NCBI RefSeq assembly: GCF_030400225.1
Contig: NZ_VJYB01000001.1
Span: forward strand, 1 to 64,000
Length of the DNA stretch: 64,000 nucleotides
Origin: Lactobacillus sp. UCMA15818
GTDB lineage: Bacteria; Bacillota; Bacilli; Lactobacillales; Lactobacillaceae
Direction of reading: 5' to 3'
Part shown: positions 1-64,000 of the stretch, one piece after another
Layout of the letters: the number at the start of each line of letters is the position of its first letter
How positions within the stretch are numbered: the stretch's first letter is position 1
Program-made: the position numbers and the translations under genes
Notes under the pieces: generated by a model
Database searches by the model: none
Seen by the model: only the letters and a program-made list of their open reading frames with translations
Told to the model about the DNA's origin: nothing

Positions 1-9
1 TTGTTTTTG

Positions 10-39
10 AAGGTGCTGGCTGCAACCAGTGCTTTTTTT
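10..39 (+). terminator. Rho-independent terminator of a gene left of the window
   Basis: A 10-bp stem including G-T pairs (10-19 with 26-35) closes a six-base loop and runs into a T tract. No gene in the window ends here, so it probably serves a plus-strand gene lying to the left. Confidence 0.55.
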
Positions 40-54
40 ATTTTCAATTATACC

Positions 55-103
55 AAAAGAGCTACACTAGAAAAATTATTATTTTTTCTAATGTGGCTCT
101 TTT
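55..103. terminator. Long hairpin, probable bidirectional terminator
   Basis: An AT-rich inverted repeat pairs AAAAGAGC (55-62) with GCTCTTTT (96-103), and the pairing continues inward through TAGAAAAA and TTTTTCTA. It is followed at 110-128 by the inverted end of the dispersed repeat seen at 25311 (CTTATGGCAC is the complement of GTGCCATAAG). Confidence 0.5.
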
Positions 104-268
104 ACTTAGGACTTATGGCACAGCCCCCATTTTCTGTCAATTTATGCAAAAACTAAGATAATCAGATGAATATATCATTACAAGATTATGTTAAAGTAAA
201 AGTACTTATAGTAAAGTTTTCTGAATAAAGTTTCTTTTTTTAAAAAAATTTTAAAAAGAAGGTTAAAA

Positions 269-781
269 ATGACAATCACAACTGTATTTATTGATAGAGA
301 CGGAACTGTTGGTGGAGATGGACATTTTAAGATGATTGAAGATTTTAAACCTTATACTGGTTTTGATGAAGCAATTAGAAAATTAAAAAAATCAAAAATT
401 GCTGTCTATTGTTTAACAAATCAAACACATATTAATTCCGGTGATATAGATTATGAGAAATTTAAAAAATCAATGGTGGAGCTTGGATTTGATGACGTTT
501 TTGTTTGTCCTCATATTGAATTTGAAAACTGTGAATGTCGTAAACCTAAGAGTGGTTTGATTACGCAAGCTCATAAAAAATATAATTTTTCCAATGAATC
601 AGCGATAATTATTGGAGATAGTTATAAATCTGATATGCAATTAGCTACGAAAGAAAATATCTTAGGTATTCACGTAGCAACGGGAAGAAAGGAAGTTCGA
701 AATGATTATCACTTAGATAATATAATTGAAACAAAGGATGTAGCTTCAGCTTGCACTTGGATAGTAAGAAACAATTGTTAG
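269..781 (+). CDS. HAD-IIIA family phosphatase, GmhB-like
   Basis: A 170-residue soluble hydrolase of the HAD superfamily. Motif I is D9-x-D11-G-T near the N-terminus, motif II is the Thr of CLTNQT, motif III is the Lys of CRKPKSG, and motif IV is IGDSYKSD. The segment C-P-H...C-E-C matches the zinc-binding loop of D-glycero-D-manno-heptose 1,7-bisphosphate phosphatases (GmhB family). A heptose substrate is not implied in a Gram-positive; related proteins act on other sugar or nucleotide phosphates. An AAGAAGG ribosome binding site lies about eight bases before the ATG. The gene stands alone, with decayed sequence downstream. Confidence 0.8.
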   Translation: MTITTVFIDRDGTVGGDGHFKMIEDFKPYTGFDEAIRKLKKSKIAVYCLTNQTHINSGDIDYEKFKKSMVELGFDDVFVCPHIEFENCECRKPKSGLITQAHKKYNFSNESAIIIGDSYKSDMQLATKENILGIHVATGRKEVRNDYHLDNIIETKDVASACTWIVRNNC

Positions 782-840
782 TTATTTGGTAACACAAAAT
801 AATTGAAATATTTTTGACCGTTATCTCCTATTAGCAGATT

Positions 841-1059
841 ATGACTCTGAATGAAGTCGAAATCTTAAAACACTTTGTATCTTTCAATGCTTTTAGAAAT
901 AATTTCGGAATAGATATTGTTGCAAGTAAAGATTTTGACTAATGGTTCTATGATTATTTTAATAACTCTAAAACAATCCGTGATTTCTCAAAATTACTGC
1001 GTAAAGCTAATCTTAAAATTAAAAAGTTGCTATTTTCTATTATTGTTCAAGTCTCATAA
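841..1059 (+). pseudogene. Decayed small gene with internal stop
   Basis: An ATG frame gives 33 sensible codons, a TAA at 940-942, and then continues in the same frame for 38 more codons to a TAA at 1057. The composition (for example IDIVASKDFD, then WFYDYF...TIRDFSKLLRKA) looks like real protein on both sides of the stop. It has no clear ribosome binding site. I read it as a nonsense-mutated remnant of a small lactobacillar protein of unknown function. The rest of 1060-1289 holds no gene I can support. Confidence 0.4.
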
Positions 1060-1289
1060 ATAACAGTTTTCATTTTATTTTTTTACTTTCTGGACGCTTA
1101 AGAATAATGATAATAATCTATCGAACATACGTTTTGTGTAAAGCTAGAATTTTATTTTGTTAGTATATTAATTATTTCATGCTTAAGTATGTACCTCTTA
1201 TGTTCATGAATTTGCTTCTTATCTGCAATCCCGGTAATTCTCTTTAGACATTTGCTACACTTCAGGTAAGCAAAAATAGGAGTGTGAAG

Positions 1290-2159
1290 ATGATGAAAAT
1301 GATTACAAGTAATTTGACTAAAAAGTATGGTCAAAAAGCGGCAGTTAATAACCTTAGTATAGAAGTTCCTGCACGTTCACTAGTCGCATTTTTGGGACAT
1401 AATGGTGCTGGAAAGTCGACAACAATCTCAATGTTGATTGGGATCTTGCAACCAACTTCAGGAAGAATTGAATATTTTGATGATAACGGTCAAAGAAGGA
1501 AACCTAAGATAGGCGTTGTTTTTCAAAACAGCATTCTTGATGAAGAATTAACCGTTAATGAAAATCTGACTTTACGTGCGAAAATGCAGGATAAAGAATC
1601 AGTTAAAAATATCGATAAGTTTTCTAAGCTGCTGGGCTTGACGAGTTTTATTAATGAGCGTTACGGAAACTTGTCGGGAGGTCAGAGAAGAAGAGTCGAT
1701 ATTGCACGAGCATTATTGAATAATCCAGATTTCTTATTTTTAGATGAACCGACAACTGGATTAGATATTCAAACAAGATCTGCAATCTGGCAATTATTGA
1801 GTGACTTACGAGAAAAACAAGAACTAACAATTTTTTTAACGACTCATTATTTAGAAGAGGCTGAGGACGCTAGTCTTGTTTATATAGTTAATCATGGCAA
1901 AGTAATTGCAAAAGGTTCCGCGCAGGTAATTATTGCTGAAAATACTGCAAATTATTTGGAAATCGAAACAAATGAAGACATTACTTTATCCATTGATTTC
2001 CAAGAATTAGGGCCAAATCTGTATCGTATGATTGATATTTCTGTGCAAGATGCAATTGATTTCTTGCATGCCCATCAAAAATCAATTAATCATTTTGAGT
2101 ACCATAAGGGGACACTTAATGATGCATTCATGAATTTAACTGGAAAGGAGTTGCAGTAA
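1290..2159 (+). CDS. ABC transporter ATP-binding protein (ABC-2/DrrA-type exporter)
   Basis: Nucleotide-binding subunit of an exporter: Walker A GHNGAGKST, Q-loop in VVFQNS, signature LSGGQRRR, Walker B LFLDEP followed by TTGLD, and the switch His in TTHYLEEAE. The length (about 289 residues) fits the DrrA/CcmA group. A GTG at 1284 is only one base from the AGGAG at 1278-1282, so the ATG at 1290 (spacing 7) is the better start. The gene is followed after one base by its permease and then by a LytTR regulator and a DUF3021 protein. All four read as one operon. The substrate cannot be inferred; drug or peptide export is usual. Confidence 0.9.
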   Translation: MMKMITSNLTKKYGQKAAVNNLSIEVPARSLVAFLGHNGAGKSTTISMLIGILQPTSGRIEYFDDNGQRRKPKIGVVFQNSILDEELTVNENLTLRAKMQDKESVKNIDKFSKLLGLTSFINERYGNLSGGQRRRVDIARALLNNPDFLFLDEPTTGLDIQTRSAIWQLLSDLREKQELTIFLTTHYLEEAEDASLVYIVNHGKVIAKGSAQVIIAENTANYLEIETNEDITLSIDFQELGPNLYRMIDISVQDAIDFLHAHQKSINHFEYHKGTLNDAFMNLTGKELQ

Positions 2160-2160
2160 G

Positions 2161-3024
2161 ATGCTATCACTTATTCAAAGAAACTTAAAATTATTTTTCC
2201 GCAATCGTGCTGGAGTTTTTTTCTCACTTTTGGGAGCATTAATTTCATTCGTGCTGTTTGTTATATTCTTGAAGGCAAACATGCTTGATTCATGGAAACA
2301 ACTGCAACATCCTGCAAGAATGCTCGATCTTTGGGTAATCGGAGGCACATTAGCTGTGACAGGAATTACAACAACACTAAGTGCGTTATCCAGAATGTCA
2401 TCTGATGCAGAACGTCATGTGTATGAAGACTTAATTCTGACGGGTTTGAGTCGCCTGAAAATTCAGATTAGTTATATTTTATCTGCAACAATTATTGGAA
2501 CTGTACTTCAAGGGTTACTCTACCTTGTAATGATTTTTTATTTCAACAAAATTGATGGGACTCAAATTCAATGGTCAATCAGTCTGCAACTATTTATTGT
2601 TTCACTTCTATCTTCATTTTCAGCCGCATTGCTTAATTTTGTACTAGTCTTTTTCATGCGTAGTGTTGATACAGTTGGTAAATTTTCATCAATTGTTGGC
2701 GCAATGTCAGGATTTTTGGTGGGGACATATATTCCTGTAGGTGTATTGCCAGAATTCGCACAAAATCTTGTGAAATTAACACCTGGTGCTTATGTTGCAT
2801 CTATCTATCGCCAGCTGTTAATGCATGATATACTTAAAAATGTTAATATGAATATCTTAGATAACTTAAAGAAAGAGTTGGGTGTTGGAATTACTTTGAA
2901 TGATCATCTGACATCACTTAGTCAGAATATAGCAATCGTTATTGGTGTTATCATTGGGCTGTTAGCAGTGATTGTTATTATTAACACTTACTATCAAAGA
3001 AAACGAAGATTTAGTATGGAGTGA
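2161..3024 (+). CDS. ABC-2 type transporter permease
   Basis: A 287-residue integral membrane protein with about six hydrophobic segments, the first near residues 17-38 and the last near 255-275, ending in a basic tail. This is the ABC-2 permease layout. It begins one base after the stop of the ATPase gene, with its ribosome binding site (AAGGAG) inside that gene, so the two are translationally linked partners of one exporter. A hydrophilic segment of about 40 residues precedes the last membrane span. Substrate unknown. Confidence 0.87.
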   Translation: MLSLIQRNLKLFFRNRAGVFFSLLGALISFVLFVIFLKANMLDSWKQLQHPARMLDLWVIGGTLAVTGITTTLSALSRMSSDAERHVYEDLILTGLSRLKIQISYILSATIIGTVLQGLLYLVMIFYFNKIDGTQIQWSISLQLFIVSLLSSFSAALLNFVLVFFMRSVDTVGKFSSIVGAMSGFLVGTYIPVGVLPEFAQNLVKLTPGAYVASIYRQLLMHDILKNVNMNILDNLKKELGVGITLNDHLTSLSQNIAIVIGVIIGLLAVIVIINTYYQRKRRFSME

Positions 3025-3030
3025 CTTTAT

Positions 3031-3483
3031 ATGAGGGTTCGATTTGAACAAGATAATACACTGCGAGACGAAATTGATGTTGTTGTAAAAGCAAGCAGAC
3101 AAAATAATGAAACAAGAACATTGATGGAGTATATTAAACGAGCCAATCAAGAATCAAGCAAAATAGTACCAGTTAAAACAGCTGACCGCATCATAATTGT
3201 TAAGATTGAAGATATTATTTTGGTTGATGTACAAAAAGATACATTAACAATTGAAACAATTACAGATCAGTATGTTTTACAAGAAAGGCTGTATAAGTTC
3301 ATGCAAAAGCTTCATGGAGGACCATTTGTTCAAGTGTCAAAACATGCAGTGATTAACATTGATTATTTGATTGCGCTTGAAGACAGTTTTGCGGGGGCTA
3401 TGACTGCACGATTAGAGAAGAATTTGCGTACAAATGTCAGTCGTAAATTTTTGGTGGAGCTTGAGAGACATCTGGGATTATGA
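3031..3483 (+). CDS. LytTR-domain transcriptional regulator
   Basis: A 150-residue protein without a receiver domain. The C-terminal half (about residues 45-148) has the LytTR DNA-binding pattern: PVKTADRIIIVKIEDIILV, then F-x-Q-V-S-K-H...INIDYL, and a final NVSRKFLVELE. Stand-alone LytTR regulators in Firmicutes are often paired with a small membrane protein that restrains them, and the next gene encodes such a protein. It starts six bases after the permease stop. It probably regulates its own operon; no repeat pair typical of LytTR sites was recognised upstream of 1290. Confidence 0.85.
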   Translation: MRVRFEQDNTLRDEIDVVVKASRQNNETRTLMEYIKRANQESSKIVPVKTADRIIIVKIEDIILVDVQKDTLTIETITDQYVLQERLYKFMQKLHGGPFVQVSKHAVINIDYLIALEDSFAGAMTARLEKNLRTNVSRKFLVELERHLGL

Positions 3484-3501
3484 GGATAAGAGGTGGTGTG
3501 T

Positions 3502-3909
3502 ATGCTAAAAAGATTTAAGGATTTATTGAATTCTTTTTTAATTGGAGTGGGTTTTGGTGCAACGGTCTATCTTTTATTTATCGCTTTTGGCGTGGAACCC
3601 AAGGCTACAACCTTTAATGTTTTGAGTGTCTTAGTGATAAGCGGTCTGATTGGAATACTATCTTTGATTTTTGATGTGGTTGAATGGCCATATCTGGTAA
3701 CATTATTTGTTCACTTTCTAGGTACCTTTAGCTTGGTAATGCTGATGATTTGGATAAATGAATGGCCAATTTGGCAATCATTTATCAGCTTTTTCTTAAA
3801 TTTTGTCGGAATCTATTTAATTATTTGGTTTATAGTGAAATTAAAGTTATCCGTGAGTGTGAATAGTGTTAATCAAAGATTGCGGGAACGTAATGGGAGG
3901 CACAAATAG
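3502..3909 (+). CDS. DUF3021 family membrane protein
   Basis: About 135 residues with four hydrophobic segments (roughly residues 12-30, 38-60, 67-90 and 95-118 of the mature frame) and a basic C-terminus. DUF3021 proteins have this four-helix layout and commonly follow a LytTR regulator, as here. Two GTG codons lie just upstream (3493, 3496), but the AGAGG at 3489-3493 favours the ATG at 3502. The likely role is membrane-bound control of the LytTR protein, inferred from gene pairing. Confidence 0.75.
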   Translation: MLKRFKDLLNSFLIGVGFGATVYLLFIAFGVEPKATTFNVLSVLVISGLIGILSLIFDVVEWPYLVTLFVHFLGTFSLVMLMIWINEWPIWQSFISFFLNFVGIYLIIWFIVKLKLSVSVNSVNQRLRERNGRHK

Positions 3910-4011
3910 CGTTGACTAACTGAAAATTAATATTAAATTAATATTAATTAGACACATTTATAGAAAATAGTTAGAATAAGAAGTAATCTAAAATTCAAAT
4001 GAGTGTAGAAA

Positions 4012-4659
4012 ATGATTAAGAAAAGTGTACAACTATATATTAACTTTAGCTTCATCCTAATGATCATTGTTATTTGCAGAGAAATCAGTTTGCCCGCAAT
4101 TTTAGGAGTATTTACTACCAATCGACATGTTGCTTTATTGAGTGATTTTGGTGCTCCAGGGATGCCTACTAGAAATCTTTTTAAGCACTGGGAATTTATT
4201 GATGGGATATTATTTGTCTTGGGTATTCCTTTTTATTATCAATATTTAAAGCCTATTAGTAATAAATACGCTAAATTATTTGCGGTTCTTGTAATTATTT
4301 ATGGCATCGGTGATTGCCTTTTCTCTGCGTTGTTTGACTATTCTGGAAGTTATTTTGCAAATTGGCATAGTGGATTGCATGCCTTTGGTTCACTAGTTGG
4401 TTGCAGTGCATTATTTATTGCTAATTGTTTACTAATTTTACTATTGCTATTTGATAACCAATTGCACTTTGTAAAATTGTTTGTTGGGACTCAGTTAATT
4501 AGTATGGTGGCATGTATTTTCTGCCTGTTCTTAGAGTCTTACCCTCTAGTGGCAAGTTCTTTACAAATAATCGGGTTAGACGGGCTGTACATACCATTGT
4601 TGGTTTTAGGGTTATCGGCTGGGATCAAAAATCTAAGACTATGCGTTCTTATAGACTAA
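4012..4659 (+). CDS. DUF998-like integral membrane protein
   Basis: A 215-residue protein with about six membrane segments. An early loop holds LLSDFGAPGMPTRNLF, resembling the conserved loop between helices 1 and 2 in DUF998 proteins, and a central loop has GDCLFSALFDY. No catalytic motif is visible. The ribosome binding site is weak (GTAG before the ATG). It is a single gene ended by the strong hairpin at 4671-4727. The family name is a recognition from pattern, not from a search. Confidence 0.6.
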   Translation: MIKKSVQLYINFSFILMIIVICREISLPAILGVFTTNRHVALLSDFGAPGMPTRNLFKHWEFIDGILFVLGIPFYYQYLKPISNKYAKLFAVLVIIYGIGDCLFSALFDYSGSYFANWHSGLHAFGSLVGCSALFIANCLLILLLLFDNQLHFVKLFVGTQLISMVACIFCLFLESYPLVASSLQIIGLDGLYIPLLVLGLSAGIKNLRLCVLID

Positions 4660-4670
4660 TTTTTCAAACT

Positions 4671-4727
4671 AAACTGAATTGCAAATTCATCGAAAGATAT
4701 CGATGAATTTGTAATTTAGTTTTTTTA
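4671..4727. terminator. Strong bidirectional terminator
   Basis: An 11-bp perfect stem (4682-4692 with 4701-4711) extends outward through two wobble pairs to about 22 bp (4671-4722). A T run follows on the plus strand and an A run precedes it. It lies between convergent genes ending at 4659 and 4767 and can serve both. Confidence 0.85.
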
Positions 4728-4766
4728 TTAAAATCTAATAGAAAAGAGATGAAATGAAAAGCTAAA

Positions 4767-5942
4767 TCAAAGATTAAATTCTGAGTTGGTTTTTGAATAA
4801 TTTTCTTCAGACGTTACATATGCAAATGTAGCAGTTAAAACAATATTATAGGAGGCTTCAACTAAATGTTGATCAATGGCTGAACTAATGATTGCTAGCA
4901 ATAAAAAGGCCAGCAGGCCATATGAATTCAACTTGTATAGCTTGTTCAATAAGTAAAAAGTAAGTAGTAAGACAAAAAAAGATAGCAAAGCTCCCGAAAT
5001 TACTAAGAGACGAATGTATGAGGAATCGACGTAAAAATAATTTGCGGGTGGTTGTGGCTGAATAGTTCCATTACTAATTTCAATTAGATGTTTACCAAAT
5101 AATGAGACACCATGTTGCTTTAGTGCAATGAAACCAAAAAACAAGCGGTTTGACAATAGGTGATTTAATGTCTGGGACCAAGCCCAATATGGATTGTATG
5201 TGTAAGCTAATAGAATATTAATAGAGATATAAAGACTCACAAAAATTGCGATCCCACGAAATTTAATTGTATCAATCAGATATTTGAACCATTCATTTTT
5301 AAGGCCAATTAACCAAAGTAACAGCAGCAACACAAAGTCCAGTCGGGCATTCGTAAGTACAAAAACGATCCCAATTAAGCCTAAGCTAAGTAGGTGTTCA
5401 ACTAACTTAAGCTGTAGTTTGCGCCATGCGTAGTAAGCAGTCAGCAAATAGAAAATACGGGCAGCAAAATCAGTAGGTGTTAAAAAGCCTAATGATAAGC
5501 GTAAAACGTATTTATTATCAAGTCGTGTAATGATTTGTTCAGGAATAATTTTAAAAATGCAAGCTGTGATGATTATAAATACGCAGAAAACTTCAATTCC
5601 AAGATAAGTTTTAAGAATTTTTTCAAAATCAACGTCATATGCACCAATTATAAAAAAGGAATAATAAAAAATGTTGGAATCATGTGAGATTCTTGTTGTT
5701 AGATAGAAAACAATTAAGATACCTAGAGTAATTAATTTATTTTTAAATTCCAAATCATCCAGTATAAAGAATTTAAAGCCAACAACTAACGCTATGATTT
5801 TTGTTAATAAAAAAATCTGATTCATAGTTACTATTTTGGGTACAAAGTAACTAAGCTGAATCGTCATTAGAAATAAAAAAAGTGCTAGACAAACTATATA
5901 TATATTACTGCGTTGTTGTTTTAAATGATAAAAAGTCGACAC
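4767..5942 (-). CDS. Polysaccharide polymerase-like membrane protein (Wzy/O-antigen polymerase type)
   Basis: A 391-residue protein, mostly hydrophobic, with about eleven membrane segments. A larger external loop lies around residues 255-305, containing TLNHLLSNRLFFGF and SLFGKHLIEIS, followed by YVDSSYIRLLVISG. This loop layout is typical of Wzy-type polymerases and O-antigen ligases, whose sequences vary widely. It probably joins repeat units of a cell-surface polysaccharide outside the membrane. It stands alone rather than in a visible eps cluster, with the YfhO-type gene upstream on the same strand. The function is inferred from topology and motif style. Confidence 0.65.
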   Translation of the reverse strand: MSTFYHLKQQRSNIYIVCLALFLFLMTIQLSYFVPKIVTMNQIFLLTKIIALVVGFKFFILDDLEFKNKLITLGILIVFYLTTRISHDSNIFYYSFFIIGAYDVDFEKILKTYLGIEVFCVFIIITACIFKIIPEQIITRLDNKYVLRLSLGFLTPTDFAARIFYLLTAYYAWRKLQLKLVEHLLSLGLIGIVFVLTNARLDFVLLLLLWLIGLKNEWFKYLIDTIKFRGIAIFVSLYISINILLAYTYNPYWAWSQTLNHLLSNRLFFGFIALKQHGVSLFGKHLIEISNGTIQPQPPANYFYVDSSYIRLLVISGALLSFFVLLLTFYLLNKLYKLNSYGLLAFLLLAIISSAIDQHLVEASYNIVLTATFAYVTSEENYSKTNSEFNL

Positions 5943-6170
5943 AGTTTCTCCCCCGATTCGAAAACAATATAAGTCTCTTACTATTGTACTCTAAATTATT
6001 AAGACTTTCATTTTTTCAATATTAAATTAATCACCAAATTGTTGATTTAAAGATTTAAAAATCAAAATAGGGTCTTGATTAAACATAGAAGAGAGCTAAT
6101 CCTAAAATTTTATTTTTGGACCCGGCTCATAGATTTAATTCAAGTTGATTAGAAATAATGAAAAAGGTGA

Positions 6171-8738
6171 TTAAAGACCATTGACAAATTTTTTTCTCTT
6201 CATATCTGTAACTAACCAAAATATAATGATTAAGATGGCTGTTAAAGCTGTTATAAAAATTCCTAATCTTAAATAAGGGGTTTTATAAACCATAGAAATT
6301 TTATTGTTACCTGCTTTGATGGGTAATTTCACAAAAGTACCAGCAAAAACTTGAGGATTAACAATTCTACCATTCAGCTTAATTGTCCAACCACGTTCTG
6401 CCGAGATTGTAGAATAAAGATAAGCTCTTTTTTTAGAGTATACTGTTCCCTGAATATTTCCATTTTTAATGGATAGTTTCTGTGATTCTTGTCGTATTTC
6501 TTTAGTAACTTTCTTCAATTTTGGGAGATTTAATGAATAAAACTGCTGTGTCTTAATAGCATTTCGTTGAAGATTTGTATTAATTATTACCTGTTGCTGT
6601 TGAGTTTGAGTTGGAATATAAAAAAGAGAAGGTGACAGCCATTTAGCGTAACCAGTGGAGTAAACATTATTGACGTTTATCTGACTGCTATTATTGGACT
6701 GATTCCAAATTATATTGCCATAAAGTTGCATATTTCTTTTATATTTTGAATTCAAAACATATTTAACCGTACTATCAGGGTTTGTATGGATTGTATATTG
6801 TACAGGTTCATAGAGATTAAGTCTTTTGCCAATTAATTCAGTGTAGAAATTGCTAGTATAGTCAAATGAATTCCAGGTATTTAGATTAGCAGTTACATTC
6901 CTAGTATTGATAAATGCAAGTGGGAGATAGTACGGATTTTTATAAACCGTTTTACCGTTGATTTTTTTCAAAGAATGAACTTTTTGTAAACCATTAATCT
7001 TATAGTTTGAAAGAATATATTTTACACCGAGCAATGAATCAGATGCGACAACTGGAGAATTGACAATACTCATCCGTTCTAACTCAGTCCGATGGCCTAA
7101 TAGATTTAATAATGCAAGCTGTTTTGGATTCATATTGGATACATAACCGGCTAAAGACCAATAATTGAACGCTAATGACTCATTATAGTTTGCGGTTAGG
7201 TTATCTGTTGCTTTCTGTCGATTAGTTGTCTGCAAGATTCGATAATTTGAAGGATCATATTTTTTTAACATATCAATTTGTTTTTGTTGATTAGAGACAT
7301 AGCTTTTATAAGTTGAAATATCAGTATTTGTGGAAACTGACCATAAAAGTTTTGCATTTAATCCTAGTTCAAAAAGAACAGAACAAACCAGAACAACTGT
7401 GCCTAATCGTTTTAATTGCGTATTTTTTAAAGAAGTACTAAGTAGGAGTAGCGACGTTGTTAAAATGGCCATTGTCAAAGTGGCTATCAATTGTTGCACC
7501 GTGATATAGCTTCTGAATTGGTAAAGTAATATGGTTGTTGCTGCGAACGAGATACAACCCTTGATAATATCAATACGATCCTTTTTATCAAAATGAAGAT
7601 TTGAAAAATATTCAGCAGCTACAAATATTAAAAAGAAGCTTGCCACATAGCTGTAGCGATACCAATAACTATCTACTTGTTTCATCAGCGAGAACAATAG
7701 TGAGAGAGGGACCCAATAAATAATGGCTAACACAACAATTGTCATTGTCAATATCAGTATTTTTTTTTGAGTACTAACTCTGTGAGATAAAATAGACGTA
7801 AAGATGGCAACAATGGGCAGACTACCACTATAAAGTGCAACTCCATCTGGAGAACTTGCAGTCCCAATTGAATATTTTTCAATAGTTGTTAAAAAACTAC
7901 CATTGAATGCATTTCGTAGTAAACTCCAATCAAAAGCTCCTCGTGCACCAGTCTTGAGAGCATAAATTGTAGGTAAAAGAAGACATGCACTTAACAGCAA
8001 ACCAAGAAACGCCCAGATGATAAAAATGCATATTTTCTTGCAAAAAGATCTTAATTGTTGTCTAAAAGAAGCGTGTTCTGGAGAAAGTGCAATTTCAAAT
8101 AATAACCAGAAACAGGAAAAAAGGCCATTAATTATTCCCGTATACCAATTGAATATTAAAGATAGTCCCAACGAAATAGCAAGAGTATAAGAAGCTTTAC
8201 CCTGAGATACTTGCCAAACACCTAACAAAACAAGTGGAAGCATGTATACTCCATCAAGCCACATGATATTGCAACTTTGTCCAATATTATATTGCATGAA
8301 TCCATAGCAAAGAGAAAATATTATAATTAAAATTGTTTTTAACTTATTTTCGAAACGAATTCTTAGATAATAGCTAAATGTTAATATTGAAAGTCCTAGC
8401 TTAATTGCGACTGCTAAATCATAAAAACTATTTAATGAACTTTTATTAAAGAAAACGACTAATAAATTAATTGGTGAAGAAAGATAATAACTAAACAAAA
8501 TGATGTTGCTACTACCTAACGAGTTACTAAATGAATAATTTAAACTGCTTTTTCCAGATAAGATATCTTTCAAATATGAAAAAAAGTCTAAATATTGGAT
8601 GTTCGCATCTGCTACGGCTAAGCTTTTATTTCCAAATGGTGCAATTCTCAAAATAATAAAAAAGGAAAATATTACTATTATTCCAGCAATGCCTAAAATG
8701 AAACTTTGTAAAATAGGGTGTAATGATTTTTTTTGCAT
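6171..8738 (-). CDS. YfhO family membrane protein (GT-C glycosyltransferase type)
   Basis: An 855-residue protein with about a dozen membrane helices in the first 450 residues, a large external domain (about 450-810) and a final helix followed by a basic tail (KRKKFVNGL). The early loop has APFGNKSLAVADANIQYLDF, the pattern of the YfhO family, whose aspartate-containing first loop is catalytic in GT-C enzymes. YfhO proteins in Listeria and Bacillus take part in glycosylating lipoteichoic acid; that role is knowledge of the family, not shown here. A good ribosome binding site (GTAGGAG) precedes the ATG. Full length. Confidence 0.88.
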   Translation of the reverse strand: MQKKSLHPILQSFILGIAGIIVIFSFFIILRIAPFGNKSLAVADANIQYLDFFSYLKDILSGKSSLNYSFSNSLGSSNIILFSYYLSSPINLLVVFFNKSSLNSFYDLAVAIKLGLSILTFSYYLRIRFENKLKTILIIIFSLCYGFMQYNIGQSCNIMWLDGVYMLPLVLLGVWQVSQGKASYTLAISLGLSLIFNWYTGIINGLFSCFWLLFEIALSPEHASFRQQLRSFCKKICIFIIWAFLGLLLSACLLLPTIYALKTGARGAFDWSLLRNAFNGSFLTTIEKYSIGTASSPDGVALYSGSLPIVAIFTSILSHRVSTQKKILILTMTIVVLAIIYWVPLSLLFSLMKQVDSYWYRYSYVASFFLIFVAAEYFSNLHFDKKDRIDIIKGCISFAATTILLYQFRSYITVQQLIATLTMAILTTSLLLLSTSLKNTQLKRLGTVVLVCSVLFELGLNAKLLWSVSTNTDISTYKSYVSNQQKQIDMLKKYDPSNYRILQTTNRQKATDNLTANYNESLAFNYWSLAGYVSNMNPKQLALLNLLGHRTELERMSIVNSPVVASDSLLGVKYILSNYKINGLQKVHSLKKINGKTVYKNPYYLPLAFINTRNVTANLNTWNSFDYTSNFYTELIGKRLNLYEPVQYTIHTNPDSTVKYVLNSKYKRNMQLYGNIIWNQSNNSSQINVNNVYSTGYAKWLSPSLFYIPTQTQQQQVIINTNLQRNAIKTQQFYSLNLPKLKKVTKEIRQESQKLSIKNGNIQGTVYSKKRAYLYSTISAERGWTIKLNGRIVNPQVFAGTFVKLPIKAGNNKISMVYKTPYLRLGIFITALTAILIIIFWLVTDMKRKKFVNGL

Positions 8739-8866
8739 ATTTATTCAACTCCTACATGTAATAATCCTTATAGAGTTTATCATGTTGAGAGAAAATGTAA
8801 AAGTTTAAGAACAGGTAAACAAGTTTTAAAATAAAAAAGTTGTAGCATGGTTTTACTTAGCTGATG

Positions 8867-8965
8867 TGAACCCTTAAAGTTGGACAAATATATTAAGCTG
8901 CTTTTTACGGTGAGTTCCTGGTGCTTTACTGGTGACTTACCATTCAGTTTTGTGAGCTTTCCCAA
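8867..8965 (-). mobile_element. IS3-family insertion sequence remnant (transposase end plus terminal repeat)
   Basis: Read on the minus strand, the frame gives KLNGKSPVKHQELTVK, the usual C-terminal end of IS3-family (IS150-type) orfB transposases. Shifting one base after VK gives A-A-stop, the expected end, so one base seems to have been inserted. The stretch TGAACCCTTAAAGTTGGACA at 8867-8886 looks like the terminal inverted repeat of such elements. Only the last 25 or so codons remain. The rest of the 8739-9155 gap holds no gene I can support. Confidence 0.5.
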
Positions 8966-9155
8966 TGATAAATAGTTATTTTTAATAAAATTTTAAATTT
9001 AATTTTCTGACTCAACCGCATAATGAGATTAGTCATTTCTTTGTGCATCTTTATGTTAAAATGTTCATTGGTGTGTTTTGGAAATCAACCATTACATTCA
9101 CTAAAATAAACAGAAATTGCAATTAAAATTTCTGTCAATATTGTTGGAGGTTGAA

Positions 9156-10337
9156 ATGAATTTTCTGTTTTTAATTACTGGTTTGCTTTTTGTATTTTTA
9201 GTTAGTTGGGTCGCAAGTGGTGACCGAAAGAATGTAAAGTACAAAAAAATAGCGGTTTTGTTTTCATTGCAAATTATAATTTCTTTTCTATCACTACACA
9301 CTGCAGGTGGTATTAAAATTTTATCTGAAGTTTCAGCATTTTTTAATTGGTTAATGACGCAAGCTGCTGGTGGAGTTGATTTTGTCTTTGGAGGAGTAGT
9401 GGTTAAGTCTGGTAGTAGTGTTTTCTTCTTAAATGTTTTAATGCCAATCGTCTTTATTTCTGCTTTGATTGGAATTCTTAATTATATCAAGGTGCTGCCT
9501 TTTATAATTAAGTGGTCGGGCTGGGCACTTAACAAGATTACACATGTTGGCGAATTGGAGAGTTATTTTGCTGTTTCAACAGCGATTTTAGGACAACCCG
9601 AAGTCTACTTGACTATTAAAGAACAAATTCCCAAACTTAACTCAAAGAGGCTTTATACAATTTGTGCTTCTGCAATGAGTGCAGTATCTGCATCGTTAAT
9701 TGCTTCTTATATGAAGATGGTTCCTGGAAAATTTGTTGTGGTTGCAGTTTTCTTGAATATTTTATCAGCATTAATTGTTTCCTGTATCATAAATCCATAC
9801 GATGCTGATGAAGATGAGACAATCAAAATTGCTTCAGTTAATGACCAGCCGTTCTTTGAAGTTTTGAGTACTTATATTACTGATGGCTTTAAGCTGGCAG
9901 TCACGGTTGGAGCAATGCTGATAGGATTTGTAGCTTTGATTACTTTTTTAAATAATTCATTCTTAGCCATAATTCATATTTCGTTTACCACTATCTTGGG
10001 ATATATCTTCTCGCCAATTGCATGGCTAATGGGCGTTCCGAATAGGGATGTTATCAAAGTTGGTAGTCTAATGGCGACTAAGTTATTAACTAATGAATTT
10101 GTTGCGATGGGTGATTTGCAAGGGATGACCGCACACTTATCAACTAAGGCAGATGCCATTATTTCTTCATATCTGGTTTCTTTTGCTAACTTTGGGACTA
10201 TTGGGATTGCAACCGGTTCGATTAAAGCTATCAGTCAAAAGCAGGGCAGCTACGTTGCAAAGTTCTCATTGAAACTTTTGTTAGGAGCGACTCTTGCTTC
10301 AATTCTGACAGGAACAATTGTCGGTTTGTATTATTAA
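9156..10337 (+). CDS. nupC: Concentrative nucleoside transporter, NupC family
   Basis: A 393-residue permease that imports nucleosides with protons or sodium. The CNT pattern is clear: FVFGG after the second hydrophobic segment, the GQPEVYLTIKEQIP motif, SAMSAVSASLIASYM, then GVPNRDVIKVGSLMATKLLTNEFVA and the C-terminal YLVSFANFGTIGIATGSI. There are about nine membrane segments. The frame is open from 9117, but the ribosome binding site GGAGG at 9146-9150 selects the ATG at 9156. Single gene; no nucleoside hydrolase or phosphorylase adjoins it. Confidence 0.93.
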   Translation: MNFLFLITGLLFVFLVSWVASGDRKNVKYKKIAVLFSLQIIISFLSLHTAGGIKILSEVSAFFNWLMTQAAGGVDFVFGGVVVKSGSSVFFLNVLMPIVFISALIGILNYIKVLPFIIKWSGWALNKITHVGELESYFAVSTAILGQPEVYLTIKEQIPKLNSKRLYTICASAMSAVSASLIASYMKMVPGKFVVVAVFLNILSALIVSCIINPYDADEDETIKIASVNDQPFFEVLSTYITDGFKLAVTVGAMLIGFVALITFLNNSFLAIIHISFTTILGYIFSPIAWLMGVPNRDVIKVGSLMATKLLTNEFVAMGDLQGMTAHLSTKADAIISSYLVSFANFGTIGIATGSIKAISQKQGSYVAKFSLKLLLGATLASILTGTIVGLYY

Positions 10338-10364
10338 AAACACAGATATTTTGAGCTTTATATT

Positions 10365-10406
10365 GAAGGAGGGTGGGTTAAAATTAAATTTTAATCTGAC
10401 CTCCTT
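10365..10406. terminator. Palindromic repeat acting as terminator after the nucleoside transporter
   Basis: GAAGGAGG pairs with CCTCCTTC across an AT-rich inner stem (GGTTAAAAT with ATTTTAATC). It belongs to the set of related hairpins seen at 23703, 25437, 27694, 32131 and 54738. The T run is short, so termination may be partial. Confidence 0.5.
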
Positions 10407-10530
10407 CCTACATTTGTTACGCTTAATCAAATCTTAATTTTGATTATCCCTTAAAAGGAGTTCGTTATGAAGAGCACTAGAGTTATAATTAAGCAGTGTT
10501 GATTTTTAAACAACTTAGTAAAGAAGGTAT

Positions 10531-11859
10531 ATGATGAATAGACGTCGCACTAACTTTTTATTCAAGATTGATAACATCGTGGCACGCCAGCATTGTCTGC
10601 TGATAATACGTGAAGCTGTAACAGTTTTGTTTCCATTTGTTTTAGTGGGCTTATATGTTGAACTGTTAAGTGATGCCATTTTTCATAAACATGGATTTTT
10701 GAATAATATCTACCATATCAGTCAATGGTTTCCAGGTTTTAGAATATTTTCCAGATACTTTACAATATTGGATTTGAGTATAAATGGTGTAATTTCCATT
10801 GCATTAACATTTTTAGTAGCTAAAATAACTGTGCGAAAATCTTCTGATAATCAATTGGCTGCCGGTCTGACTGCAGCTTTTTCCTTTATGATGGTGAACT
10901 TTAATCGAAGTATTTTGGGACATACACAACACTACTATGGGGCCAGTCGTTTTCTGGAAGGAAACCTAGGCTATAGTGGAGCCTTTATTGCCATAATTGT
11001 CGGTTTAACAACTGGATGGATCTTCAATCGATTTGCGGCAATGAATAAACATAGACGTGGACTTATTGAACAAAGGGCCACACTGACAATCCAAACACAA
11101 AAGTCGATTATGCCAATTCTGATAACTTTTGTTTTTTTTGGTCTGCTTAGCTGTATTGTAAGTTTACTGGTCAAAATTGGGGCTAATGGCTTGTTATCCA
11201 GTCCCTTACAGTTTTCATTTACGGGATACAGTTGGATTCTAGGCTCTGCTATTTTATCGATAATTATAAATAATTGTCTTTGGCTATTGGGATTAATTGG
11301 CTATTTTGATTTTAATAATGCTAGTTCTAGCAGTATGGTGCAGAATTTAGAGTATGCAATTCAGCATGGATCTTCTTGGGGTGCACCAAATCAGATGTCG
11401 ATTCACACTTTAGTTGACAGCTTTGCTAATATTGGTGGTCCTGGAATGGCACTGTCACTTTTGATCGTAATAGTCTGGCGTTCACGTAATAAAGACTTAC
11501 TAACAATCGGGAAGACTGGTCTTTTTCCAAGTATTTTCAATATTAATCAATCACTTTTTATGGGAACTGCACTATTGTATAATCCATTGTTAATTATTCC
11601 TTTTCTATGTACACCGGCAGTTAGTGTGCTGATTACTTGGATTGCACTAAAACTTAATTTTATGCCGCCCTCAGTATATCCGGTTAGTGAAACAACTCCT
11701 GGATTTTTGGCTGGATGGCTTGGTACAGGGGGAACATGGCAAGCATTTTTGATTAGCATACTGAATCTCATGGTTGCAATTGTACTTTATCTACCGTTTG
11801 TTTTATTACATGACCACTTTGAAGGTGTACGCAAGGAAGGAGCAGATGATGAAAACTAA
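10531..11859 (+). CDS. PTS EIIC component, lactose/cellobiose family
   Basis: A 442-residue membrane protein with about ten segments, matching the lactose/cellobiose EIIC fold. The C-terminal part reads AVSVLITWIALKLNFMPPSVYPVSETTPGFLAGWLGTGG in outline, ending ILNLMVAIVLYLPFV, the standard end of this family. Upstream it has GLTAAFSFMMVNF. It would carry a beta-glucoside or similar sugar across the membrane, but no EIIA or EIIB gene is next to it, so the phosphoryl donor proteins must come from elsewhere. It may supply the 6-phospho-beta-glucosidase at 57351, which is speculation. An AGAAGG precedes the double ATG. Confidence 0.8.
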   Translation: MMNRRRTNFLFKIDNIVARQHCLLIIREAVTVLFPFVLVGLYVELLSDAIFHKHGFLNNIYHISQWFPGFRIFSRYFTILDLSINGVISIALTFLVAKITVRKSSDNQLAAGLTAAFSFMMVNFNRSILGHTQHYYGASRFLEGNLGYSGAFIAIIVGLTTGWIFNRFAAMNKHRRGLIEQRATLTIQTQKSIMPILITFVFFGLLSCIVSLLVKIGANGLLSSPLQFSFTGYSWILGSAILSIIINNCLWLLGLIGYFDFNNASSSSMVQNLEYAIQHGSSWGAPNQMSIHTLVDSFANIGGPGMALSLLIVIVWRSRNKDLLTIGKTGLFPSIFNINQSLFMGTALLYNPLLIIPFLCTPAVSVLITWIALKLNFMPPSVYPVSETTPGFLAGWLGTGGTWQAFLISILNLMVAIVLYLPFVLLHDHFEGVRKEGADDEN

Positions 11860-12700
11860 GTGGTTTTTTGGAGGACTTGCTATACTGGTGTTGCTAGCAA
11901 TATGTATTCCGGCGTATAACTGGAATCACAGTAATATTGCACGCTTAAGAAATTCTGGTAAAACTCAGATGGCACCGATTATAATGGTTCCGGGGTCGAG
12001 TGCAACTAAAAATCGTTTTGATAGCTTGATAACTGAGTTGGGCCATGAAGCTCCGCAAGATCATAGCGTATTGAAGCTGGTTGTTAAAAAGGATGGTAGA
12101 ATCACTACTACTGGTACAATCCGTCGTAATGATAACCAACCTTTTATTGTTGTCAGCTTTGAGAATAATAAAGACGGTAAAGTCAACATTGATAAACAAG
12201 CAGTTTGGTTAAGTGCTGCTTTTAAGCAATTGGTACAGACCTATCATTTTAATCATTTTTCAGCTCTTGGCCATTCTAATGGTGGGTTGATACTAACTTT
12301 ATTCCTTGAAAAATATCTCAAGAAAACACCATCTGTCAGAGTTGATAAGTTAATGACAATTGCTAGCCCTTATAATATGGAAGAGAAGAGTACTACGTAT
12401 AAAACGTCGATGTTTAAAGAATTGTATGCTTATCGTGCTGGATTACCAGCGTCTTTAGTCATGTATTCGATTGCTGGAACTGAAAATTATAATAGTGATG
12501 GAACCGTTCCATATAACAGTGTTAACTTTGCTAAGTATATTTTTCAAGACGAAATCAAGAATTTTACTGAAATCACTGTTACTGGCGCAAACACTGCACA
12601 TTCGGATTTACCGCAAAATAGACAGATTGTATCGTTGATTGGACAATATATTTTAAGAGAAAGTTTTCCAAGAAAACAGGATAAAACACAGGGAGAATAG
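11846..12700 (+). CDS. DUF915 alpha/beta hydrolase, membrane-anchored or secreted
   Basis: About 284 residues. The N-terminus MMKTKWFFGGLAILVLLAIC is a signal anchor. The hydrolase part has an oxyanion-region segment IIMVPGSSATKNRFD, the nucleophile elbow GHSNGG, and a C-terminal NTAHSDLP holding the candidate catalytic His. DUF915 hydrolases are common extracellular esterase-like proteins of lactobacilli. A GGAAGGAG site selects the ATG pair at 11846, which overlaps the end of the EIIC gene by 14 bases, so the two are co-translated. Confidence 0.85.
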   Translation: MMKTKWFFGGLAILVLLAICIPAYNWNHSNIARLRNSGKTQMAPIIMVPGSSATKNRFDSLITELGHEAPQDHSVLKLVVKKDGRITTTGTIRRNDNQPFIVVSFENNKDGKVNIDKQAVWLSAAFKQLVQTYHFNHFSALGHSNGGLILTLFLEKYLKKTPSVRVDKLMTIASPYNMEEKSTTYKTSMFKELYAYRAGLPASLVMYSIAGTENYNSDGTVPYNSVNFAKYIFQDEIKNFTEITVTGANTAHSDLPQNRQIVSLIGQYILRESFPRKQDKTQGE

Positions 12701-12726
12701 GCAAGTTTATTATAGAAGGGAGAAAT

Positions 12727-13197
12727 ATGATGTATAAAGTAGATTTTAAAAATATTCAAATAAAGGGTTTGGAAAATTCACCTGTTGCTGCTTCGTTGGC
12801 TGGGCTTCGTGCTAATGAAGCTCGTTACTTTTGGAATAAGTACAAATTCGAATATATTGCATATCCAGCAAATGAAAAGACAAAAGAAATTGAATGGTTA
12901 AATAAAATTTTAAAAGAAGAAAGAAACTTAGAATTTAATTCACCTATTTTAGAAGTCGCAGTTTATGAAAATGATAATATATATTGGCCGGATTTCATTT
13001 ATCAAAACGGAATGATTATCAATGTGCTTTATGAGAAACAAGGGACTAAACCTAAGAGAGCAGTTGGATTAAAGTTGTGTGAAGATATGGAAGTCCCAGT
13101 TGAATTACAAGGTAAATTCAACTTTGCGCACCAACGTTCAAAGCTGGCAGGTTCAATTAGGGGGAGTTATTTCAAATTGAAGAAAGAATGGCTATAA
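12727..13197 (+). CDS. Conserved-looking hypothetical protein
   Basis: A 156-residue soluble protein that I do not recognise. It has no signal or membrane segment and is rich in charged and aromatic residues (NEARYFWNKYKFEYIAYP; YWPDFIYQNGMIINVLYEK). The end is strongly basic (AHQRSKLAGSIRGSYFKLKKEWL in outline). AAGGGAGA lies eight bases before ATG-ATG, so it is probably expressed. It follows the hydrolase gene by 26 bases and may share its transcript. No function is assigned. Confidence 0.6.
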   Translation: MMYKVDFKNIQIKGLENSPVAASLAGLRANEARYFWNKYKFEYIAYPANEKTKEIEWLNKILKEERNLEFNSPILEVAVYENDNIYWPDFIYQNGMIINVLYEKQGTKPKRAVGLKLCEDMEVPVELQGKFNFAHQRSKLAGSIRGSYFKLKKEWL

Positions 13198-13293
13198 ATT
13201 ATTTTTTAGCTTAATTATGTATGAGCATAGTAGCTACTTAGTTTGTTAATCTGACTGTAAATCTAAAAAATGAATTACTTAGGTGGTGAAAGT

Positions 13294-14064
13294 GTGGATA
13301 CCACAGAAGAACTACTCACGCTTCTAAAACATGGATACAAAAAAATATTAAAAAATAATTTAGTTGGTATATATATCCACGGATCATTTGTTCTGGGTTC
13401 TTATAATGAAGCAATTAGTGATTTAGATTATCTTGTTGTTGTTTATAATCCGCTTACCTTGGTTGTTAAAAAAAAGCTTATAGAGTATACAGTTGGCAAA
13501 CTATGGCCATTGGCTCCCACAAAGGGCTTAGAGTTTCACATTATTCTATTGAGAAATACCTTAATATTTAATGAGCCAGTACCTTTTGAACTACATTTTT
13601 CTAAACAGCATTATTGGAAGTATATAAATAACCCAATAAAATATATTTATGAAATGCATGGTTCAGATCTAGATTTGACCGCTCATCTCATGATTACCAC
13701 AAAGTTTGGACAAGTTTTAGTTGGCAAACCAATTGAACAAGTATTTTGTTTAATTCCAAAATCATCTTATTGGAATAGCATTTTATATGACATTTTAGAT
13801 GCAAAATCTACAATTACAGAGCAACCTATGTACACTGTATTAAATCTTTGTCGCGCACTTGCGTACAAGAAAGCGAACATAATTACTTCAAAACTTTCAG
13901 GAGGGCAATGGGGACTTAAAAATATTCCAGCAAAATACAGTGAACTCATTAAAAATACTTTAGATGAATACATTTCCACTTTAACTAATAAGTATAGAAG
14001 AAGTTACAATGATTTAGTTTTGATTGAATTTGCAGAATATATATTGAATAAGATTAAGGAGTAG
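13294..14064 (+). CDS. Nucleotidyltransferase of the aminoglycoside adenylyltransferase-like (DUF4111/AadA) type
   Basis: The N-terminal domain has the polymerase-beta type motif GIYIHGSFVLGSYNEAISDLD: GS, then G, then SDLD with two metal-binding aspartates, followed by LVVV. The C-terminal helical half includes TVLNLCRALAYKKANIITSK and GGQWGLKNIP, the pattern of streptomycin/spectinomycin adenylyltransferases and DUF4111 relatives. AGGTGG at 13281-13286 points to the GTG at 13294 rather than the unsupported ATG at 13270, giving about 256 residues. It could modify an aminoglycoside or another hydroxyl compound; resistance is not proven. Confidence 0.75.
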   Translation: MDTTEELLTLLKHGYKKILKNNLVGIYIHGSFVLGSYNEAISDLDYLVVVYNPLTLVVKKKLIEYTVGKLWPLAPTKGLEFHIILLRNTLIFNEPVPFELHFSKQHYWKYINNPIKYIYEMHGSDLDLTAHLMITTKFGQVLVGKPIEQVFCLIPKSSYWNSILYDILDAKSTITEQPMYTVLNLCRALAYKKANIITSKLSGGQWGLKNIPAKYSELIKNTLDEYISTLTNKYRRSYNDLVLIEFAEYILNKIKE

Positions 14065-14179
14065 CCAATACAGTTCTAAAAATGTATAAATACATTAATT
14101 TTTTTGTTTATTAACTACGTTTTAGTTATATATATTAACTAATAAGATATTTAACAACAGGCTAAAATGGAGGTGCTTT

Positions 14180-14983
14180 ATGCAGCAACTAATCAATGAT
14201 ATTTTAATTCATTATGAGATAGTAGGTACAGGTGAGCCAGTTGTTTTTCTTCATGGTCTGTGCTTAGATCTTAATTCTATGAATCGGCAGTACGAACCTG
14301 CATTCAGTGGAAAAAAATATCAACGTATCTATATTGACCTTCCTGGGATGGGAGAAAGTCAATCTTTTTTCGAACCACAACCATCTAGTGATCATCTAAT
14401 AGATTTAATTATAAGATTTCTTGATTCAATTAGAATTGATAAATTCTATCTTTGTGGGCACTCTTACGGTGGATATTTAAGTTTGGGAATAGCTCATAGT
14501 TATCCCAGACGTGTAAAAGGATTGTTTCTAACATGTCCAGTTGTGACTGCAAATTCAAATAAAAGGATTGTTGAAACTCATATTAATATCCAAAAGACAA
14601 ACTTCAAAATTCAAAGTAATAGATACACAGAAGATTTTTTGAAAATGAATGTAGTTATCAATGAAATCTCATGGTATAAGTATACAGATGAGGTTATTCC
14701 TGGGCTTAGAAACTGTAATTTTAACTTTATTGAAAGGCTGCAAGCTGATAATTTTAGTCACTATCAATTTAAAAATGAATTGGAACTTAGAAACTGGAAC
14801 TCAGAGATTCCTGTTTTCTTGTTGTTAGGTAAACATGATCAAATTGTTGGTTTCAAAGAACAAGCAGAAATGGCTATGAATTTTAAGAACTGCAACTTGT
14901 TGGTTTTAGAAAATGCAGGACATAACTTACCAATTGATCAGCCAAAGTTGTTCAATAGTTGTGTTACCTATTTTTTCAATTAG
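14180..14983 (+). CDS. Alpha/beta hydrolase
   Basis: A 267-residue cytoplasmic hydrolase with HGLCLDLNS (oxyanion region, residues 25-33), the nucleophile elbow CGHSYGGY around residue 95, the acid Asp in LLLGKHDQIVG and the catalytic His in LENAGHNLP near the end. All elements of the fold are present and the length is typical. A GGAGGTG site precedes the ATG. It is a single gene facing the convergent MarR gene. Substrate unknown. Confidence 0.85.
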   Translation: MQQLINDILIHYEIVGTGEPVVFLHGLCLDLNSMNRQYEPAFSGKKYQRIYIDLPGMGESQSFFEPQPSSDHLIDLIIRFLDSIRIDKFYLCGHSYGGYLSLGIAHSYPRRVKGLFLTCPVVTANSNKRIVETHINIQKTNFKIQSNRYTEDFLKMNVVINEISWYKYTDEVIPGLRNCNFNFIERLQADNFSHYQFKNELELRNWNSEIPVFLLLGKHDQIVGFKEQAEMAMNFKNCNLLVLENAGHNLPIDQPKLFNSCVTYFFN

Positions 14984-15010
14984 ATATATATATTTTTAGC
15001 GAACTACAGG

Positions 15011-15487
15011 CTAGTTTTCTCGGAGCTCGTTGATTTTTCTAAGAATTTCAGTTAATTTCTGCAAATCTGAATTACTAAAGTTGGTTCCCAGTTCGTTTAA
15101 TTTTTTGTTTTCTTTTTCATGATATTTTTCATGAAGTTTCGCAATGATTTGACCATTTGCGGTTAATTTCAAATAAACGTCTTTTTTATTATCACTACGA
15201 TGATACTTTCTTATTAATTCTTTCTTTACTAAACGATTAACTATTTTCGAGACAGTTCCTTGAGGAAAATAAACAGTGTCTACTAATTCCTTAATTCTGA
15301 TTTCGTGACAATTTGCAATACGACTAATAATGTCTAAATCGGTCACGGAAATCTTAGGGATAATGTCGCTTACAGATTCTTCATCATATTCTAATAAATG
15401 TTCATGAACTTTTTTTGTGTTATCAAAAGCAAGATAACGATGAAGTTCCTGATCAAGTTGGTGTAATAATGGGTTTAATTTTTGCAT
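15011..15487 (-). CDS. MarR family transcriptional regulator
   Basis: A 158-residue winged-helix regulator. The recognition region is IRIKELVDTVYFPQGTVSKIVNRLVKKELI in outline, and the wing has YHRSDNKKDVYLKLTANGQII. It is divergent from the flavodoxin-like gene at 15585. Its ribosome binding site GGAGG sits in the centre of the palindrome at 15491-15508, and a second matching palindrome lies at 15544-15561. It therefore very probably represses itself and its neighbour, released by a ligand or oxidant. Confidence 0.9.
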   Translation of the reverse strand: MQKLNPLLHQLDQELHRYLAFDNTKKVHEHLLEYDEESVSDIIPKISVTDLDIISRIANCHEIRIKELVDTVYFPQGTVSKIVNRLVKKELIRKYHRSDNKKDVYLKLTANGQIIAKLHEKYHEKENKKLNELGTNFSNSDLQKLTEILRKINELREN

Positions 15488-15490
15488 ATA

Positions 15491-15508
15491 TATATTCCTC
15501 CGAATATA
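15491..15508. promoter_or_regulatory. MarR operator 1, overlapping the marR ribosome binding site
   Basis: TATATTC-CTCC-GAATATA is an 18-bp palindrome with seven-base arms. The CTCC centre is the complement of the GGAG of the MarR gene's ribosome binding site. It ends two bases before the -35 box of the divergent promoter. Confidence 0.7.
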
Positions 15509-15510
15509 AA

Positions 15511-15539
15511 TTGACAGTTTGTTTGATAGCTGTTATTAT
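15511..15539 (+). promoter_or_regulatory. Sigma-A promoter of the flavodoxin-like gene
   Basis: A consensus -35 TTGACA (15511-15516) and a -10 TATTAT (15534-15539) are separated by 17 bases. The promoter is flanked exactly by the two MarR-type palindromes, so repressor binding at both would block it. Confidence 0.75.
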
Positions 15540-15543
15540 TCAT

Positions 15544-15561
15544 TATATTCCACGGAATATA
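15544..15561. promoter_or_regulatory. MarR operator 2
   Basis: TATATTCC-AC-GGAATATA is an 18-bp palindrome with perfect eight-base arms, sharing the TATATTC half-site with operator 1. It starts four bases after the -10 box, over the expected transcription start. Confidence 0.75.
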
Positions 15562-15584
15562 AAAATGTAAAGAAGGGATTTAAT

Positions 15585-16181
15585 ATGCATGTAGCTCTGG
15601 TACTCGATCATCCATATACTTTAGAATCAAGTCAAAATATTTTCCACAAGAGATCGTACTCTGCGGGACTTGCTGAAAATGCCATTGCTTCTTTGAAAGC
15701 CCAGCATCATACAGTTGATGTAATTGATCTCCAAGCAGATAAGTATAATCCGGTTATTACTAAAGAAGGATTAATTAGTTGGCGAACTAAGAAGTATGTC
15801 GATATAGAAAGTCAAAATTATTTATTGCGTCTAAAAAAAGCAGATGAAATAATTTTTATTTTTCCTGTTTGGTGGGAAGTCATGCCTGCAATGTTAAAGG
15901 GCTTTATCGACAAAGTATTTTGCAAAGGACAGGTAGAAAAGATAGCTGGTCAGCGACAAATTCTTAATTTAAAAACTAAAATTCGCGTTCTGGCAGTAAT
16001 CGGTACACCAAATATTATTTACAAGTTACATTATCGCAATCCTCTAGGTAATATGTTGAAGAGAGGAGTATTTGGCAAAATAGGATTAAAAGATTTTAAA
16101 ATTATTTATTTTAATGCGGAGGATCAGACAGAGAAAAAGCGATTACGTGCACTCAAAAGTGTTGGAAAATATATCTTGTAA
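15585..16181 (+). CDS. NAD(P)H-dependent oxidoreductase, flavodoxin-like fold
   Basis: A 198-residue protein of the flavodoxin_2/quinone reductase type. It has a first strand HVALVLDHPYTLESS, the flavin-region segment FIFPVWWEVMPAMLKGFIDKVF, and VLAVIGTPN after it. It probably reduces quinones or nitro/azo compounds using FMN or FAD. AGAAGGGA at 15571 supports the ATG at 15585 over the upstream open frame. Divergent from the MarR gene and controlled by the two palindromes between them. MarR/flavoprotein pairs commonly respond to quinones or electrophiles. Confidence 0.85.
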   Translation: MHVALVLDHPYTLESSQNIFHKRSYSAGLAENAIASLKAQHHTVDVIDLQADKYNPVITKEGLISWRTKKYVDIESQNYLLRLKKADEIIFIFPVWWEVMPAMLKGFIDKVFCKGQVEKIAGQRQILNLKTKIRVLAVIGTPNIIYKLHYRNPLGNMLKRGVFGKIGLKDFKIIYFNAEDQTEKKRLRALKSVGKYIL

Positions 16182-16329
16182 GCTGTTAGCATCTGAAAAT
16201 AATAATTCAAATTAGGTATTCGCCAATGGCACTTGATAGTATAATTGAAAATATGAATTACGTTCAGAATGCACGCAGGTATAATTTATTATCAAGTCAG
16301 TTATGATTATTGATAAGAGGAGTGATTTT

Positions 16330-16788
16330 ATGGAGCTAAAGAAAATGGATTTAGAGGGTTACAAAAAGTATATTGTTGGAACTATCAAAGAATATGCTTC
16401 TGAAAAGGTCACAGCAGGGACATGGCGTGCTGAAGAAGCAATCAAATTAGCTGAAGAAGAATATAGGCAATTACTTCCTAATGGATTAAAGACAAAAGAG
16501 AATTACTTTTATACTTTCAACATTGACCAAAAAATGATTGGCTATTTGTGGTTAGCTAGAAGTAAAGCAAATCCTGAAGATTCTTTTATCTATGATTTTG
16601 CAATTGAACCTGAATTTCAAAATAAAGGTTTTGGTACGCAAGCAATGGGAGAAATCTTTATAGAAGTAAAAAAATTAGGCTTTAAGAAAATTGGTTTACA
16701 TGTTTTTGGTAATAATGAGCGTGCAATTCACGTTTATAATAAACTTGGTTTTATTCCAACTGATATTACTATGAATCGTGATATATAA
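16330..16788 (+). CDS. GNAT family N-acetyltransferase
   Basis: A 152-residue acetyltransferase. The acetyl-CoA binding segment is FAIEPEFQNKGFGTQAM (Q-x-x-G-x-G type), followed by IGLHVFGNNERAIHVYNKLGF, the standard motif B. AGAGGAG at 16316-16322 selects the ATG at 16330. Substrate unknown. A hairpin follows at 16809. Confidence 0.85.
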   Translation: MELKKMDLEGYKKYIVGTIKEYASEKVTAGTWRAEEAIKLAEEEYRQLLPNGLKTKENYFYTFNIDQKMIGYLWLARSKANPEDSFIYDFAIEPEFQNKGFGTQAMGEIFIEVKKLGFKKIGLHVFGNNERAIHVYNKLGFIPTDITMNRDI

Positions 16789-16808
16789 TAGTAACGCTGA
16801 TTAATTAT

Positions 16809-16852
16809 ACAAAAAAGCTAAAATATATTATTTTATGTTTTAACTTTTTTGT
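16809..16852 (+). terminator. Rho-independent terminator
   Basis: ACAAAAAAG with TAAAA pairs with the later TTAA-CTTTTTTGT across an AT-rich loop, ending in a T run. It lies 20 bases after the acetyltransferase stop codon. Confidence 0.6.
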
Positions 16853-16936
16853 GATGCATCTTAGTAAAGACAATAACCAACGTTGAAAAAAGATAAAAAA
16901 TAACCATAAAATTAAAGTCTAATGGAGACAAAGTCG

Positions 16937-17353
16937 ATGCATAATACTGATGTAAAAAAATTTTATATTGCTGGTTCTTTTAGGTATGTGTCACTGATAA
17001 ATAATCTATCCGCCAGTCTAGAAGATCTAAACTTTACAAGAACTTATGACTGGGCTAAAAATAAGGAAGTAGATACTTTTAGGAAATTGCAAAGCATTGC
17101 TAATAAAGAATATAAAGGTATATCAGATTGTGATTTTTTGATTTTTGTATTTCCAGGAGGAAAAGGAGCAAATATTGAATTTGGTATTGCTACAGCTCTA
17201 AAGAAAAGAATTTATGTGTTAGATTTAATAGATAAAATTCATGATGTTAAGAAAACTTGTACTTTTTATTATCTGGATAATGTTTGTAGATTTGATGGAA
17301 AAATAGGGGAGTTCCCAGAATTTATTGCAAATCAGGAATTAAGACATAAGTGA
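16937..17353 (+). CDS. Nucleoside 2-deoxyribosyltransferase-like protein
   Basis: About 138 residues. It starts KKFYIAGSFR, the strand-loop of the nucleoside deoxyribosyltransferase fold, has DCDFLIFVFPGGKGANIEFG with the conserved Gly-Gly and Glu, and ATALKKRIYVLDL after it. Family members cleave or exchange N-glycosidic bonds of deoxynucleosides; some relatives are 5'-monophosphate hydrolases. Two ATGs are possible; GGAG at 16924-16927 fits the one at 16937. Single gene. Substrate not assigned. Confidence 0.7.
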   Translation: MHNTDVKKFYIAGSFRYVSLINNLSASLEDLNFTRTYDWAKNKEVDTFRKLQSIANKEYKGISDCDFLIFVFPGGKGANIEFGIATALKKRIYVLDLIDKIHDVKKTCTFYYLDNVCRFDGKIGEFPEFIANQELRHK

Positions 17354-17372
17354 TTCCGTGACAAAAATTGAC

Positions 17373-17478
17373 TTAGGAGCAATCTGATTCCAAACAAATC
17401 TAGTTGCTGCAAGTTCTCAACTATTTGTTTTTGTCGTTCTAAATTAGGATATATCCGTAGTTTAAGCCTTTTATACAT
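17373..17478 (-). mobile_element. IS200/IS605 TnpB (OrfB) N-terminal remnant, frameshifted
   Basis: The minus strand from ATG at 17478 reads MYKRLKLRIYPN, the usual start of IS605-type TnpB, continuing LERQKQIVEN. The matching next block, ATRFVWNQ, is present but one base out of frame. The remaining 350 or so codons are absent. It is a decayed end of the element; no hairpin ends or TnpA were recognised. Confidence 0.6.
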
Positions 17479-17958
17479 TCAGGTTCACCTCTTTTGATGT
17501 TAAGTTTTTCCCCAAAACAGACACCTAGTTTCATTGCTAAGTTTTTTAAAGGAAACTTCGGAACAATTTTCAGAAACAAAAGAACAGCTTTGGAGGACAT
17601 CTATGGTCGCATAGCTGCTTTATGAGTACTTTAGAAAATGTTTCAAAAAAAGTAGTTGTTAAATATATTGAGAACCAAGTAACAGAATACAACTCTGGGC
17701 GGTCAAGACACTAATTCATCTTACGCTTAAAATCATAAGTTTTCTTAGTTACCGACCCTATAAAAAAATTAGAGTGAATTACTTGCGAAATTACAGGAGC
17801 TTAAAAATATATTTAGTGAGAATCGTTTTTATAAAGAAAGGTAATAATCTTTAGAATTTTTTATAACAAAAAGTAAATATATTTCATCTTTTAAGAACAT
17901 TTTGTTCATTGATAGTCAGTATACTAGAGACAATCAATATTTGAGGAGGGTGAAATTT
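17479..17958. other. Gene-free stretch with decayed sequence
   Basis: No open frame of useful length is supported here. Short broken frames such as ALEDIYGRIAAL near 17590 look like transposase-style remnants but I cannot name a family. The last 20 bases before 17959 hold the ribosome binding site GAGGAGGG for the VanZ gene. Confidence 0.4.
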
Positions 17959-18555
17959 ATGCTAATTGACTATCAATTTTACTTACCTGTTATAACAATT
18001 ACTCCATTTAAATTAGGCTTTTTTCTCCTGCCGTGTGTCCTTGTTTATTGGACACATACCTCATTTCCTAAGATAAGTAAACGTAATATTTTGAAGGGTG
18101 CATTCTCTTTTTATCTAATCTGTGTTGCTCAGTTAACGATCAGCATTAACATTTATACTCCGCGAACCTATCTTGGAATGATTCGTTTGACCCATGGATT
18201 CGGATATTTTGATAGTATTGAATGGCATCCGCTTGAGATGTATAAAACGATATATACGGCTGCTTCACAATATACAATTGTTGGAAATTTGGTGATGCTT
18301 ATCCCATTGACGTTATTTATCTCACTTCTTTGGGAAGATAAAGCAACCTTCAAAAAAATGTTTACCATTTCATTTTTGACTTCATTGACTATAGAGAGTT
18401 CACAGTTGTTGCTATCCTACATTTATTTGGAACATCGCCTTTTTGATCTCAATGATTTATTACAAAATACACTGGGTGGATTAATCGGATTTGTTTTGTT
18501 TTTTGCGATGCGAAAAATAGTTCCAAGTCTTGTCAGTCAAAGAAAAACAAGTTAA
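17959..18555 (+). CDS. VanZ family membrane protein
   Basis: A 198-residue protein with about five membrane segments. The VanZ pattern is visible in the region NLVMLIPLTLFISLLW, then ESSQLLLSYIYLEHRLFDLNDLLQNTLGGLIGF in outline, where E-S-x-Q and FDxNDLxxNTLGG are the family hallmark. VanZ proteins modestly affect teicoplanin sensitivity; most members have unknown roles. GAGGAGGG directly before supports the ATG at 17959. Confidence 0.88.
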   Translation: MLIDYQFYLPVITITPFKLGFFLLPCVLVYWTHTSFPKISKRNILKGAFSFYLICVAQLTISINIYTPRTYLGMIRLTHGFGYFDSIEWHPLEMYKTIYTAASQYTIVGNLVMLIPLTLFISLLWEDKATFKKMFTISFLTSLTIESSQLLLSYIYLEHRLFDLNDLLQNTLGGLIGFVLFFAMRKIVPSLVSQRKTS

Positions 18556-18765
18556 AACAAAAATTCATAGTTTAACGAATGAAAACTTTGTGGTGAACAA
18601 AATCCTGCGAAGTTTTTTATTCCGCAATTTATAAATACGCATAATTATGGCAATCGTAATCAATTTACACAAATACATAATATGATGTTATAGTAGATTA
18701 GTTAATTAGCAATTTTAATGCAATAAAAATAGAGATTATGCAAATGTATTTAGGGGGATATCATT

Positions 18766-20235
18766 TTGTCTTTTGTTAGGGAAAAATTCGATAGTTTTGT
18801 AGTTATTATATTTAGTATTATGTTGGGAATGACACTTATAGGGGCTATAAGGTCCGAGAATTTGTTAATAAGCAATACAACTGCAAGAATTTTTAGTGTT
18901 CCAATATTAATTTTAGTGATATTTTTCTTATTCCGTGTGGGTACACTAAATAAGTTTTTTAAAAAAAATGCAGTGCTCTTGGGGATTATAGGCTTATTGT
19001 TAACTTTTATAATTCAAATATATGCAGTTTATCAGACTCATCCAGCAATTGGTTTTGATTTGTGGGCTTTTAAACATGCCATTGTTTCAAAAAGTTTAGA
19101 TGCAGAATCGGCTTATTTTAGCCATAATCAAAATAACATACTGATGTTGTTAATTCAGCGTAGTTATTTTAGTATAGTCGGTATAAAAAATTATTGGCTC
19201 AAGCTGGACTTATTGAATATAGTGTTAATTGATTTTTCAGTTATAATAAATATTCTCACAGTATCTGTATATAATAAAATATATAAAGCAAGGGCGATCT
19301 GGCTTCATGTAATTTTGTTATTTTTCTTTCCGATGATTCTTGTCCCATACTCAGATACATTTATTTTACCTTTTGTATCATTAGAGTTATTATTGTTTGC
19401 AGGTATTATTCATTCGAAAAGATTGATATTTACAATTGTGTATGCCATGATACTTGGGCCTCTAACAAGCTTCGTCTATTTTATAAAGCCATCAGCCATA
19501 ATTCCAGTAATAGCAATTGTAATTATGGTAATACTAAGGTTAAATAGAGTAGGTAAAAAAGAAATACTAATTACGGCCCTTTTTTTGCTAATGTTCATAA
19601 GTGCATCTATCGTAATAAGCAATTTTATCGCTACACAAAAATATATTGAGATCAATAAACATAATAATACTCCGCCTATACATTTTATTGATATTGGAAT
19701 GAGTGGACAGACTGGTGGTTATGATATGGATTCAGTAAATATGATGAACAAGTTAAAAAGTCCACAGCAAAGGGAAAAGTATTCTGTCCATCATATAAAG
19801 CAAACCCTAGGTAAAAGAGGTTCCTTAGGGTACTTCAAGTTTTTGATATCTAAGCAAGGATATAATACTTCTGATGGAACTTTTGGCTGGCTGCGCGAAG
19901 GAAACTTTATAGTTGCAAGCTCAAAAGTGCATACAAATGTATTTAAACAATATTTATATGCCGATGGTAAGTATCTACCTGATTTTAATTTTTGGGCACA
20001 GGTGTTGTGGATCGTGGCTTTAGGTATTTTGCTTTTAGGTTTTGAAAACAGGGGATTATTGGAACAAACATTGAGGCTTGGAATTATTGGCGGATTTATA
20101 TTCTTACTTCTTTTTGAGGGAGGAAGAAGTAGATATTTAATACAGTTTTTGCCATTGTTCTTGGTATTGCTAGCTTTAATAAATTTTTCTGGAATTATAA
20201 AATTAAAAAAGCTGTATCTTACATTAAAAAAATAA
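18766..20235 (+). CDS. GT-C-like polytopic membrane glycosyltransferase
   Basis: A 489-residue protein with about eleven membrane segments. The first external loop, HPAIGFDLWAFKHAIV and then YFSHNQNNILMLLI, holds the acidic residue and N-N pattern seen in GT-C/GT39-like proteins (for example the family linked with exosortase XrtG). A large external segment (about residues 290-390) precedes the last helices. It uses a TTG start at 18766, supported by AGGGGGAT about eight bases upstream. It would transfer a lipid-linked sugar at the outer face of the membrane; the substrate is unknown. Confidence 0.6.
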   Translation: MSFVREKFDSFVVIIFSIMLGMTLIGAIRSENLLISNTTARIFSVPILILVIFFLFRVGTLNKFFKKNAVLLGIIGLLLTFIIQIYAVYQTHPAIGFDLWAFKHAIVSKSLDAESAYFSHNQNNILMLLIQRSYFSIVGIKNYWLKLDLLNIVLIDFSVIINILTVSVYNKIYKARAIWLHVILLFFFPMILVPYSDTFILPFVSLELLLFAGIIHSKRLIFTIVYAMILGPLTSFVYFIKPSAIIPVIAIVIMVILRLNRVGKKEILITALFLLMFISASIVISNFIATQKYIEINKHNNTPPIHFIDIGMSGQTGGYDMDSVNMMNKLKSPQQREKYSVHHIKQTLGKRGSLGYFKFLISKQGYNTSDGTFGWLREGNFIVASSKVHTNVFKQYLYADGKYLPDFNFWAQVLWIVALGILLLGFENRGLLEQTLRLGIIGGFIFLLLFEGGRSRYLIQFLPLFLVLLALINFSGIIKLKKLYLTLKK

Positions 20236-20270
20236 GTATATTCATACATTTTTTTACATGAATAAAATAA

Positions 20271-20313
20271 AAAGCGACTAAGTCAAAAAGTTAAAAATTG
20301 ATTTAGTCGCTTT
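20271..20313. terminator. Bidirectional terminator
   Basis: AAAGCGACTAA pairs with TTAGTCGCTTT, extended by TCA with TGA inside (about 14 bp). It lies between the convergent ends at 20235 and 20382 and has T-rich sequence on both sides. Confidence 0.85.
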
Positions 20314-20381
20314 ATACATTTTGTACAAATTTATTCCATGATCTGCAAAATTGTATCACATTTTTTTGAGAGGGAATCATT

Positions 20382-21020
20382 TTATTTCCAACCAGTTAAA
20401 ATTGCTCGGACTCCCATGAGAAATTGTTCGTCACTGGTAAATTGCTCGTTTTGAAGGGATGTTAGAAGACTATTCAGCAGTTTAGAATTGGCTTGTAAAT
20501 CTTTCATTAAAGCCGGATCAACCTGACCACCATGTTCTGGTTCGATAGCTTCTGCCCAAACGAAACCTAGTGTGTATGCGGACAATGAATTAATCAAAAA
20601 AACAGTGGTGGGTTTAATTTCTAAACCATTCATTTTCAACTTAACTAGGATATCTTCTACTAATATAAATTCCGTTTTAGTTACTAATGGATGAGTTGAG
20701 ATTAAAGGTAGAGCATTTGGATGTTTTAATAGGGTTTCACGTAAATGAATCATTATGGCACTAATTTGTTCTTGCCAATCGATGTATACAGAATCCTTTT
20801 TTTCAAATAAAGCAGTTTGCCAAATCCATTCTACTAATCCATCAAAAAGGGTATTCTGGTTAGGAAAATAGCGATAAACAGCCATTGGTGAAACATCCAT
20901 ATCATGACCTAACTTCCTCATTGAGAACTTTTGGAGACCGCTTTGATCTATAATTCTGAGTGTGGTTTCAAGTATATAATCCTTACTCAGAGTTTCTTTT
21001 GTTGGTTTAGCAGAGTGCAT
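20382..21020 (-). CDS. TetR family regulator, last gene of an ABC exporter operon
   Basis: A 212-residue regulator. The HTH is in residues 10-60: ILETTLRIIDQSG, then FSMRKLGHDMDVSPMAVYRYFPNQ. The C-terminal part resembles the TetR_C type ligand domain (LINSLSAYTLGFVWAE, EPEHGG). It begins one base after the permease stop, so it is co-transcribed with the exporter. The three tandem palindromes upstream of the operon (22721-22773) are its likely binding sites, giving autorepression of the whole operon. Confidence 0.88.
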   Translation of the reverse strand: MHSAKPTKETLSKDYILETTLRIIDQSGLQKFSMRKLGHDMDVSPMAVYRYFPNQNTLFDGLVEWIWQTALFEKKDSVYIDWQEQISAIMIHLRETLLKHPNALPLISTHPLVTKTEFILVEDILVKLKMNGLEIKPTTVFLINSLSAYTLGFVWAEAIEPEHGGQVDPALMKDLQANSKLLNSLLTSLQNEQFTSDEQFLMGVRAILTGWK

Positions 21021-21021
21021 A

Positions 21022-21795
21022 CTAATTATTTCCTTCTTTCAATGACCGAAAATGAAAACCAAATAATGATAATAAACAAAAGATGAGTGTCATAATCCAT
21101 AAGATACTCAAGTCTTGAATAATTGTGATGAGTTTATCATGATCCAAACTGATTTTTTTAATAGCCAAAAGCCCCCAGTATGCAGGATCAATTCTAGCCA
21201 AAATCCTAGCCCAATGTGGAAATGTATTAACGGGTGAAAAGCTGCCACCCAACCCAGCCATTAAAATTCCTAGTAAATTAGAGAGAGAAAGTGCGATGGC
21301 AGAGGACTTTGACCAGCTGACAAGCATGATTCCAAAAAAAGTTAATGTTGCAGCAAATGAGATAATAATTATGACAAATGCAATCCAATCTCCACTAATA
21401 TGAAATCTAAAGAGTAAACTGCTAATGAAAATTACTGCACCAAGTTGAAAAACTTGAATTAAATAAGCTACAATGGCTTTTCCGGTTATGATTTCAGCTA
21501 AAGAAGTTGCTGAAATTTGTTGTCGTTCCCATGTATTCCAGATAGTTTCATCAAAAAACATCTGAATTATTAACTGGATAGAAAAAAATGAAAAGAGAAT
21601 TGCTAATCCTGGAACAACTTGTTCGGCACCATTTGCATGCAGGTATCCTGCAGCGACTAATTGTGCTTTTGCTGCTGGAAGCATAAAAGGAGCCATTATT
21701 AAGGGAACAAGGATCATAATAAATTGTACCGTAGGATCTGCAAATTGCAAACGACTATTTAGTTTTATCACTGCAGAAATTTGTTTAATTTTCAT
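21022..21795 (-). CDS. ABC-2 type transporter permease
   Basis: A 257-residue membrane protein with about six hydrophobic segments and the usual ABC-2 gap between helices 1 and 2. The segment LLGILMAGLGGSFSPVNTFPHWA matches the conserved region before the last helix. Its start overlaps the end of the ATPase gene by 11 bases, so the two are coupled. It forms the membrane channel of the exporter whose ATPase is encoded at 21785-22708. Confidence 0.87.
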   Translation of the reverse strand: MKIKQISAVIKLNSRLQFADPTVQFIMILVPLIMAPFMLPAAKAQLVAAGYLHANGAEQVVPGLAILFSFFSIQLIIQMFFDETIWNTWERQQISATSLAEIITGKAIVAYLIQVFQLGAVIFISSLLFRFHISGDWIAFVIIIISFAATLTFFGIMLVSWSKSSAIALSLSNLLGILMAGLGGSFSPVNTFPHWARILARIDPAYWGLLAIKKISLDHDKLITIIQDLSILWIMTLIFCLLSLFGFHFRSLKEGNN

Positions 21796-22708
21796 TTGAG
21801 TTTTCCTCTCCTAATAATGTTTGGTAAGCGGACTCTAAATCAGCTTTTATAATTTTGATATTTGTCAATTGTTTTTGATTAACACTGGGGTCGTTGAGTA
21901 TCCTTTTTAAGGTCGTTACACATTGTGTATTATTCTTTAAGTGTGCTAACTTCAAATGATCATTTTCTTTTTTCCAGCCCTTTAAGGAAGGCAAAGGTTT
22001 TTCAAAGTATAGTTCTAATGATGGTCGTGCATAATCTTGGAGAATTTTTTCTAAATTTTCAGTAACTTGGATTTGACCATGATTAAGAAAAATGATTTTT
22101 GCATCAAGAGCTTCCATCTCTTGGAGATAGTGTGTGGTATAAATAATTGTGATACCTTGCTTACTTAACATTTTAATTGCATGGATAATTTGATTACGTG
22201 AATTAACATCTGCACCAACTGTTGGTTCGTCAAGGAAAATAATTTTTGCTTGATTCATCAGAGCGATAGCTGAATGGAGGCGTCTTTTTTGACCACCGCT
22301 CAAGTCTGCGGCTTTTTGTTTTTCTAAATCTTTTAAATTAAAGATTGATAGCACATATAGATACTTTTCTTCAATTTGGATAGGTAATAAACCATTGAGA
22401 GCTCCAAAGTTTTTTAAGTTCTGCTTAACCGTTAACTGCGGGTAAATACCTAATTCTTGTGGTGCAATTCCTAAATACTCTCTTAGCCGATGCTTACTTT
22501 TGAATAGTGGATTTTCTAATATTTCGACCTCGCCAGCATCAGGTGAAAGCAACCCAGTCATGATTTTAATTAATGTTGATTTTCCCGCACCATTTGGTCC
22601 TAGTAAGCCAATAATTTCTCCACACTCAACCTTCAAACTTATTTGATTTAAAATAAGATGCTTGTTAAAACTTTTAGAAACATGATTTAATTTAATTGCA
22701 GTTGTCAT
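21785..22708 (-). CDS. ABC transporter ATP-binding protein, multidrug exporter type
   Basis: A 307-residue ATPase: Walker A GPNGAGKST, Q-loop IAPQELG, signature LSGGQKRR, Walker B IIFLDEP, then TVGADVNSR and the switch TTHYLQEME. About 85 residues follow the switch, as in DrrA-like exporters. First gene of a three-gene operon with a permease and TetR regulator. GAGGAGAA precedes the ATG, just next to the first of three tandem operator-like repeats. The cargo is unknown; drug or lipid export is typical. Confidence 0.9.
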   Translation of the reverse strand: MTTAIKLNHVSKSFNKHLILNQISLKVECGEIIGLLGPNGAGKSTLIKIMTGLLSPDAGEVEILENPLFKSKHRLREYLGIAPQELGIYPQLTVKQNLKNFGALNGLLPIQIEEKYLYVLSIFNLKDLEKQKAADLSGGQKRRLHSAIALMNQAKIIFLDEPTVGADVNSRNQIIHAIKMLSKQGITIIYTTHYLQEMEALDAKIIFLNHGQIQVTENLEKILQDYARPSLELYFEKPLPSLKGWKKENDHLKLAHLKNNTQCVTTLKRILNDPSVNQKQLTNIKIIKADLESAYQTLLGEENSNEN

Positions 22709-22720
22709 TATCTTCTCCTC

Positions 22721-22773
22721 AGTTTACTTTGTAATCTACGTTTACTTTGTAGCCTTAGTTTACATTGTAAACT
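22721..22773. promoter_or_regulatory. Triple tandem TetR operator in the exporter promoter
   Basis: Three 17-bp sites with an 18-bp period. Site 3 (22757-22773) is the perfect palindrome AGTTTACATTGTAAACT. Sites 1 (22721-22737) and 2 (22739-22755) share GTTTAC-TTTGTA with decayed right halves. On the minus strand the -10 TACAAT (22764-22769) lies inside site 3, with -35 TTGTAT (22786-22791) 16 bases away. Sites 1 and 2 cover the untranslated leader up to the ribosome binding site. Likely bound by the TetR protein encoded at 20382. Confidence 0.7.
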
Positions 22774-22926
22774 AAAAAGAAAAAAATACAAGTATCAACT
22801 AAAAATTATTATGAGTGAAGAAAAACTGTATTCATAATTTTCATGTTAATACTCAAATTTTACCATTTACTAATAAGCTATATATATTTTAAGGATATTA
22901 AAACTATTAAAACAAGAATGATACTA

Positions 22927-23577
22927 TTAAATCGCCAGCAGCTCTTCAGCCTTATTTAAAAGAAAATCAGGGTGCTCTTTCAACAGCCTATTAGAATCAT
23001 GTGCTCCCCAAGTGACACCACAAGTATGAACACCGGCTGCTTTTCCCATCTGTAGATCAAAGATTGCGTCTCCAATCATAATACAATCATCAGTATCAAG
23101 ATGATGTCTCTTAATTACCGCTAAAACACCATCAGGAGCTGGTTTAAAATGTTGAACCTGATCTGAACCAATAATATCTGTGAAATATTTTGCAATTTTT
23201 AAGTTTTCTAGATTTCGTAATAAGGCTATTGAATTTTTACTGGATATCACATAGAGAGATTTAGATCGTTGAGTTAAAATTTTCAAGGTTGGTAAAATAC
23301 CGTTAAATAAGGTTATATTAGCTAATTCATTTTTTTTATAATATTCGCGAAAACAATCCATTAACTCTTCAAATTCTTGTCCATTAAAGGAGTGTTGAGG
23401 AGCCATTTTCTTAAAGGAAACTTCAATGGGTATTCCCATATAATAATTAACTAACTCAGCATCGGGAACGGTTAATGAGAACCTTTTAAAGGCTGCTTGA
23501 GTTGCTAAAATTCCAGTTTTCCCTGAATTGGCTAAAGTACCATCAAAATCAAACATATATGCTTGCACACAAATCAC
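22927..23577 (-). CDS. HAD family hydrolase, phosphoglycolate phosphatase/beta-phosphoglucomutase-like
   Basis: A 216-residue HAD subfamily IA enzyme. Motif I is FDFDGTLANSG, with the aspartates at residues 9 and 11. The cap domain spans about residues 15-90, motif II is VISSKNS, motif III is the Lys of QHFKPAPDG, and motif IV is IMIGDAIFDLQMGKAAG. It dephosphorylates a small sugar or organic phosphate; the exact substrate is not readable. Single gene on the minus strand with its own upstream region. Confidence 0.85.
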   Translation of the reverse strand: MICVQAYMFDFDGTLANSGKTGILATQAAFKRFSLTVPDAELVNYYMGIPIEVSFKKMAPQHSFNGQEFEELMDCFREYYKKNELANITLFNGILPTLKILTQRSKSLYVISSKNSIALLRNLENLKIAKYFTDIIGSDQVQHFKPAPDGVLAVIKRHHLDTDDCIMIGDAIFDLQMGKAAGVHTCGVTWGAHDSNRLLKEHPDFLLNKAEELLAI

Positions 23578-23702
23578 TCCTATATTTTTATTGAAAGAAT
23601 TTTAGAAGACTTCGCTATATATTATTCTTCATGTTTATTGATTATACAGAAATTTGAAAAAGGTTACCAGCGGAACGATGAAATAATAGTTTAAAGTAGT
23701 AA

Positions 23703-23748
23703 GGGAGAGCTAGGTTAAAAATTAAGTTTGCTTGGCTTCTCTTTTTGT
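23703..23748. repeat. Member of the dispersed short palindrome family
   Basis: GGGAGAGCTAGGTTAAAAAT... and ...GTTTGCTTGGCTTCTCT are diverged halves of a hairpin with the same AAAATTAA centre as the copies at 25437, 32131 and 54738. It is not directly behind a plus-strand gene, so here it seems to be a relic. Confidence 0.4.
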
Positions 23749-23820
23749 ACTTTTCACATGTTAAAATGGATATAGTAAAGAAAGTGACGGATAAATATAA
23801 ATAGAAACGGTGGGGTTAAA

Positions 23821-23953
23821 GTGAATCTCAATTCTTTAAAATACTTTGATTGTTTGTTCCAAGAATCTCATAATTTCTACAAATGAAGAGAAGGTACTAT
23901 TCGAAGAATCAGAAAAAATATGATTTCGCAGTGACGTCTGATCCCGATAACTA
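23821..23953 (+). pseudogene. LysR-type regulator remnant
   Basis: A GTG frame with GGTGGGG upstream reads VNLNSLKYFDCLFQES, like the start of LysR proteins (MNL-x-x-L-x-YF), and then stops. Further on, in another frame, YDFAVTSDPD looks like a piece of the effector domain. Most of the gene (over 200 codons) is missing. The identification rests on short matches. Confidence 0.3.
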
Positions 23954-24010
23954 GCAATAAGTTATTAGTATAATTGCCTTTCTAATTTTTTTAATGTATA
24001 GTTAAAAACT

Positions 24011-25216
24011 ATGATAAATAATTCAAAAAAAACATATTTTCCACTTATGTTCAGTCCATTTGCGTCTCAATTAGGCTCTGCTATTTATGTTTTGGGCCTC
24101 AACTGGCTAATTGTTCGAGCAACTGGGAATACTAAATTATTAGGTTTGATAGAAGGATTAGGAGGTTTAGCATTTTTTCTAGGAGATTTTTTAGTCGGAG
24201 TGTTAGTTGACCAGTGCAATCGTAAAAAGGTTTTAATATGGACTGATATCGTCTCAACATTAATATGTTTTGTTGGTGGTTTTTACGTGAATAACCAGCA
24301 ACCACAAATTTGGTTGTTAATTATAATTACTTTTATTCTGAATTTAATGATTGCCTTAAATTATCCTGCCGCAAAAGCCATTACACCTGAGATAGTTAAG
24401 AAGAATCAGCTGCAGAAATTCAATGCTATTTCGAATACATTTTTTAATATGGCAAATGTAGGTGCACCACTCATAGGTGGAGCTTTACTGGCAATTAAAG
24501 GTATTGATTTCAGTGAGTTTTTGATAATTAATGCACTGTCCTATATTGTGGCGCTGTGCATGAACCTTCTAATTCCATATAAAAAAAGACAAGCTGCTAA
24601 GGATAATAAGAAAGAATCAGTTTTTGCAAGTACTTTAATTGGATTCAAATATGTAAAAAATCACCCAAATTTATTAATGTATATGTTGGCTATGGGAATC
24701 TTTAATTTTTGTTATGCTGGCTTTTTATTGGCTGCACCTTACATTGCAAATCATTTTTTTGAAGGGGAAGCAACAAACTATAGTGTATTTCTAACAGTCT
24801 CTGCTATTGGGGGATTACTAGGTGGTTTATGGTTGACTTTCCAGAAAAGTGAAATACAGCCGCAAAGAATATACTGTGAGCAACTATTTTATGGTGTTGT
24901 ACTGATTGGCTGTGGGATGTTTCTTTCATTGTCTACTTGGTTACTAATTGCCTTAGTCTTTGGTATTTTTCAAGCAAGATTTTTTGGAAGCATTACTACT
25001 TTTATTCAAGATGAAACAGACGTTGCTTTTTTAGGCAGAATATTCGGTTTAACTTTTCTGTTTTTCGATGGTGTTCAACCTCTTGGTGATTTTGTTTTTG
25101 GCTTTTTTGTTAGTAGTTGGAAACAGTGGACATATGTGATTTTAGGTGTGTTATTGGTTATCTTTTTCTCATGTTTGTTATTTTTAAATAAGGAGAAAGG
25201 CAACATGGTAAAATAA
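24011..25216 (+). CDS. MFS transporter (12-helix, macrolide-efflux-like)
   Basis: A 401-residue permease with about twelve membrane segments. The first loop has LVGVLVDQCNRKKVLIWTD (the G-x-x-x-D-x-x-x-R-K/R motif of the major facilitator superfamily), and LNYPAAKAITPEIVKKNQLQKFNAI is typical of the MefA-like MFS_3 group. It probably exports a small compound. No convincing ribosome binding site precedes the ATG, which follows decayed sequence, so expression may be weak or the start may lie elsewhere. Confidence 0.82.
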   Translation: MINNSKKTYFPLMFSPFASQLGSAIYVLGLNWLIVRATGNTKLLGLIEGLGGLAFFLGDFLVGVLVDQCNRKKVLIWTDIVSTLICFVGGFYVNNQQPQIWLLIIITFILNLMIALNYPAAKAITPEIVKKNQLQKFNAISNTFFNMANVGAPLIGGALLAIKGIDFSEFLIINALSYIVALCMNLLIPYKKRQAAKDNKKESVFASTLIGFKYVKNHPNLLMYMLAMGIFNFCYAGFLLAAPYIANHFFEGEATNYSVFLTVSAIGGLLGGLWLTFQKSEIQPQRIYCEQLFYGVVLIGCGMFLSLSTWLLIALVFGIFQARFFGSITTFIQDETDVAFLGRIFGLTFLFFDGVQPLGDFVFGFFVSSWKQWTYVILGVLLVIFFSCLLFLNKEKGNMVK

Positions 25217-25250
25217 CGCGGTCGTAATTCTAGAATTTAAGGCATTACTA

Positions 25251-25284
25251 AAAATATACCCCATAAAATATACCCCATAAAATA
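25251..25284. repeat. 14-bp tandem repeat
   Basis: The unit AAAATATACCCCAT occurs twice head to tail (25251-25264, 25265-25278), followed by a partial third copy. Confidence 0.85.
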
Positions 25285-25310
25285 TTTTTATCTGTAACTA
25301 AAATAGGACC

Positions 25311-25436
25311 GTGCCATAAGTCGGGGAAATTTGAGTACTAACTCGAAATTACGAACATAGCGAGTACTTTGCTATGTTCCTAATTTGAAGTAGATGGAGA
25401 ATTTTGACTTATGAAACACATTTATACGTAATAATT
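25311..25436. repeat. MITE-like dispersed palindromic element, copy 1
   Basis: The element begins GTGCCATAAGTC and ends with GACTTATGAAACAC, its near-complement. At its centre GAACATAGC and GCTATGTTC form a perfect stem, so about 110 bases can fold into one long hairpin. A diverged copy lies at 32003-32172, the end alone occurs inverted at 110-128, and a short derivative is at 54719. No coding capacity. Confidence 0.65.
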
Positions 25437-25476
25437 GGAGGGGCTGGTCAAGGTTAAATTTGACCAGCTCCTTTCA
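25437..25476. terminator. Terminator hairpin attached to repeat copy 1
   Basis: GGAG-GGGCTGGTCA pairs with TGACCAGC-TCC, followed by TTTC. It lies between the convergent ends at 25216 and 25538 and can serve either gene. It belongs to the hairpin family that accompanies the dispersed element. Confidence 0.7.
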
Positions 25477-25537
25477 AAAATTATTAATCCATAATTAAAT
25501 CTTATTATTATTATTCATAAAGATTTTAAATTGCTAC

Positions 25538-25918
25538 CTATTCTTTAATTTTGCTTATTGATACTACCTCAATTTCACATAATATCCCCATTGGAAGATC
25601 CTTAACTGCAAAACAGCTACGCGCGGGTTTAGAGATAAAATACTGTCCGTAAACCTCATTAAAGTCATTAAAATTTTTAATATCGCTTAAAAAACATGTA
25701 GTCTTCAAGACTTGGTCAAAACTACTTTGACCAGCTTTCAAAACAGCCGCAATATTTTGACAAGCTAGTTCAGTTTGAGCTTTGATACCAGAAGGAACTT
25801 TGTTAGTATCTGGGGAAAGGGGACCTTGACCCGAGCAATATAGGATTCCTTGATGTGCAATTGCTTGAGAATATGGTCCAATTGCTTGGGGAGCTTGACT
25901 TGTTTCAATAATCTTCAT
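25538..25918 (-). CDS. ridA: RidA family enamine/imine deaminase
   Basis: A 126-residue protein of the YjgF/YER057c/UK114 family, which hydrolyses reactive enamines and imines made by PLP enzymes. Visible family features are QAPQAIGPYSQAI at residues 8-20, ILYCSGQGPLSPD, the substrate-binding Arg in KPARSCFAVKDLP, and the terminal MGILCEIEVVSI. Full length. The divergent gene at 26083 encodes a PhzF isomerase. Single-gene unit. Confidence 0.92.
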   Translation of the reverse strand: MKIIETSQAPQAIGPYSQAIAHQGILYCSGQGPLSPDTNKVPSGIKAQTELACQNIAAVLKAGQSSFDQVLKTTCFLSDIKNFNDFNEVYGQYFISKPARSCFAVKDLPMGILCEIEVVSISKIKE

Positions 25919-26082
25919 GTCTAAAAGCCTCTTTCTTAATTAAATTATTATGAACAGTATCTCCTTTGCAGTGGTGCCTATTTCTGCTATATTAAAGGCA
26001 AGTATATACTATAAACAAATGTTGTTCAAGAATACTAAAGTACTGCTGGATATTCAGTAGTCTAAGCAAGGGAGATAGTAAT

Positions 26083-26952
26083 ATGACAGCGCCATTTTTA
26101 ATACCTTTTAAACAAATAGATGTTTTTACACAAGGTTCTTTTATGGGAAACCCAGTCGCAGTTGTGTTGGATGGTAATTCTTTGACAACTACGCAAATGC
26201 AAAAAATTGCCAACTGGATTCATTTATCAGAAACGACATTTGTTTGTAAAGCAGAAAATAAAACTGCTGATTATCGTTTACGAATATTTTCGCCACAACA
26301 TGAATTACCTTTTGCAGGACATCCTACAATTGGCTCGGCTTATGCTGTTTTAAAATCTGGTCTAAGTCCAAAACATGATAATTATCTTGTTCAAGAATGT
26401 GGTAGTGGACTGGTTAAAATCTATCTGTCCAAAAACCAATTGTTTCTTACCTTGCCTGAAGCTAAGAAAGAGAAAATTTCACATAATATAATAATTAAAA
26501 TTAGCCAAGCATTAGGTATTTCGGTAAGTGATATTCAGTATGGAGAAAAGATTGATGTAGGAGTGATTTGGTATACGTTGCAATTAAAAAATGCTGAACA
26601 GGTATTAAAAATCAAACCTGATATGAAAAATTTAGCAAATATTACTAATGAATCAGCATCTGGGGTCACAATCTTCGGTGAATATCCACAAAGTAACAAA
26701 GAGCGTTTTGAAGTACGTTCGTTTGCTCCAAGTGAAGGTGCTGATGAAGATCCTGTTTGTGGTAGTGGTAATGGTTGTGTAGCAGTTTCAGTTAGAGACC
26801 GCAAATTACTGGGTAATAGAACTGAATATGTAGCTAGTCAAGGAACTTGCCTAGGGCGAAAAGGGCAGGTATATGTAAAAATCCCCCAAACTGGTCAAAT
26901 CCTTGTTGGCGGTTATGCGACTACATGCATTGAAGGGAATATTCAAGTTTGA
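26083..26952 (+). CDS. PhzF family isomerase/epimerase
   Basis: A 289-residue protein of the phenazine biosynthesis PhzF family, with the double hot-dog related fold. Hallmarks: QIDVFTQGSFMGNPVAVVL, the catalytic Glu in LSETTFV, ELPFAGHPTIGSAYA, and the second-domain EDPVCGSGNGCVAV. Phenazine synthesis is not implied, because no other phz gene is present and most PhzF relatives act on unknown metabolites. GGGAGATAG precedes the ATG. Full length. Confidence 0.9.
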   Translation: MTAPFLIPFKQIDVFTQGSFMGNPVAVVLDGNSLTTTQMQKIANWIHLSETTFVCKAENKTADYRLRIFSPQHELPFAGHPTIGSAYAVLKSGLSPKHDNYLVQECGSGLVKIYLSKNQLFLTLPEAKKEKISHNIIIKISQALGISVSDIQYGEKIDVGVIWYTLQLKNAEQVLKIKPDMKNLANITNESASGVTIFGEYPQSNKERFEVRSFAPSEGADEDPVCGSGNGCVAVSVRDRKLLGNRTEYVASQGTCLGRKGQVYVKIPQTGQILVGGYATTCIEGNIQV

Positions 26953-27138
26953 TGAACAACTGAATAGTTAAAAATGCAGCAATTAATATTTTTGGAGTAT
27001 CGCTACAAATAGTTCTAAAAAGACTTGTTTCAACGAAGTAGACTGAAGGGAATTAAATTATTTACTTCTAAAAATGTTATTAATGAGTGGAATGAAGTAA
27101 AAAAAGGCGTAAGCGAGTATATTAAGGCGGTCATTTTA

Positions 27139-27660
27139 ATGGTAACTAATTTAACACCAGTAAAAAGCAGCGATATTAATACTTTGAGACAAATTAGTAT
27201 TGAAACTTTTTCAGACACTTTCGGGGCTGAGAATTCAAAAGAAGACTTAGAAAAATATTTAGAATCTGCTTATGAGCCACAGAAACTAGGAAAAGAAGTT
27301 GAGAACCATGAAAGTAATTTTCAGTTCATTTACTATCAAAATCAGCTAGCGGGTTATCTCAAATTAAATATTGGTAGTGCACAATCGGAATTACAAAGCG
27401 ATGATGGGTTAGAAGTCGAGCAAATTTATATTAAAAAAGAATTCAAACGTTTAGGATTAGGAAAACAATTAATCTCATATGCCATTGATGAAGCCAAGAA
27501 AATGCATAAGAAATACATCTGGTTAGGCGTTTGGGAACACAATGAGGGTGCGATAATATTCTATCAGAAACAAGGTTTTGTTGAGTTTAGTGAACATATT
27601 TTTGATTTAGGCGGCGATGAACAACGCGACATTCTGATGAAGAAATCAATAATAGAGTAA
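27139..27660 (+). CDS. GNAT family N-acetyltransferase
   Basis: A 173-residue acetyltransferase: LRQISIETFSDTFG at the N-terminus, VEQIYIKKEFKRLGLGKQLI with the R-x-x-G-x-G CoA loop, and IWLGVWEHNEGAIIFYQKQGF as motif B. It resembles spermidine/PaiA-like acetyltransferases. The frame is open from 27025, but AAGGCGG at 27124-27130 selects the ATG at 27139. A terminator hairpin follows at 27694. Confidence 0.85.
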   Translation: MVTNLTPVKSSDINTLRQISIETFSDTFGAENSKEDLEKYLESAYEPQKLGKEVENHESNFQFIYYQNQLAGYLKLNIGSAQSELQSDDGLEVEQIYIKKEFKRLGLGKQLISYAIDEAKKMHKKYIWLGVWEHNEGAIIFYQKQGFVEFSEHIFDLGGDEQRDILMKKSIIE

Positions 27661-27693
27661 TATAAAAAATCGATGTAGTATAGCCAACAGAGA

Positions 27694-27731
27694 AGCTAGA
27701 ACAAAAGCTAAATTTTGATCTGGTTTTTTTA
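27694..27731. terminator. Terminator between convergent genes
   Basis: AGCTAGAACAAAA (27694-27706) pairs with TTTTGATCTGGTT (27713-27725), followed by a T run. It follows the acetyltransferase and faces the TetR gene end. It has the same design as the other dispersed hairpins. Confidence 0.65.
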
Positions 27732-27750
27732 TTGCCCTCTTTGTATTTTT

Positions 27751-28275
27751 TTAAAAAATATTATTGAGAATCTTCCCCATTTCGGCTGGTGTTTCTTTCA
27801 TTCCTCCACTTATCCACTGAATTTGAATGGAAATTACTGCACCAGCTATAAATGAAGCGAAATACTGATTTCGTTGTCTTTTATTTGAAGGATTGATGAT
27901 TTTTTGTTCTAGAAGAAAGAGGTATACAGTACGAAAAGTTTTAATTAAAGTATTTGTTAGGCCAGCATTAATAAGTAGTGCGGTTTCAGTTGATTGTCGC
28001 TGCATTAATTGAAAGTATGCAGTCATAAGCTGTGCAAAATCCATACGTGCAGCATGTGGTAAAATCCGCAAGTAGGATTTAATAGCCATTTCCTGATGAC
28101 GCGCTATGATTTCTTGCATAGACTTATAGTTTCGATAATAATAAGTACGCGAGACTCCTGCATTGCGACACAAAGTTGAAACAGTGATGTCGCTAAGAGG
28201 GTAATCAGCTAGAAGTGATAAAAGTGCTTTGTATATTCGATTAAGCTTTAAATGCTTTATTTCCTGGGGTGACAT
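27751..28275 (-). CDS. TetR/AcrR family regulator
   Basis: A 174-residue regulator with the HTH LSDITVSTLCRNAGVSRTYYYRNYKS at about residues 22-47 and a C-terminal domain ending QIQWISGGMKETPAEMGKILNNI, the pattern of the TetR_C_7/DhaS-like group. It is divergent from the efflux gene at 28373, which it likely represses. The 97-base gap holds repeated TTACTT/ACTTAC motifs but no clean palindrome. Confidence 0.85.
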   Translation of the reverse strand: MSPQEIKHLKLNRIYKALLSLLADYPLSDITVSTLCRNAGVSRTYYYRNYKSMQEIIARHQEMAIKSYLRILPHAARMDFAQLMTAYFQLMQRQSTETALLINAGLTNTLIKTFRTVYLFLLEQKIINPSNKRQRNQYFASFIAGAVISIQIQWISGGMKETPAEMGKILNNIF

Positions 28276-28372
28276 AGTTTACAAGTTTCCGCCTTTCTGT
28301 AACCTAATTATTTACTTATAATATATCATTACTTACACTTACTGCATAACTTTATAGTAAGGGGTAATTATT

Positions 28373-30070
28373 TTGAAGAAGAAACAAATTATTATTTTAG
28401 TAACAATGGCTCTAGGAATTTTTCTTTGTATGCTTGATACAACAGTAATGAATATTGCTCTACCAGCAATTCAAACAGGACTTCACACAGATCTTAATAC
28501 ACTTCAGTGGGCACTAAATGTCTACACAATTACATTTGCGGCACTTACTATTCCATTGGGTAGAATTGGTGATCAGGTGGGCCGGCATAAAGTCTATGTT
28601 CTTGGGTTAATCCTATTTTTTATTGGATCACTGCTATCTGCTTCGAGTTCAACAATAGCTTTGTTAATTGCAGGACGTGAAATTCAAAGTATTGGTGCTG
28701 CCATCATTTTTCCAGCCAGTATGACGATTGGCATTAATTCGGTTGAATTAAGCAAAAGAAATCAGGCAGTTGTGATTTTAGGGATTACACAAGGGCTTGC
28801 AACAGCTTTTGGGCCAACAATTGGTGGACTGATTACCCAGTTCTGGGGATGGAGAGGAATCTTCTATATTAATATTCCATTGGTATTGTTAGCGATTGTT
28901 ATGTGTTTACTCTTGTTGCCATTGCGCAAGGAAAAAATTGTGCGAGCTAGATTAGATGTTACTGGGATGCTGCTGGCAATTTTAACGTTGTTTTCACTGA
29001 CGCTTGCACTTGTCCAAGGAAGTACTTGGGGATGGACTAGTGATAAAATTCTTTGCTTATTTAGTGGATTTGTTGTATCACTCAGCTTGTTCATCTGGCG
29101 TGAGTCTAGGACTTCGGACCCAATGATTCGTCTGGATTTATTTAAGTATCGCCATTTCACAGGTGCAGTAGTTGTGACAGTTCTTTCTGGGATATTCTTT
29201 GTTGGAATGATGGTGCTGATGCCAAGTTTTTTTACCAAAGTTCAAGGTCATACTGAGTTAACAGCTGCTTTAATGATTACCCCCGCTTCAATAATGGTGT
29301 TTCTATTATCTCCAATTAGCGGATTACTGCTAAAAAAAGTAGGCAGCCGTTTGTTAATTGCGACAGGTCTTTTTTTCCTAGCAGCTGGTTATGTAGGAAT
29401 CTCAATCATGAATCCAGATCTCTATTGGCAATTTGCAATCTCTTGCGTTCTGATTGGCGCGGGCTATGGTATAATTATCGGTCCAATTACGGTTTTGAGT
29501 GCTGGTGATTTTACGGGTGAACTACTTACGGCATCGCAAAGTGTAACAGGAGTTTTTAGGCAGATTGGGACAGTGCTTGCTGTTGCTATTTTTGTTTCTG
29601 CACTCTCAACTAATTTAGGTACTGCAAAGGCTCAAGTGTGGACAACAGCACAAAATGAAATTAAGAAAGTATCTGTTAGTCAGGCAGAAAAGAAACAAAT
29701 ATTGCAAACAACACATAAGAACTTATACAGTGGAACAACTACAACAGGTAGTCCTGCTGTTAACTCCCATGAAGAGTCAAAAATAATTGAATCCGAAACA
29801 AGACAATATCTAGTAAATCATAATGGAACTCAGTGGCCAGATTCCGTTAAGAAGAAAGTCCAAATAAAAATCACTGAAATTGTAAAAGAAAAGGTTAAGA
29901 AAATTAATCGTCAGGTTGCTAATTATCATGAAAACATCACAAAAATTGTTAAACAGAAGATGACATGGGCATTTATCAAACCATATCAGGTTGCAATGCC
30001 ATTCGCATGGCTACTATTATCCACCGTGTTTATATTTGAAAAAAATAAACGGAAACCTAAGAACATTTAA
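28373..30070 (+). CDS. MFS multidrug efflux transporter, DHA2 (EmrB/QacA) family
   Basis: A 565-residue drug:proton antiporter with about 14 helices. Motif D1 LDTTVMNIALPAI is near residue 22, motif A PLGRIGDQVGRHK in the first internal loop, and motif C GLATAFGPTIGGLI in helix 5. About 120 residues between the last two helices (from about 425) form a hydrophilic, Lys-rich external segment that is longer than usual in QacA-type pumps. It uses a TTG start with AAGGGG upstream. Divergent TetR gene at 27751. Confidence 0.9.
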   Translation: MKKKQIIILVTMALGIFLCMLDTTVMNIALPAIQTGLHTDLNTLQWALNVYTITFAALTIPLGRIGDQVGRHKVYVLGLILFFIGSLLSASSSTIALLIAGREIQSIGAAIIFPASMTIGINSVELSKRNQAVVILGITQGLATAFGPTIGGLITQFWGWRGIFYINIPLVLLAIVMCLLLLPLRKEKIVRARLDVTGMLLAILTLFSLTLALVQGSTWGWTSDKILCLFSGFVVSLSLFIWRESRTSDPMIRLDLFKYRHFTGAVVVTVLSGIFFVGMMVLMPSFFTKVQGHTELTAALMITPASIMVFLLSPISGLLLKKVGSRLLIATGLFFLAAGYVGISIMNPDLYWQFAISCVLIGAGYGIIIGPITVLSAGDFTGELLTASQSVTGVFRQIGTVLAVAIFVSALSTNLGTAKAQVWTTAQNEIKKVSVSQAEKKQILQTTHKNLYSGTTTTGSPAVNSHEESKIIESETRQYLVNHNGTQWPDSVKKKVQIKITEIVKEKVKKINRQVANYHENITKIVKQKMTWAFIKPYQVAMPFAWLLLSTVFIFEKNKRKPKNI

Positions 30071-30151
30071 AAACTAATTCTGAAATTAGAGTCTATAATA
30101 TAGTACAATTAACAAATATCTGTTTTTGTACAAAGCAAAAGGAGCGTAAAG

Positions 30152-30787
30152 ATGAACAATATTTTACTTTCTTCACGGGCATTTATAAATAAAGGAATCA
30201 CGCAAAGCTTTATTAGTTTACTAGGAAATATAGATTTTGAGGCTGACCAGATAGTAATCATTGTTAATTCAGTCAAGGAGGGAAAGAATCATCCTAAAAT
30301 GATGGAATTACAGCAAACGGTCCAAGCATTAGGATTTGAAAATGTTATCTTATTTGATGCTTTATCGGATAAGTCAGTCATGCTTGAAACTGCCAAGGCA
30401 ATTATTTTAAATGGCGGTTATGAATTTTTATTATTGGACAATCTAAGAAAAGCCGGAATCATCGGTATCTTGCGGGACCTGGCTGCAAAGGATACACCTT
30501 TCTATGGAATAAGTGCAGGTGCAATCGTTTTAGGTCCAGATCTTGATCTATATGATGAGCTTTACCCAGAAGATAATTTTAATAACGATGTAGATATGAC
30601 TTCCATTAATGCAACTAGTTTTAGAATCTATCCGCATTATGATGTGCATTTGAAGTTAGACCGTCATCTAAACAGTACCATAAATGATTTTGAGGAAAAG
30701 ACTAAGAAAACAATCACCAGATTGACCAACGAGCAGGGAATTTTGATCAAGAATAATAAGAGTATCCTAATAGATCCAGCTAGGTAG
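30152..30787 (+). CDS. Peptidase E-like protein (family S51, class I glutamine amidotransferase-like)
   Basis: A 211-residue protein with the nucleophile motif GISAGAIVLGPDL around residue 122, the Ser elbow of family S51. The histidine region is RIYPHYDVHLKLDR. Family S51 members cleave Asp-Xaa dipeptides or act on cyanophycin, but many firmicute relatives are uncharacterised. AAAGGAGCG precedes the ATG. Full length; single gene. Confidence 0.8.
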   Translation: MNNILLSSRAFINKGITQSFISLLGNIDFEADQIVIIVNSVKEGKNHPKMMELQQTVQALGFENVILFDALSDKSVMLETAKAIILNGGYEFLLLDNLRKAGIIGILRDLAAKDTPFYGISAGAIVLGPDLDLYDELYPEDNFNNDVDMTSINATSFRIYPHYDVHLKLDRHLNSTINDFEEKTKKTITRLTNEQGILIKNNKSILIDPAR

Positions 30788-30976
30788 CAACTTTTTTGTA
30801 GTCAGATAACCTAAAATCTCATATTTTTTAAATTATTATGAATAGAAAGCTGTAGCAAGTGATACATTGTATATTATCAAATGATAAGTTCTTTTAATTA
30901 TGCTATAAGGTAAAGTTGAAGCCGTCGAATCTCTATATAATTTTTAGTGAGAAATTCAGATGGGGGATTAATTATT

Positions 30977-31987
30977 TTGAAGAAAAAAATTATTTATGGT
31001 TCTACACCATATTACTTGGCGAGCTTAGGGTTACACTTAATAGGTATTGCATTATTATTCATGGCAGCAGCAAAGCACCCCAGCTTTTGGGGATTAGGAT
31101 TATTAGCGTATTCATTGGGATTAAGGCATGCTTTCGATGCAGATCATATTGCCGCGATTGATAATACAGTGCGTAAGTTGATTCAACAAGATAAAAAATC
31201 TTACGGAGTAGGTTTTTATTTTTCTTTGGGACATTCGACAGTTGTTTTCCTAATGGCAATCTTGGTAAGTATCTCAGTTAAATGGGCTAAATTAAAATTA
31301 CCCTTTTTAGAAATTGTAGGTGGAAGAATTGGTTCACTCGTTTCAGGCAGTTTCTTAATTGCAATAGCAGCCTTTAACTTTTTAGTACTTATCAGTCTTT
31401 ATCGTTCGTTGAAATCTATGAAGGACGGCTCAGTTGACGAAGATATTTTGAATAATATTCTAATGTCACGTGGCTTTTTAGCTAGAATTTTTAAAACATT
31501 TTTTAAATGCATAAATCATTCATGGCAAATGTATCCAATCGGATTTTTATTTGGACTAGGATTTGATACAGCGACCGAAATTGCATTGATTGCTCTTTCT
31601 GCAAGTACTGCTCAGTCAGGAATACCTACACTTGGTATTATTGCATTGCCGGTTTTGTTTGCATCTGGAATGAATCTAATGGACACGACGGATTCCGTGA
31701 TGATGTCAGGTGCTTATACATGGGCTTTCGATACTCCTGTCAGGAAAGCATATTATAATTTAACCGTAACTACAATTTCTGTAATTGCAGCATTTCTCAT
31801 TGGTGCGATTGAATTAATCCAAGTTGCTACAAGTATGGTGCATGCTCAAGGCAGAATTTGGTCATGGATACAGAATATAGATTTTAGTTGGCTGGGATAT
31901 GGATTAGTTCTTGCATTCTTGGCTATGTGGTTAATTGCTTATGCAATCTGGAGGTTTTTCATTAAGAAAAGAGAAACAACAATTTAA
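30977..31987 (+). CDS. Nickel/cobalt permease, NiCoT (HoxN/NixA) family
   Basis: An importer for Ni2+ or Co2+ with about eight helices. The signature GLRHAFDADHIAAIDN in helix 2 is the metal-selective motif. Further family motifs are FYFSLGHSTVVF, GFLFGLGFDTATEI and FASGMNLMDTTDSVMM. A TTG at 30977 follows GGGGG at 30962-30966, in the same context as the TTG of the pump gene at 28373; a GTG at 30947 is the alternative. No urease or cobalamin genes are nearby. No metal riboswitch was recognised. Confidence 0.92.
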   Translation: MKKKIIYGSTPYYLASLGLHLIGIALLFMAAAKHPSFWGLGLLAYSLGLRHAFDADHIAAIDNTVRKLIQQDKKSYGVGFYFSLGHSTVVFLMAILVSISVKWAKLKLPFLEIVGGRIGSLVSGSFLIAIAAFNFLVLISLYRSLKSMKDGSVDEDILNNILMSRGFLARIFKTFFKCINHSWQMYPIGFLFGLGFDTATEIALIALSASTAQSGIPTLGIIALPVLFASGMNLMDTTDSVMMSGAYTWAFDTPVRKAYYNLTVTTISVIAAFLIGAIELIQVATSMVHAQGRIWSWIQNIDFSWLGYGLVLAFLAMWLIAYAIWRFFIKKRETTI

Positions 31988-32002
31988 GAAACAGTAATGA
32001 GG

Positions 32003-32172
32003 GTATGACACAAGTCGGGAAAATTTGAATACTAACTTAAAACTGCGAACATCGCAGGCACTTTGCTACGAGTAGTTCGAAGTTGGACGGGTAATGTTAA
32101 TTTGTGGAACATATTTATACAGAATAAAAAAGAGATAGAGTCAAAAATTAACTTTTGGCACAATCTTTTTTT
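32003..32172. repeat. MITE-like dispersed palindromic element, copy 2, with terminator hairpin
   Basis: Diverged copy of the element at 25311: shared blocks include AAGTCGGG, AAATTTGA, TACTAACT, GCGAACAT, CACTTTGCTA and ACATATTTATAC in the same order. It ends with the hairpin 32131-32172 (GAGATAGAGTCAAAA... with ...TTTTGGCACAATCT), followed by a long T run. This probably terminates the permease gene. Confidence 0.65.
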
Positions 32173-32294
32173 TATTTCAAAAATATGATATATGATGTGG
32201 AGATAGTCTAGTAATTTAAACTATCCCTTGTTCTAATAGAGTGAAAAATATATAATTCAGTTAAACTATTAACAGTTACGAAAGGGTAATTCAT

Positions 32295-32738
32295 ATGGGA
32301 AAAGTTATGAAATTGGACCAGGTTCAAATTCGAAAAATGACGATTAATGATTATGATGCTGCGTACACTCTTTGGAAAAAGCTATCAGGAATGAATTTAC
32401 GAGAAGAAGATGATAATCTTGTAGAAATCAGTCGTTTATTGAAATTTAATCCAGAGCTTTGCTATGTTGCTTTTTTCAACCAAAAGTTAATTGGAACAAT
32501 TATGGGCGCGACTGACGGAAGAAGAGGTAAGATTTATCATTTGGCAATAGACAAAGATTATAGAGGATTAAAACTTGCTCAGAGATTCTTAAACCTTGTA
32601 TCAACGGAGTTACAAAAAATTGGAATTCGAAAAATATCAATTTGTGTTATGAAAGATAATGAACTTGGGAAAAAATTTTGGAATCATGTAGGTTATCAAA
32701 GGCGCACAGATATTGATTATCTTGATCGAATATTATAG
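32295..32738 (+). CDS. GNAT family N-acetyltransferase
   Basis: A 147-residue acetyltransferase with IRKMTINDYDAAYTLWKKL at the start, IYHLAIDKDYRGLKLAQRFL as the CoA-binding region (R-G-L-K-L, a variant of R-G-x-G) and ISICVMKDNELGKKFWNHVGYQ in outline as motif B. AAAGGG precedes the ATG. It may share a transcript with the DUF523 gene 25 bases downstream. Confidence 0.82.
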   Translation: MGKVMKLDQVQIRKMTINDYDAAYTLWKKLSGMNLREEDDNLVEISRLLKFNPELCYVAFFNQKLIGTIMGATDGRRGKIYHLAIDKDYRGLKLAQRFLNLVSTELQKIGIRKISICVMKDNELGKKFWNHVGYQRRTDIDYLDRIL

Positions 32739-32763
32739 TAATGGTCAAAAAATGTAGAAGGGA

Positions 32764-33285
32764 ATGAAAGCAGTATTGATATTAATTAGTTCATGCTTGG
32801 CGGGATACAAGGTCCGTTATGATGGCTCTGCTGCTACAAATAAATTAGCAGTTTGGTTGGTTACACATGGTCAAGCAATAACAATGTGTCCTGAAATTAT
32901 GGCTGGGTTTGATATTCCACGGTTATCTGCAGAAATCGTTGGAGGCACAGCTCGTGAAGTTCTTGCAGGTCAAGCAACAGTGAAGGAAATAGATGGTAAC
33001 AATGTGACAGATAAATATATTTTTGGTGCAGCTTTAGTCTTAAAAATAGCTAATGAAAATCATGTATCTGCTGCATTCCTTAAGGATGGTAGTCCTTCAT
33101 GTGGGAATTGCCGAGTCTATGATGGTACATTCAAAGGTAAAAAGGTTTCGGGAAAAGGAATCACTGCCGAAGTTTTGGCAAAAAATAGTATTAAGACATT
33201 TTCCGACACTGAACTTTCTGTAGCGAATGTGATGCCGTATTTAGATGATGAAGCTAAAAGAAATTTGAGGAGTACAATATTATGA
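32764..33285 (+). CDS. DUF523 family protein
   Basis: A 173-residue protein opening with LISSCLAGYKVRYDGS, the hallmark of DUF523, followed by MCPEIMAGFDIPRLSAE, then AAFLKDGSPSCG with conserved Cys pairs and YDGTF. DUF523 is a small cysteine-containing domain of unknown function, also called YbbK-like, sometimes fused to DUF1722. GAAGGG ends only a few bases before the ATG, closer than usual. Full length. Confidence 0.85.
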   Translation: MKAVLILISSCLAGYKVRYDGSAATNKLAVWLVTHGQAITMCPEIMAGFDIPRLSAEIVGGTAREVLAGQATVKEIDGNNVTDKYIFGAALVLKIANENHVSAAFLKDGSPSCGNCRVYDGTFKGKKVSGKGITAEVLAKNSIKTFSDTELSVANVMPYLDDEAKRNLRSTIL

Positions 33286-33394
33286 AATTAAATTTTTTCC
33301 AAATGAAATAGGAAAAACTAAATCATTATTTTTAAAAGTTATAAATACATAAGTTTAATCCAAAATTTATTTGATAGTTCTTGGAGATGAAAAA

Positions 33395-33859
33395 ATGAAA
33401 TTAGTTGAATACAATGATACATACAAAAGTCAATTGAAATCTTATAAGGTAGGAGATGATACATACACTGGGTTACCGCAAGACGCAATAATTATTTCTC
33501 AAAAAAATAAGAATTATCATTCAATCCTATTAATTAATGATTTAAATGAAATTAGTACGTTCTTTGTGTTAGATTATGGTGAAGACAAGTTTAAATATAC
33601 GACCACTACAAAAAGTGTTCTATTACGAAATTTTTCAACTAATGAAGCTTTTTTAAGAAGAGGGCATGCATTAAAAGCTCTACAGTTATTACCAAATTAC
33701 ATCCATAAGAATTATCCTGCAGTGAAAAAAATTGTTTTAGGTGTAAATGAAAAAAATTTGGCTGCTCAAAATCTTTATGAAAAAGCAGCATTTGTAAAAG
33801 AATCCCAAACCTACATCGGAAAAAAGGGGAAACAATTTATTTTCAGTAAAGAAATATAG
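33395..33859 (+). CDS. GNAT family N-acetyltransferase
   Basis: About 154 residues with VLLRNFSTNEAFLRRGHALKAL (the R-R-G-x-A-x-K-A CoA loop) and VLGVNEKNLAAQNLYEKAAF as motif B, ending GKQFIFSK. GGAGATGA selects the ATG at 33395; an upstream in-frame TTG at 33371 has no ribosome binding site. Substrate unknown. It is the last intact gene left of the defence island. Confidence 0.8.
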   Translation: MKLVEYNDTYKSQLKSYKVGDDTYTGLPQDAIIISQKNKNYHSILLINDLNEISTFFVLDYGEDKFKYTTTTKSVLLRNFSTNEAFLRRGHALKALQLLPNYIHKNYPAVKKIVLGVNEKNLAAQNLYEKAAFVKESQTYIGKKGKQFIFSKEI

Positions 33860-33973
33860 AAACTAACCTATGAGGTAACTAAATATGTACTTGAAAATGG
33901 AACAAATACTACATTGGTTAATTGAATAAAAAATTACGTTTCTTAGCTAAAATAAAGGAGTTACCATTTCATC

Positions 33974-34312
33974 ATGACAAAAATTGCAATTTTTTCAGAT
34001 ATTCATGGGAATTTAAGTGCATTAAACGCATTTTATGAAGATGCTAAAAAAGAAAATGTAGATGATTATTGGTTTTTAGGCGATATTTTTGGACCAGGTC
34101 CTGATGTTCAAGAAGTATGGAACAAACTTCTGAGGATCAATCCTAGTGTAAGAATTAGAGGTAATTGGGAAGATTTTCTTATTAACGCATTCTTAAAAAA
34201 GGGTGATTTATCTGATTCAATTAAAACCATTGAAAATTATGTTATTGATTGTCTAGATAATCCTGCAGATGTTTGCAAAGTTGTTGAGGAATGGCCTTTA
34301 CATTTATTCTAG
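33974..34312 (+). pseudogene. Truncated calcineurin-like metallophosphoesterase
   Basis: The first 112 residues of a metallophosphoesterase: IFSDIHGNLSAL (metal-binding D-x-H, then GN), YWFLGDIFGPGP (GD motif) and RIRGNWED (GN-x-E/D). Related enzymes run to about 230-290 residues and need later His motifs, which are absent; a TAG ends the frame within a few bases of the convergent GIY-YIG gene. A good AAAGGAG precedes the ATG. The break probably marks the left edge of the inserted island. Confidence 0.75.
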
Positions 34313-34320
34313 TATGTAAA

Positions 34321-35223
34321 CTAAGTGGGTAATTTCTCAGCTTCAAGTTGATTAATGGATTTTCCATGTACATCTTTCCATTCCTTCCTCCCATTTACTG
34401 ATGATCCCGTAATAAAAGAGGCCGCTGCTGATGGACTAGTAAAAAGTATATCTTCTAGTAGAATGAAATTTTCATCATAATGATGTTTAGCAAGTTCTCT
34501 ATTTTTTAGTGTTGCTCTACTAGCTGATTTTGAAATTTTTTCTTTTAGCTTACTTCCTTTAAGTACAACAAATCCTTCACTTGTTTGTTTTCCTTTGGCA
34601 ATAACTTTTTGTTCAGTATGTGTTTTAATTCTTAGGGTAAGAATTGGCTCATTATCAAGCAATTGTTCAGTAGTACCGGATGTAGGTTCATTAATTATGG
34701 GTTCGAAAATACTATATCCTAATGCACCAATTACTATTTTTGTATAATCAATAAATTCTTCTAATTCAGATTCCTTTTCTTCAGTGACATTTCCAAGAGT
34801 TGGTTCATTTGCATTTTTTACGATATATCTCTTACTTTCAGTTGCTAATTTTGTATATTTATTTTCGAGATAGCTAATTTCTGTTGGACCAAAAATATTA
34901 TTCGAGGTAGTAAACACAACAGCTTCAGTCCAATAATCTTTGTCCGGATTACGTTTGTGCTCCTGAAGTCTATGCAAAATTCCTTCTCCATTTTTTCTCA
35001 CTCCTGCTTGTCCTATGTACACAATATTTTCTTGTGTTTCATCGGAAGTACTAAATAAAAAATAAACCCCAGTTTGTTTTAGAGCTCCAATCTTTTTTGC
35101 TTGTTCTAAGGTGGTCCTTGGAATTTTATATGCTACTCCTGTCCAGTTAGCTAACGAGCATTTAATACGCCCTTTTGGTGTGCCATCTATTAAATATAAC
35201 TGAATTGTTTTGCCTCTCGCCAT
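34321..35223 (-). CDS. GIY-YIG nuclease domain protein with C-terminal DUF4357
   Basis: A 300-residue protein. Residues about 52-130 form a GIY-YIG-type domain: GVYFLF, then VYIGQAG in place of YIG, the Arg of LHRLQEHKR, and the metal-binding Glu near PTEISYLENKY. The C-terminal part (about 210-285) reads FVVLKGSKLKEKISKS and SPSAAASFITGSSVNGRKEWK, which is DUF4357. Such proteins are common in defence islands, often beside restriction systems. It is divergent from brxA (416-base gap) and could be an auxiliary nuclease of this island; that role is inferred from position only. Confidence 0.82.
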   Translation of the reverse strand: MARGKTIQLYLIDGTPKGRIKCSLANWTGVAYKIPRTTLEQAKKIGALKQTGVYFLFSTSDETQENIVYIGQAGVRKNGEGILHRLQEHKRNPDKDYWTEAVVFTTSNNIFGPTEISYLENKYTKLATESKRYIVKNANEPTLGNVTEEKESELEEFIDYTKIVIGALGYSIFEPIINEPTSGTTEQLLDNEPILTLRIKTHTEQKVIAKGKQTSEGFVVLKGSKLKEKISKSASRATLKNRELAKHHYDENFILLEDILFTSPSAAASFITGSSVNGRKEWKDVHGKSINQLEAEKLPT

Positions 35224-35639
35224 TTAATCAACAACCTTTCTCAATTACGTCGAATATCTCAGCTTTTATTATATCATTTTATATGTAATCTATACCTTTT
35301 CAACCACAAAAATTTATCCTCATTAGTTCAAGATACAGGTAAGTATGAATATAAGAGTAAAAATTACATATTTATTTTAAAAACAGTAACATTGGTATAA
35401 GGGTATAGTTTTTTTGTAATGTGCTATATATGATTTCTATTATCCAGTGATATAATAAAAATAATATATGGACATCTTGTTTGATAAAAAAAGAATGTCT
35501 CAAAAAAGAATTGAGTGTACCTTTAACTAATATTTATTTAATTATAAGTACTTTGCTTAATTGGAATTTTGTGTTATTAGAGTAACATTAAGTTAAATAA
35601 AATTAAGCCTGATCCAATTATTGAAGGAGAATAGTCAGC
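35224..35639. other. Divergent promoter region between the GIY-YIG gene and BREX
   Basis: An AT-rich 416-base gap. It contains a loose hairpin GGACAT...ATGTCT near 35470-35502 and a short palindrome GTTATTAGAGTAAC near 35573. The BREX ribosome binding site GAAGGAG lies at 35624-35630. No BrxR-type WYL regulator gene and no other open frame is present here. Exact promoter boxes could not be fixed. Confidence 0.5.
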
Positions 35640-36242
35640 ATGACGGAGAAAAAGTACAGTGCAGGATTAGTTTCACAACGATTTTGGTTTTATGAAACTA
35701 AGCAATATATTGAAATGCTAAATGAAGGTAAAACTGATATAGAGATTAAACAACTTAGTGAGGAAGTAAATATATTTGGAGCACCCAGTGCAAGTCGTGC
35801 AAAAGAGACCTACAGAACAGCACGGCGTCGAATAAATGCTTTAGGAAATGAAATGCAAGGGTTGTTTCCTAAATTAAACCTGGACAATCAAAAAATTACT
35901 ACTTTGATATCAGTTCTTTTGTTAAATGATTTAATGCTGGAATTTATGTTTGAAGTCTATCAAGGTCAACTTCAAAAAGGAATCTTGCAATTGCCATCAA
36001 CTGACTACAAAGCTTTTTTTTCTGAGAAGCAAAGAACCAATATAATTGTTTCCAGATGGAAGCCATATACTTACCATCGTTTGGCAAGTACATATCGAAA
36101 TTTTTTACTTGAATCGGGTTTGATTCGGGAGACTAAAGGTGTTGATATCATAACGCCAAAAGTTTTAGATTCCCATGTTTTAAAATGGTTGCAATCTATT
36201 AATCGCTTAGATATTAGAAAAGCAATAACTGGGGGAGTATAG
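35640..36242 (+). CDS. brxA: BREX protein BrxA (DUF1819)
   Basis: A 200-residue protein, first gene of the type 1 BREX phage-defence operon. It matches the family layout: KYSAGLVSQRFWFYETKQYIEML at the start, helical repeats, and the conserved SRWKPYTYHRLASTYRNFLLESGLIRE in outline near residues 138-165. BrxA is a small helical DNA-binding protein needed for, or contributing to, phage exclusion in known BREX systems. GAAGGAG precedes the ATG. brxB follows after three bases. Confidence 0.9.
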   Translation: MTEKKYSAGLVSQRFWFYETKQYIEMLNEGKTDIEIKQLSEEVNIFGAPSASRAKETYRTARRRINALGNEMQGLFPKLNLDNQKITTLISVLLLNDLMLEFMFEVYQGQLQKGILQLPSTDYKAFFSEKQRTNIIVSRWKPYTYHRLASTYRNFLLESGLIRETKGVDIITPKVLDSHVLKWLQSINRLDIRKAITGGV

Positions 36243-36245
36243 TAA

Positions 36246-36833
36246 ATGAAAAAAACGATAGAAGAGCGGTTCAAGGCCCTTGATCAAACAATTAAGTCAG
36301 AAGACTTTCTAACAAATCGCGGATTGGGAAATGAGGTTGGGTACTATATTTTTGATTACGATCCAAAAGATGAGCTGTTGGTGCGTGAACATGTTGATTA
36401 TTTAGAGAACCAAAATTCGTCAGTAGTCGATGGTTTTACTCTCCAAGTGTTTAATCTTTACAAAATTATGATGGAATTACTAGAGTCAAAAAAATATCTT
36501 AATATTATTTCTCAATGGGAAAAAAAACACGATATTATGTTTGTGGCGACACGCATTAATCGTTTACTTAAGATGGAAGAATTTGATGACAGTGAGATGT
36601 ATTTCACGGATTATATTATGCATCGTGTAGAAAGTAACTCAGTTGTAATTTTGACCGGTATAGGTGAGATATATCCGCTAGTTCGGGCACATTCAATATT
36701 GAATAAAATGCATTTAGTTTACACAAAACGCCCGGTTATAATGATGTATCCGGGGGAATATGACCGTTTGCGCTTAACCATATTAGATACAAATCGTGAC
36801 GCTAATTACTATAGAGCTTTTAGAATTAATTAG
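36246..36833 (+). CDS. brxB: BREX protein BrxB (DUF1788)
   Basis: A 195-residue protein of the DUF1788 family: RFKALDQTIKSEDFLTNRGLGNEVGYYIFDYDP in outline at the N-terminus and a C-terminal VVILTGIGEIYPLVRAHSILNKMH with PVIMMYPGEYD. BrxB is essential for BREX defence in tested systems, with an unknown biochemical role. GGGGGAG lies before the ATG and inside the end of brxA. Second gene of the operon, with brxC 12 bases downstream. Confidence 0.92.
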   Translation: MKKTIEERFKALDQTIKSEDFLTNRGLGNEVGYYIFDYDPKDELLVREHVDYLENQNSSVVDGFTLQVFNLYKIMMELLESKKYLNIISQWEKKHDIMFVATRINRLLKMEEFDDSEMYFTDYIMHRVESNSVVILTGIGEIYPLVRAHSILNKMHLVYTKRPVIMMYPGEYDRLRLTILDTNRDANYYRAFRIN

Positions 36834-36845
36834 GAGAGTAAACAA

Positions 36846-39800
36846 ATGAAAATTAATGATATGTTTTTAAGAAATATCCATCGAGATATTGAAGGTGTTA
36901 TCACTGCTTCGAAAGCAACTGATAGGCAAGTTTACCAGGAGCTAGATGAATACGTTGTTACAAAGGAACTTCAAGGCCATTTTAGAACTTTTTTTGATGC
37001 TTATAAGAAAGGAATTACTGGAAATACAAATAAAATGGGTGTTTGGATTCAAGGATTCTTTGGTTCTGGTAAATCTCATTTTTTAAAAATTCTTTCCTAC
37101 ACTCTTGAGAATAAAGAAATTAATGGGAAAACAGCTTTTGATTTTCTTACTGAAGGTGATGAGCAAACACGAAAAATTAAGGACCCGATGACCATTGCGA
37201 ATATGAATTTAGCTGCTAAAACTCCAACAAATGTCATTCTTTTCAATGTGGAATCAAAACATCAGACAGGTGTTGAAGAAAAGAATAGTTTAGTAAACGT
37301 TTTCTTGAAAGTTTTCAATGATAGTTTGGGATATTCGACTAATCCTAAAGTTGCTGACTTGGAACGACGTTTAGATAAAAAAGGAAAATATGATGAGTTT
37401 AAGGAAAACTTCAAGAAGAAAAATGGAATTGAATGGACTAAAGAGCGACACGAAGTTGATTTTATTCAAGATTCAGTAGTGGACAGCTTGGTTAGTATTG
37501 GATATATGTCTGAGGATGCTGCTAAAACTTGGTTTAACAAATTAGAATCAGACTATATTATTAGTATTGAAGGTTTTGCAAATCTAGTTGAAGAATATCT
37601 TCAATCAAAAGGTAATAATGAACATATTGTATTTTTGGTAGATGAAATCGGACAGTATATTGGTGGAAATAGTGATTTAACGTTGCAGTTGCAGACTATT
37701 GTTGAAGAACTTGGAGACAAGTCTCATGGAAAGGCATGGGTCATTGCTACTAGTCAACAAGCTATTGATAAGATTACTGACATAGCTGGTGCAGCGGCCC
37801 TAGACTTTTCGAAAATTAAAGGTCGTTTTGAAACTACATTATCACTTTCATCTGCTAATGCGGATGAGGTTATTCAAAAACGCATACTTGCCAAAAATAT
37901 TACCGGGCAAAATTATTTGGAAGCAGATTATCCAAATTATGAAAATGATATTAATCAAATATTGATTTTTGAAGATAGTCCAGAGCTGAAACTTTATAAT
38001 AGTGCTAAGAATTATGCAGATGTCTATCCATTTATTCCTTACCAATTTAACTTGTTAGCAAACATCTTAACACAAATTTCAAAACACTCTATTCAAGGAG
38101 CAAATCTTTCCCGAGGAGAACGTTCATTACTTGCGTTTTTCAAAGAAACTGCTGAACGAAATGCCAATAATGATAGTTCAACTTTGGTCTCATTGGATCA
38201 ATTTTATCCGTCACTTGAAAAATGGCTGAATGAAACTGACAATGCAAAGGTAATTAAACAAGCAGAAGAAAATACACGAATAGTACCAGATAAAAATGAT
38301 CATTTCAACATTGCTATTCTAAAAGTCTTATTCATGATTAAATATGTGGATCAAAACATTAAGCCAACTCTTAACAATATAACAAACTTGATGATTTGTC
38401 ATGTGAATGAAGATAAATTAGTTCTTCAAAAAAAAGTTGAAATTGCTTTGAAAATCTTAATTAGTGAAAATTTGATTCGTCAAAACTTAAAAAATTATGT
38501 ATTTCAAACGGATGAGGAACAAGAAGTGACGCGCTTGATTAACAATATTGATTTGAATGAAACGGACATTGAAGATAGGCTCGCTCGAGATATTTTGGAT
38601 GACAAAATTGGACGAAATCAGTTTTCATATAAGAACCCACATGCAGTGGGGAAAATGTTCGAAAATCGCTATAATTTTACGTATAACTTTTATGTGGATG
38701 ATTACGCATATCGTAAGAATAGTAATCCTAATCTAGAAGTTAAGATTATTACACCTGATCATCCCTTATGGAATGATGAAACACAACTTATCTTAGCAAG
38801 TACAAAAAATCAAATGCTGATTAATTTACCTGTTGATCAAGACTTTATGAATCACATCAGGACGTATTTACAAGTTGAAAAATACATCACTACTGCTAAT
38901 ACATCAAGTGCTATTAGGAATTTTGTAGCCGTTAAAACTGAGAAAACTTCCGAAAATCAAGAGTTGATTAATTCAATTAATGTTCAGTTAAATGACTTTT
39001 TAAAACAAGCAACGTTCTACTTTAACAATAACAAATTAGAGGTTTCAGGTTCAGATTTTAAAGCATGCCTCAATGATGCTTTGCAACAAATGGCTAAACT
39101 TGTTTATTACAAAAATGATTTGGTAGATTCAGCAATTTCTGAATCCGATATTAATAGTTTGTTAAAATACAGCGATAGTGAATTGGTTGCTCATGTAGAA
39201 AATCAAAATGTAGTTGATGATGTGAGTCGATATATTTTATTACAGGAAAATAAAAATCTTACAGTGACAATGAAAACATTACGGGATAACTATCTTAATA
39301 ATGCACCATACGGATTTGTTAATGAAGATTTGGAGTGGACAATTGCTCGTCTATTTAAGGAAGGGAGCATTAGTCTCTTCAAAAATGCAATTCCACTAGA
39401 TACTAATTCAGATATAAATGAAATTTCAAAAGCTATATCTGATCGTAAATCGCCAGAAAAAATTCGTGTCAAACTTCGTCAAAAAGCGAATGATGTCCAG
39501 AAAAAAATGGTCCGTAATTTAGGCGAAGAATTATTTAAAAGTCGTAGTATTGTTGACGAAAATAATGATGATACAACACGTCTGCGATTCAATGAAAAGA
39601 CCCAACGAATGATATCTGAGTTAAATAGCTTCAAAGACACATTTGGCCATTATTATCCTCAATCAAGTGAAATAAATGAAGCACTTGGTGTCTTACAACA
39701 AGTCGTAGATGCTCGTGATACGAAATCATTCTTTGAAGTTTTGAAAAATAAAGAAGAAGAATTACTTGATTGGGCAGAGAACTATGAAGATATTCATAAT

Positions 39801-40475
39801 TTCCATACTAGTAATCAAAAACTAATTTGGGATAAGGCAAGAGATTATATTAGCCGCGTAGAAGACAGTACTACCCAAGAACCGACTGATAGAATTAATT
39901 CAATCCTTGCAGGGATGAAAAATATCATGAAACAAGCATCTCCATATCGCGCTATTCCAAAACTAAGCGAATTGAATAGTCAGTATGAGACAGAGTACAT
40001 GAAATTCATGGAATCTAAGTCTAATGATGCTACTGATGAAATAAAGTCAGTTAAACGAGATGTTCTAGAAGATTTAGATAGTCGCGATATTGGTGACAAT
40101 TTTAAAAGTGAAGTAGTTCAAAAATTTGATAATTTAATTCAGTCTTTAGTAGATACACAAACATTAGACCAAATTGTGTTACTCAAAGCTCAAGCTGATA
40201 CATTGCAATATACTTTTACAAAGAAATTCACTGCAGAGGAAAATCGCAGACGTGAGGAAGCCGCTAGAAAAGCTAGAGAATTTAGTAAAATTAGTCAAGA
40301 TCCCCCAATTTCAGCTAAACCAATTAAAAAGGTAAGAAATGTATATATGAAAGACTTGATCAAAACTCGTCAACGAATTAATTCTGAGGCGGATGTGAAT
40401 GCTTTCGTAAATAAATTGAAACAAGAATTACTTTCAGAGTTAAATGATGATAATGAGTTAGATATTCTACTGTAA
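36846..40475 (+). CDS. brxC: BREX ATPase BrxC
   Basis: A 1209-residue P-loop ATPase, the usual size for BrxC. Walker A is GFFGSGKSH at residues 70-78 and Walker B is VFLVDEIG near residues 261-268. The C-terminal third is helical and charged, with coiled-coil character near residues 1120-1150 (ENRRREEAARKAREF). BrxC is part of the complex with PglX, BrxB and PglZ that recognises and blocks phage DNA. No frameshift or truncation. Flanked by brxB and pglX with short gaps. Confidence 0.94.
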   Translation: MKINDMFLRNIHRDIEGVITASKATDRQVYQELDEYVVTKELQGHFRTFFDAYKKGITGNTNKMGVWIQGFFGSGKSHFLKILSYTLENKEINGKTAFDFLTEGDEQTRKIKDPMTIANMNLAAKTPTNVILFNVESKHQTGVEEKNSLVNVFLKVFNDSLGYSTNPKVADLERRLDKKGKYDEFKENFKKKNGIEWTKERHEVDFIQDSVVDSLVSIGYMSEDAAKTWFNKLESDYIISIEGFANLVEEYLQSKGNNEHIVFLVDEIGQYIGGNSDLTLQLQTIVEELGDKSHGKAWVIATSQQAIDKITDIAGAAALDFSKIKGRFETTLSLSSANADEVIQKRILAKNITGQNYLEADYPNYENDINQILIFEDSPELKLYNSAKNYADVYPFIPYQFNLLANILTQISKHSIQGANLSRGERSLLAFFKETAERNANNDSSTLVSLDQFYPSLEKWLNETDNAKVIKQAEENTRIVPDKNDHFNIAILKVLFMIKYVDQNIKPTLNNITNLMICHVNEDKLVLQKKVEIALKILISENLIRQNLKNYVFQTDEEQEVTRLINNIDLNETDIEDRLARDILDDKIGRNQFSYKNPHAVGKMFENRYNFTYNFYVDDYAYRKNSNPNLEVKIITPDHPLWNDETQLILASTKNQMLINLPVDQDFMNHIRTYLQVEKYITTANTSSAIRNFVAVKTEKTSENQELINSINVQLNDFLKQATFYFNNNKLEVSGSDFKACLNDALQQMAKLVYYKNDLVDSAISESDINSLLKYSDSELVAHVENQNVVDDVSRYILLQENKNLTVTMKTLRDNYLNNAPYGFVNEDLEWTIARLFKEGSISLFKNAIPLDTNSDINEISKAISDRKSPEKIRVKLRQKANDVQKKMVRNLGEELFKSRSIVDENNDDTTRLRFNEKTQRMISELNSFKDTFGHYYPQSSEINEALGVLQQVVDARDTKSFFEVLKNKEEELLDWAENYEDIHNFHTSNQKLIWDKARDYISRVEDSTTQEPTDRINSILAGMKNIMKQASPYRAIPKLSELNSQYETEYMKFMESKSNDATDEIKSVKRDVLEDLDSRDIGDNFKSEVVQKFDNLIQSLVDTQTLDQIVLLKAQADTLQYTFTKKFTAEENRRREEAARKAREFSKISQDPPISAKPIKKVRNVYMKDLIKTRQRINSEADVNAFVNKLKQELLSELNDDNELDILL

Positions 40476-40493
40476 CTGATAGGAGCGCTATTA

Positions 40494-43241
40494 ATGGACA
40501 AAAAAGCAATTAAGATTTTTGCCATGGAGTCTCGTGTGAAACTTCGTGAAGGCATTATTAATAAATTAGCTAAGTTAGGTATTACAGAAAATAATATTGG
40601 TGAAATTGTTAAAATTGGAAACGATACTATTGAGGTCTCTTCAAATAATGAACGCTTTACAGGCAAAGATGTCGTCAACCGTGCTAAGTTAATTGAAGCA
40701 CTGGTTAAACGTAAAAAGCAAGTTGATCCAAAAGAAAAGAATCGCGCAGCAATTGCTTTTGACAATTTAGTAGAAGAAGTGGCATATACTTGGTTTAATC
40801 GCTTAATTGCTATGCGTTTTATGGAAATAAATGACTACTTGCCAGGACATCAACGTGTTCTTTCAAGTGAGGTTGATGGGAAAAGAGAACCTGATATCAT
40901 TACAAATCTATTAGATTCACAGTTGTACCAAGAAATGGATACGGCTATGCAGAACCGAGTCATAGAATTAATGTCAGTTAACTCAGCTAATGCGGTAGAT
41001 GAACTTTATCAACTTGTTTTTATCAAACAATGTAATAGTTTGAACCAACAATTACCTGACTTATTTGAACGTATTGATGACTATACCGAACTTTTGTTTA
41101 CAATCTCGTACATAGATAATAACGGTGTACTTGCAAACTTGCTAACAATTCCAGAAGAGAATTTCAATGTGAAAAAAGGTGGGCAAGTAGAAATTATTGG
41201 ATGGATGTACCAATATTATAATACTGAACCCAAAGACAAAGTGTTTGCTCGTGGTCATCGAAAGATTCGTGCAGATGAGATCCCCGCTGCTACACAATTA
41301 TTTACACCGGATTGGATTGTGCGTTATATGGTGGAAAATTCACTTGGTCGTTACTATATTGACCAAAAAATGGCTGATCCTTTGGAAATACGCACCGAGA
41401 AAGAAATTGCAGACGAATTTGGTTGGAAATACTACTTGTCAACTGCTGAACAACCTGAAGATGTGCAGTTACAGATTGTTGCTGAACAAAAGGATAAAAG
41501 TGTTATCGCTTTACAAGAACTAAAACTGATTGATCCAGCAATGGGAAGTGGGCACATTCTTGTGTATGCTTTTGATGTATTCATGCAGCTTTATGTTGCT
41601 GAAGGTTACCGCGAACGTGACGCTGCTGAGTTAATTATACTGAATAATTTATTTGGGTTAGAAATTGACAAACGGGCCTATCAACTAGCTTATTTTGCCT
41701 TGATGATGAAAGGTCGAGAATACAATCGACGAATTCTAAATAAAAAAATGAAGTTGAATTTATATCAATTTATTAATTCTGAAGATATTTCGGTCGAATA
41801 TTTCAAACGTTTAGAAAAACTATCAACTCTTTCACATGCAAAATTTACTGAAAAACTAGACCAACTTAATTCAATTATTGAACAATTTACTCATGCAACA
41901 GAAATTGGTTCAATATTAAATTTTCATAACATAAATAATAAAGAAATTGATGAACTTCATAAGTTTGTTGATGTATTTGATAAATTTTCTGATATGGACA
42001 TTCTTTATCAATTACCTGAAACTCACAAAAAGATTTTGCAAATTTTTGATATTGTTAAAACTATTACCTCGAAATATACGGCGGTAATAACTAATCCACC
42101 ATACTTGAATAAGATGAGTCCCATACTTGATAAATACGTCAAGGATAATTATCCTGATGTAAAAACAGACTTGTTCTCTGTATTTATTAAGATGAATAGT
42201 CAAATGCTTGTTGAAGATGGATATGCTGGTTTTATGACACCGTTTGTCTGGATGTTCATCAAATCTTATGAAAAATTGCGCAACTTCTTGATTACGAATA
42301 AAAGTATCTCTAGTCTGGTTCAAATGGAGTATTCTGCATTTGAGGAAGCGACTGTACCTGTTTGTTGTTTTACAATTAAAAACACAAAAAATGAGCCAGT
42401 TGGAAACTATTTCAAATTGTCGGATTTCCGCGGAGGTATGGAAATCCAAAAAGCGAAAGTTCTTGGGGGAGTTAAGAACCCAGATCTAAGTTATGTTTAT
42501 CAAACAAATCAGAAAAATTTTACAAAGATTCCGGGGAGCCCTATATCGTTTTGGGTAAGCGAAAAGCTTATTCATGATTTCGTTATTGGAACACGAATGG
42601 ATAAAATTGTAACTTCTAAGCAGGGTTTGGCAACTGCGGACAATAACCGTTTCCTACGTGAATGGTGGGAGGTTGACTTGAACCGTATTAAGTTTGATGC
42701 TACCTCCATAGAGGACTCAGTTAAATCAGGAAAAAAATGGTTTCCATACAATAAAGGCGGTTCATTTAGACGTTGGTATGGCAACTATGATTATGTGGTT
42801 AATTGGGAGAATGATGGTCGAGAAATAAAAAATTTCGTTGATGATAAAGGAAAGCAACGAAGCGTGGTGCGAAACCCAAGTTATTACTTCAAAGAAGCGA
42901 TAACTTGGTCGGATGTCACAAGTGGTGATTTTTCAATGAGATTTCGTGAATCTGGAAGTGTTTTTGATTCAACCGGTCATTCAGCTTTTAATAAATTGGC
43001 TGAAAATAAACTTTATTTACTGGGTCTTCTTAACACTCCTGTAGGGAACTATATTTTCAAAATCTTGAACCCTACTATTCACATGCACATAGGTTATGTG
43101 TCATTATTTCCTACGCTCGTCAATCTTAATTGCGAGGATCACATAAATTCTATAGTTAGACAAAACATCGAGATTTGTAAAAAAGATTGGCTAAACAAAG
43201 AGACTGGTTGGAAAGCTTTTGGAAAACATCAATTATTATAA
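40494..43241 (+). CDS. pglX: BREX adenine methyltransferase PglX, active cassette, lacking the fused C-terminal domain
   Basis: A 915-residue N6-adenine methyltransferase that marks host DNA for BREX. Residues 1-338 are invariant N-terminal sequence. Motif I DPAMGSGH is at 347-354 and motif IV NPPY at 534-537, followed by a target-recognition region to the end (...KAFGKHQLL). Typical type 1 PglX is about 1200 residues; the missing part (FIxxYGLQDEL onward) is encoded separately at 46664. Codon 339 onward lies in an invertible segment: a 129-bp inverted repeat matches cassette B and a 28-bp one matches cassette A. A symmetrical terminator follows. Confidence 0.93.
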   Translation: MDKKAIKIFAMESRVKLREGIINKLAKLGITENNIGEIVKIGNDTIEVSSNNERFTGKDVVNRAKLIEALVKRKKQVDPKEKNRAAIAFDNLVEEVAYTWFNRLIAMRFMEINDYLPGHQRVLSSEVDGKREPDIITNLLDSQLYQEMDTAMQNRVIELMSVNSANAVDELYQLVFIKQCNSLNQQLPDLFERIDDYTELLFTISYIDNNGVLANLLTIPEENFNVKKGGQVEIIGWMYQYYNTEPKDKVFARGHRKIRADEIPAATQLFTPDWIVRYMVENSLGRYYIDQKMADPLEIRTEKEIADEFGWKYYLSTAEQPEDVQLQIVAEQKDKSVIALQELKLIDPAMGSGHILVYAFDVFMQLYVAEGYRERDAAELIILNNLFGLEIDKRAYQLAYFALMMKGREYNRRILNKKMKLNLYQFINSEDISVEYFKRLEKLSTLSHAKFTEKLDQLNSIIEQFTHATEIGSILNFHNINNKEIDELHKFVDVFDKFSDMDILYQLPETHKKILQIFDIVKTITSKYTAVITNPPYLNKMSPILDKYVKDNYPDVKTDLFSVFIKMNSQMLVEDGYAGFMTPFVWMFIKSYEKLRNFLITNKSISSLVQMEYSAFEEATVPVCCFTIKNTKNEPVGNYFKLSDFRGGMEIQKAKVLGGVKNPDLSYVYQTNQKNFTKIPGSPISFWVSEKLIHDFVIGTRMDKIVTSKQGLATADNNRFLREWWEVDLNRIKFDATSIEDSVKSGKKWFPYNKGGSFRRWYGNYDYVVNWENDGREIKNFVDDKGKQRSVVRNPSYYFKEAITWSDVTSGDFSMRFRESGSVFDSTGHSAFNKLAENKLYLLGLLNTPVGNYIFKILNPTIHMHIGYVSLFPTLVNLNCEDHINSIVRQNIEICKKDWLNKETGWKAFGKHQLL
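41508..41636 (+). repeat. Inverted repeat arm 1L (inside active pglX)
   Basis: 129 bases, 126 identical to the complement of 45462-45590; mismatches at 41558, 41564 and 41570. The first 50 (41508-41557) and last 66 (41571-41636) bases are perfect. It starts exactly at codon 339 and covers motif I. Likely crossover region for inversion. Confidence 0.9.
42881..42908 (+). repeat. Inverted repeat arm 2L (inside active pglX)
   Basis: 28 bases identical to the complement of 43619-43646 in cassette A, encoding YYFKEAITW in both. Weaker similarity continues upstream (FVDDKGK region). Confidence 0.9.
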
Positions 43242-43244
43242 AAG

Positions 43245-43281
43245 AAAAGGGTAATCCTATTAAATTAGGTTTGCCCTTTTC
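43245..43281. terminator. Symmetrical terminator between pglX and cassette A
   Basis: GAAAAGGG-TAATCCTA pairs with TAGG-TTTGCCCTTTTC, with A-rich sequence before and T-rich after. It lies between the converging stop codons of active pglX (43241) and cassette A (43292), so it would end transcription in either orientation of the segment. Confidence 0.8.
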
Positions 43282-43291
43282 AACTTTCTTA

Positions 43292-43705
43292 CTAAATTAG
43301 TGGATGCTTGTTGAAGTTCCAATGATCATAGATCTGATTCCAATCATTTTTTGTAATTTGAATATTTTCTTTAACTAGTTCAATTATTCTTGGATTATCA
43401 GTATCAAAAATTACCGGTATATTTTGAAAATCACCGACTTGTGAATTAATTGTTGGATTGAGCACCTTTAAAATATTATTGCCAATTGGTGTATTTACCA
43501 TTCCTAACACATAAAAGATATTGATTTCTTTGTTTGAAAATGCTGACATACCAGAAACGTCATGAATACTGCCATATTCTCGAAAACGCACACTTAATCC
43601 ACCAGATGTTATTAATGGCCAAGTTATCGCTTCTTTGAAGTAATAATCGGTATTTTGTGGACGCGACCGAAGTTTTCCCTTATCATCGACGAAAATTTTG
43701 ATTTA
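43292..43705 (-). pseudogene. Silent pglX 3' cassette A (PglX C-terminal target-recognition end)
   Basis: On the minus strand this reads FVDDKGK, then YYFKEAITW, RFREYGSIHDVSG, LGMVNTPIGN, LKVLNPTINSQVGD and ends NFNKHPLI-stop. Each block aligns with the end of the active PglX (RFRESGSVFDSTG, LGLLNTPVGN, FKILNPTIHMHIG, AFGKHQLL-stop). It has no start codon or ribosome binding site of its own. Swapping through the 28-bp repeat gives an in-frame protein of 913 residues. Stored alternative sequence rather than a decayed gene. Confidence 0.85.
43619..43646 (-). repeat. Inverted repeat arm 2R (inside cassette A)
   Basis: Perfect 28-base complement of 42881-42908, in the same reading frame relative to PglX. 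The 710 bases between the two arms include the active 3' end, the symmetrical terminator and cassette A. Confidence 0.9.
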
Positions 43706-43910
43706 TTAAGCATTATCTCTTAAATTTTCATGTAATCATAGTTACTGTAAAGAAAAGGAAAAAATGTCTTGCTAATTATTTCAGACGGTACTGAATTTAA
43801 AAGATATAAAGTAACATATTCAATTTTTTGCTTGAATAGTCTGTCATTATAATTAGAAAAGCTTAAATTCCATTCCTGTATAAATTTATTTATTAAAAAA
43901 AATAACAAAT

Positions 43911-45590
43911 TTATATTAGTGAGTGTTTTTTGAAATCCCAAGAAATTTCAAAGGAGTCCCAATAAAGTCTAGACTCATCAATAAGTTCTTGAACTTTTCC
44001 TGTAATTATGCTCTTATCATCTAAATTCATTACCATTGATGCAACAGTACCTGGTTGGTAGTTCATTGTAGGATTAATCAATTTAAACACCTCATTAGTC
44101 AAGGGAGAGTTTAAAATTCCTAGAATATAATTGGTATCTTTTTTATTTTTAGCAAATATTTTACTACCGGCATTATCAAACAATGAATGAGTAGAATATC
44201 TGCAAGAAAATTTACCAGATGTTAATGCTGACCAAGTAATTCCTTCATCAAAAATATAGTCCAAGTTATAGTTATGACTTCTAACTTTCCCATGGTTATC
44301 TTTAAAAGTCTGTATTGCGAAACCATCAGACTTCCAGTTTACAAGATATTCATTGTTACCGTACCAACGTTTAAAACTTCCACCTTTATCATAAGGAAAC
44401 CAAATTCTTTTAGAATTTATTGCTTCAAGGCGACTATTGGCTGAAAAGTTTGCTTGATTAATATCAATTTCATGCCAAAATCTCAAGAAAGTATCATTAT
44501 CAGCAGTAGCCATGCCAAGTCTGGCATCTCCATATTCTGAAATGGTTTTATTTTTAAACAATTTTAGAAGATTTTCGCTTACCCAATACGAAATTGGTTG
44601 TCCCGGAATTTTAGCAAAGTTATCTTGGAAAGTATAATATAGATAATCTGCTTTATCAGCACCAATAGCCTCTAGTACTTTTGTTTCTTTCAACTTATAA
44701 TTTTTGAAATCAACAAGTCTTAAGTAACTACCAACATAGCTTTTATGTTTAAGTGGTGACATCACAAAAATAGTTGTTTGTACAACTTCACCGCCAATCT
44801 CTTCGAAAGCACGAGTTCCTAAATGAACCATATTAATGATGGTTTGCTGATTAACTTTGAAACGCAATTTTTCAAAACTAGACAGGAACATCCAAGCGTG
44901 TTGTGTAATCATTGTATAATATCCAGACGATTTAATCATTTTTTTCAGTCTTTCAATAAACACACCAAATAGGTCACTTTTGCTGTCTGGATAGACTTTC
45001 TTTACGAAATCTGATAGAACTTTATTCATACCAGAACTACCCATATAAGGTGGATTCGTAATTCCAATATCATATTTCTGTTGTAATAACTCTCCAACAT
45101 TCACCATCTCACTAATTGCAGGATACAAAAGCGATACAGTTCCTTCATTAAGCCCAGCTTTTAGATTATCGAAATTAATGCCTTTGAACTCAATTAACGA
45201 GCCTAAATCAATTGCATCTTTAAAACCATCAATCAATTGTAATAAATCTTGATGTGCTTTTTTTTGATTAGGAAATTTAATATTTAGTAATTGGAGTTCA
45301 GTTTCATTAATACCAAAATTGTCAGATATGGCATAAATATTTGGTTTGATATCCTTAGACAAAATTAGTCTTGAGTATTGACGGCCTTTCATTATCAATG
45401 CAAAGTAAGTTAACTGGAAAGCACGCTTATCAATATCCAGTCCATAGAGATTATTTTGAAGAATTAACTCAGCAGCGTCACGTTCGCGGTAACCTTCAGC
45501 AACATAAAGCTGCATGAATACATCAAATGCATATACAAGGATGTGCCCACTTCCCATTGCTGGATCAATCAGTTTTAGTTCTTGTAAAGC
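43911..45590 (-). pseudogene. Silent pglX 3' cassette B (methyltransferase core plus target-recognition region)
   Basis: 559 codons on the minus strand starting ALQELKLIDPAMGSGH, identical to PglX residues 339-354, with its own NPPY (GITNPPYMGS) and a different downstream half ending SWDFKKHSLI-stop. It lacks the 338-residue N-terminal part and any ribosome binding site before the internal ATG at 45557, so it is unlikely to be made as it stands. Inversion at the 129-bp repeat would join it in frame to the pglX start, giving 897 residues. It lies five bases from the recombinase stop codon. Confidence 0.88.
45462..45590 (-). repeat. Inverted repeat arm 1R (start of cassette B)
   Basis: Complement of 41508-41636 with three mismatches. 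Its outer end (45590) is four bases from the recombinase stop codon (45595-45597). The two arms bound a 4.08-kb segment. Confidence 0.9.
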
Positions 45591-45594
45591 AAAA

Positions 45595-46530
45595 TCATTC
45601 AGATAGTGCTTTCATCATAATTTTCATAATCAACTTTGTTTCACGTTCTTCCATTTCTTTGATGATATGTAAGTACACACTTTGAGTTGTAGTCACATCT
45701 TTATGTCCAAGTCTGCGACTAACACTTAAAATGTTGACATTTTTAAACAATAAAATAGAAGCATGTGTATGCCGTAATCCATGAAAAGAGATAGATGCGA
45801 TATTGAGTTTATCACACAGCTTCTCAAGATGGCGATTAATAGTTGCACTAACAGGTAATTTGCCATTTTCATTTTCACAAATTTTTTGTTGCGGAAGTTT
45901 GAATTTTCTTGCACGTATTATGTTTTTGATTACATGAAGTGTTTTTGTATCTACGTCTATAGTTCGAATTGAGCTTGAATTTTTTGTTGGTTTGAAACCA
46001 GTATGATATTTGTAGTCCCAGGTCTTATTCACGACAATGAGTTTACTTTTAAAATTAATATCTGCAACAGTCAATCCGAGAACCTCTGCAAATCGTAGAC
46101 CAGTCATTGCTGAAAGATAAATAATGAAGTCATAAGAATTGGTTGAAATACAAGTTGCTTGGATTAAAGTCTGCCACTCTGAATAAGAGTGAAACATAAC
46201 TTTTTCAGTAACTTTTTCACGACCAGTTATAATTGCTTTACGTGTAAAGTCTGTCTTAATAATTCCCTCTTCAAGTGCATCAATAACTGCTGCTCGAATT
46301 TGTTTATGAAATCCTGCAGTTGTCCGCTTAGCATGAGTTTTAGCAAAGTTATTCAAAACAGTTTGGTAGTTTTGGCGCGTTATTTTGTTGAATTTGATAT
46401 CACCAAAGTAATTTTTGATATGCTGATAGGTGTTTTGGTACTTTACATAAGTTACCGAGGAAATTGCTGGTTTCTTGAAAGTTTCCATCCATTCATGAAA
46501 ATAATTAGCAAGTGTTAAATTTGTAGTCAT
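45595..46530 (-). CDS. Tyrosine recombinase (phage integrase family), candidate pglX invertase
   Basis: About 311 residues. The N-terminal part is a SAM-like core-binding domain (LTLANYFHEWMETFKKP; YQTVLNNFAKTHAKRT). The catalytic domain has Arg in TGLRFAEVLGL, H-x-x-R in SFHGLRHTHASILL, His in RRLGHKDVTTT and the nucleophile Tyr in QSVYLHI. It ends next to cassette B, the layout of recombinases that invert DNA-methyltransferase cassettes. AAGGGA at 46541-46546 favours the ATG at 46530 over that at 46548. It lies just outside the invertible segment, so its own orientation is fixed. Confidence 0.9.
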   Translation of the reverse strand: MTTNLTLANYFHEWMETFKKPAISSVTYVKYQNTYQHIKNYFGDIKFNKITRQNYQTVLNNFAKTHAKRTTAGFHKQIRAAVIDALEEGIIKTDFTRKAIITGREKVTEKVMFHSYSEWQTLIQATCISTNSYDFIIYLSAMTGLRFAEVLGLTVADINFKSKLIVVNKTWDYKYHTGFKPTKNSSSIRTIDVDTKTLHVIKNIIRARKFKLPQQKICENENGKLPVSATINRHLEKLCDKLNIASISFHGLRHTHASILLFKNVNILSVSRRLGHKDVTTTQSVYLHIIKEMEERETKLIMKIMMKALSE

Positions 46531-46627
46531 TTGAATAGTTCCCTTCATATTTATTCGTACTTAATAAGAATATGGCTTTGTGGAAGAAAAATTAACAATG
46601 AATAATACAAATATTATAAAAACACAG

Positions 46628-46633
46628 TATAAT
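46628..46633 (+). promoter_or_regulatory. Probable -10 box for the distal BREX genes
   Basis: A perfect TATAAT lies 36 bases before the GTG at 46664, in the gap between the leftward recombinase and the rightward pglX-C/pglZ/brxL genes. No good -35 was found. A promoter is needed here because pglX is followed by a terminator and the intervening genes point the other way. Confidence 0.5.
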
Positions 46634-46663
46634 ATAAAATAGAAACAAACAGGGGGTTGCATA

Positions 46664-47599
46664 GTGGCTAAATTAATCAAAGATAAATTTGAGGCCTGGG
46701 AAAAAGAATCACGGGATCGCTTTAATCAATTGAAATCAAATGAAGAAGAACTAAATAAAATTTTCATTAAACTCTATGGCTTACAAGATGAGCTTGATTA
46801 TCATGTGGACGATAAAGAAGTGTCTGTTTCCCTAGCTGACCGCGAACGTGATATTAAATCATTAATTAGTTACGCGGTTGGTTGTATGTTCGGGAGATAT
46901 TCATTAGATGAAGAGGGGCTTATCTTCGCTGGTGGAGACTTTGATATATCTCGCTATCATAAATTTAAGCCAGATGTAGATAACATTTTACTAATTACGG
47001 ATGATGAGTATTTTCAAGATGATCAAAGTGATATTGTAATAAAATTTGTAGAATTTATCTCTATTGTCTATGGGAAGGAAACGTTGGAAGAAAACTTAGA
47101 CTATATTGCAGATATTCTACCTGGTAGTGGAAAAAGTCGTGCTAAGATTCGTAAATATTTTGTATCTAAATTCTACGCTGACCATATGTTAACTTATAAA
47201 AAACGTCCAATTTATTGGCAATTTGATTCTGGAAAAGCAAATGGTGTGAAAGCGTTGATGTACTTACATCGCTATGATGAAAATTTGCTTGGACATTTGC
47301 GTATTGATTATGTGACAAAATTGAGCCATGCTTATAATTCTCGAATCGAATTACGTGAAAGTCAAAAAATAGCTACATCAAATGCTGGTGAATCAGCTCG
47401 ATATGAAAAAGAAATTATTAAAATTAAAAAACAACTAAAAGAGCTGCATGAATTTGATAATAAACTTGGTCACTTAGCTTTAAAGAAAATTTTACTTGAT
47501 TTGGATGATGGAGTAGTTGTAAATTATGATAAACTGCAGCGTGATCCAGATAATGGTGAAAAATTTATAATTTTGACTAAGGGTGTAAAAGAACCTTAA
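46664..47599 (+). CDS. Separately encoded C-terminal domain of PglX
   Basis: A 311-residue protein with the sequence pattern that normally forms the end of full-length type 1 PglX: AWEKESRDRFNQLKSNEEEL, IKLYGLQDEL (38-44), ISYAVGCMFGRYSLDEEGL, GKETLEENLDYIA, KRPIYWQFDSGK with a following LMYLHRYD, and a coiled-coil tail. It has no methyltransferase motif. 915 plus 311 residues equals a normal PglX length, and the split falls just after the HQLL/HPLI/HSLI ends of the three cassettes. GTG start with AGGGGG upstream. It probably completes PglX in trans; that is inference. Confidence 0.82.
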   Translation: MAKLIKDKFEAWEKESRDRFNQLKSNEEELNKIFIKLYGLQDELDYHVDDKEVSVSLADRERDIKSLISYAVGCMFGRYSLDEEGLIFAGGDFDISRYHKFKPDVDNILLITDDEYFQDDQSDIVIKFVEFISIVYGKETLEENLDYIADILPGSGKSRAKIRKYFVSKFYADHMLTYKKRPIYWQFDSGKANGVKALMYLHRYDENLLGHLRIDYVTKLSHAYNSRIELRESQKIATSNAGESARYEKEIIKIKKQLKELHEFDNKLGHLALKKILLDLDDGVVVNYDKLQRDPDNGEKFIILTKGVKEP

Positions 47600-47611
47600 G
47601 GAGAAAAGAAA

Positions 47612-50152
47612 ATGTCAGATTTAAATTTAAGTCAAATTCAGACTCGTTTAAATGAGCTTTTTGTAACATATGGAGAACGTAAACTCATTTTTTGGTTTGA
47701 TCCAAAAAATGAGTTTGAAGAGGATATTGATAAAAAACAGATTCAATTAAACGATGCCAAGATTTATAAACTTGAGTCACGGACTCAGCTTATGACTAAA
47801 CGTTTCTTTGAAATTGAAGACAAAAAAAATAATTATCTCATTTATGCCCCTTTCAAAAAAATGGATGACGATGATGAAAATAACCATCTATTAAGTATTA
47901 TGAAATATTCAAGTCAATTTAGTGCAGATCGAATTTCGCTTATAATGACACAACTTAACATTCCATCGAATTTACACGATACAATGGAAAAGTATACTAA
48001 ATTTTTTGGAGCAAAATCCCGTATAGCTGCTTTTGAAAAACTTATGACTACGAAAATTAACTCTAAACAGGAACTTGAAATAACATTGATAGCTGTTGTG
48101 ACAAAAGCAAACACGGCTCAAATTTATAGTATTATTCAAGCTTTGTTAATTGATTATACTAATACTTCAAGTAACTTGTATGATCAGCTAGCGAGCTTTG
48201 GCTTGCAAGAGGCACTCTGGAAATATATCTCTAAATATTATGGATATACAGCTAAGGAACCGACAATTCAAAAGTTAGCTATCTCATTTTTTGCAAATGC
48301 TTTCTATGGTCAGATGGGGCATCAAAAATTACCAGCTAACTTGAAGGAATATGAAGTTCCTAACCAAACAACTGCAATTGTATCATTTATGGATGGTGTA
48401 ATGAATGATTCTCGCTATACAGCAACGTTTGATAAGTTGAGTAAAGATACTTATTGCTTGATTGGAGGAGATAAAATTCTTGCTAAAGCGCCTATTGAGG
48501 AATTGTTGGCAGCGGATATATTTGAACCAATTCACATTCTGGTAATTCAGTACTACATAAGGCAATTAATGAGTGGGGATTTAACGCCGATGATTAGTGG
48601 AATATCATTATCAGAAGCATTGATACTTAAGCAACGAGCTCATTTTGGTATTAAATACGTGCATCAATATGAAGTAATTTTGAATGCTCAGAAGATACTA
48701 AAGTACGTCTTAAATACTAACACCGATCAATTTACATCATTTGTTAAAGACTACGAAACATCATCTTATTTGGTAGATCAGTATTATCGTAAATTTATTT
48801 GGCATCTGGATAGATGTGCTGAACAAGATAAGTTTACCAAATTGCAAGTGCTAGTTGAAAAACAATATAGGACATTTTTGGATGAAATTGGTCGATTGTG
48901 GAATGCTTTATTGTATTTAGATGAACGGCCTTCAATGCTTGATTTCTATGATAAATTTGCAAAGAACAAAATGAAAACTGTTGTAATCATTTCGGATGCT
49001 TTACGATACGAAGTAGCAAAAGAAATTCAACAATTTCTTGAACAAGAAAAAAAGTATTCTTCAAAAATGGATACAATTTTCACAGTATTACCTTCTGTGA
49101 CAGAATTTGGGAAAGCTGCTTCATTACGTGGGAATCATGAACCATATGAATATATTAAAGATACAGATGTTCGAGTAAATGGTTTAAAAACACAAGGAAC
49201 AGTTGCACGAAATAAAATTCTTAAAGAAAAAAATTCAAATTCATTGGCAATTACCTACGAAAACGTTATGGGAAAATCAAATGCAAAAGAACTTCGAGAA
49301 GTGTTTAATGGTCAAGAAGTGATTTACCTTTATCATGATCAAATTGATGCAACTGGAGATAAAATTGGAACAGAGTCTCAAGTATTTAATGCAGTAGAAA
49401 ATACGATTAAGGAACTGATAGCACTTATTCAATTTATTTCAAATGGTGCAAATGTCTATCGTTTTATTATTACAAGCGACCATGGATTTATTTATACAAG
49501 ATCTAAAGTAGAGGAACACGAGAAGATTGAGAATCCATCTAGTTCTGATTTAGATCACGTTGAGCGGCGTTTTATTATTAGCAAGAACCATTATGATGAA
49601 ATTGGTATTGGTTCTGTCAAATTAGGGGACGTATTGCATAATGAAGATGATCGCTATGTTCATTTTCCAGAAACTTCAGCTATTTTCAAAAAAGCTGGTG
49701 GAGGTCAGAACTATGTCCATGGTGGCTCATCTCCCCAAGAAATGATTGTTCCAGTATTAGAAATAAGCGTGGCTCGTGGATCCGCACAAAAAAAACCAGT
49801 AACAATTCAATTAATGACTGCTAAAAGAAAAATCATTGGGTTATCTGTTGCTCTTGAATTTTATCAAACAGAGGCGATTAATGATTCTGTTACAAAAGCT
49901 CAATATTCGCTTTATTTTGAAGATGGCAAAGGAAATCTAATTACAAACCAAAATGCTTATTATGCTGATTCAACTTCTGGTCAATCGAGTGAACGATTTA
50001 CGAACTTTACTTTTGATTTCGTAAATCGTAATTATGATACAAATGAAAAAATTTATTTGATTGTAAAAAATGAAGAGACAAAAATTGAAACAGAACATAT
50101 TGAATTTGCGATTGATAATCCATTTGCTGGTGGATTTGGATTCGATATTTAG
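47612..50152 (+). CDS. pglZ: BREX phosphatase-like protein PglZ
   Basis: An 846-residue protein, normal for type A PglZ. The N-terminal part (residues 1-90) is the PglZ-specific domain with RKLIFWFDPKNEF. The alkaline phosphatase-superfamily core has KTVVIISDALRYEVAKEI near 455-472 (metal-site Asp) and IITSDHGFIYTRSK near 618-631 (metal-site D-H-G). PglZ is a metal-dependent member of the BREX core complex. AAGGAG lies before the ATG; brxL follows after a ten-base gap. Intact. Confidence 0.94.
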   Translation: MSDLNLSQIQTRLNELFVTYGERKLIFWFDPKNEFEEDIDKKQIQLNDAKIYKLESRTQLMTKRFFEIEDKKNNYLIYAPFKKMDDDDENNHLLSIMKYSSQFSADRISLIMTQLNIPSNLHDTMEKYTKFFGAKSRIAAFEKLMTTKINSKQELEITLIAVVTKANTAQIYSIIQALLIDYTNTSSNLYDQLASFGLQEALWKYISKYYGYTAKEPTIQKLAISFFANAFYGQMGHQKLPANLKEYEVPNQTTAIVSFMDGVMNDSRYTATFDKLSKDTYCLIGGDKILAKAPIEELLAADIFEPIHILVIQYYIRQLMSGDLTPMISGISLSEALILKQRAHFGIKYVHQYEVILNAQKILKYVLNTNTDQFTSFVKDYETSSYLVDQYYRKFIWHLDRCAEQDKFTKLQVLVEKQYRTFLDEIGRLWNALLYLDERPSMLDFYDKFAKNKMKTVVIISDALRYEVAKEIQQFLEQEKKYSSKMDTIFTVLPSVTEFGKAASLRGNHEPYEYIKDTDVRVNGLKTQGTVARNKILKEKNSNSLAITYENVMGKSNAKELREVFNGQEVIYLYHDQIDATGDKIGTESQVFNAVENTIKELIALIQFISNGANVYRFIITSDHGFIYTRSKVEEHEKIENPSSSDLDHVERRFIISKNHYDEIGIGSVKLGDVLHNEDDRYVHFPETSAIFKKAGGGQNYVHGGSSPQEMIVPVLEISVARGSAQKKPVTIQLMTAKRKIIGLSVALEFYQTEAINDSVTKAQYSLYFEDGKGNLITNQNAYYADSTSGQSSERFTNFTFDFVNRNYDTNEKIYLIVKNEETKIETEHIEFAIDNPFAGGFGFDI

Positions 50153-50162
50153 GAGGAAGTTA

Positions 50163-52196
50163 GTGGATCAAGTTATTTTAGATAAATTAGTGGCAAATTT
50201 TCCTGGAAAAATTGTCCGTAAAGATTTAACAAAAAAAATTAAAGAGGGAGCAAATGTTCCTGTTTATGTGTTGGAATATTTGCTGGGAATGTATGCTTCA
50301 TCGTTGGACGAAGATCTTGTTCAAAAGGGAGTGGAAAATGTCAAAAATATTTTAGCTCGCAATTACGTTCGTCCAGATGAAGCTGAAAAAGTGAAAGCAA
50401 AGATTCGTGAGAATGGTGGGTACACAGTCATTGATAAAGTCAGTGTTTCTTTGAATGAGAGAAAGGATCAATATGAAGCCGAGTTTTCAAACTTGGGTTT
50501 ATCAGGTGTTCGTATTGGTGATGAGTATCCGAAAAAGTATGATCGATTACTTGGCGGTGGTATTTGGTGTATCGTTCAAATGGAGTACTGGTTTGATGAA
50601 AATGATCAGAAGAATTCGCCATTTATTGCGAAAAAAGTAGATCCAATTCAAATGCCAGGTCTTGATATTGAAGAATTTAAAAGAGGTCGAGCTGCCTTTA
50701 CTGAAAAAGAATGGATTGATATCATACTTCGTTCTATTGGGATGGAACCAACTCAATTTAATGAGCGAGTTAAGTGGCTGCACTTAGCACGTTTAATTCC
50801 GCTAATTGAAAATAATTTCAATTTATGTGAACTTGGTCCACGTGGTACTGGGAAATCACATGTTTATAAAGAAATTTCGCCAAACTCAATTTTGGTGTCG
50901 GGTGGACAAACCACAGTGGCTAATTTGTTCTATAACATGTCTCGTCGAGCAATGGGGTTAGTTGGTATGTGGGATACAGTCGCATTTGATGAAGTAGCAG
51001 GAATCAACGTAAAAGATGGTGATTTAGTCCAAATTATGAAGGATTACATGGCCTCTGGATCATTTGCTCGTGGCAAAGAAGAGAAAAATGCTTCCGCTTC
51101 AATGGTGTTTGTTGGGAATATTAATCAAAGCATAGATGTAATTTTAAAGACTTCAAATTTATTCGAACCATTTCCTGACAAGATGGGGACTGATTCAGCT
51201 TTTCTTGACCGTATGCACTGTTATCTCCCTGGATGGGAAATTCCAAAATATCGTCCCGACTTTTTTACAAATGATTATGGTTTTATCACTGATTATTATT
51301 CAGAAGTAATGAGGGAACTGCGTAAAACAACATATAGTGATGCTATTGATAACTATTTTAAACTCGGTTCTCAACTGAATCAACGGGACACAATTGCAGT
51401 TAAAAAGATGGTATCAGGGTTAATTAAGCTAGTTTATCCAGATGGTAAGTTTGGTAAAAAAGAAGTTGAAAAAGTCCTTAAATTTGCGATTGAAATGCGG
51501 CGACGTGTTAAAGAGCAGCTTAAAAAAATTGGCGGTATGGAATTTTTCGATGTCAACTTATCATATATTGATTTAGAAGAAAATCGTGAAGAGTATGTAT
51601 CGGTACCTGAGCAAGGTAGTGGAACATTAATTCCTGAAGGAATTGGTAAACCAGGACATATTTATTCAGCATCAACCGGTGCAAGTGGACGTATTGGAGC
51701 ATATAAGTTTGAAACACAAATGGTATCTGGCAACGGTAAATTTAAAGCAACTGGTTTAGGCAGTGATTCAGCTGCTAAAGAAAAAACTGATTCAGCATAT
51801 AAATATTTAAATGCCAACGCAGCTGCAATTAGTTCATCTATCTCAACAACTACTCATGATTTTATATTTAATACGCAAGATCTAAATGGTGTTGGAAATC
51901 CTGAATCATTGTCATTACCTACAATGATTGCCTTATGTTCAGTTTCCTTGAATAAACCAATTGTTTCAAGTATGGCTATTTTAGGTGATATAACAATTGG
52001 TGGCACCTTAATTAAGGTAACAAGTCTTGCTGATATGATGCAAGTAGCTCGCGATTCTGGAGCTAAAAAAGTCTTAGTTCCAATGGCAAATGCTGCTGAT
52101 TTGGCAACAGTTCCACCAGAGTTGATGTCAACGTTCAATATTATATTTTACAATACACCTGAAGATGCTGTGTTTAAGGCCTTAGGAGTTGAATAA
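50163..52196 (+). CDS. brxL: BREX Lon-like AAA protein BrxL
   Basis: About 677 residues. The AAA part has GPRGTGKSH near residues 225-233 and a Walker B-like VAFDEVAGI. The C-terminal Lon-type domain spans about 560-677 (NPESLSLPTMIAL, LGDITIGGTLIKV, GAKKVLVPMAN). BrxL forms DNA-binding multimeric rings and is the type 1 marker. The frame is open from 50070, inside pglZ, but AGGAGG at 50151-50156 and the family N-terminus (DQVILDKLVANFPGKIVRKD) fix the GTG at 50163. Confidence 0.94.
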   Translation: MDQVILDKLVANFPGKIVRKDLTKKIKEGANVPVYVLEYLLGMYASSLDEDLVQKGVENVKNILARNYVRPDEAEKVKAKIRENGGYTVIDKVSVSLNERKDQYEAEFSNLGLSGVRIGDEYPKKYDRLLGGGIWCIVQMEYWFDENDQKNSPFIAKKVDPIQMPGLDIEEFKRGRAAFTEKEWIDIILRSIGMEPTQFNERVKWLHLARLIPLIENNFNLCELGPRGTGKSHVYKEISPNSILVSGGQTTVANLFYNMSRRAMGLVGMWDTVAFDEVAGINVKDGDLVQIMKDYMASGSFARGKEEKNASASMVFVGNINQSIDVILKTSNLFEPFPDKMGTDSAFLDRMHCYLPGWEIPKYRPDFFTNDYGFITDYYSEVMRELRKTTYSDAIDNYFKLGSQLNQRDTIAVKKMVSGLIKLVYPDGKFGKKEVEKVLKFAIEMRRRVKEQLKKIGGMEFFDVNLSYIDLEENREEYVSVPEQGSGTLIPEGIGKPGHIYSASTGASGRIGAYKFETQMVSGNGKFKATGLGSDSAAKEKTDSAYKYLNANAAAISSSISTTTHDFIFNTQDLNGVGNPESLSLPTMIALCSVSLNKPIVSSMAILGDITIGGTLIKVTSLADMMQVARDSGAKKVLVPMANAADLATVPPELMSTFNIIFYNTPEDAVFKALGVE

Positions 52197-52308
52197 TTAA
52201 TACGATCTTTAAATCTAGTCGATTCATTTATACAAAAAATTATTCGCTATGTGAGTAGAAAATGGAAAGGTTAAAACAATATTAGATTTAAGATAGGATG
52301 TGTTCAAA

Positions 52309-52398
52309 ATGACGAGTTGGGTTAATAGTCTCGAGCATAAACTTGGATGCTATATGTTTGAAAAATTACTTGTTAAATACCCTGAAGCTTTGCACTGA
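52309..52398 (+). CDS. Possible 29-codon gene or gene remnant
   Basis: An ATG frame reads MTSWVNSLEHKLGCYMFEKL and ends in LH-stop, with AGGATG ten bases upstream. It lies in the 302-base gap after brxL. It may be the broken end of a gene disrupted at the right edge of the island. Function not recognised; the rest of the gap holds only the terminator at 52437. Confidence 0.25.
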   Translation: MTSWVNSLEHKLGCYMFEKLLVKYPEALH

Positions 52399-52436
52399 TA
52401 ACGAATTAAAAAATTCCAATGTTTTTTTGAATATCA

Positions 52437-52484
52437 CAAAAAGAAGTTGCGCCAAAACAAAAATTGTGACACAACTTCTTTTCT
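52437..52484. terminator. Bidirectional terminator at the end of BREX
   Basis: AAAAAGAAGTTG pairs with CAACTTCTTTT across about 25 bases that also pair in part. It lies between the convergent ends at 52196 and 52499, with A-rich and T-rich flanks. Confidence 0.8.
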
Positions 52485-52498
52485 TACTCAAATTAAAT

Positions 52499-53977
52499 TT
52501 ATTTTTTCCCCATTCTATTAGTAAGCAGCATTGCAGGCAAAGCAATCAATAATGCAGCAATAGAAATGACCATAAATCCATATTGAAATGAGTGAACTTT
52601 GATTAGTTCTAGATGATGCTGCAAAAACATTTTCATATATTCTGGACTACCATGAAACTTATTGGTTGCAAGACTATGTTTGAAAGACGTAATGTTAGAA
52701 CTTGCATAAGCTGTTACCAAAGTTGTAATTAATGCAGATCCAAATGCGCTGCCAATATTTTGAATAATCCGAGAACCAATTGAGGCAGCCGGAATTTGCG
52801 AATTTTCCATACCAGTGTATGCATCTGCCATTAGTGGCATGAAGATTCCTCCTGCACCAATTCCGCGGATAAATAAAATTACAGCAATAATCCAATAGGA
52901 TGTTGTACCATCAATCCAATAAAATGGAAGTGTTCCAACAAATGTAATCAAGAGACTTCCCATAACAACATATTTTGCACCGATACTATCAGTTAGTTTT
53001 CCCGTGAGAGGGCGCGAAATTAACATGCCGAAGCCTTGTGGAATTAATGCCAGTCCGGCCATCATGACACTCATGTTACGAATATCTTGAAAGAATAACG
53101 GTAGCAATAACATGGCACCATTTAAAACTGTTCCAGCGATAAAAAGACCGATGGCAGATCCATTAAAGGAATTATGTGTAAATAACTTCAGTGGTAAGAC
53201 AACCCTTTCTTTTATTATCAAAGCCCAAATGATGTACAAAATCAGTAAGATTAGACCTAAACTTACAAACACTAATGTTTTTTGGTTTAAAAAGTTTGCA
53301 GTGCTGGAAGCTTTAACAATTCCATATATGATAGCGGTGGTTGATGCTGCGAGTAATACTATCCCTACCAAATCCATCTTTGCTGCTTTATTTTGTGCCG
53401 GATAATGTGGCATTTTCCAGATAATTAATATAATTGAGATAATGCCAACTGGGATATTAATCCAGAAAATCCAATGCCACGAGAGGTATTTTATGATGAC
53501 TCCACCAAGAATTGGACCAAAGAGTGGACCAAGAATCATTGGTAAACCAACCGTTGCCATCATTTGTCCCATTACTTTTTGGCCAGCCGTTTGGACAAGT
53601 AATGTAGTCAATATTGGCATTATGAGACCACCAGCAAAGCCCTGCACCAATCTAGCACCAATAAGGAAATTAATATTAGGTGAGAGTGCAGATAGTAGGG
53701 AACCGACTGCAAAAAGAATTTCTCCCATCAAAAAAACGAGTTTACCATCAAATTTATTCAGTAACCAGCTGGAGAAAGGAACTGCAACCCCAATCGCCAG
53801 CACATATCCCGTAATAGTCCATTGAACAATTTCAACAGAACTATTCAAATCTTTGACAAGTGTATGAATCGCAATGTTTACCATTGTAGAATCAAGTAAT
53901 GGAGCCATGGCACCTAATACTAAAATCCAAGCAGTAACAGTAACTGATTTTGGAATATAAGAATTATTTTTAGACAT
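52499..53977 (-). CDS. MFS multidrug efflux transporter, DHA2 family
   Basis: A 492-residue 14-helix antiporter: LDSTMVNIAIHTLV (motif D1) near residue 28, GARLVQGFAGGLIMPILTTL, and GLPMILGPLFGPILGGVII (motif C) in helix 5. C-terminal pattern as in EmrB/QacA-type pumps (IPAASIGSRIIQNIGSAFGSAL). GGAGG precedes the ATG. It is divergent from the TetR gene at 54092; two matched 21-bp operators lie between them, so the pump is probably induced by a ligand of that regulator. Confidence 0.9.
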   Translation of the reverse strand: MSKNNSYIPKSVTVTAWILVLGAMAPLLDSTMVNIAIHTLVKDLNSSVEIVQWTITGYVLAIGVAVPFSSWLLNKFDGKLVFLMGEILFAVGSLLSALSPNINFLIGARLVQGFAGGLIMPILTTLLVQTAGQKVMGQMMATVGLPMILGPLFGPILGGVIIKYLSWHWIFWINIPVGIISIILIIWKMPHYPAQNKAAKMDLVGIVLLAASTTAIIYGIVKASSTANFLNQKTLVFVSLGLILLILYIIWALIIKERVVLPLKLFTHNSFNGSAIGLFIAGTVLNGAMLLLPLFFQDIRNMSVMMAGLALIPQGFGMLISRPLTGKLTDSIGAKYVVMGSLLITFVGTLPFYWIDGTTSYWIIAVILFIRGIGAGGIFMPLMADAYTGMENSQIPAASIGSRIIQNIGSAFGSALITTLVTAYASSNITSFKHSLATNKFHGSPEYMKMFLQHHLELIKVHSFQYGFMVISIAALLIALPAMLLTNRMGKK

Positions 53978-53993
53978 GAATATATCCTCCTAA

Positions 53994-54014
53994 TAAGAAA
54001 CTAGTAGTATCTTA
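53994..54014. promoter_or_regulatory. TetR operator 1 (pump side)
   Basis: TAAGAAACTAGTAGTATCTTA is near-palindromic: TAAGA/TCTTA ends and ACTA-TAGT inner arms around a central G. It sits just upstream of the pump gene's ribosome binding site. Confidence 0.7.
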
Positions 54015-54056
54015 ATACCACACATGTTATATTACTCTATGAAGAATAAATGTCAA

Positions 54057-54077
54057 TAAGAAACTAAAAGTATCTTA
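54057..54077. promoter_or_regulatory. TetR operator 2 (regulator side)
   Basis: TAAGAAACTAAAAGTATCTTA differs from operator 1 at two positions only. It ends just before the ribosome binding site AGAGGTG of the TetR gene. The centres are 63 bases apart, about six helical turns. Confidence 0.7.
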
Positions 54078-54091
54078 AAGAGGTGTTATTT

Positions 54092-54685
54092 ATGGGTAAT
54101 GTTAGACGTAGAGGTATTGAATTAGAAAGTGCTATTTATAAGGTTGTCCGTGAGGTTGTTGATGAAGAAGGGATAGAAGGAGTAACTTTTCAAAAAATTG
54201 CTAAGCTTGCAGGAACCAGTAAGTCTGTAATTTATCGACGGTGGGAGACACCATTTGAACTCGCTATTTCAGCATTTCAAGATAGAATTCAACTTGAGAA
54301 TAAAGGAAGTGTGGACAAGGTAGCTCTGACTGGTAAAAATATGCATGATGATCTGCTCCAATTAATGAATCGTTTTCTTATTAGCATTGATACACTAGGG
54401 AAAACATTTTTGAGAAGTCTATTAATAGGAATTGGGGATCAACCTAATGAGGCCATGCAACGATTAATGGACAAAAATTCAGAAATCGATTTACGAGCGA
54501 TAAATCGGATATTGGAGCGAGCAAGAAGCCGAGGAGAAGATGTAAGAGAAGATATTCCTGACGATGTAAAATTACTTCCTTTTGAGTGGCTTCGTTACAA
54601 AATGTTCCTACAAAATAATATTAGTCGAGACATGATAGAGATGTTAATTGAGGATATTTTGATTCCTGTATATTTGAAGGGCTAG
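54092..54685 (+). CDS. TetR/AcrR family regulator of the divergent efflux pump
   Basis: About 197 residues. The HTH region is GIEGVTFQKIAKLAGTSKSVIYRRWET, around residues 25-51, and the rest is a helical ligand domain ending YLKG, like the TetR_C_16-type regulators. AGAGGTG supports the ATG at 54092 rather than the upstream in-frame codon at 54083. It probably represses itself and the pump through the paired 21-bp sites. Confidence 0.87.
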   Translation: MGNVRRRGIELESAIYKVVREVVDEEGIEGVTFQKIAKLAGTSKSVIYRRWETPFELAISAFQDRIQLENKGSVDKVALTGKNMHDDLLQLMNRFLISIDTLGKTFLRSLLIGIGDQPNEAMQRLMDKNSEIDLRAINRILERARSRGEDVREDIPDDVKLLPFEWLRYKMFLQNNISRDMIEMLIEDILIPVYLKG

Positions 54686-54718
54686 TAGGTAAATGTAAAA
54701 TAATTAAAGCGTTGAAAA

Positions 54719-54766
54719 GGGAATGTGATATAATTCGGGGAAATTTAACTTTTGACCCAGCTCCCT
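54719..54766. repeat. Short derivative of the dispersed palindromic element
   Basis: It has the element's TTCGGGGAAATTT block joined to the terminal hairpin half TTTTGACCCAGCTCCCT, with GGGAATGTGATATAATT in front. The centre of the large element is missing. It lies 33 bases after the TetR gene. Confidence 0.5.
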
Positions 54767-54892
54767 GAGAAAGAAGTGCTCAAGGTATGGATAAAGAATC
54801 AATTGAGAATTTAGAAAACGGGCACATAGTCTATTTTTGTAATTTATTAAAACGCTATAATTAATTGATTAAATATGAATTGGGGTATTTTT

Positions 54893-56038
54893 ATGCGTAA
54901 ATTAAATCTTTTTATAATTGTTTTATTAATGGTAGTTGTTTCAGGATGCAATCTTCAAAAAAAGGGGAAAGTAGTTGATGATACCGTTAAAACAACGACA
55001 AATAAAACACTGCAAGCTAAATCAAAAACTTGGACTTTCAGTCGTGGAATCAGTTCTAAGCAGACAAAGAATCAAGGTGTATCAAAACAAATAACCAGTT
55101 CTGTGGTTTCCAAAACTGATGCACTTTCTAGTTGGACTACTTCTAAAGGACAATTTATGTCTAGTTCGGTCAATTATAGACGAGTGTCATTAAAAAAGTG
55201 GAAACAAAATATGCTTAAAAACTATATTAAAAGTGCGCAAAAGAGCATTCATTTAATGAGTGTTTCACAGGTAAATGATGCGCTAAAAAAACTAGGCTCA
55301 GATATTAGAATTAGTAAACTATCAGATTTAGTTTTTTTAGAAACAAAAATAAATGGAATGACACTTCCGGAAGCGTTTGTTGCCAAGGGACATCATCTAT
55401 ATTCGATTAACATTCAATATGCTGATACTAAACAAACAATAATAATTGCACGTGGTCAATCCTTTACTGATACAAGTACAAAAAAAGCAACTAGCCAGAT
55501 TTCATTAAATAAATTAAATGGAACGTGGATTGCGCCGGAAACCACGACAAGTTCAAGTGATACTGGAAAAATTATGATTGAAGATGGTTATATGTATCAA
55601 CATCGATACAATAGTTATGAGCGTTCCGCAATTCAGAAATTGAGTTCATATTCACTAATATCACTAAATCAGAATATAACTTATGCTGCACAAAAAGTTA
55701 ATGCAGCTAATGCGGGCTATCAGTTAACGCAAAAAGCTGTTGCCAGCGGGGATAGTGTAGGTTATTTGTATCTATTTGTTAATGAAAACCAGTTAGTACG
55801 AATTGGACAGGGGACAACTACTACATATAAAAAAACAAGTACACTTGTAGCCGCAAATGATTTACCGCAAGACAACATTACAACCTTTGAAGAGATGGAT
55901 CAGAAGCACCCTGGTGAGGCGGCTTCAACCATCACTGTTGATGCCAGCGCACCTATTGTGGGTATGAGTAATAACATTAAGTATTTAACTAATGCAGATG
56001 CTGGTCAGATTATTGACAATATAATCATTAGCCAATGA
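54893..56038 (+). CDS. Secreted lipoprotein of unknown function
   Basis: About 381 residues. The N-terminus MRKLNLFIIVLLMVVVSGC is a lipoprotein signal with lipobox VSGC, so the mature protein is lipid-anchored outside the membrane. The mature part begins with a Lys/Thr/Ser-rich linker (about 70 residues) and then a beta-rich region, including GTWIAPETTTSS and RIGQGTTTTYKK. No enzyme motif is visible. GGGG before the ATG at 54893 supports this start. Its stop codon overlaps the possible start of the next gene (ATGA). Family not recognised. Confidence 0.72.
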   Translation: MRKLNLFIIVLLMVVVSGCNLQKKGKVVDDTVKTTTNKTLQAKSKTWTFSRGISSKQTKNQGVSKQITSSVVSKTDALSSWTTSKGQFMSSSVNYRRVSLKKWKQNMLKNYIKSAQKSIHLMSVSQVNDALKKLGSDIRISKLSDLVFLETKINGMTLPEAFVAKGHHLYSINIQYADTKQTIIIARGQSFTDTSTKKATSQISLNKLNGTWIAPETTTSSSDTGKIMIEDGYMYQHRYNSYERSAIQKLSSYSLISLNQNITYAAQKVNAANAGYQLTQKAVASGDSVGYLYLFVNENQLVRIGQGTTTTYKKTSTLVAANDLPQDNITTFEEMDQKHPGEAASTITVDASAPIVGMSNNIKYLTNADAGQIIDNIIISQ

Positions 56039-56571
56039 TATTAATGGAGCCCACTTTAGGAATACAGGAGGGATTTAACATTTCATACGCCACTGAAGAA
56101 CAGGCTATTAATTTATTAAAAAAATTAAGAATTGACTATCAAAGAATTGTGCACCCACCATTATGGACAATGAATGATCCGCATGCTCCTAAGGGATTGC
56201 CAGAAGTCAAGAATTTATTGCTAAAAAAGGAAAAAAATGAACAATATTATTTACTTCTAACAACTAATAAGCCAGTTGACTTTAAGTTATTAGCACCACA
56301 ATTAGGTACCAGTCGGAATAAATTGCGCTTTGCAAGTGAAGCAGAACTTGAAGAAATACTACATATTGTGTCAGGTATGGTGACTCCATTGGCTCTGCCT
56401 AACGATAGCGAACACAAAATAAGGGTGCTGCTAGATGCTGACTTGAAAAACTTGTCAGCAATTTCTGCCCACCCTAATGTTAATACTGCAACTATTATTT
56501 TTTCTTATGCAGATCTTATTAAAATACTCAAAAGTACCGGATATGAACCGACAATTGTACAACTTGGTTAG
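56035..56571 (+). CDS. YbaK/ProX-type aminoacyl-tRNA deacylase (prolyl-tRNA editing)
   Basis: A 178-residue protein of the YbaK/EbsC fold that removes wrongly attached amino acids from tRNA. Family features: YQRIVHPPLWTMNDPHA near residues 35-50, KNLLLKKEKNEQYYLLLT with the catalytic-type Lys, LRFASEAELEEIL and VSGMVTPLALPND (the G-x-x-x-P region). The ATG at 56035 overlaps the lipoprotein stop but has no ribosome binding site. A perfect AGGAGGG at 56066-56072 points seven bases on to an ATT (56080) that would give ISYATEEQAI..., the family N-terminus. Confidence 0.83.
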   Translation: MILMEPTLGIQEGFNISYATEEQAINLLKKLRIDYQRIVHPPLWTMNDPHAPKGLPEVKNLLLKKEKNEQYYLLLTTNKPVDFKLLAPQLGTSRNKLRFASEAELEEILHIVSGMVTPLALPNDSEHKIRVLLDADLKNLSAISAHPNVNTATIIFSYADLIKILKSTGYEPTIVQLG

Positions 56572-56700
56572 GTATTTGATTGAAAACCCACTGAATTTGC
56601 CCGCATTGTTTTGTATAGTAAGGATTCTGAAATAATTATTATTGGCCAATTAATTTCTTTGAAAAGTACAAAAATGCTGTTATAAATATCGCAAATAATA

Positions 56701-57210
56701 CTATTTTTTCAGATTTTTAAACATCAGCTTACCAGCTTTATTTTGACCATCAATCGTTAACAAAATAGGTAAGTTGCCTACTATTTCAAATCCATACTTT
56801 TTGTACAAATTAATTGCCCTTTGATTATCAGACAATACTTCCAGATATATGCCGTCAATGTCCCACTTTTTGGTAGCCCAAGCAATACAAGCTTCAATTA
56901 ATTTACTGCCGATATGTTGTCCCCAGCATTCTTCATCAACTGAGATAGCAAATTCGGCTTGATTCATATACCTGATTCTTAGTTTTCTACTTATTTGCGC
57001 TAATCCAATAATTTTAGCCGCTTTATCATCCTGGGCAACGAAGGCGACACTTGCTTGTAATTTGTCATTAAGATGTTTAATTTTTTCCAAATCAAATGAA
57101 GATTGTAGTTCTTGCTGCTCTAACCCTAAATTATTAGTTTGTATTGAAACTCTGTTGAGATATTCAAATAATTTTTTAGAATCGTCTTTCTCAAAGAGAC
57201 TTATTTGCAT
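56701..57210 (-). CDS. GNAT family N-acetyltransferase
   Basis: A 169-residue acetyltransferase with AEFAISVDEECWGQHIGSKLI (a Q/H-x-x-G-S CoA loop) and IYLEVLSDNQRAINLYKKYGFEIVG, the classical motif B of RimI/YhhY-like enzymes. Similar to small-molecule or antibiotic acetyltransferases. Single gene on the minus strand, convergent with the deacylase gene. Substrate unknown. Confidence 0.85.
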   Translation of the reverse strand: MQISLFEKDDSKKLFEYLNRVSIQTNNLGLEQQELQSSFDLEKIKHLNDKLQASVAFVAQDDKAAKIIGLAQISRKLRIRYMNQAEFAISVDEECWGQHIGSKLIEACIAWATKKWDIDGIYLEVLSDNQRAINLYKKYGFEIVGNLPILLTIDGQNKAGKLMFKNLKK

Positions 57211-57270
57211 GATTTAATCACCTCATTAATTACCTAGGATTATACGCTTAAAATATGAGGACTAATTATA

Positions 57271-57315
57271 AAAAACAAAAAAACAGAATTGGAGATAATT
57301 CTGCTCCCAGTTCTG
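57271..57315 (-). terminator. Terminator upstream of the acetyltransferase gene, minus-strand oriented
   Basis: CAGAATTGGAG pairs with CTCCCAGTTCTG; on the minus strand it is followed by a long T run (57271-57283 read as A on plus). It lies 36 bases after the stop of the 6-phospho-beta-glucosidase gene and ends the sugar operon. Confidence 0.8.
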
Positions 57316-57350
57316 CATATGGTAGATATTAATAAAATCTGATAAGCACT

Positions 57351-58811
<1,461 letters not shown>

Positions 58812-58823
58812 CTAAATACCTCC

Positions 58824-60266
58824 TTATTTTATTAGCTGCTTAATATTAGATGTCCATAACTTAACTTGTTTAGTTGCATCTTGTTGGTGGATATTAGCTG
58901 TATATATTTTTTCGGGTGGAAAAGTTAATCCATGATTATTTTTACCGCTCATTGCTGCACCAACTCCGCTTAACTCTTGGATAGAGGAGATTAAAACTGA
59001 TTGTTGTGAAATATTAGCTAACTGTTGCATTAAGTAACGGTTTGCAATCATTCCACCATCCACATGAACGGTGGAGCTAATTTTTGCAGATGCTTGGTAC
59101 ATTAAATTCATAACATCATTAATTTGGTAAATAACTGCATTCAAAGCTGCACGCACAATTTCATTTCGTCCAGTCAACTGAGACATTCCAACTAATGCAG
59201 CTTTGAGTTGTGGATAATTGTATGGAGCAGCCATTCCACTGAATGCTGGAATTAGAAATGTAGTATCATTGGGATTGGCAGCTTCTGCCATAGCGTTGGT
59301 TTCTGACGGATCATTGATTATGTTTAAGTTATTTTTAAGCCATGTAATTAATGAGCCGGAATAGTTAACGTTTCCTTCCAACGCATAAGTTGTTTTTTTA
59401 TTTTTTCGCCAAGCAATTGAAGTATTTAAACCATCAATATGAATTTGTTTCTCACCAGTATTCATCATAATTGAAGAGCCTGTACCAAAAGTAATTTTAA
59501 TTTGACCAGCCTGCAAACAATTTTCTGCGAACAATGCTGCTTGAGAATCACCCAATATACTTATAATTGGGATTGGTGTAGATAGTTCACCAAAAAGGGT
59601 GGTTTCACCAAAAATACTATCTGAATCAACAATTTGTGGCAAATTATTGATATTAATTCCAAATAAAGTACATAATTCTGGATCCCAATTACCAGTGTCC
59701 AAGTTCATCAACAAGGTTCGGCAGGCATTACTCGGTTCTGTTTTATAAATGCCACCGCTTAAAATATACAGTAACCAGCTATCAATAGTTCCAAAACACA
59801 GATTATCAGCAGTAAGTGCATCGCGAACAGCAGGTTCATAAAGTTGCATCCATTCAAATTTAGCAGCGGTAAAATAGGGTGAGAGTGGTAATCCGGTTTT
59901 TTGCTTAATTAGGTGAGCATGTTCTTTTAATATAATAGATTCAGTGAGCGAAACAGCTCGATTATCCTGCCAAACGACAGCTAATGCCAAAGGTTCTGCT
60001 GTTGTTTTATCCCATGCAGCAGCAGTTTCACGTTGATTACTGATTGCCACTGCCACGATCTTATCAGTCGTATGGCTTAAAGCAGTATGAATCAGTGTTT
60101 TGAGATTATTTTTAATTTCGATTAAATCGTGACTGATCCAGCCGTGAGGACTAATAATTTGTCGGTGTCCTTTAGTAACCTTATATGCAATTGTACCATC
60201 TGGATTTATGAGCAATACTTTTGTTCCTTGGGTACTCTGGTCAATTGCCAATGTTAATTCAGTCAT
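58824..60266 (-). CDS. FGGY family carbohydrate kinase (glycerol kinase/gluconokinase-like)
   Basis: About 480 residues. Phosphate-1 motif AIDQSTQGTKVLL is at the N-terminus, followed by VAISNQRETAAAWDK, WQDNRA, and the second-domain GTGSSIMMNTG; late motifs VHVDGGMIANRYLMQQLAN and GVGAAMSG are the FGGY signature. It would phosphorylate the ketose produced by the upstream isomerase; the sugar is unknown. AGGTGG selects the ATG at 60266 instead of the in-frame codon 24 bases upstream. It lies 11 bases after the transketolase gene. Confidence 0.88.
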   Translation of the reverse strand: MTELTLAIDQSTQGTKVLLINPDGTIAYKVTKGHRQIISPHGWISHDLIEIKNNLKTLIHTALSHTTDKIVAVAISNQRETAAAWDKTTAEPLALAVVWQDNRAVSLTESIILKEHAHLIKQKTGLPLSPYFTAAKFEWMQLYEPAVRDALTADNLCFGTIDSWLLYILSGGIYKTEPSNACRTLLMNLDTGNWDPELCTLFGININNLPQIVDSDSIFGETTLFGELSTPIPIISILGDSQAALFAENCLQAGQIKITFGTGSSIMMNTGEKQIHIDGLNTSIAWRKNKKTTYALEGNVNYSGSLITWLKNNLNIINDPSETNAMAEAANPNDTTFLIPAFSGMAAPYNYPQLKAALVGMSQLTGRNEIVRAALNAVIYQINDVMNLMYQASAKISSTVHVDGGMIANRYLMQQLANISQQSVLISSIQELSGVGAAMSGKNNHGLTFPPEKIYTANIHQQDATKQVKLWTSNIKQLIK

Positions 60267-60277
60267 TTTTTCACCAC

Positions 60278-61219
60278 CTATTTTAGCCATCCAGCAATTT
60301 TCTGATTCAAAGTAGCAGCATCCATACCATAGTATTTGAAAACTTCTGGCTGAGGACCAGCAATTATAGGCTCATCAGGAAAAGCGACAATTTGAATTTT
60401 TGTATCACCACGTACTGCTAAGGCTTCAGCAACTGCTGATCCTAGGCCGCCATATTTGCTGTGTTCTTCAAGAGTAACAATTAACTCTGTTTGATCAGCT
60501 AAAAGATTTAGTAAATTAGTATCAAGAGGTTTGATACTAACTAAGTCGACCACTTTGATATTTATTCCTTGGCTTTTTAATAATATGGCAGTTTCGACTG
60601 CGATATGCAAAGTTTCTCCAGAACTGATTAATGCTGCATCTGTACCAAAATTAATAACAATATTCGCTTGACCTGGTTTAACAAATGCACTTGCAGAATC
60701 TTGATAAATGTTAGGGAGGGCAATTTTACCAATTCTGACATAGGCAGGGCGGTTTGAAACTGCAAGATATTGAATTAAACCACTTGCTTGATATTGATCA
60801 GCAGGAGTATACACTTCTAAATTTGGAATTGCACGAGTAATTGCAAGATCCTGCAACGAGTGATGGCTTGCTCCTAAATCACTGTAAGAGTTCCCCCCAG
60901 AAATACCAATTAATTTAACATTATTATTAGAATAAGCAACATCAATTTTAACCTGTTCAATACTACGCATTGTTAAAAATGCTGCTGGAGCAAAAACAAA
61001 AGGACGTTTACCAGAATGAGCCAATCCCCCAGAAATGGTAACTGAATTTTGTTCTGCAATCCCTACCTCTACTAATTGTTTCTGATGTTCTTCAATATAA
61101 GGAGATAGTGAAGCAGAACCACGTGAGTCGCTAGTTACTGCCAGAATATTTTGATCTTTTTCTGCTTCCTTTGTTAATTGGGCAACTATTGCGTCACCAA
61201 TTTTCATCTGTTCACTCAT
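60278..61219 (-). CDS. Transketolase, C-terminal subunit
   Basis: A 313-residue half-transketolase carrying the pyrimidine-binding and C-terminal domains: the catalytic Glu in VEVGIAEQNSVTISGGLA, FAPAAFLTMRSIEQVK, SDLGASHHSLQDLA, and TLEEHSKYGGLGSAVAEAL at the end. It pairs with the N-terminal subunit gene, whose end overlaps its start by 8 bases. Together they transfer two-carbon units between sugar phosphates using thiamine diphosphate. Confidence 0.92.
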   Translation of the reverse strand: MSEQMKIGDAIVAQLTKEAEKDQNILAVTSDSRGSASLSPYIEEHQKQLVEVGIAEQNSVTISGGLAHSGKRPFVFAPAAFLTMRSIEQVKIDVAYSNNNVKLIGISGGNSYSDLGASHHSLQDLAITRAIPNLEVYTPADQYQASGLIQYLAVSNRPAYVRIGKIALPNIYQDSASAFVKPGQANIVINFGTDAALISSGETLHIAVETAILLKSQGINIKVVDLVSIKPLDTNLLNLLADQTELIVTLEEHSKYGGLGSAVAEALAVRGDTKIQIVAFPDEPIIAGPQPEVFKYYGMDAATLNQKIAGWLK

Positions 61220-62042
61220 TTTTCAAACCTCCTATTATGGTTTGTAATTCTTGAACACCTTGTTGATATTGTTCATCAGTGGGAACCTTATGATGCCATT
61301 CGGGTTTATTTTCAGCAAAACTTATCCCATAGCCTTTAATTGTATCTGCTAGTATCAAACGTGGTTTGCCGGCAACATTGGGGATTTTAAGTGTCTTTAC
61401 CAGCTCACTTATATCATTGCCATTAATTTCGATAACATCAAACCCAAATGCTTCGTATTTTGCAGCAAGTGATTCTGAATTCATTACCTTGGTTGTTGGA
61501 CCTGAAATCTGTAATCCGTTATGATCAATAATTGCAGTAAGATTATCAAGATGATAGTTGCTGGCAAACATAGCTGCTTCCCAAACAGAACCTTCAGCTT
61601 GTTCTCCATCTCCCATTAACGTATAAACATGGTAATCACTTTGATCGAGTTTAGCAGCTAAAGCAATACCCGCAGATAAACCTAGGCCATGGCCGAGAGA
61701 ACCAGTATTTTGTTCAATACCATTGATATGATTAGTTGGATGTCCAATATATGGTGAATTAAATTGTGAATATGTTGCAAGTTCTTTTTTTGAAAAATAT
61801 CCACGATCAGCAAGTACATTATAAAGAATTTCAACTGCGTGACCTTTTGATTGAATGTAACGATCACGTGTAGGATCGGCGAAAGTTGCCGGTGTTTGCT
61901 TAAGTACCGAATAATAAAGAGCCACTAAAATATCCGTACATGATAAGTCCGAGCCAGTATGTCCCGTTCCTGCTTTAAAAATCATTTTCCAAGTAGCTAA
62001 ACGCATTTGAGCGGCTTTAAGTTCTAATGTTTTTGTATCCAA
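61212..62042 (-). CDS. Transketolase, N-terminal subunit
   Basis: A 276-residue subunit holding the thiamine diphosphate-binding part: KAGTGHTGSDLSCTDILVALYY, SKGHAVEILYNVLA, NTGSLGHGLGLSAGIALA, and the GDGEQAEGSVWEAAMFAS...IIDHNG motif (GDG with the Asn of the ThDP fold). Split transketolases of this kind sit in sugar or sulfosugar catabolic operons. It follows the isomerase by 13 bases. Confidence 0.92.
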   Translation of the reverse strand: MDTKTLELKAAQMRLATWKMIFKAGTGHTGSDLSCTDILVALYYSVLKQTPATFADPTRDRYIQSKGHAVEILYNVLADRGYFSKKELATYSQFNSPYIGHPTNHINGIEQNTGSLGHGLGLSAGIALAAKLDQSDYHVYTLMGDGEQAEGSVWEAAMFASNYHLDNLTAIIDHNGLQISGPTTKVMNSESLAAKYEAFGFDVIEINGNDISELVKTLKIPNVAGKPRLILADTIKGYGISFAENKPEWHHKVPTDEQYQQGVQELQTIIGGLKNE

Positions 62043-62055
62043 GATAATGACCTCC

Positions 62056-63489
62056 TTAAAGTTCTTTTACAATACTGTTAATATCGCCACGCAAGTAAGC
62101 TTGAATGTCTTCTTCAATCGGATCGTAAAAATCTGGTGTGATATCTAAATATTTACATGCTTCATATAAGACTGGGACTACATCTGCTCTTACTGCTGCA
62201 ATATGATGGATATACGGCCCGTAAACTAGTTTAGTTTCAAAACGATTTAAATTAGCAAATTTTAACCATAGATAAGTTCCTTGTTCATAGGGACCTGCAC
62301 AGGTTTGAGCATTTCCAAGAAGCAGAGAATATTGTCCATTGTCACCATCAAAACGACATAAAGTATAGTTTCCATCTTTAGCCTCGAATGCTACAGAACC
62401 AGGGTAATCAAATACAAAATGCGATTTGGGAAGAACGGGTTGATTTTTTGCCGTTGAAAATGGGAAAACACCTAAATGTTGGAGCAACTCTCCATTTTTT
62501 TCTTCCGGATGTCTGCAATTAACATCAGCAAAAATAGCTTTCTCATCACCTAATGTAGCAGCTTCAATCAATAATTCAGAAATTACTCCATGAATATCAG
62601 TCTCACAAGTAACAGGAGTTCCCTCATCTTGCAAAAGTGATTCAGAAGCATAGGGTAAGATACCTATTTCATCTTGTAATGCTGTCCAACACTGGATTGC
62701 TCCTGCATTACAGCCGTATTTATGCATTTTATTGGTTAGTGCGACTTTTAAAGTAGCAACCATTCTCAGATTTTCTGTAGTAATCTCGATTTTAGCTAGG
62801 GATTGCAATTTTTCAATGACATTGGTAATTGTAGGATCATTCGTAGCCTGCAAGTGTTTGATTTCTTGGACAAGCTCTGTTAATGGAATCGGTGATAGAG
62901 AAATATTGAATTTTTCAAGTAATTCACCTTCATTTATCATTGTTGACCAAAAGTCAAACGGACGTGGTCCAATTTGTAAAATTCTCGTATTTTTAAAAGT
63001 TTTAACAATGTTGCAGACCTTTATGAAATCACAAATTCCTTGTTTAAATTCAGGATCTTCAAGATCGACATTAACTAAATAAGTAAAAGGAACTTGAAAA
63101 CGACGTAGAACTTTACCAATTGCAAATAAACCGCATTGTGTATCACGCAACCGTGAACCATCTGCAGTAGGTGCTTCATCTTTGGGACCCCATAATAGTA
63201 CTGGAATATCAAATTCTTTTGCTAAGCGAGCGCATTCATATTCTGTACCAAAATTTTCATTCGCTAAAAATAGCCCATCAATTTCAGCGTTTTTAAATTT
63301 TTTGGCTATTTTGTGCATTCCATCATCATCATAGAGTAACCCATCAGCGTTAATATCATTAATATCGACATAGTTAATCTCTAATTCGTTGAGCTTATTA
63401 CGAGTTAAGTTCGCAAACTTGATTGCTGCATCTGCAGAGAAAATATTGCGACGAGTTGGGGCGAAGCCAAGAGTTATTTTTTTTGACAT
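62056..63489 (-). CDS. L-fucose/L-arabinose isomerase superfamily sugar isomerase
   Basis: A 477-residue protein with the fold pattern of L-fucose and related aldose isomerases. It has LGFAPTRRNIFSADAAI at the start, VLLWGPKDEAP in the middle, and in the second half AIQCWTALQ, GTPVTCETDIHGVIS (metal-site Glu and Asp) and IFADVNCRHPEEKNGE, ending with a family-style C-terminus. It probably converts an aldose to a ketose for the downstream kinase. First gene of the operon; the LacI-type gene is divergent, 135 bases away. Confidence 0.78.
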   Translation of the reverse strand: MSKKITLGFAPTRRNIFSADAAIKFANLTRNKLNELEINYVDINDINADGLLYDDDGMHKIAKKFKNAEIDGLFLANENFGTEYECARLAKEFDIPVLLWGPKDEAPTADGSRLRDTQCGLFAIGKVLRRFQVPFTYLVNVDLEDPEFKQGICDFIKVCNIVKTFKNTRILQIGPRPFDFWSTMINEGELLEKFNISLSPIPLTELVQEIKHLQATNDPTITNVIEKLQSLAKIEITTENLRMVATLKVALTNKMHKYGCNAGAIQCWTALQDEIGILPYASESLLQDEGTPVTCETDIHGVISELLIEAATLGDEKAIFADVNCRHPEEKNGELLQHLGVFPFSTAKNQPVLPKSHFVFDYPGSVAFEAKDGNYTLCRFDGDNGQYSLLLGNAQTCAGPYEQGTYLWLKFANLNRFETKLVYGPYIHHIAAVRADVVPVLYEACKYLDITPDFYDPIEEDIQAYLRGDINSIVKEL

Positions 63490-63528
63490 ATTAAATCACC
63501 TTTCTAAACTAAAATTCTTTATTTACAA

Positions 63529-63573
63529 AAACTAGTTTATTAGTTTATAAGAAAAAAAGCAACTAATTTGCAA
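63529..63573 (-). promoter_or_regulatory. Promoter of the sugar operon with LacI-type operator
   Basis: On the minus strand, TTGCAA (63568-63573) and TATAAA (63544-63549) are 18 bases apart. AAACTAGTTTATTAGTTT at 63529-63546, an inverted repeat with AAACTA/TAGTTT arms, overlaps the start of transcription. Likely bound by the divergent LacI-family regulator. Confidence 0.5.
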
Positions 63574-63624
63574 AATCTCTCTTAATTTAGTATTATTCTA
63601 GTTGAACTAAAAAGGAGGAGAACC

Positions 63625-64000
63625 ATGACACTTAAAATGAGTGATATTGCTAAAATTGCGAATGTGTCTAAGTCAGCTGTATCGCTTGCGATTAATGGTA
63701 AGGACGGTATCAGTGAAGAAACACGACAAAAAATTTTAAGAATTATTTCGGAACAAGGATACACTCCCTTACGTAAAAGCCATAAGGATATCTCTCAAGG
63801 AATTGGAGAGGTTACTTTCCTTGTAGTAACCAGTAGCGGTGTAGTTCAAGATGATTATCGCAGCCTTCCGTTTTTTAACAGTCTGATTTCAGCATTGTCT
63901 TTAGATACAAGTCGTTTGAATGGAACACTGAAAACAGTGACAATTTCAGCTGATAATTTGGCCAATAGGCTGAACGATACGGTTTTCTCAAGTGGTGTTT
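63625..64000 (+). CDS. LacI family regulator (partial, runs off the window)
   Basis: The first 125 codons of a LacI/GalR regulator. The HTH is MSDIAKIANVSKSAVSLAING (residues 5-25), then GISEETRQKILRIISEQGYTP, the hinge, and the start of the sugar-binding domain (VTFLVVTSSG). AAGGAGGAG precedes the ATG. It is divergent from the sugar operon that it most probably represses. The 3' part lies beyond the window. Confidence 0.9.
   Translation, partial: MTLKMSDIAKIANVSKSAVSLAINGKDGISEETRQKILRIISEQGYTPLRKSHKDISQGIGEVTFLVVTSSGVVQDDYRSLPFFNSLISALSLDTSRLNGTLKTVTISADNLANRLNDTVFSSGV

Follow-up and report, generated by a model that had tools for sequence, protein, structure and literature searches.

The BREX locus of Lactobacillus sp. 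UCMA15818 raises the question as to how PglX is made when its gene ends before the C-terminal domain (CTD). In the window (the whole stretch of 64,000 nucleotides that was analysed), an earlier sequence-only reading had assigned a 311-residue product, encoded beyond a recombinase, to the end of a split PglX, as one constant domain that several recognition halves would share in trans. As the best explanation of the whole, we consider it probable that this is a type 1 BREX system with a two-polypeptide PglX, in which the halves re-associate and a recombinase inverts the DNA at a repeat termed site A. The type 1 BREX set is complete and in order by PADLOC and NCBIfam models (brxA, brxB, brxC, pglX in two pieces, pglZ and brxL; Table 1), and the minus strand between the two PglX halves carries a half TRD, a silent cassette and a tyrosine recombinase. 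Each of the ten locus proteins tested matches BREX models or a recombinase, and none is the separate recognition subunit of a type I restriction-modification system. Directly ahead of brxA lies a gene for a DUF4357 protein (34321-35223, minus strand). The brxL ORF as listed overlaps pglZ by 83 bp (50070-50152) and its family match begins at residue 36-38; the true start is probably further inside the listed ORF.

Table 1. Features of the BREX locus, in order of position in the window.
Feature	Position	Strand	Support or remark
brxA	35640..36242	+	PADLOC BrxA, E 4.2e-49
brxB	36246..36833	+	PADLOC BrxB, E 1e-59
brxC	36846..40475	+	NCBIfam BREX_BrxC, 1066 bits
pglX-N, front half (NTD bundle, MTase, TRD; own stop; presumed expressed)	40494..43241	+	915 aa
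Site A, front-half copy	41508..41557	+	perfect 50-bp inverted repeat with 45541-45590
Site B, front-half TRD copy	42881..42908	+	28 bp, YYFKEAITW; perfect inverted repeat with 43619-43646
Hairpin, terminator-like, between convergent cassettes	43244..43281		-21.4 kcal/mol, z -6.2, 0/200 shuffles as stable
Half-TRD cassette, ends HPLI-stop	43292..43723	-	47% identical to front-half TRD, query residues 419-562
Site B, half-TRD cassette copy	43619..43646	-	pairs with 42881-42908
Silent cassette: MTase (motif I onward) and TRD, with a stop of its own (HSLI)	43911..45557	-	PglX 322-899 of 1210
Site A, silent copy	45541..45590	-	ends 4 bp from recombinase ORF
Tyrosine recombinase	45595..46548	-	Phage_integrase PF00589, E 8.3e-22
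pglX-C, PglX C-terminal domain as own gene	46664..47599	+	311 aa; HMM, fold, selection
pglZ	47612..50152	+	NCBIfam TIGR02687; start 12 bp past pglX-C
brxL	50070..52196	+	NCBIfam TIGR02653, match from residue 38

The ORF of pglX-C lies where the sequence-only reading had put it and opens with GTG behind a Shine-Dalgarno-like AGGGGG, and its product carries YGLQDEL, MFGRYSLDEEGL and RPIYWQFDSGK, the patterns that this reading had relied on. Alignment with full-length type 1 PglX identifies the product as the C-terminal part of the protein and the front half as the rest: pglX-C covers residues 876-1165 of 1174 in the PADLOC model (E 1.5e-118), 906-1208 of 1210 in NCBIfam BREX_1_MTaseX (E 2.2e-106), 931-1187 in the solved chains 8zek and 9ewz (E 1.4e-50 and 2.9e-50) and 972-1207 in 8c45 (E 4e-49), and no Pfam family was found for it at E up to 1. 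An AlphaFold model (pLDDT 81, pTM 0.81; residues 33-55 below 50) has a helix at 5-38, and the six best PDB matches found with this model by Foldseek are all BrxX/PglX chains (E 8e-18 to 1.7e-16), with the seventh at E 0.97. The metal site of E. coli BrxX, given as D997, D999, I1001, D1012 and Y1113 in the part of PMC11842806 consulted, aligns with five identical residues in pglX-C (D104, D106, I108, D119 and Y216), which has both the fold and the metal-site residues of the BrxX CTD. Among the reported DNA or Ocr contacts of the E. coli protein, R944, G1138 and K1152 are kept, while K1048, T1141 and R1145 are changed to L152, A245 and K249, respectively. Judged from family models and predicted fold, 46664-47599 encodes the CTD of a type 1 PglX, and the whole-genome search gave this one CTD match and no second copy.

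The same domain might have taken on a life of its own, for instance as a DNA-binding regulator or as a partner of PglZ or BrxC that no longer completes PglX, leaving the 915-aa half to work alone. Consistent with this, pglX-C sits 12 bp ahead of pglZ and apart from the front half; a relative has a CTD gene (L045:7346-8362) on a 9.3-kb contig where the queries used detected no other BREX gene; and a Streptomyces PglX is described, in the accessible portion of PMC12707154, as active in vitro without these flanking subdomains. We nevertheless regard an independent protein as unlikely, since pglX-C retains the initial helix and the metal site found in fused PglX, E. coli BrxX touches DNA through residues of its CTD (PMC11842806, in part), and a front half stands beside the CTD in 18 split loci, 5 with a recombinase and 13 without.

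That the two products make up one PglX is further suggested by the front half and the joint. The 915-aa protein matches PglX 1-898 of 1210 in the NCBIfam model and ends there (residues 4-879 of 8c45), and contains MGSGH and NPPY. The NTD, the MTase with motif I and NPPY, the TRD and the CTD of a PglX are thus all present but spread over two genes, and no single polypeptide spans the whole NCBIfam model. At the 500-bit cut-off of BREX_1_MTaseX the front half passes with 949 bits and pglX-C fails with 357, making it a gene missed by a single-protein cut-off. As proposed earlier, the lengths add up to a normal PglX (915 + 311 = 1226). E. coli BrxX and Salmonella PglX (9ewz, 8zek, 8c45; PMC11842806 and PMC11341690, both seen in part) share the domains, catalytic motifs and metal-site residues, but are single polypeptides of 1205-1225 aa where here there are two. 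The distance from the CTD start to an RF..LK.NEE motif is 18 residues in the window, compared with 18-45 in the 48 fused junctions picked up by the search pattern; for example, fused HPLTKGETIGRLISDKYKEWE (L048) can be set beside the split start MTMGRLISDKYKEWE (L033). The cassettes of the window end HQLL, HPLI and HSLI, as had been noted before, and in 5/5 loci the front half terminates with H(Q/P)L(L/I/V/T) and a stop. Salmonella PglX has two long spacer helices (850-960) after the TRD, according to an excerpt of PMC11341690, and the cut falls between the two because the front half aligns to residue 879 and the CTD model opens with the helix at 5-38. In the AlphaFold model of the front half (mean pLDDT 67, below 50 in the TRD and beyond) there is a helix at 878-899 with low confidence around it, and this last helix may pack on the first helix of the CTD. 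Most likely, the halves would re-associate without a covalent bond into a working PglX, the tail acting in trans.

Is pglX-C a working gene, or does the split reflect decay of pglX in a BREX system that is dead or close to it? Its dN/dS is about 0.06 (0.065 for window-L111 and 0.059 for window-L112, with dS near saturation for L112), and the same pairs give higher values for brxC (0.089 and 0.066) and pglZ (0.104 and 0.116). By this measure pglX-C looks like a working gene under purifying selection. Decay would account for the remnant-like half TRD, which lacks a clear start and has two TAA inside the far end of its matched stretch (the sole listed ORF, 43292-43591, starts at a GTG and has 99 aa), and relatives with broken frames do exist, such as a fused-type pglX with its reading frame broken in the TRD (L114:11034-14331). 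However, besides the low dN/dS, the BREX operon is complete, the CTD start region is the same, with its Shine-Dalgarno-like sequence, in 6/6 loci of the recombinase clade described below, and motif I and NPPY are intact in front-half and silent copies in 5/5 loci, so that we hold decay to be very improbable.

The earlier count of three N-terminal cassettes stands only in part: the first has an N-terminus, but 43911-45557(-) opens at MTase motif I (M350 in front-half numbering), and 43292-43591(-) amounts to no more than a piece of a TRD. No further MTase-TRD copies were found in the genome beyond the front-half gene and these two cassettes. Just ahead of motif I, all five loci with both cassettes have site A, an inverted repeat whose copies match perfectly over 22-50 bp and encode xLQELKL, and which in the window starts GCTTTACAAGAACTAAAACT and encodes ALQELKL. 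Homology between front-half gene and silent cassette stops exactly there, with 25-33% identity outside and 62-86% inside (120 bp) across loci; in the window, the 60 bp outside are 33% identical and the 120 bp inside 86%. The sequence of site A is constant within a locus and variable between loci, and no such pair was found in eight fused loci with up to 3 mismatches allowed. The recombinase motifs TG(L/M)R, HGLRHT and LGH...Y(L/F)H are kept in 5/5 loci examined, and the linked tyrosine recombinase is likely to be the inverting enzyme. Flipping the window in silico at site A gives an open frame of 897 aa and at site B one of 913 aa; because 577/2000 random flips also end at a cassette terminus, these in-frame products are weak evidence. 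A 24-bp repeat marks the start of the TRD in L112 and L113, and together with site B this makes finer exchange likely: half TRDs would be traded by smaller inversions, at site B or, in relatives, at a repeat of this kind. A switch based on simple repeats was rejected, as 34000-54000 holds three weak rows only, of period 20-21. A consensus scan listed no terminator at the hairpin between the convergent cassettes, and a promoter scan gave no match between recombinase and pglX-C; with 22 promoter-like sites against 24.2 expected, promoter and terminator scans are uninformative here.

Comparison between genomes argues that cassettes have in fact changed places. The MTase halves sort into two families (likeness 40-45% within a locus, 53-82% across loci), which occupy opposite places (front-half gene versus silent cassette) in the window and L112 on the one hand and in L111, L113 and L177 on the other; 10/10 pairs agree, and by our own reckoning 16 of 1024 ten-pair patterns fit any two-state division by chance. 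For window-L111, for example, the comparison gives 44 for active with active, 81 for active with silent, 82 for silent with active and 44 for silent with silent. Both cassette arrangements are thus observed between genomes. The TRD1 halves, unlike the MTase families, show no consistent pattern, and the second TRD half is comparable in almost no pair, the cutting motif being missing in most rows. One locus has a DDE transposase gene between front-half gene and silent cassette (L111:8494-10164), and another an extra TRD piece in the orientation of the front-half gene and with inverted-repeat likeness to the silent cassette (L112:9972-10607).

General homologous recombination, rather than the linked recombinase at site A, could also exchange cassettes, given that homology runs past site A into the cassette (62-86% over 120 bp). 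We assign it a low but appreciable probability: a perfect repeat lies exactly at the outer end of homology in 5/5 loci even though its sequence differs between loci, and the catalytic motifs of the recombinase are conserved in all five. With inverted repeats around alternative cassettes and a linked recombinase, the sequence has the make-up of an invertible switch with the CTD left outside. In the preferred model the tyrosine recombinase would invert the DNA between the site A copies, so that the silent cassette takes the place of the expressed MTase-TRD cassette together with its stop, and a single DNA flip probably changes what the BREX system recognises. The earlier proposal of a PglX CTD encoded apart and available to several cassettes is supported, in that nothing in the family models, fold, junction alignment, selection, recurrence, site A or cassette exchange contradicts it.

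Goldfarb 2015 reportedly describes a phase-variable pglX of the Lacticaseibacillus rhamnosus GG type. The portions seen of PMC7513527, PMC11341690 and PMC11842806 refer to phase-variable pglX as already known, and the first of these describes, for an L. rhamnosus strain, a full and a partial pglX with a site-specific integrase between them. The GG type resembles the window in having a full and a partial pglX and an integrase, with inverted repeats in the fused loci seen here, but its CTD is fused, whereas in the window it is a gene of its own beyond the recombinase. Since the CTD is outside the inverting segment and unfused, one pair of sites should be enough. All seven fused loci with a recombinase that were seen whole (L116-L121 and L182) have the order pglX, recombinase, silent copy, pglZ. 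When L114 is added, a clear extra inverted repeat at the TRD/CTD joint is present in 4/8, weak in L121 and absent in 3/8, a layout from which it would follow that a fused tail needs rejoining after the flip. In other Lactobacillaceae loci, a recombinase match was present in 22/26 within the 2.8-3.9 kb examined per locus. These joint repeats (clear in 4/8 fused relatives, weak in a fifth) also favour the idea that in the window the halves are joined at the DNA level, by an inversion or deletion that fuses cassette to CTD, the protein being sometimes whole; but with no joint repeat in the five split loci, cassettes that end in stops and a CTD with its own Shine-Dalgarno-like sequence and start, we consider this exceedingly improbable.

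The likeness to HsdM/HsdS that had been suggested is a loose one, as the TRD stays fused to the MTase and the separated part is the tail; an invertible hsdS with a recombinase is closer. Inverting type I hsdS loci (PMC7394358, in part) have alternative recognition cassettes, inverted repeats and a linked recombinase as here, but their recognition subunit is separate from the MTase, whereas in the window the exchanged unit comprises most of the MTase along with the TRD, and what stays constant and separate is the C-terminal tail. The claim that the split is undescribed also holds for the literature searched: no description of a split PglX was found in the BREX papers, as far as their text was covered, including PMC12839542 (in which 'split' is absent), PMC12707154, PMC11341690, PMC11842806 and PMC9009780.

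The split CTD with a recombinase recurs in five relatives. Together with the window (L111, L112, L113, L177 and L032 being the others) they form a recombinase clade of six loci with SH-aLRT 97, in which L177 and L031 (Enterococcus lemanii DSM 105069) are one and the same match, while L032 comes from a Streptococcaceae MAG. Their sister, L176, has a fused pglX followed by pglZ (support for all seven, 98) and gave no recombinase or silent-copy match; from the tree, split and switch seem to have arrived together. In a family sample of 397 genomes, 49 have a CTD match, of which four are split (window, G005, G149, G074), 40 lie in frames of at least 997 aa and five are either broken or truncated at a contig end (G262, G199, G059, G362, G125). 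An overlapping order sample (395 genomes) gave 35 matches with three split (window, G074, G656), and a phylum sample (398 genomes) 37 matches, some weak, with three split besides the window (G787, G950, G1097) and one broken frame (G976). In a scan of genome contigs, 15 of the best 80 of 562 confirmed loci look split, which is not a frequency, as the 80 were picked by likeness to a split CTD; this sorting covered loci with plus-strand matches. A plasmid search matched 261 records, none at 60% identity or more, and 1/23 loci on viral contigs looks split (L189).

Outside this clade, in Clostridia and others, PglX is likewise divided at this joint or close to it, and a sequence query found no recombinase of the window type in those split stretches. 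On a CTD tree of 156 rows (21 split), the split/fused label changes at least 12 times, as gains or losses. An AU test rejects a topology that unites the split rows in a single clade (p-AU 1.7e-81, for a group named after the data were seen). For this tree both strands were taken; 18 duplicate loci and rows with fewer than 200 matched residues (L181 among them) were left out, six were set aside as 'other', L114 was placed there as broken, L098 and L179 were labelled split after map reading, and 159 rows became 156 once identical ones were merged. Both halves are in view in 13 loci (L033, L038, L041, L046, L056, L066, L071, L091, L098, L100, L179, L180 and L181), and in seven of these the gap between them holds one or two extra plus-strand genes, counting plus-strand genes of at least 150 aa and leaving out a 160-aa minus-strand ORF in the L066 gap. 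These are HEPN with DUF4160 (L056 and L100), a 172-aa gene with no family found together with HEPN (L181), DUF3990 (L038 and L098), a YhcG PD-(D/E)XK nuclease (L071) and a gene with no assigned family (L180). The position of the cut is shifted in L038 and L098, where the front half extends about 100 residues beyond the TRD match. In L041 (1195-2841) the front half is incomplete, with 548 aa from about residue 346, which is where silent cassettes of the window clade start. No front half was found before the split CTD in the 2.2 (L035), 1.2 (L040) and 7.3 kb (L045) available upstream. The CTD of L035 (341-3118) lies at a contig end, directly behind a UvrD-type helicase gene.

In the systems studied, transcripts start at brxA and at pglZ (PMC12707154, in the part seen), and by analogy pglX-C would head a second transcription unit here. 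Possible, if doubtful, is a broader reading in which the tail of PglX would be a BREX subunit in its own right, freed many times in evolution, that here heads the pglZ-brxL part, while in recombinase-less lineages the gap serves as a cargo slot for effectors (HEPN, DUF3990, YhcG nuclease). If so, the cell could pair its defence machinery with any MTase-TRD specificity, and a tail-less front half could be kept as a reserve or as a methylation-only form. C-terminal variants of PglX unlink restriction from modification, according to the portion of PMC12707154 consulted. A natural cut point in PglX means that the CTD, whose role is only partly known, could be studied independently of methylation and recognition, by removing or swapping it. 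Finally, the split offers an explanation of how one inversion may change BREX specificity, compared with the more complex fused layout of the L. rhamnosus GG type, and suggests a rule for a re-targetable BREX: a new front half, the same tail.
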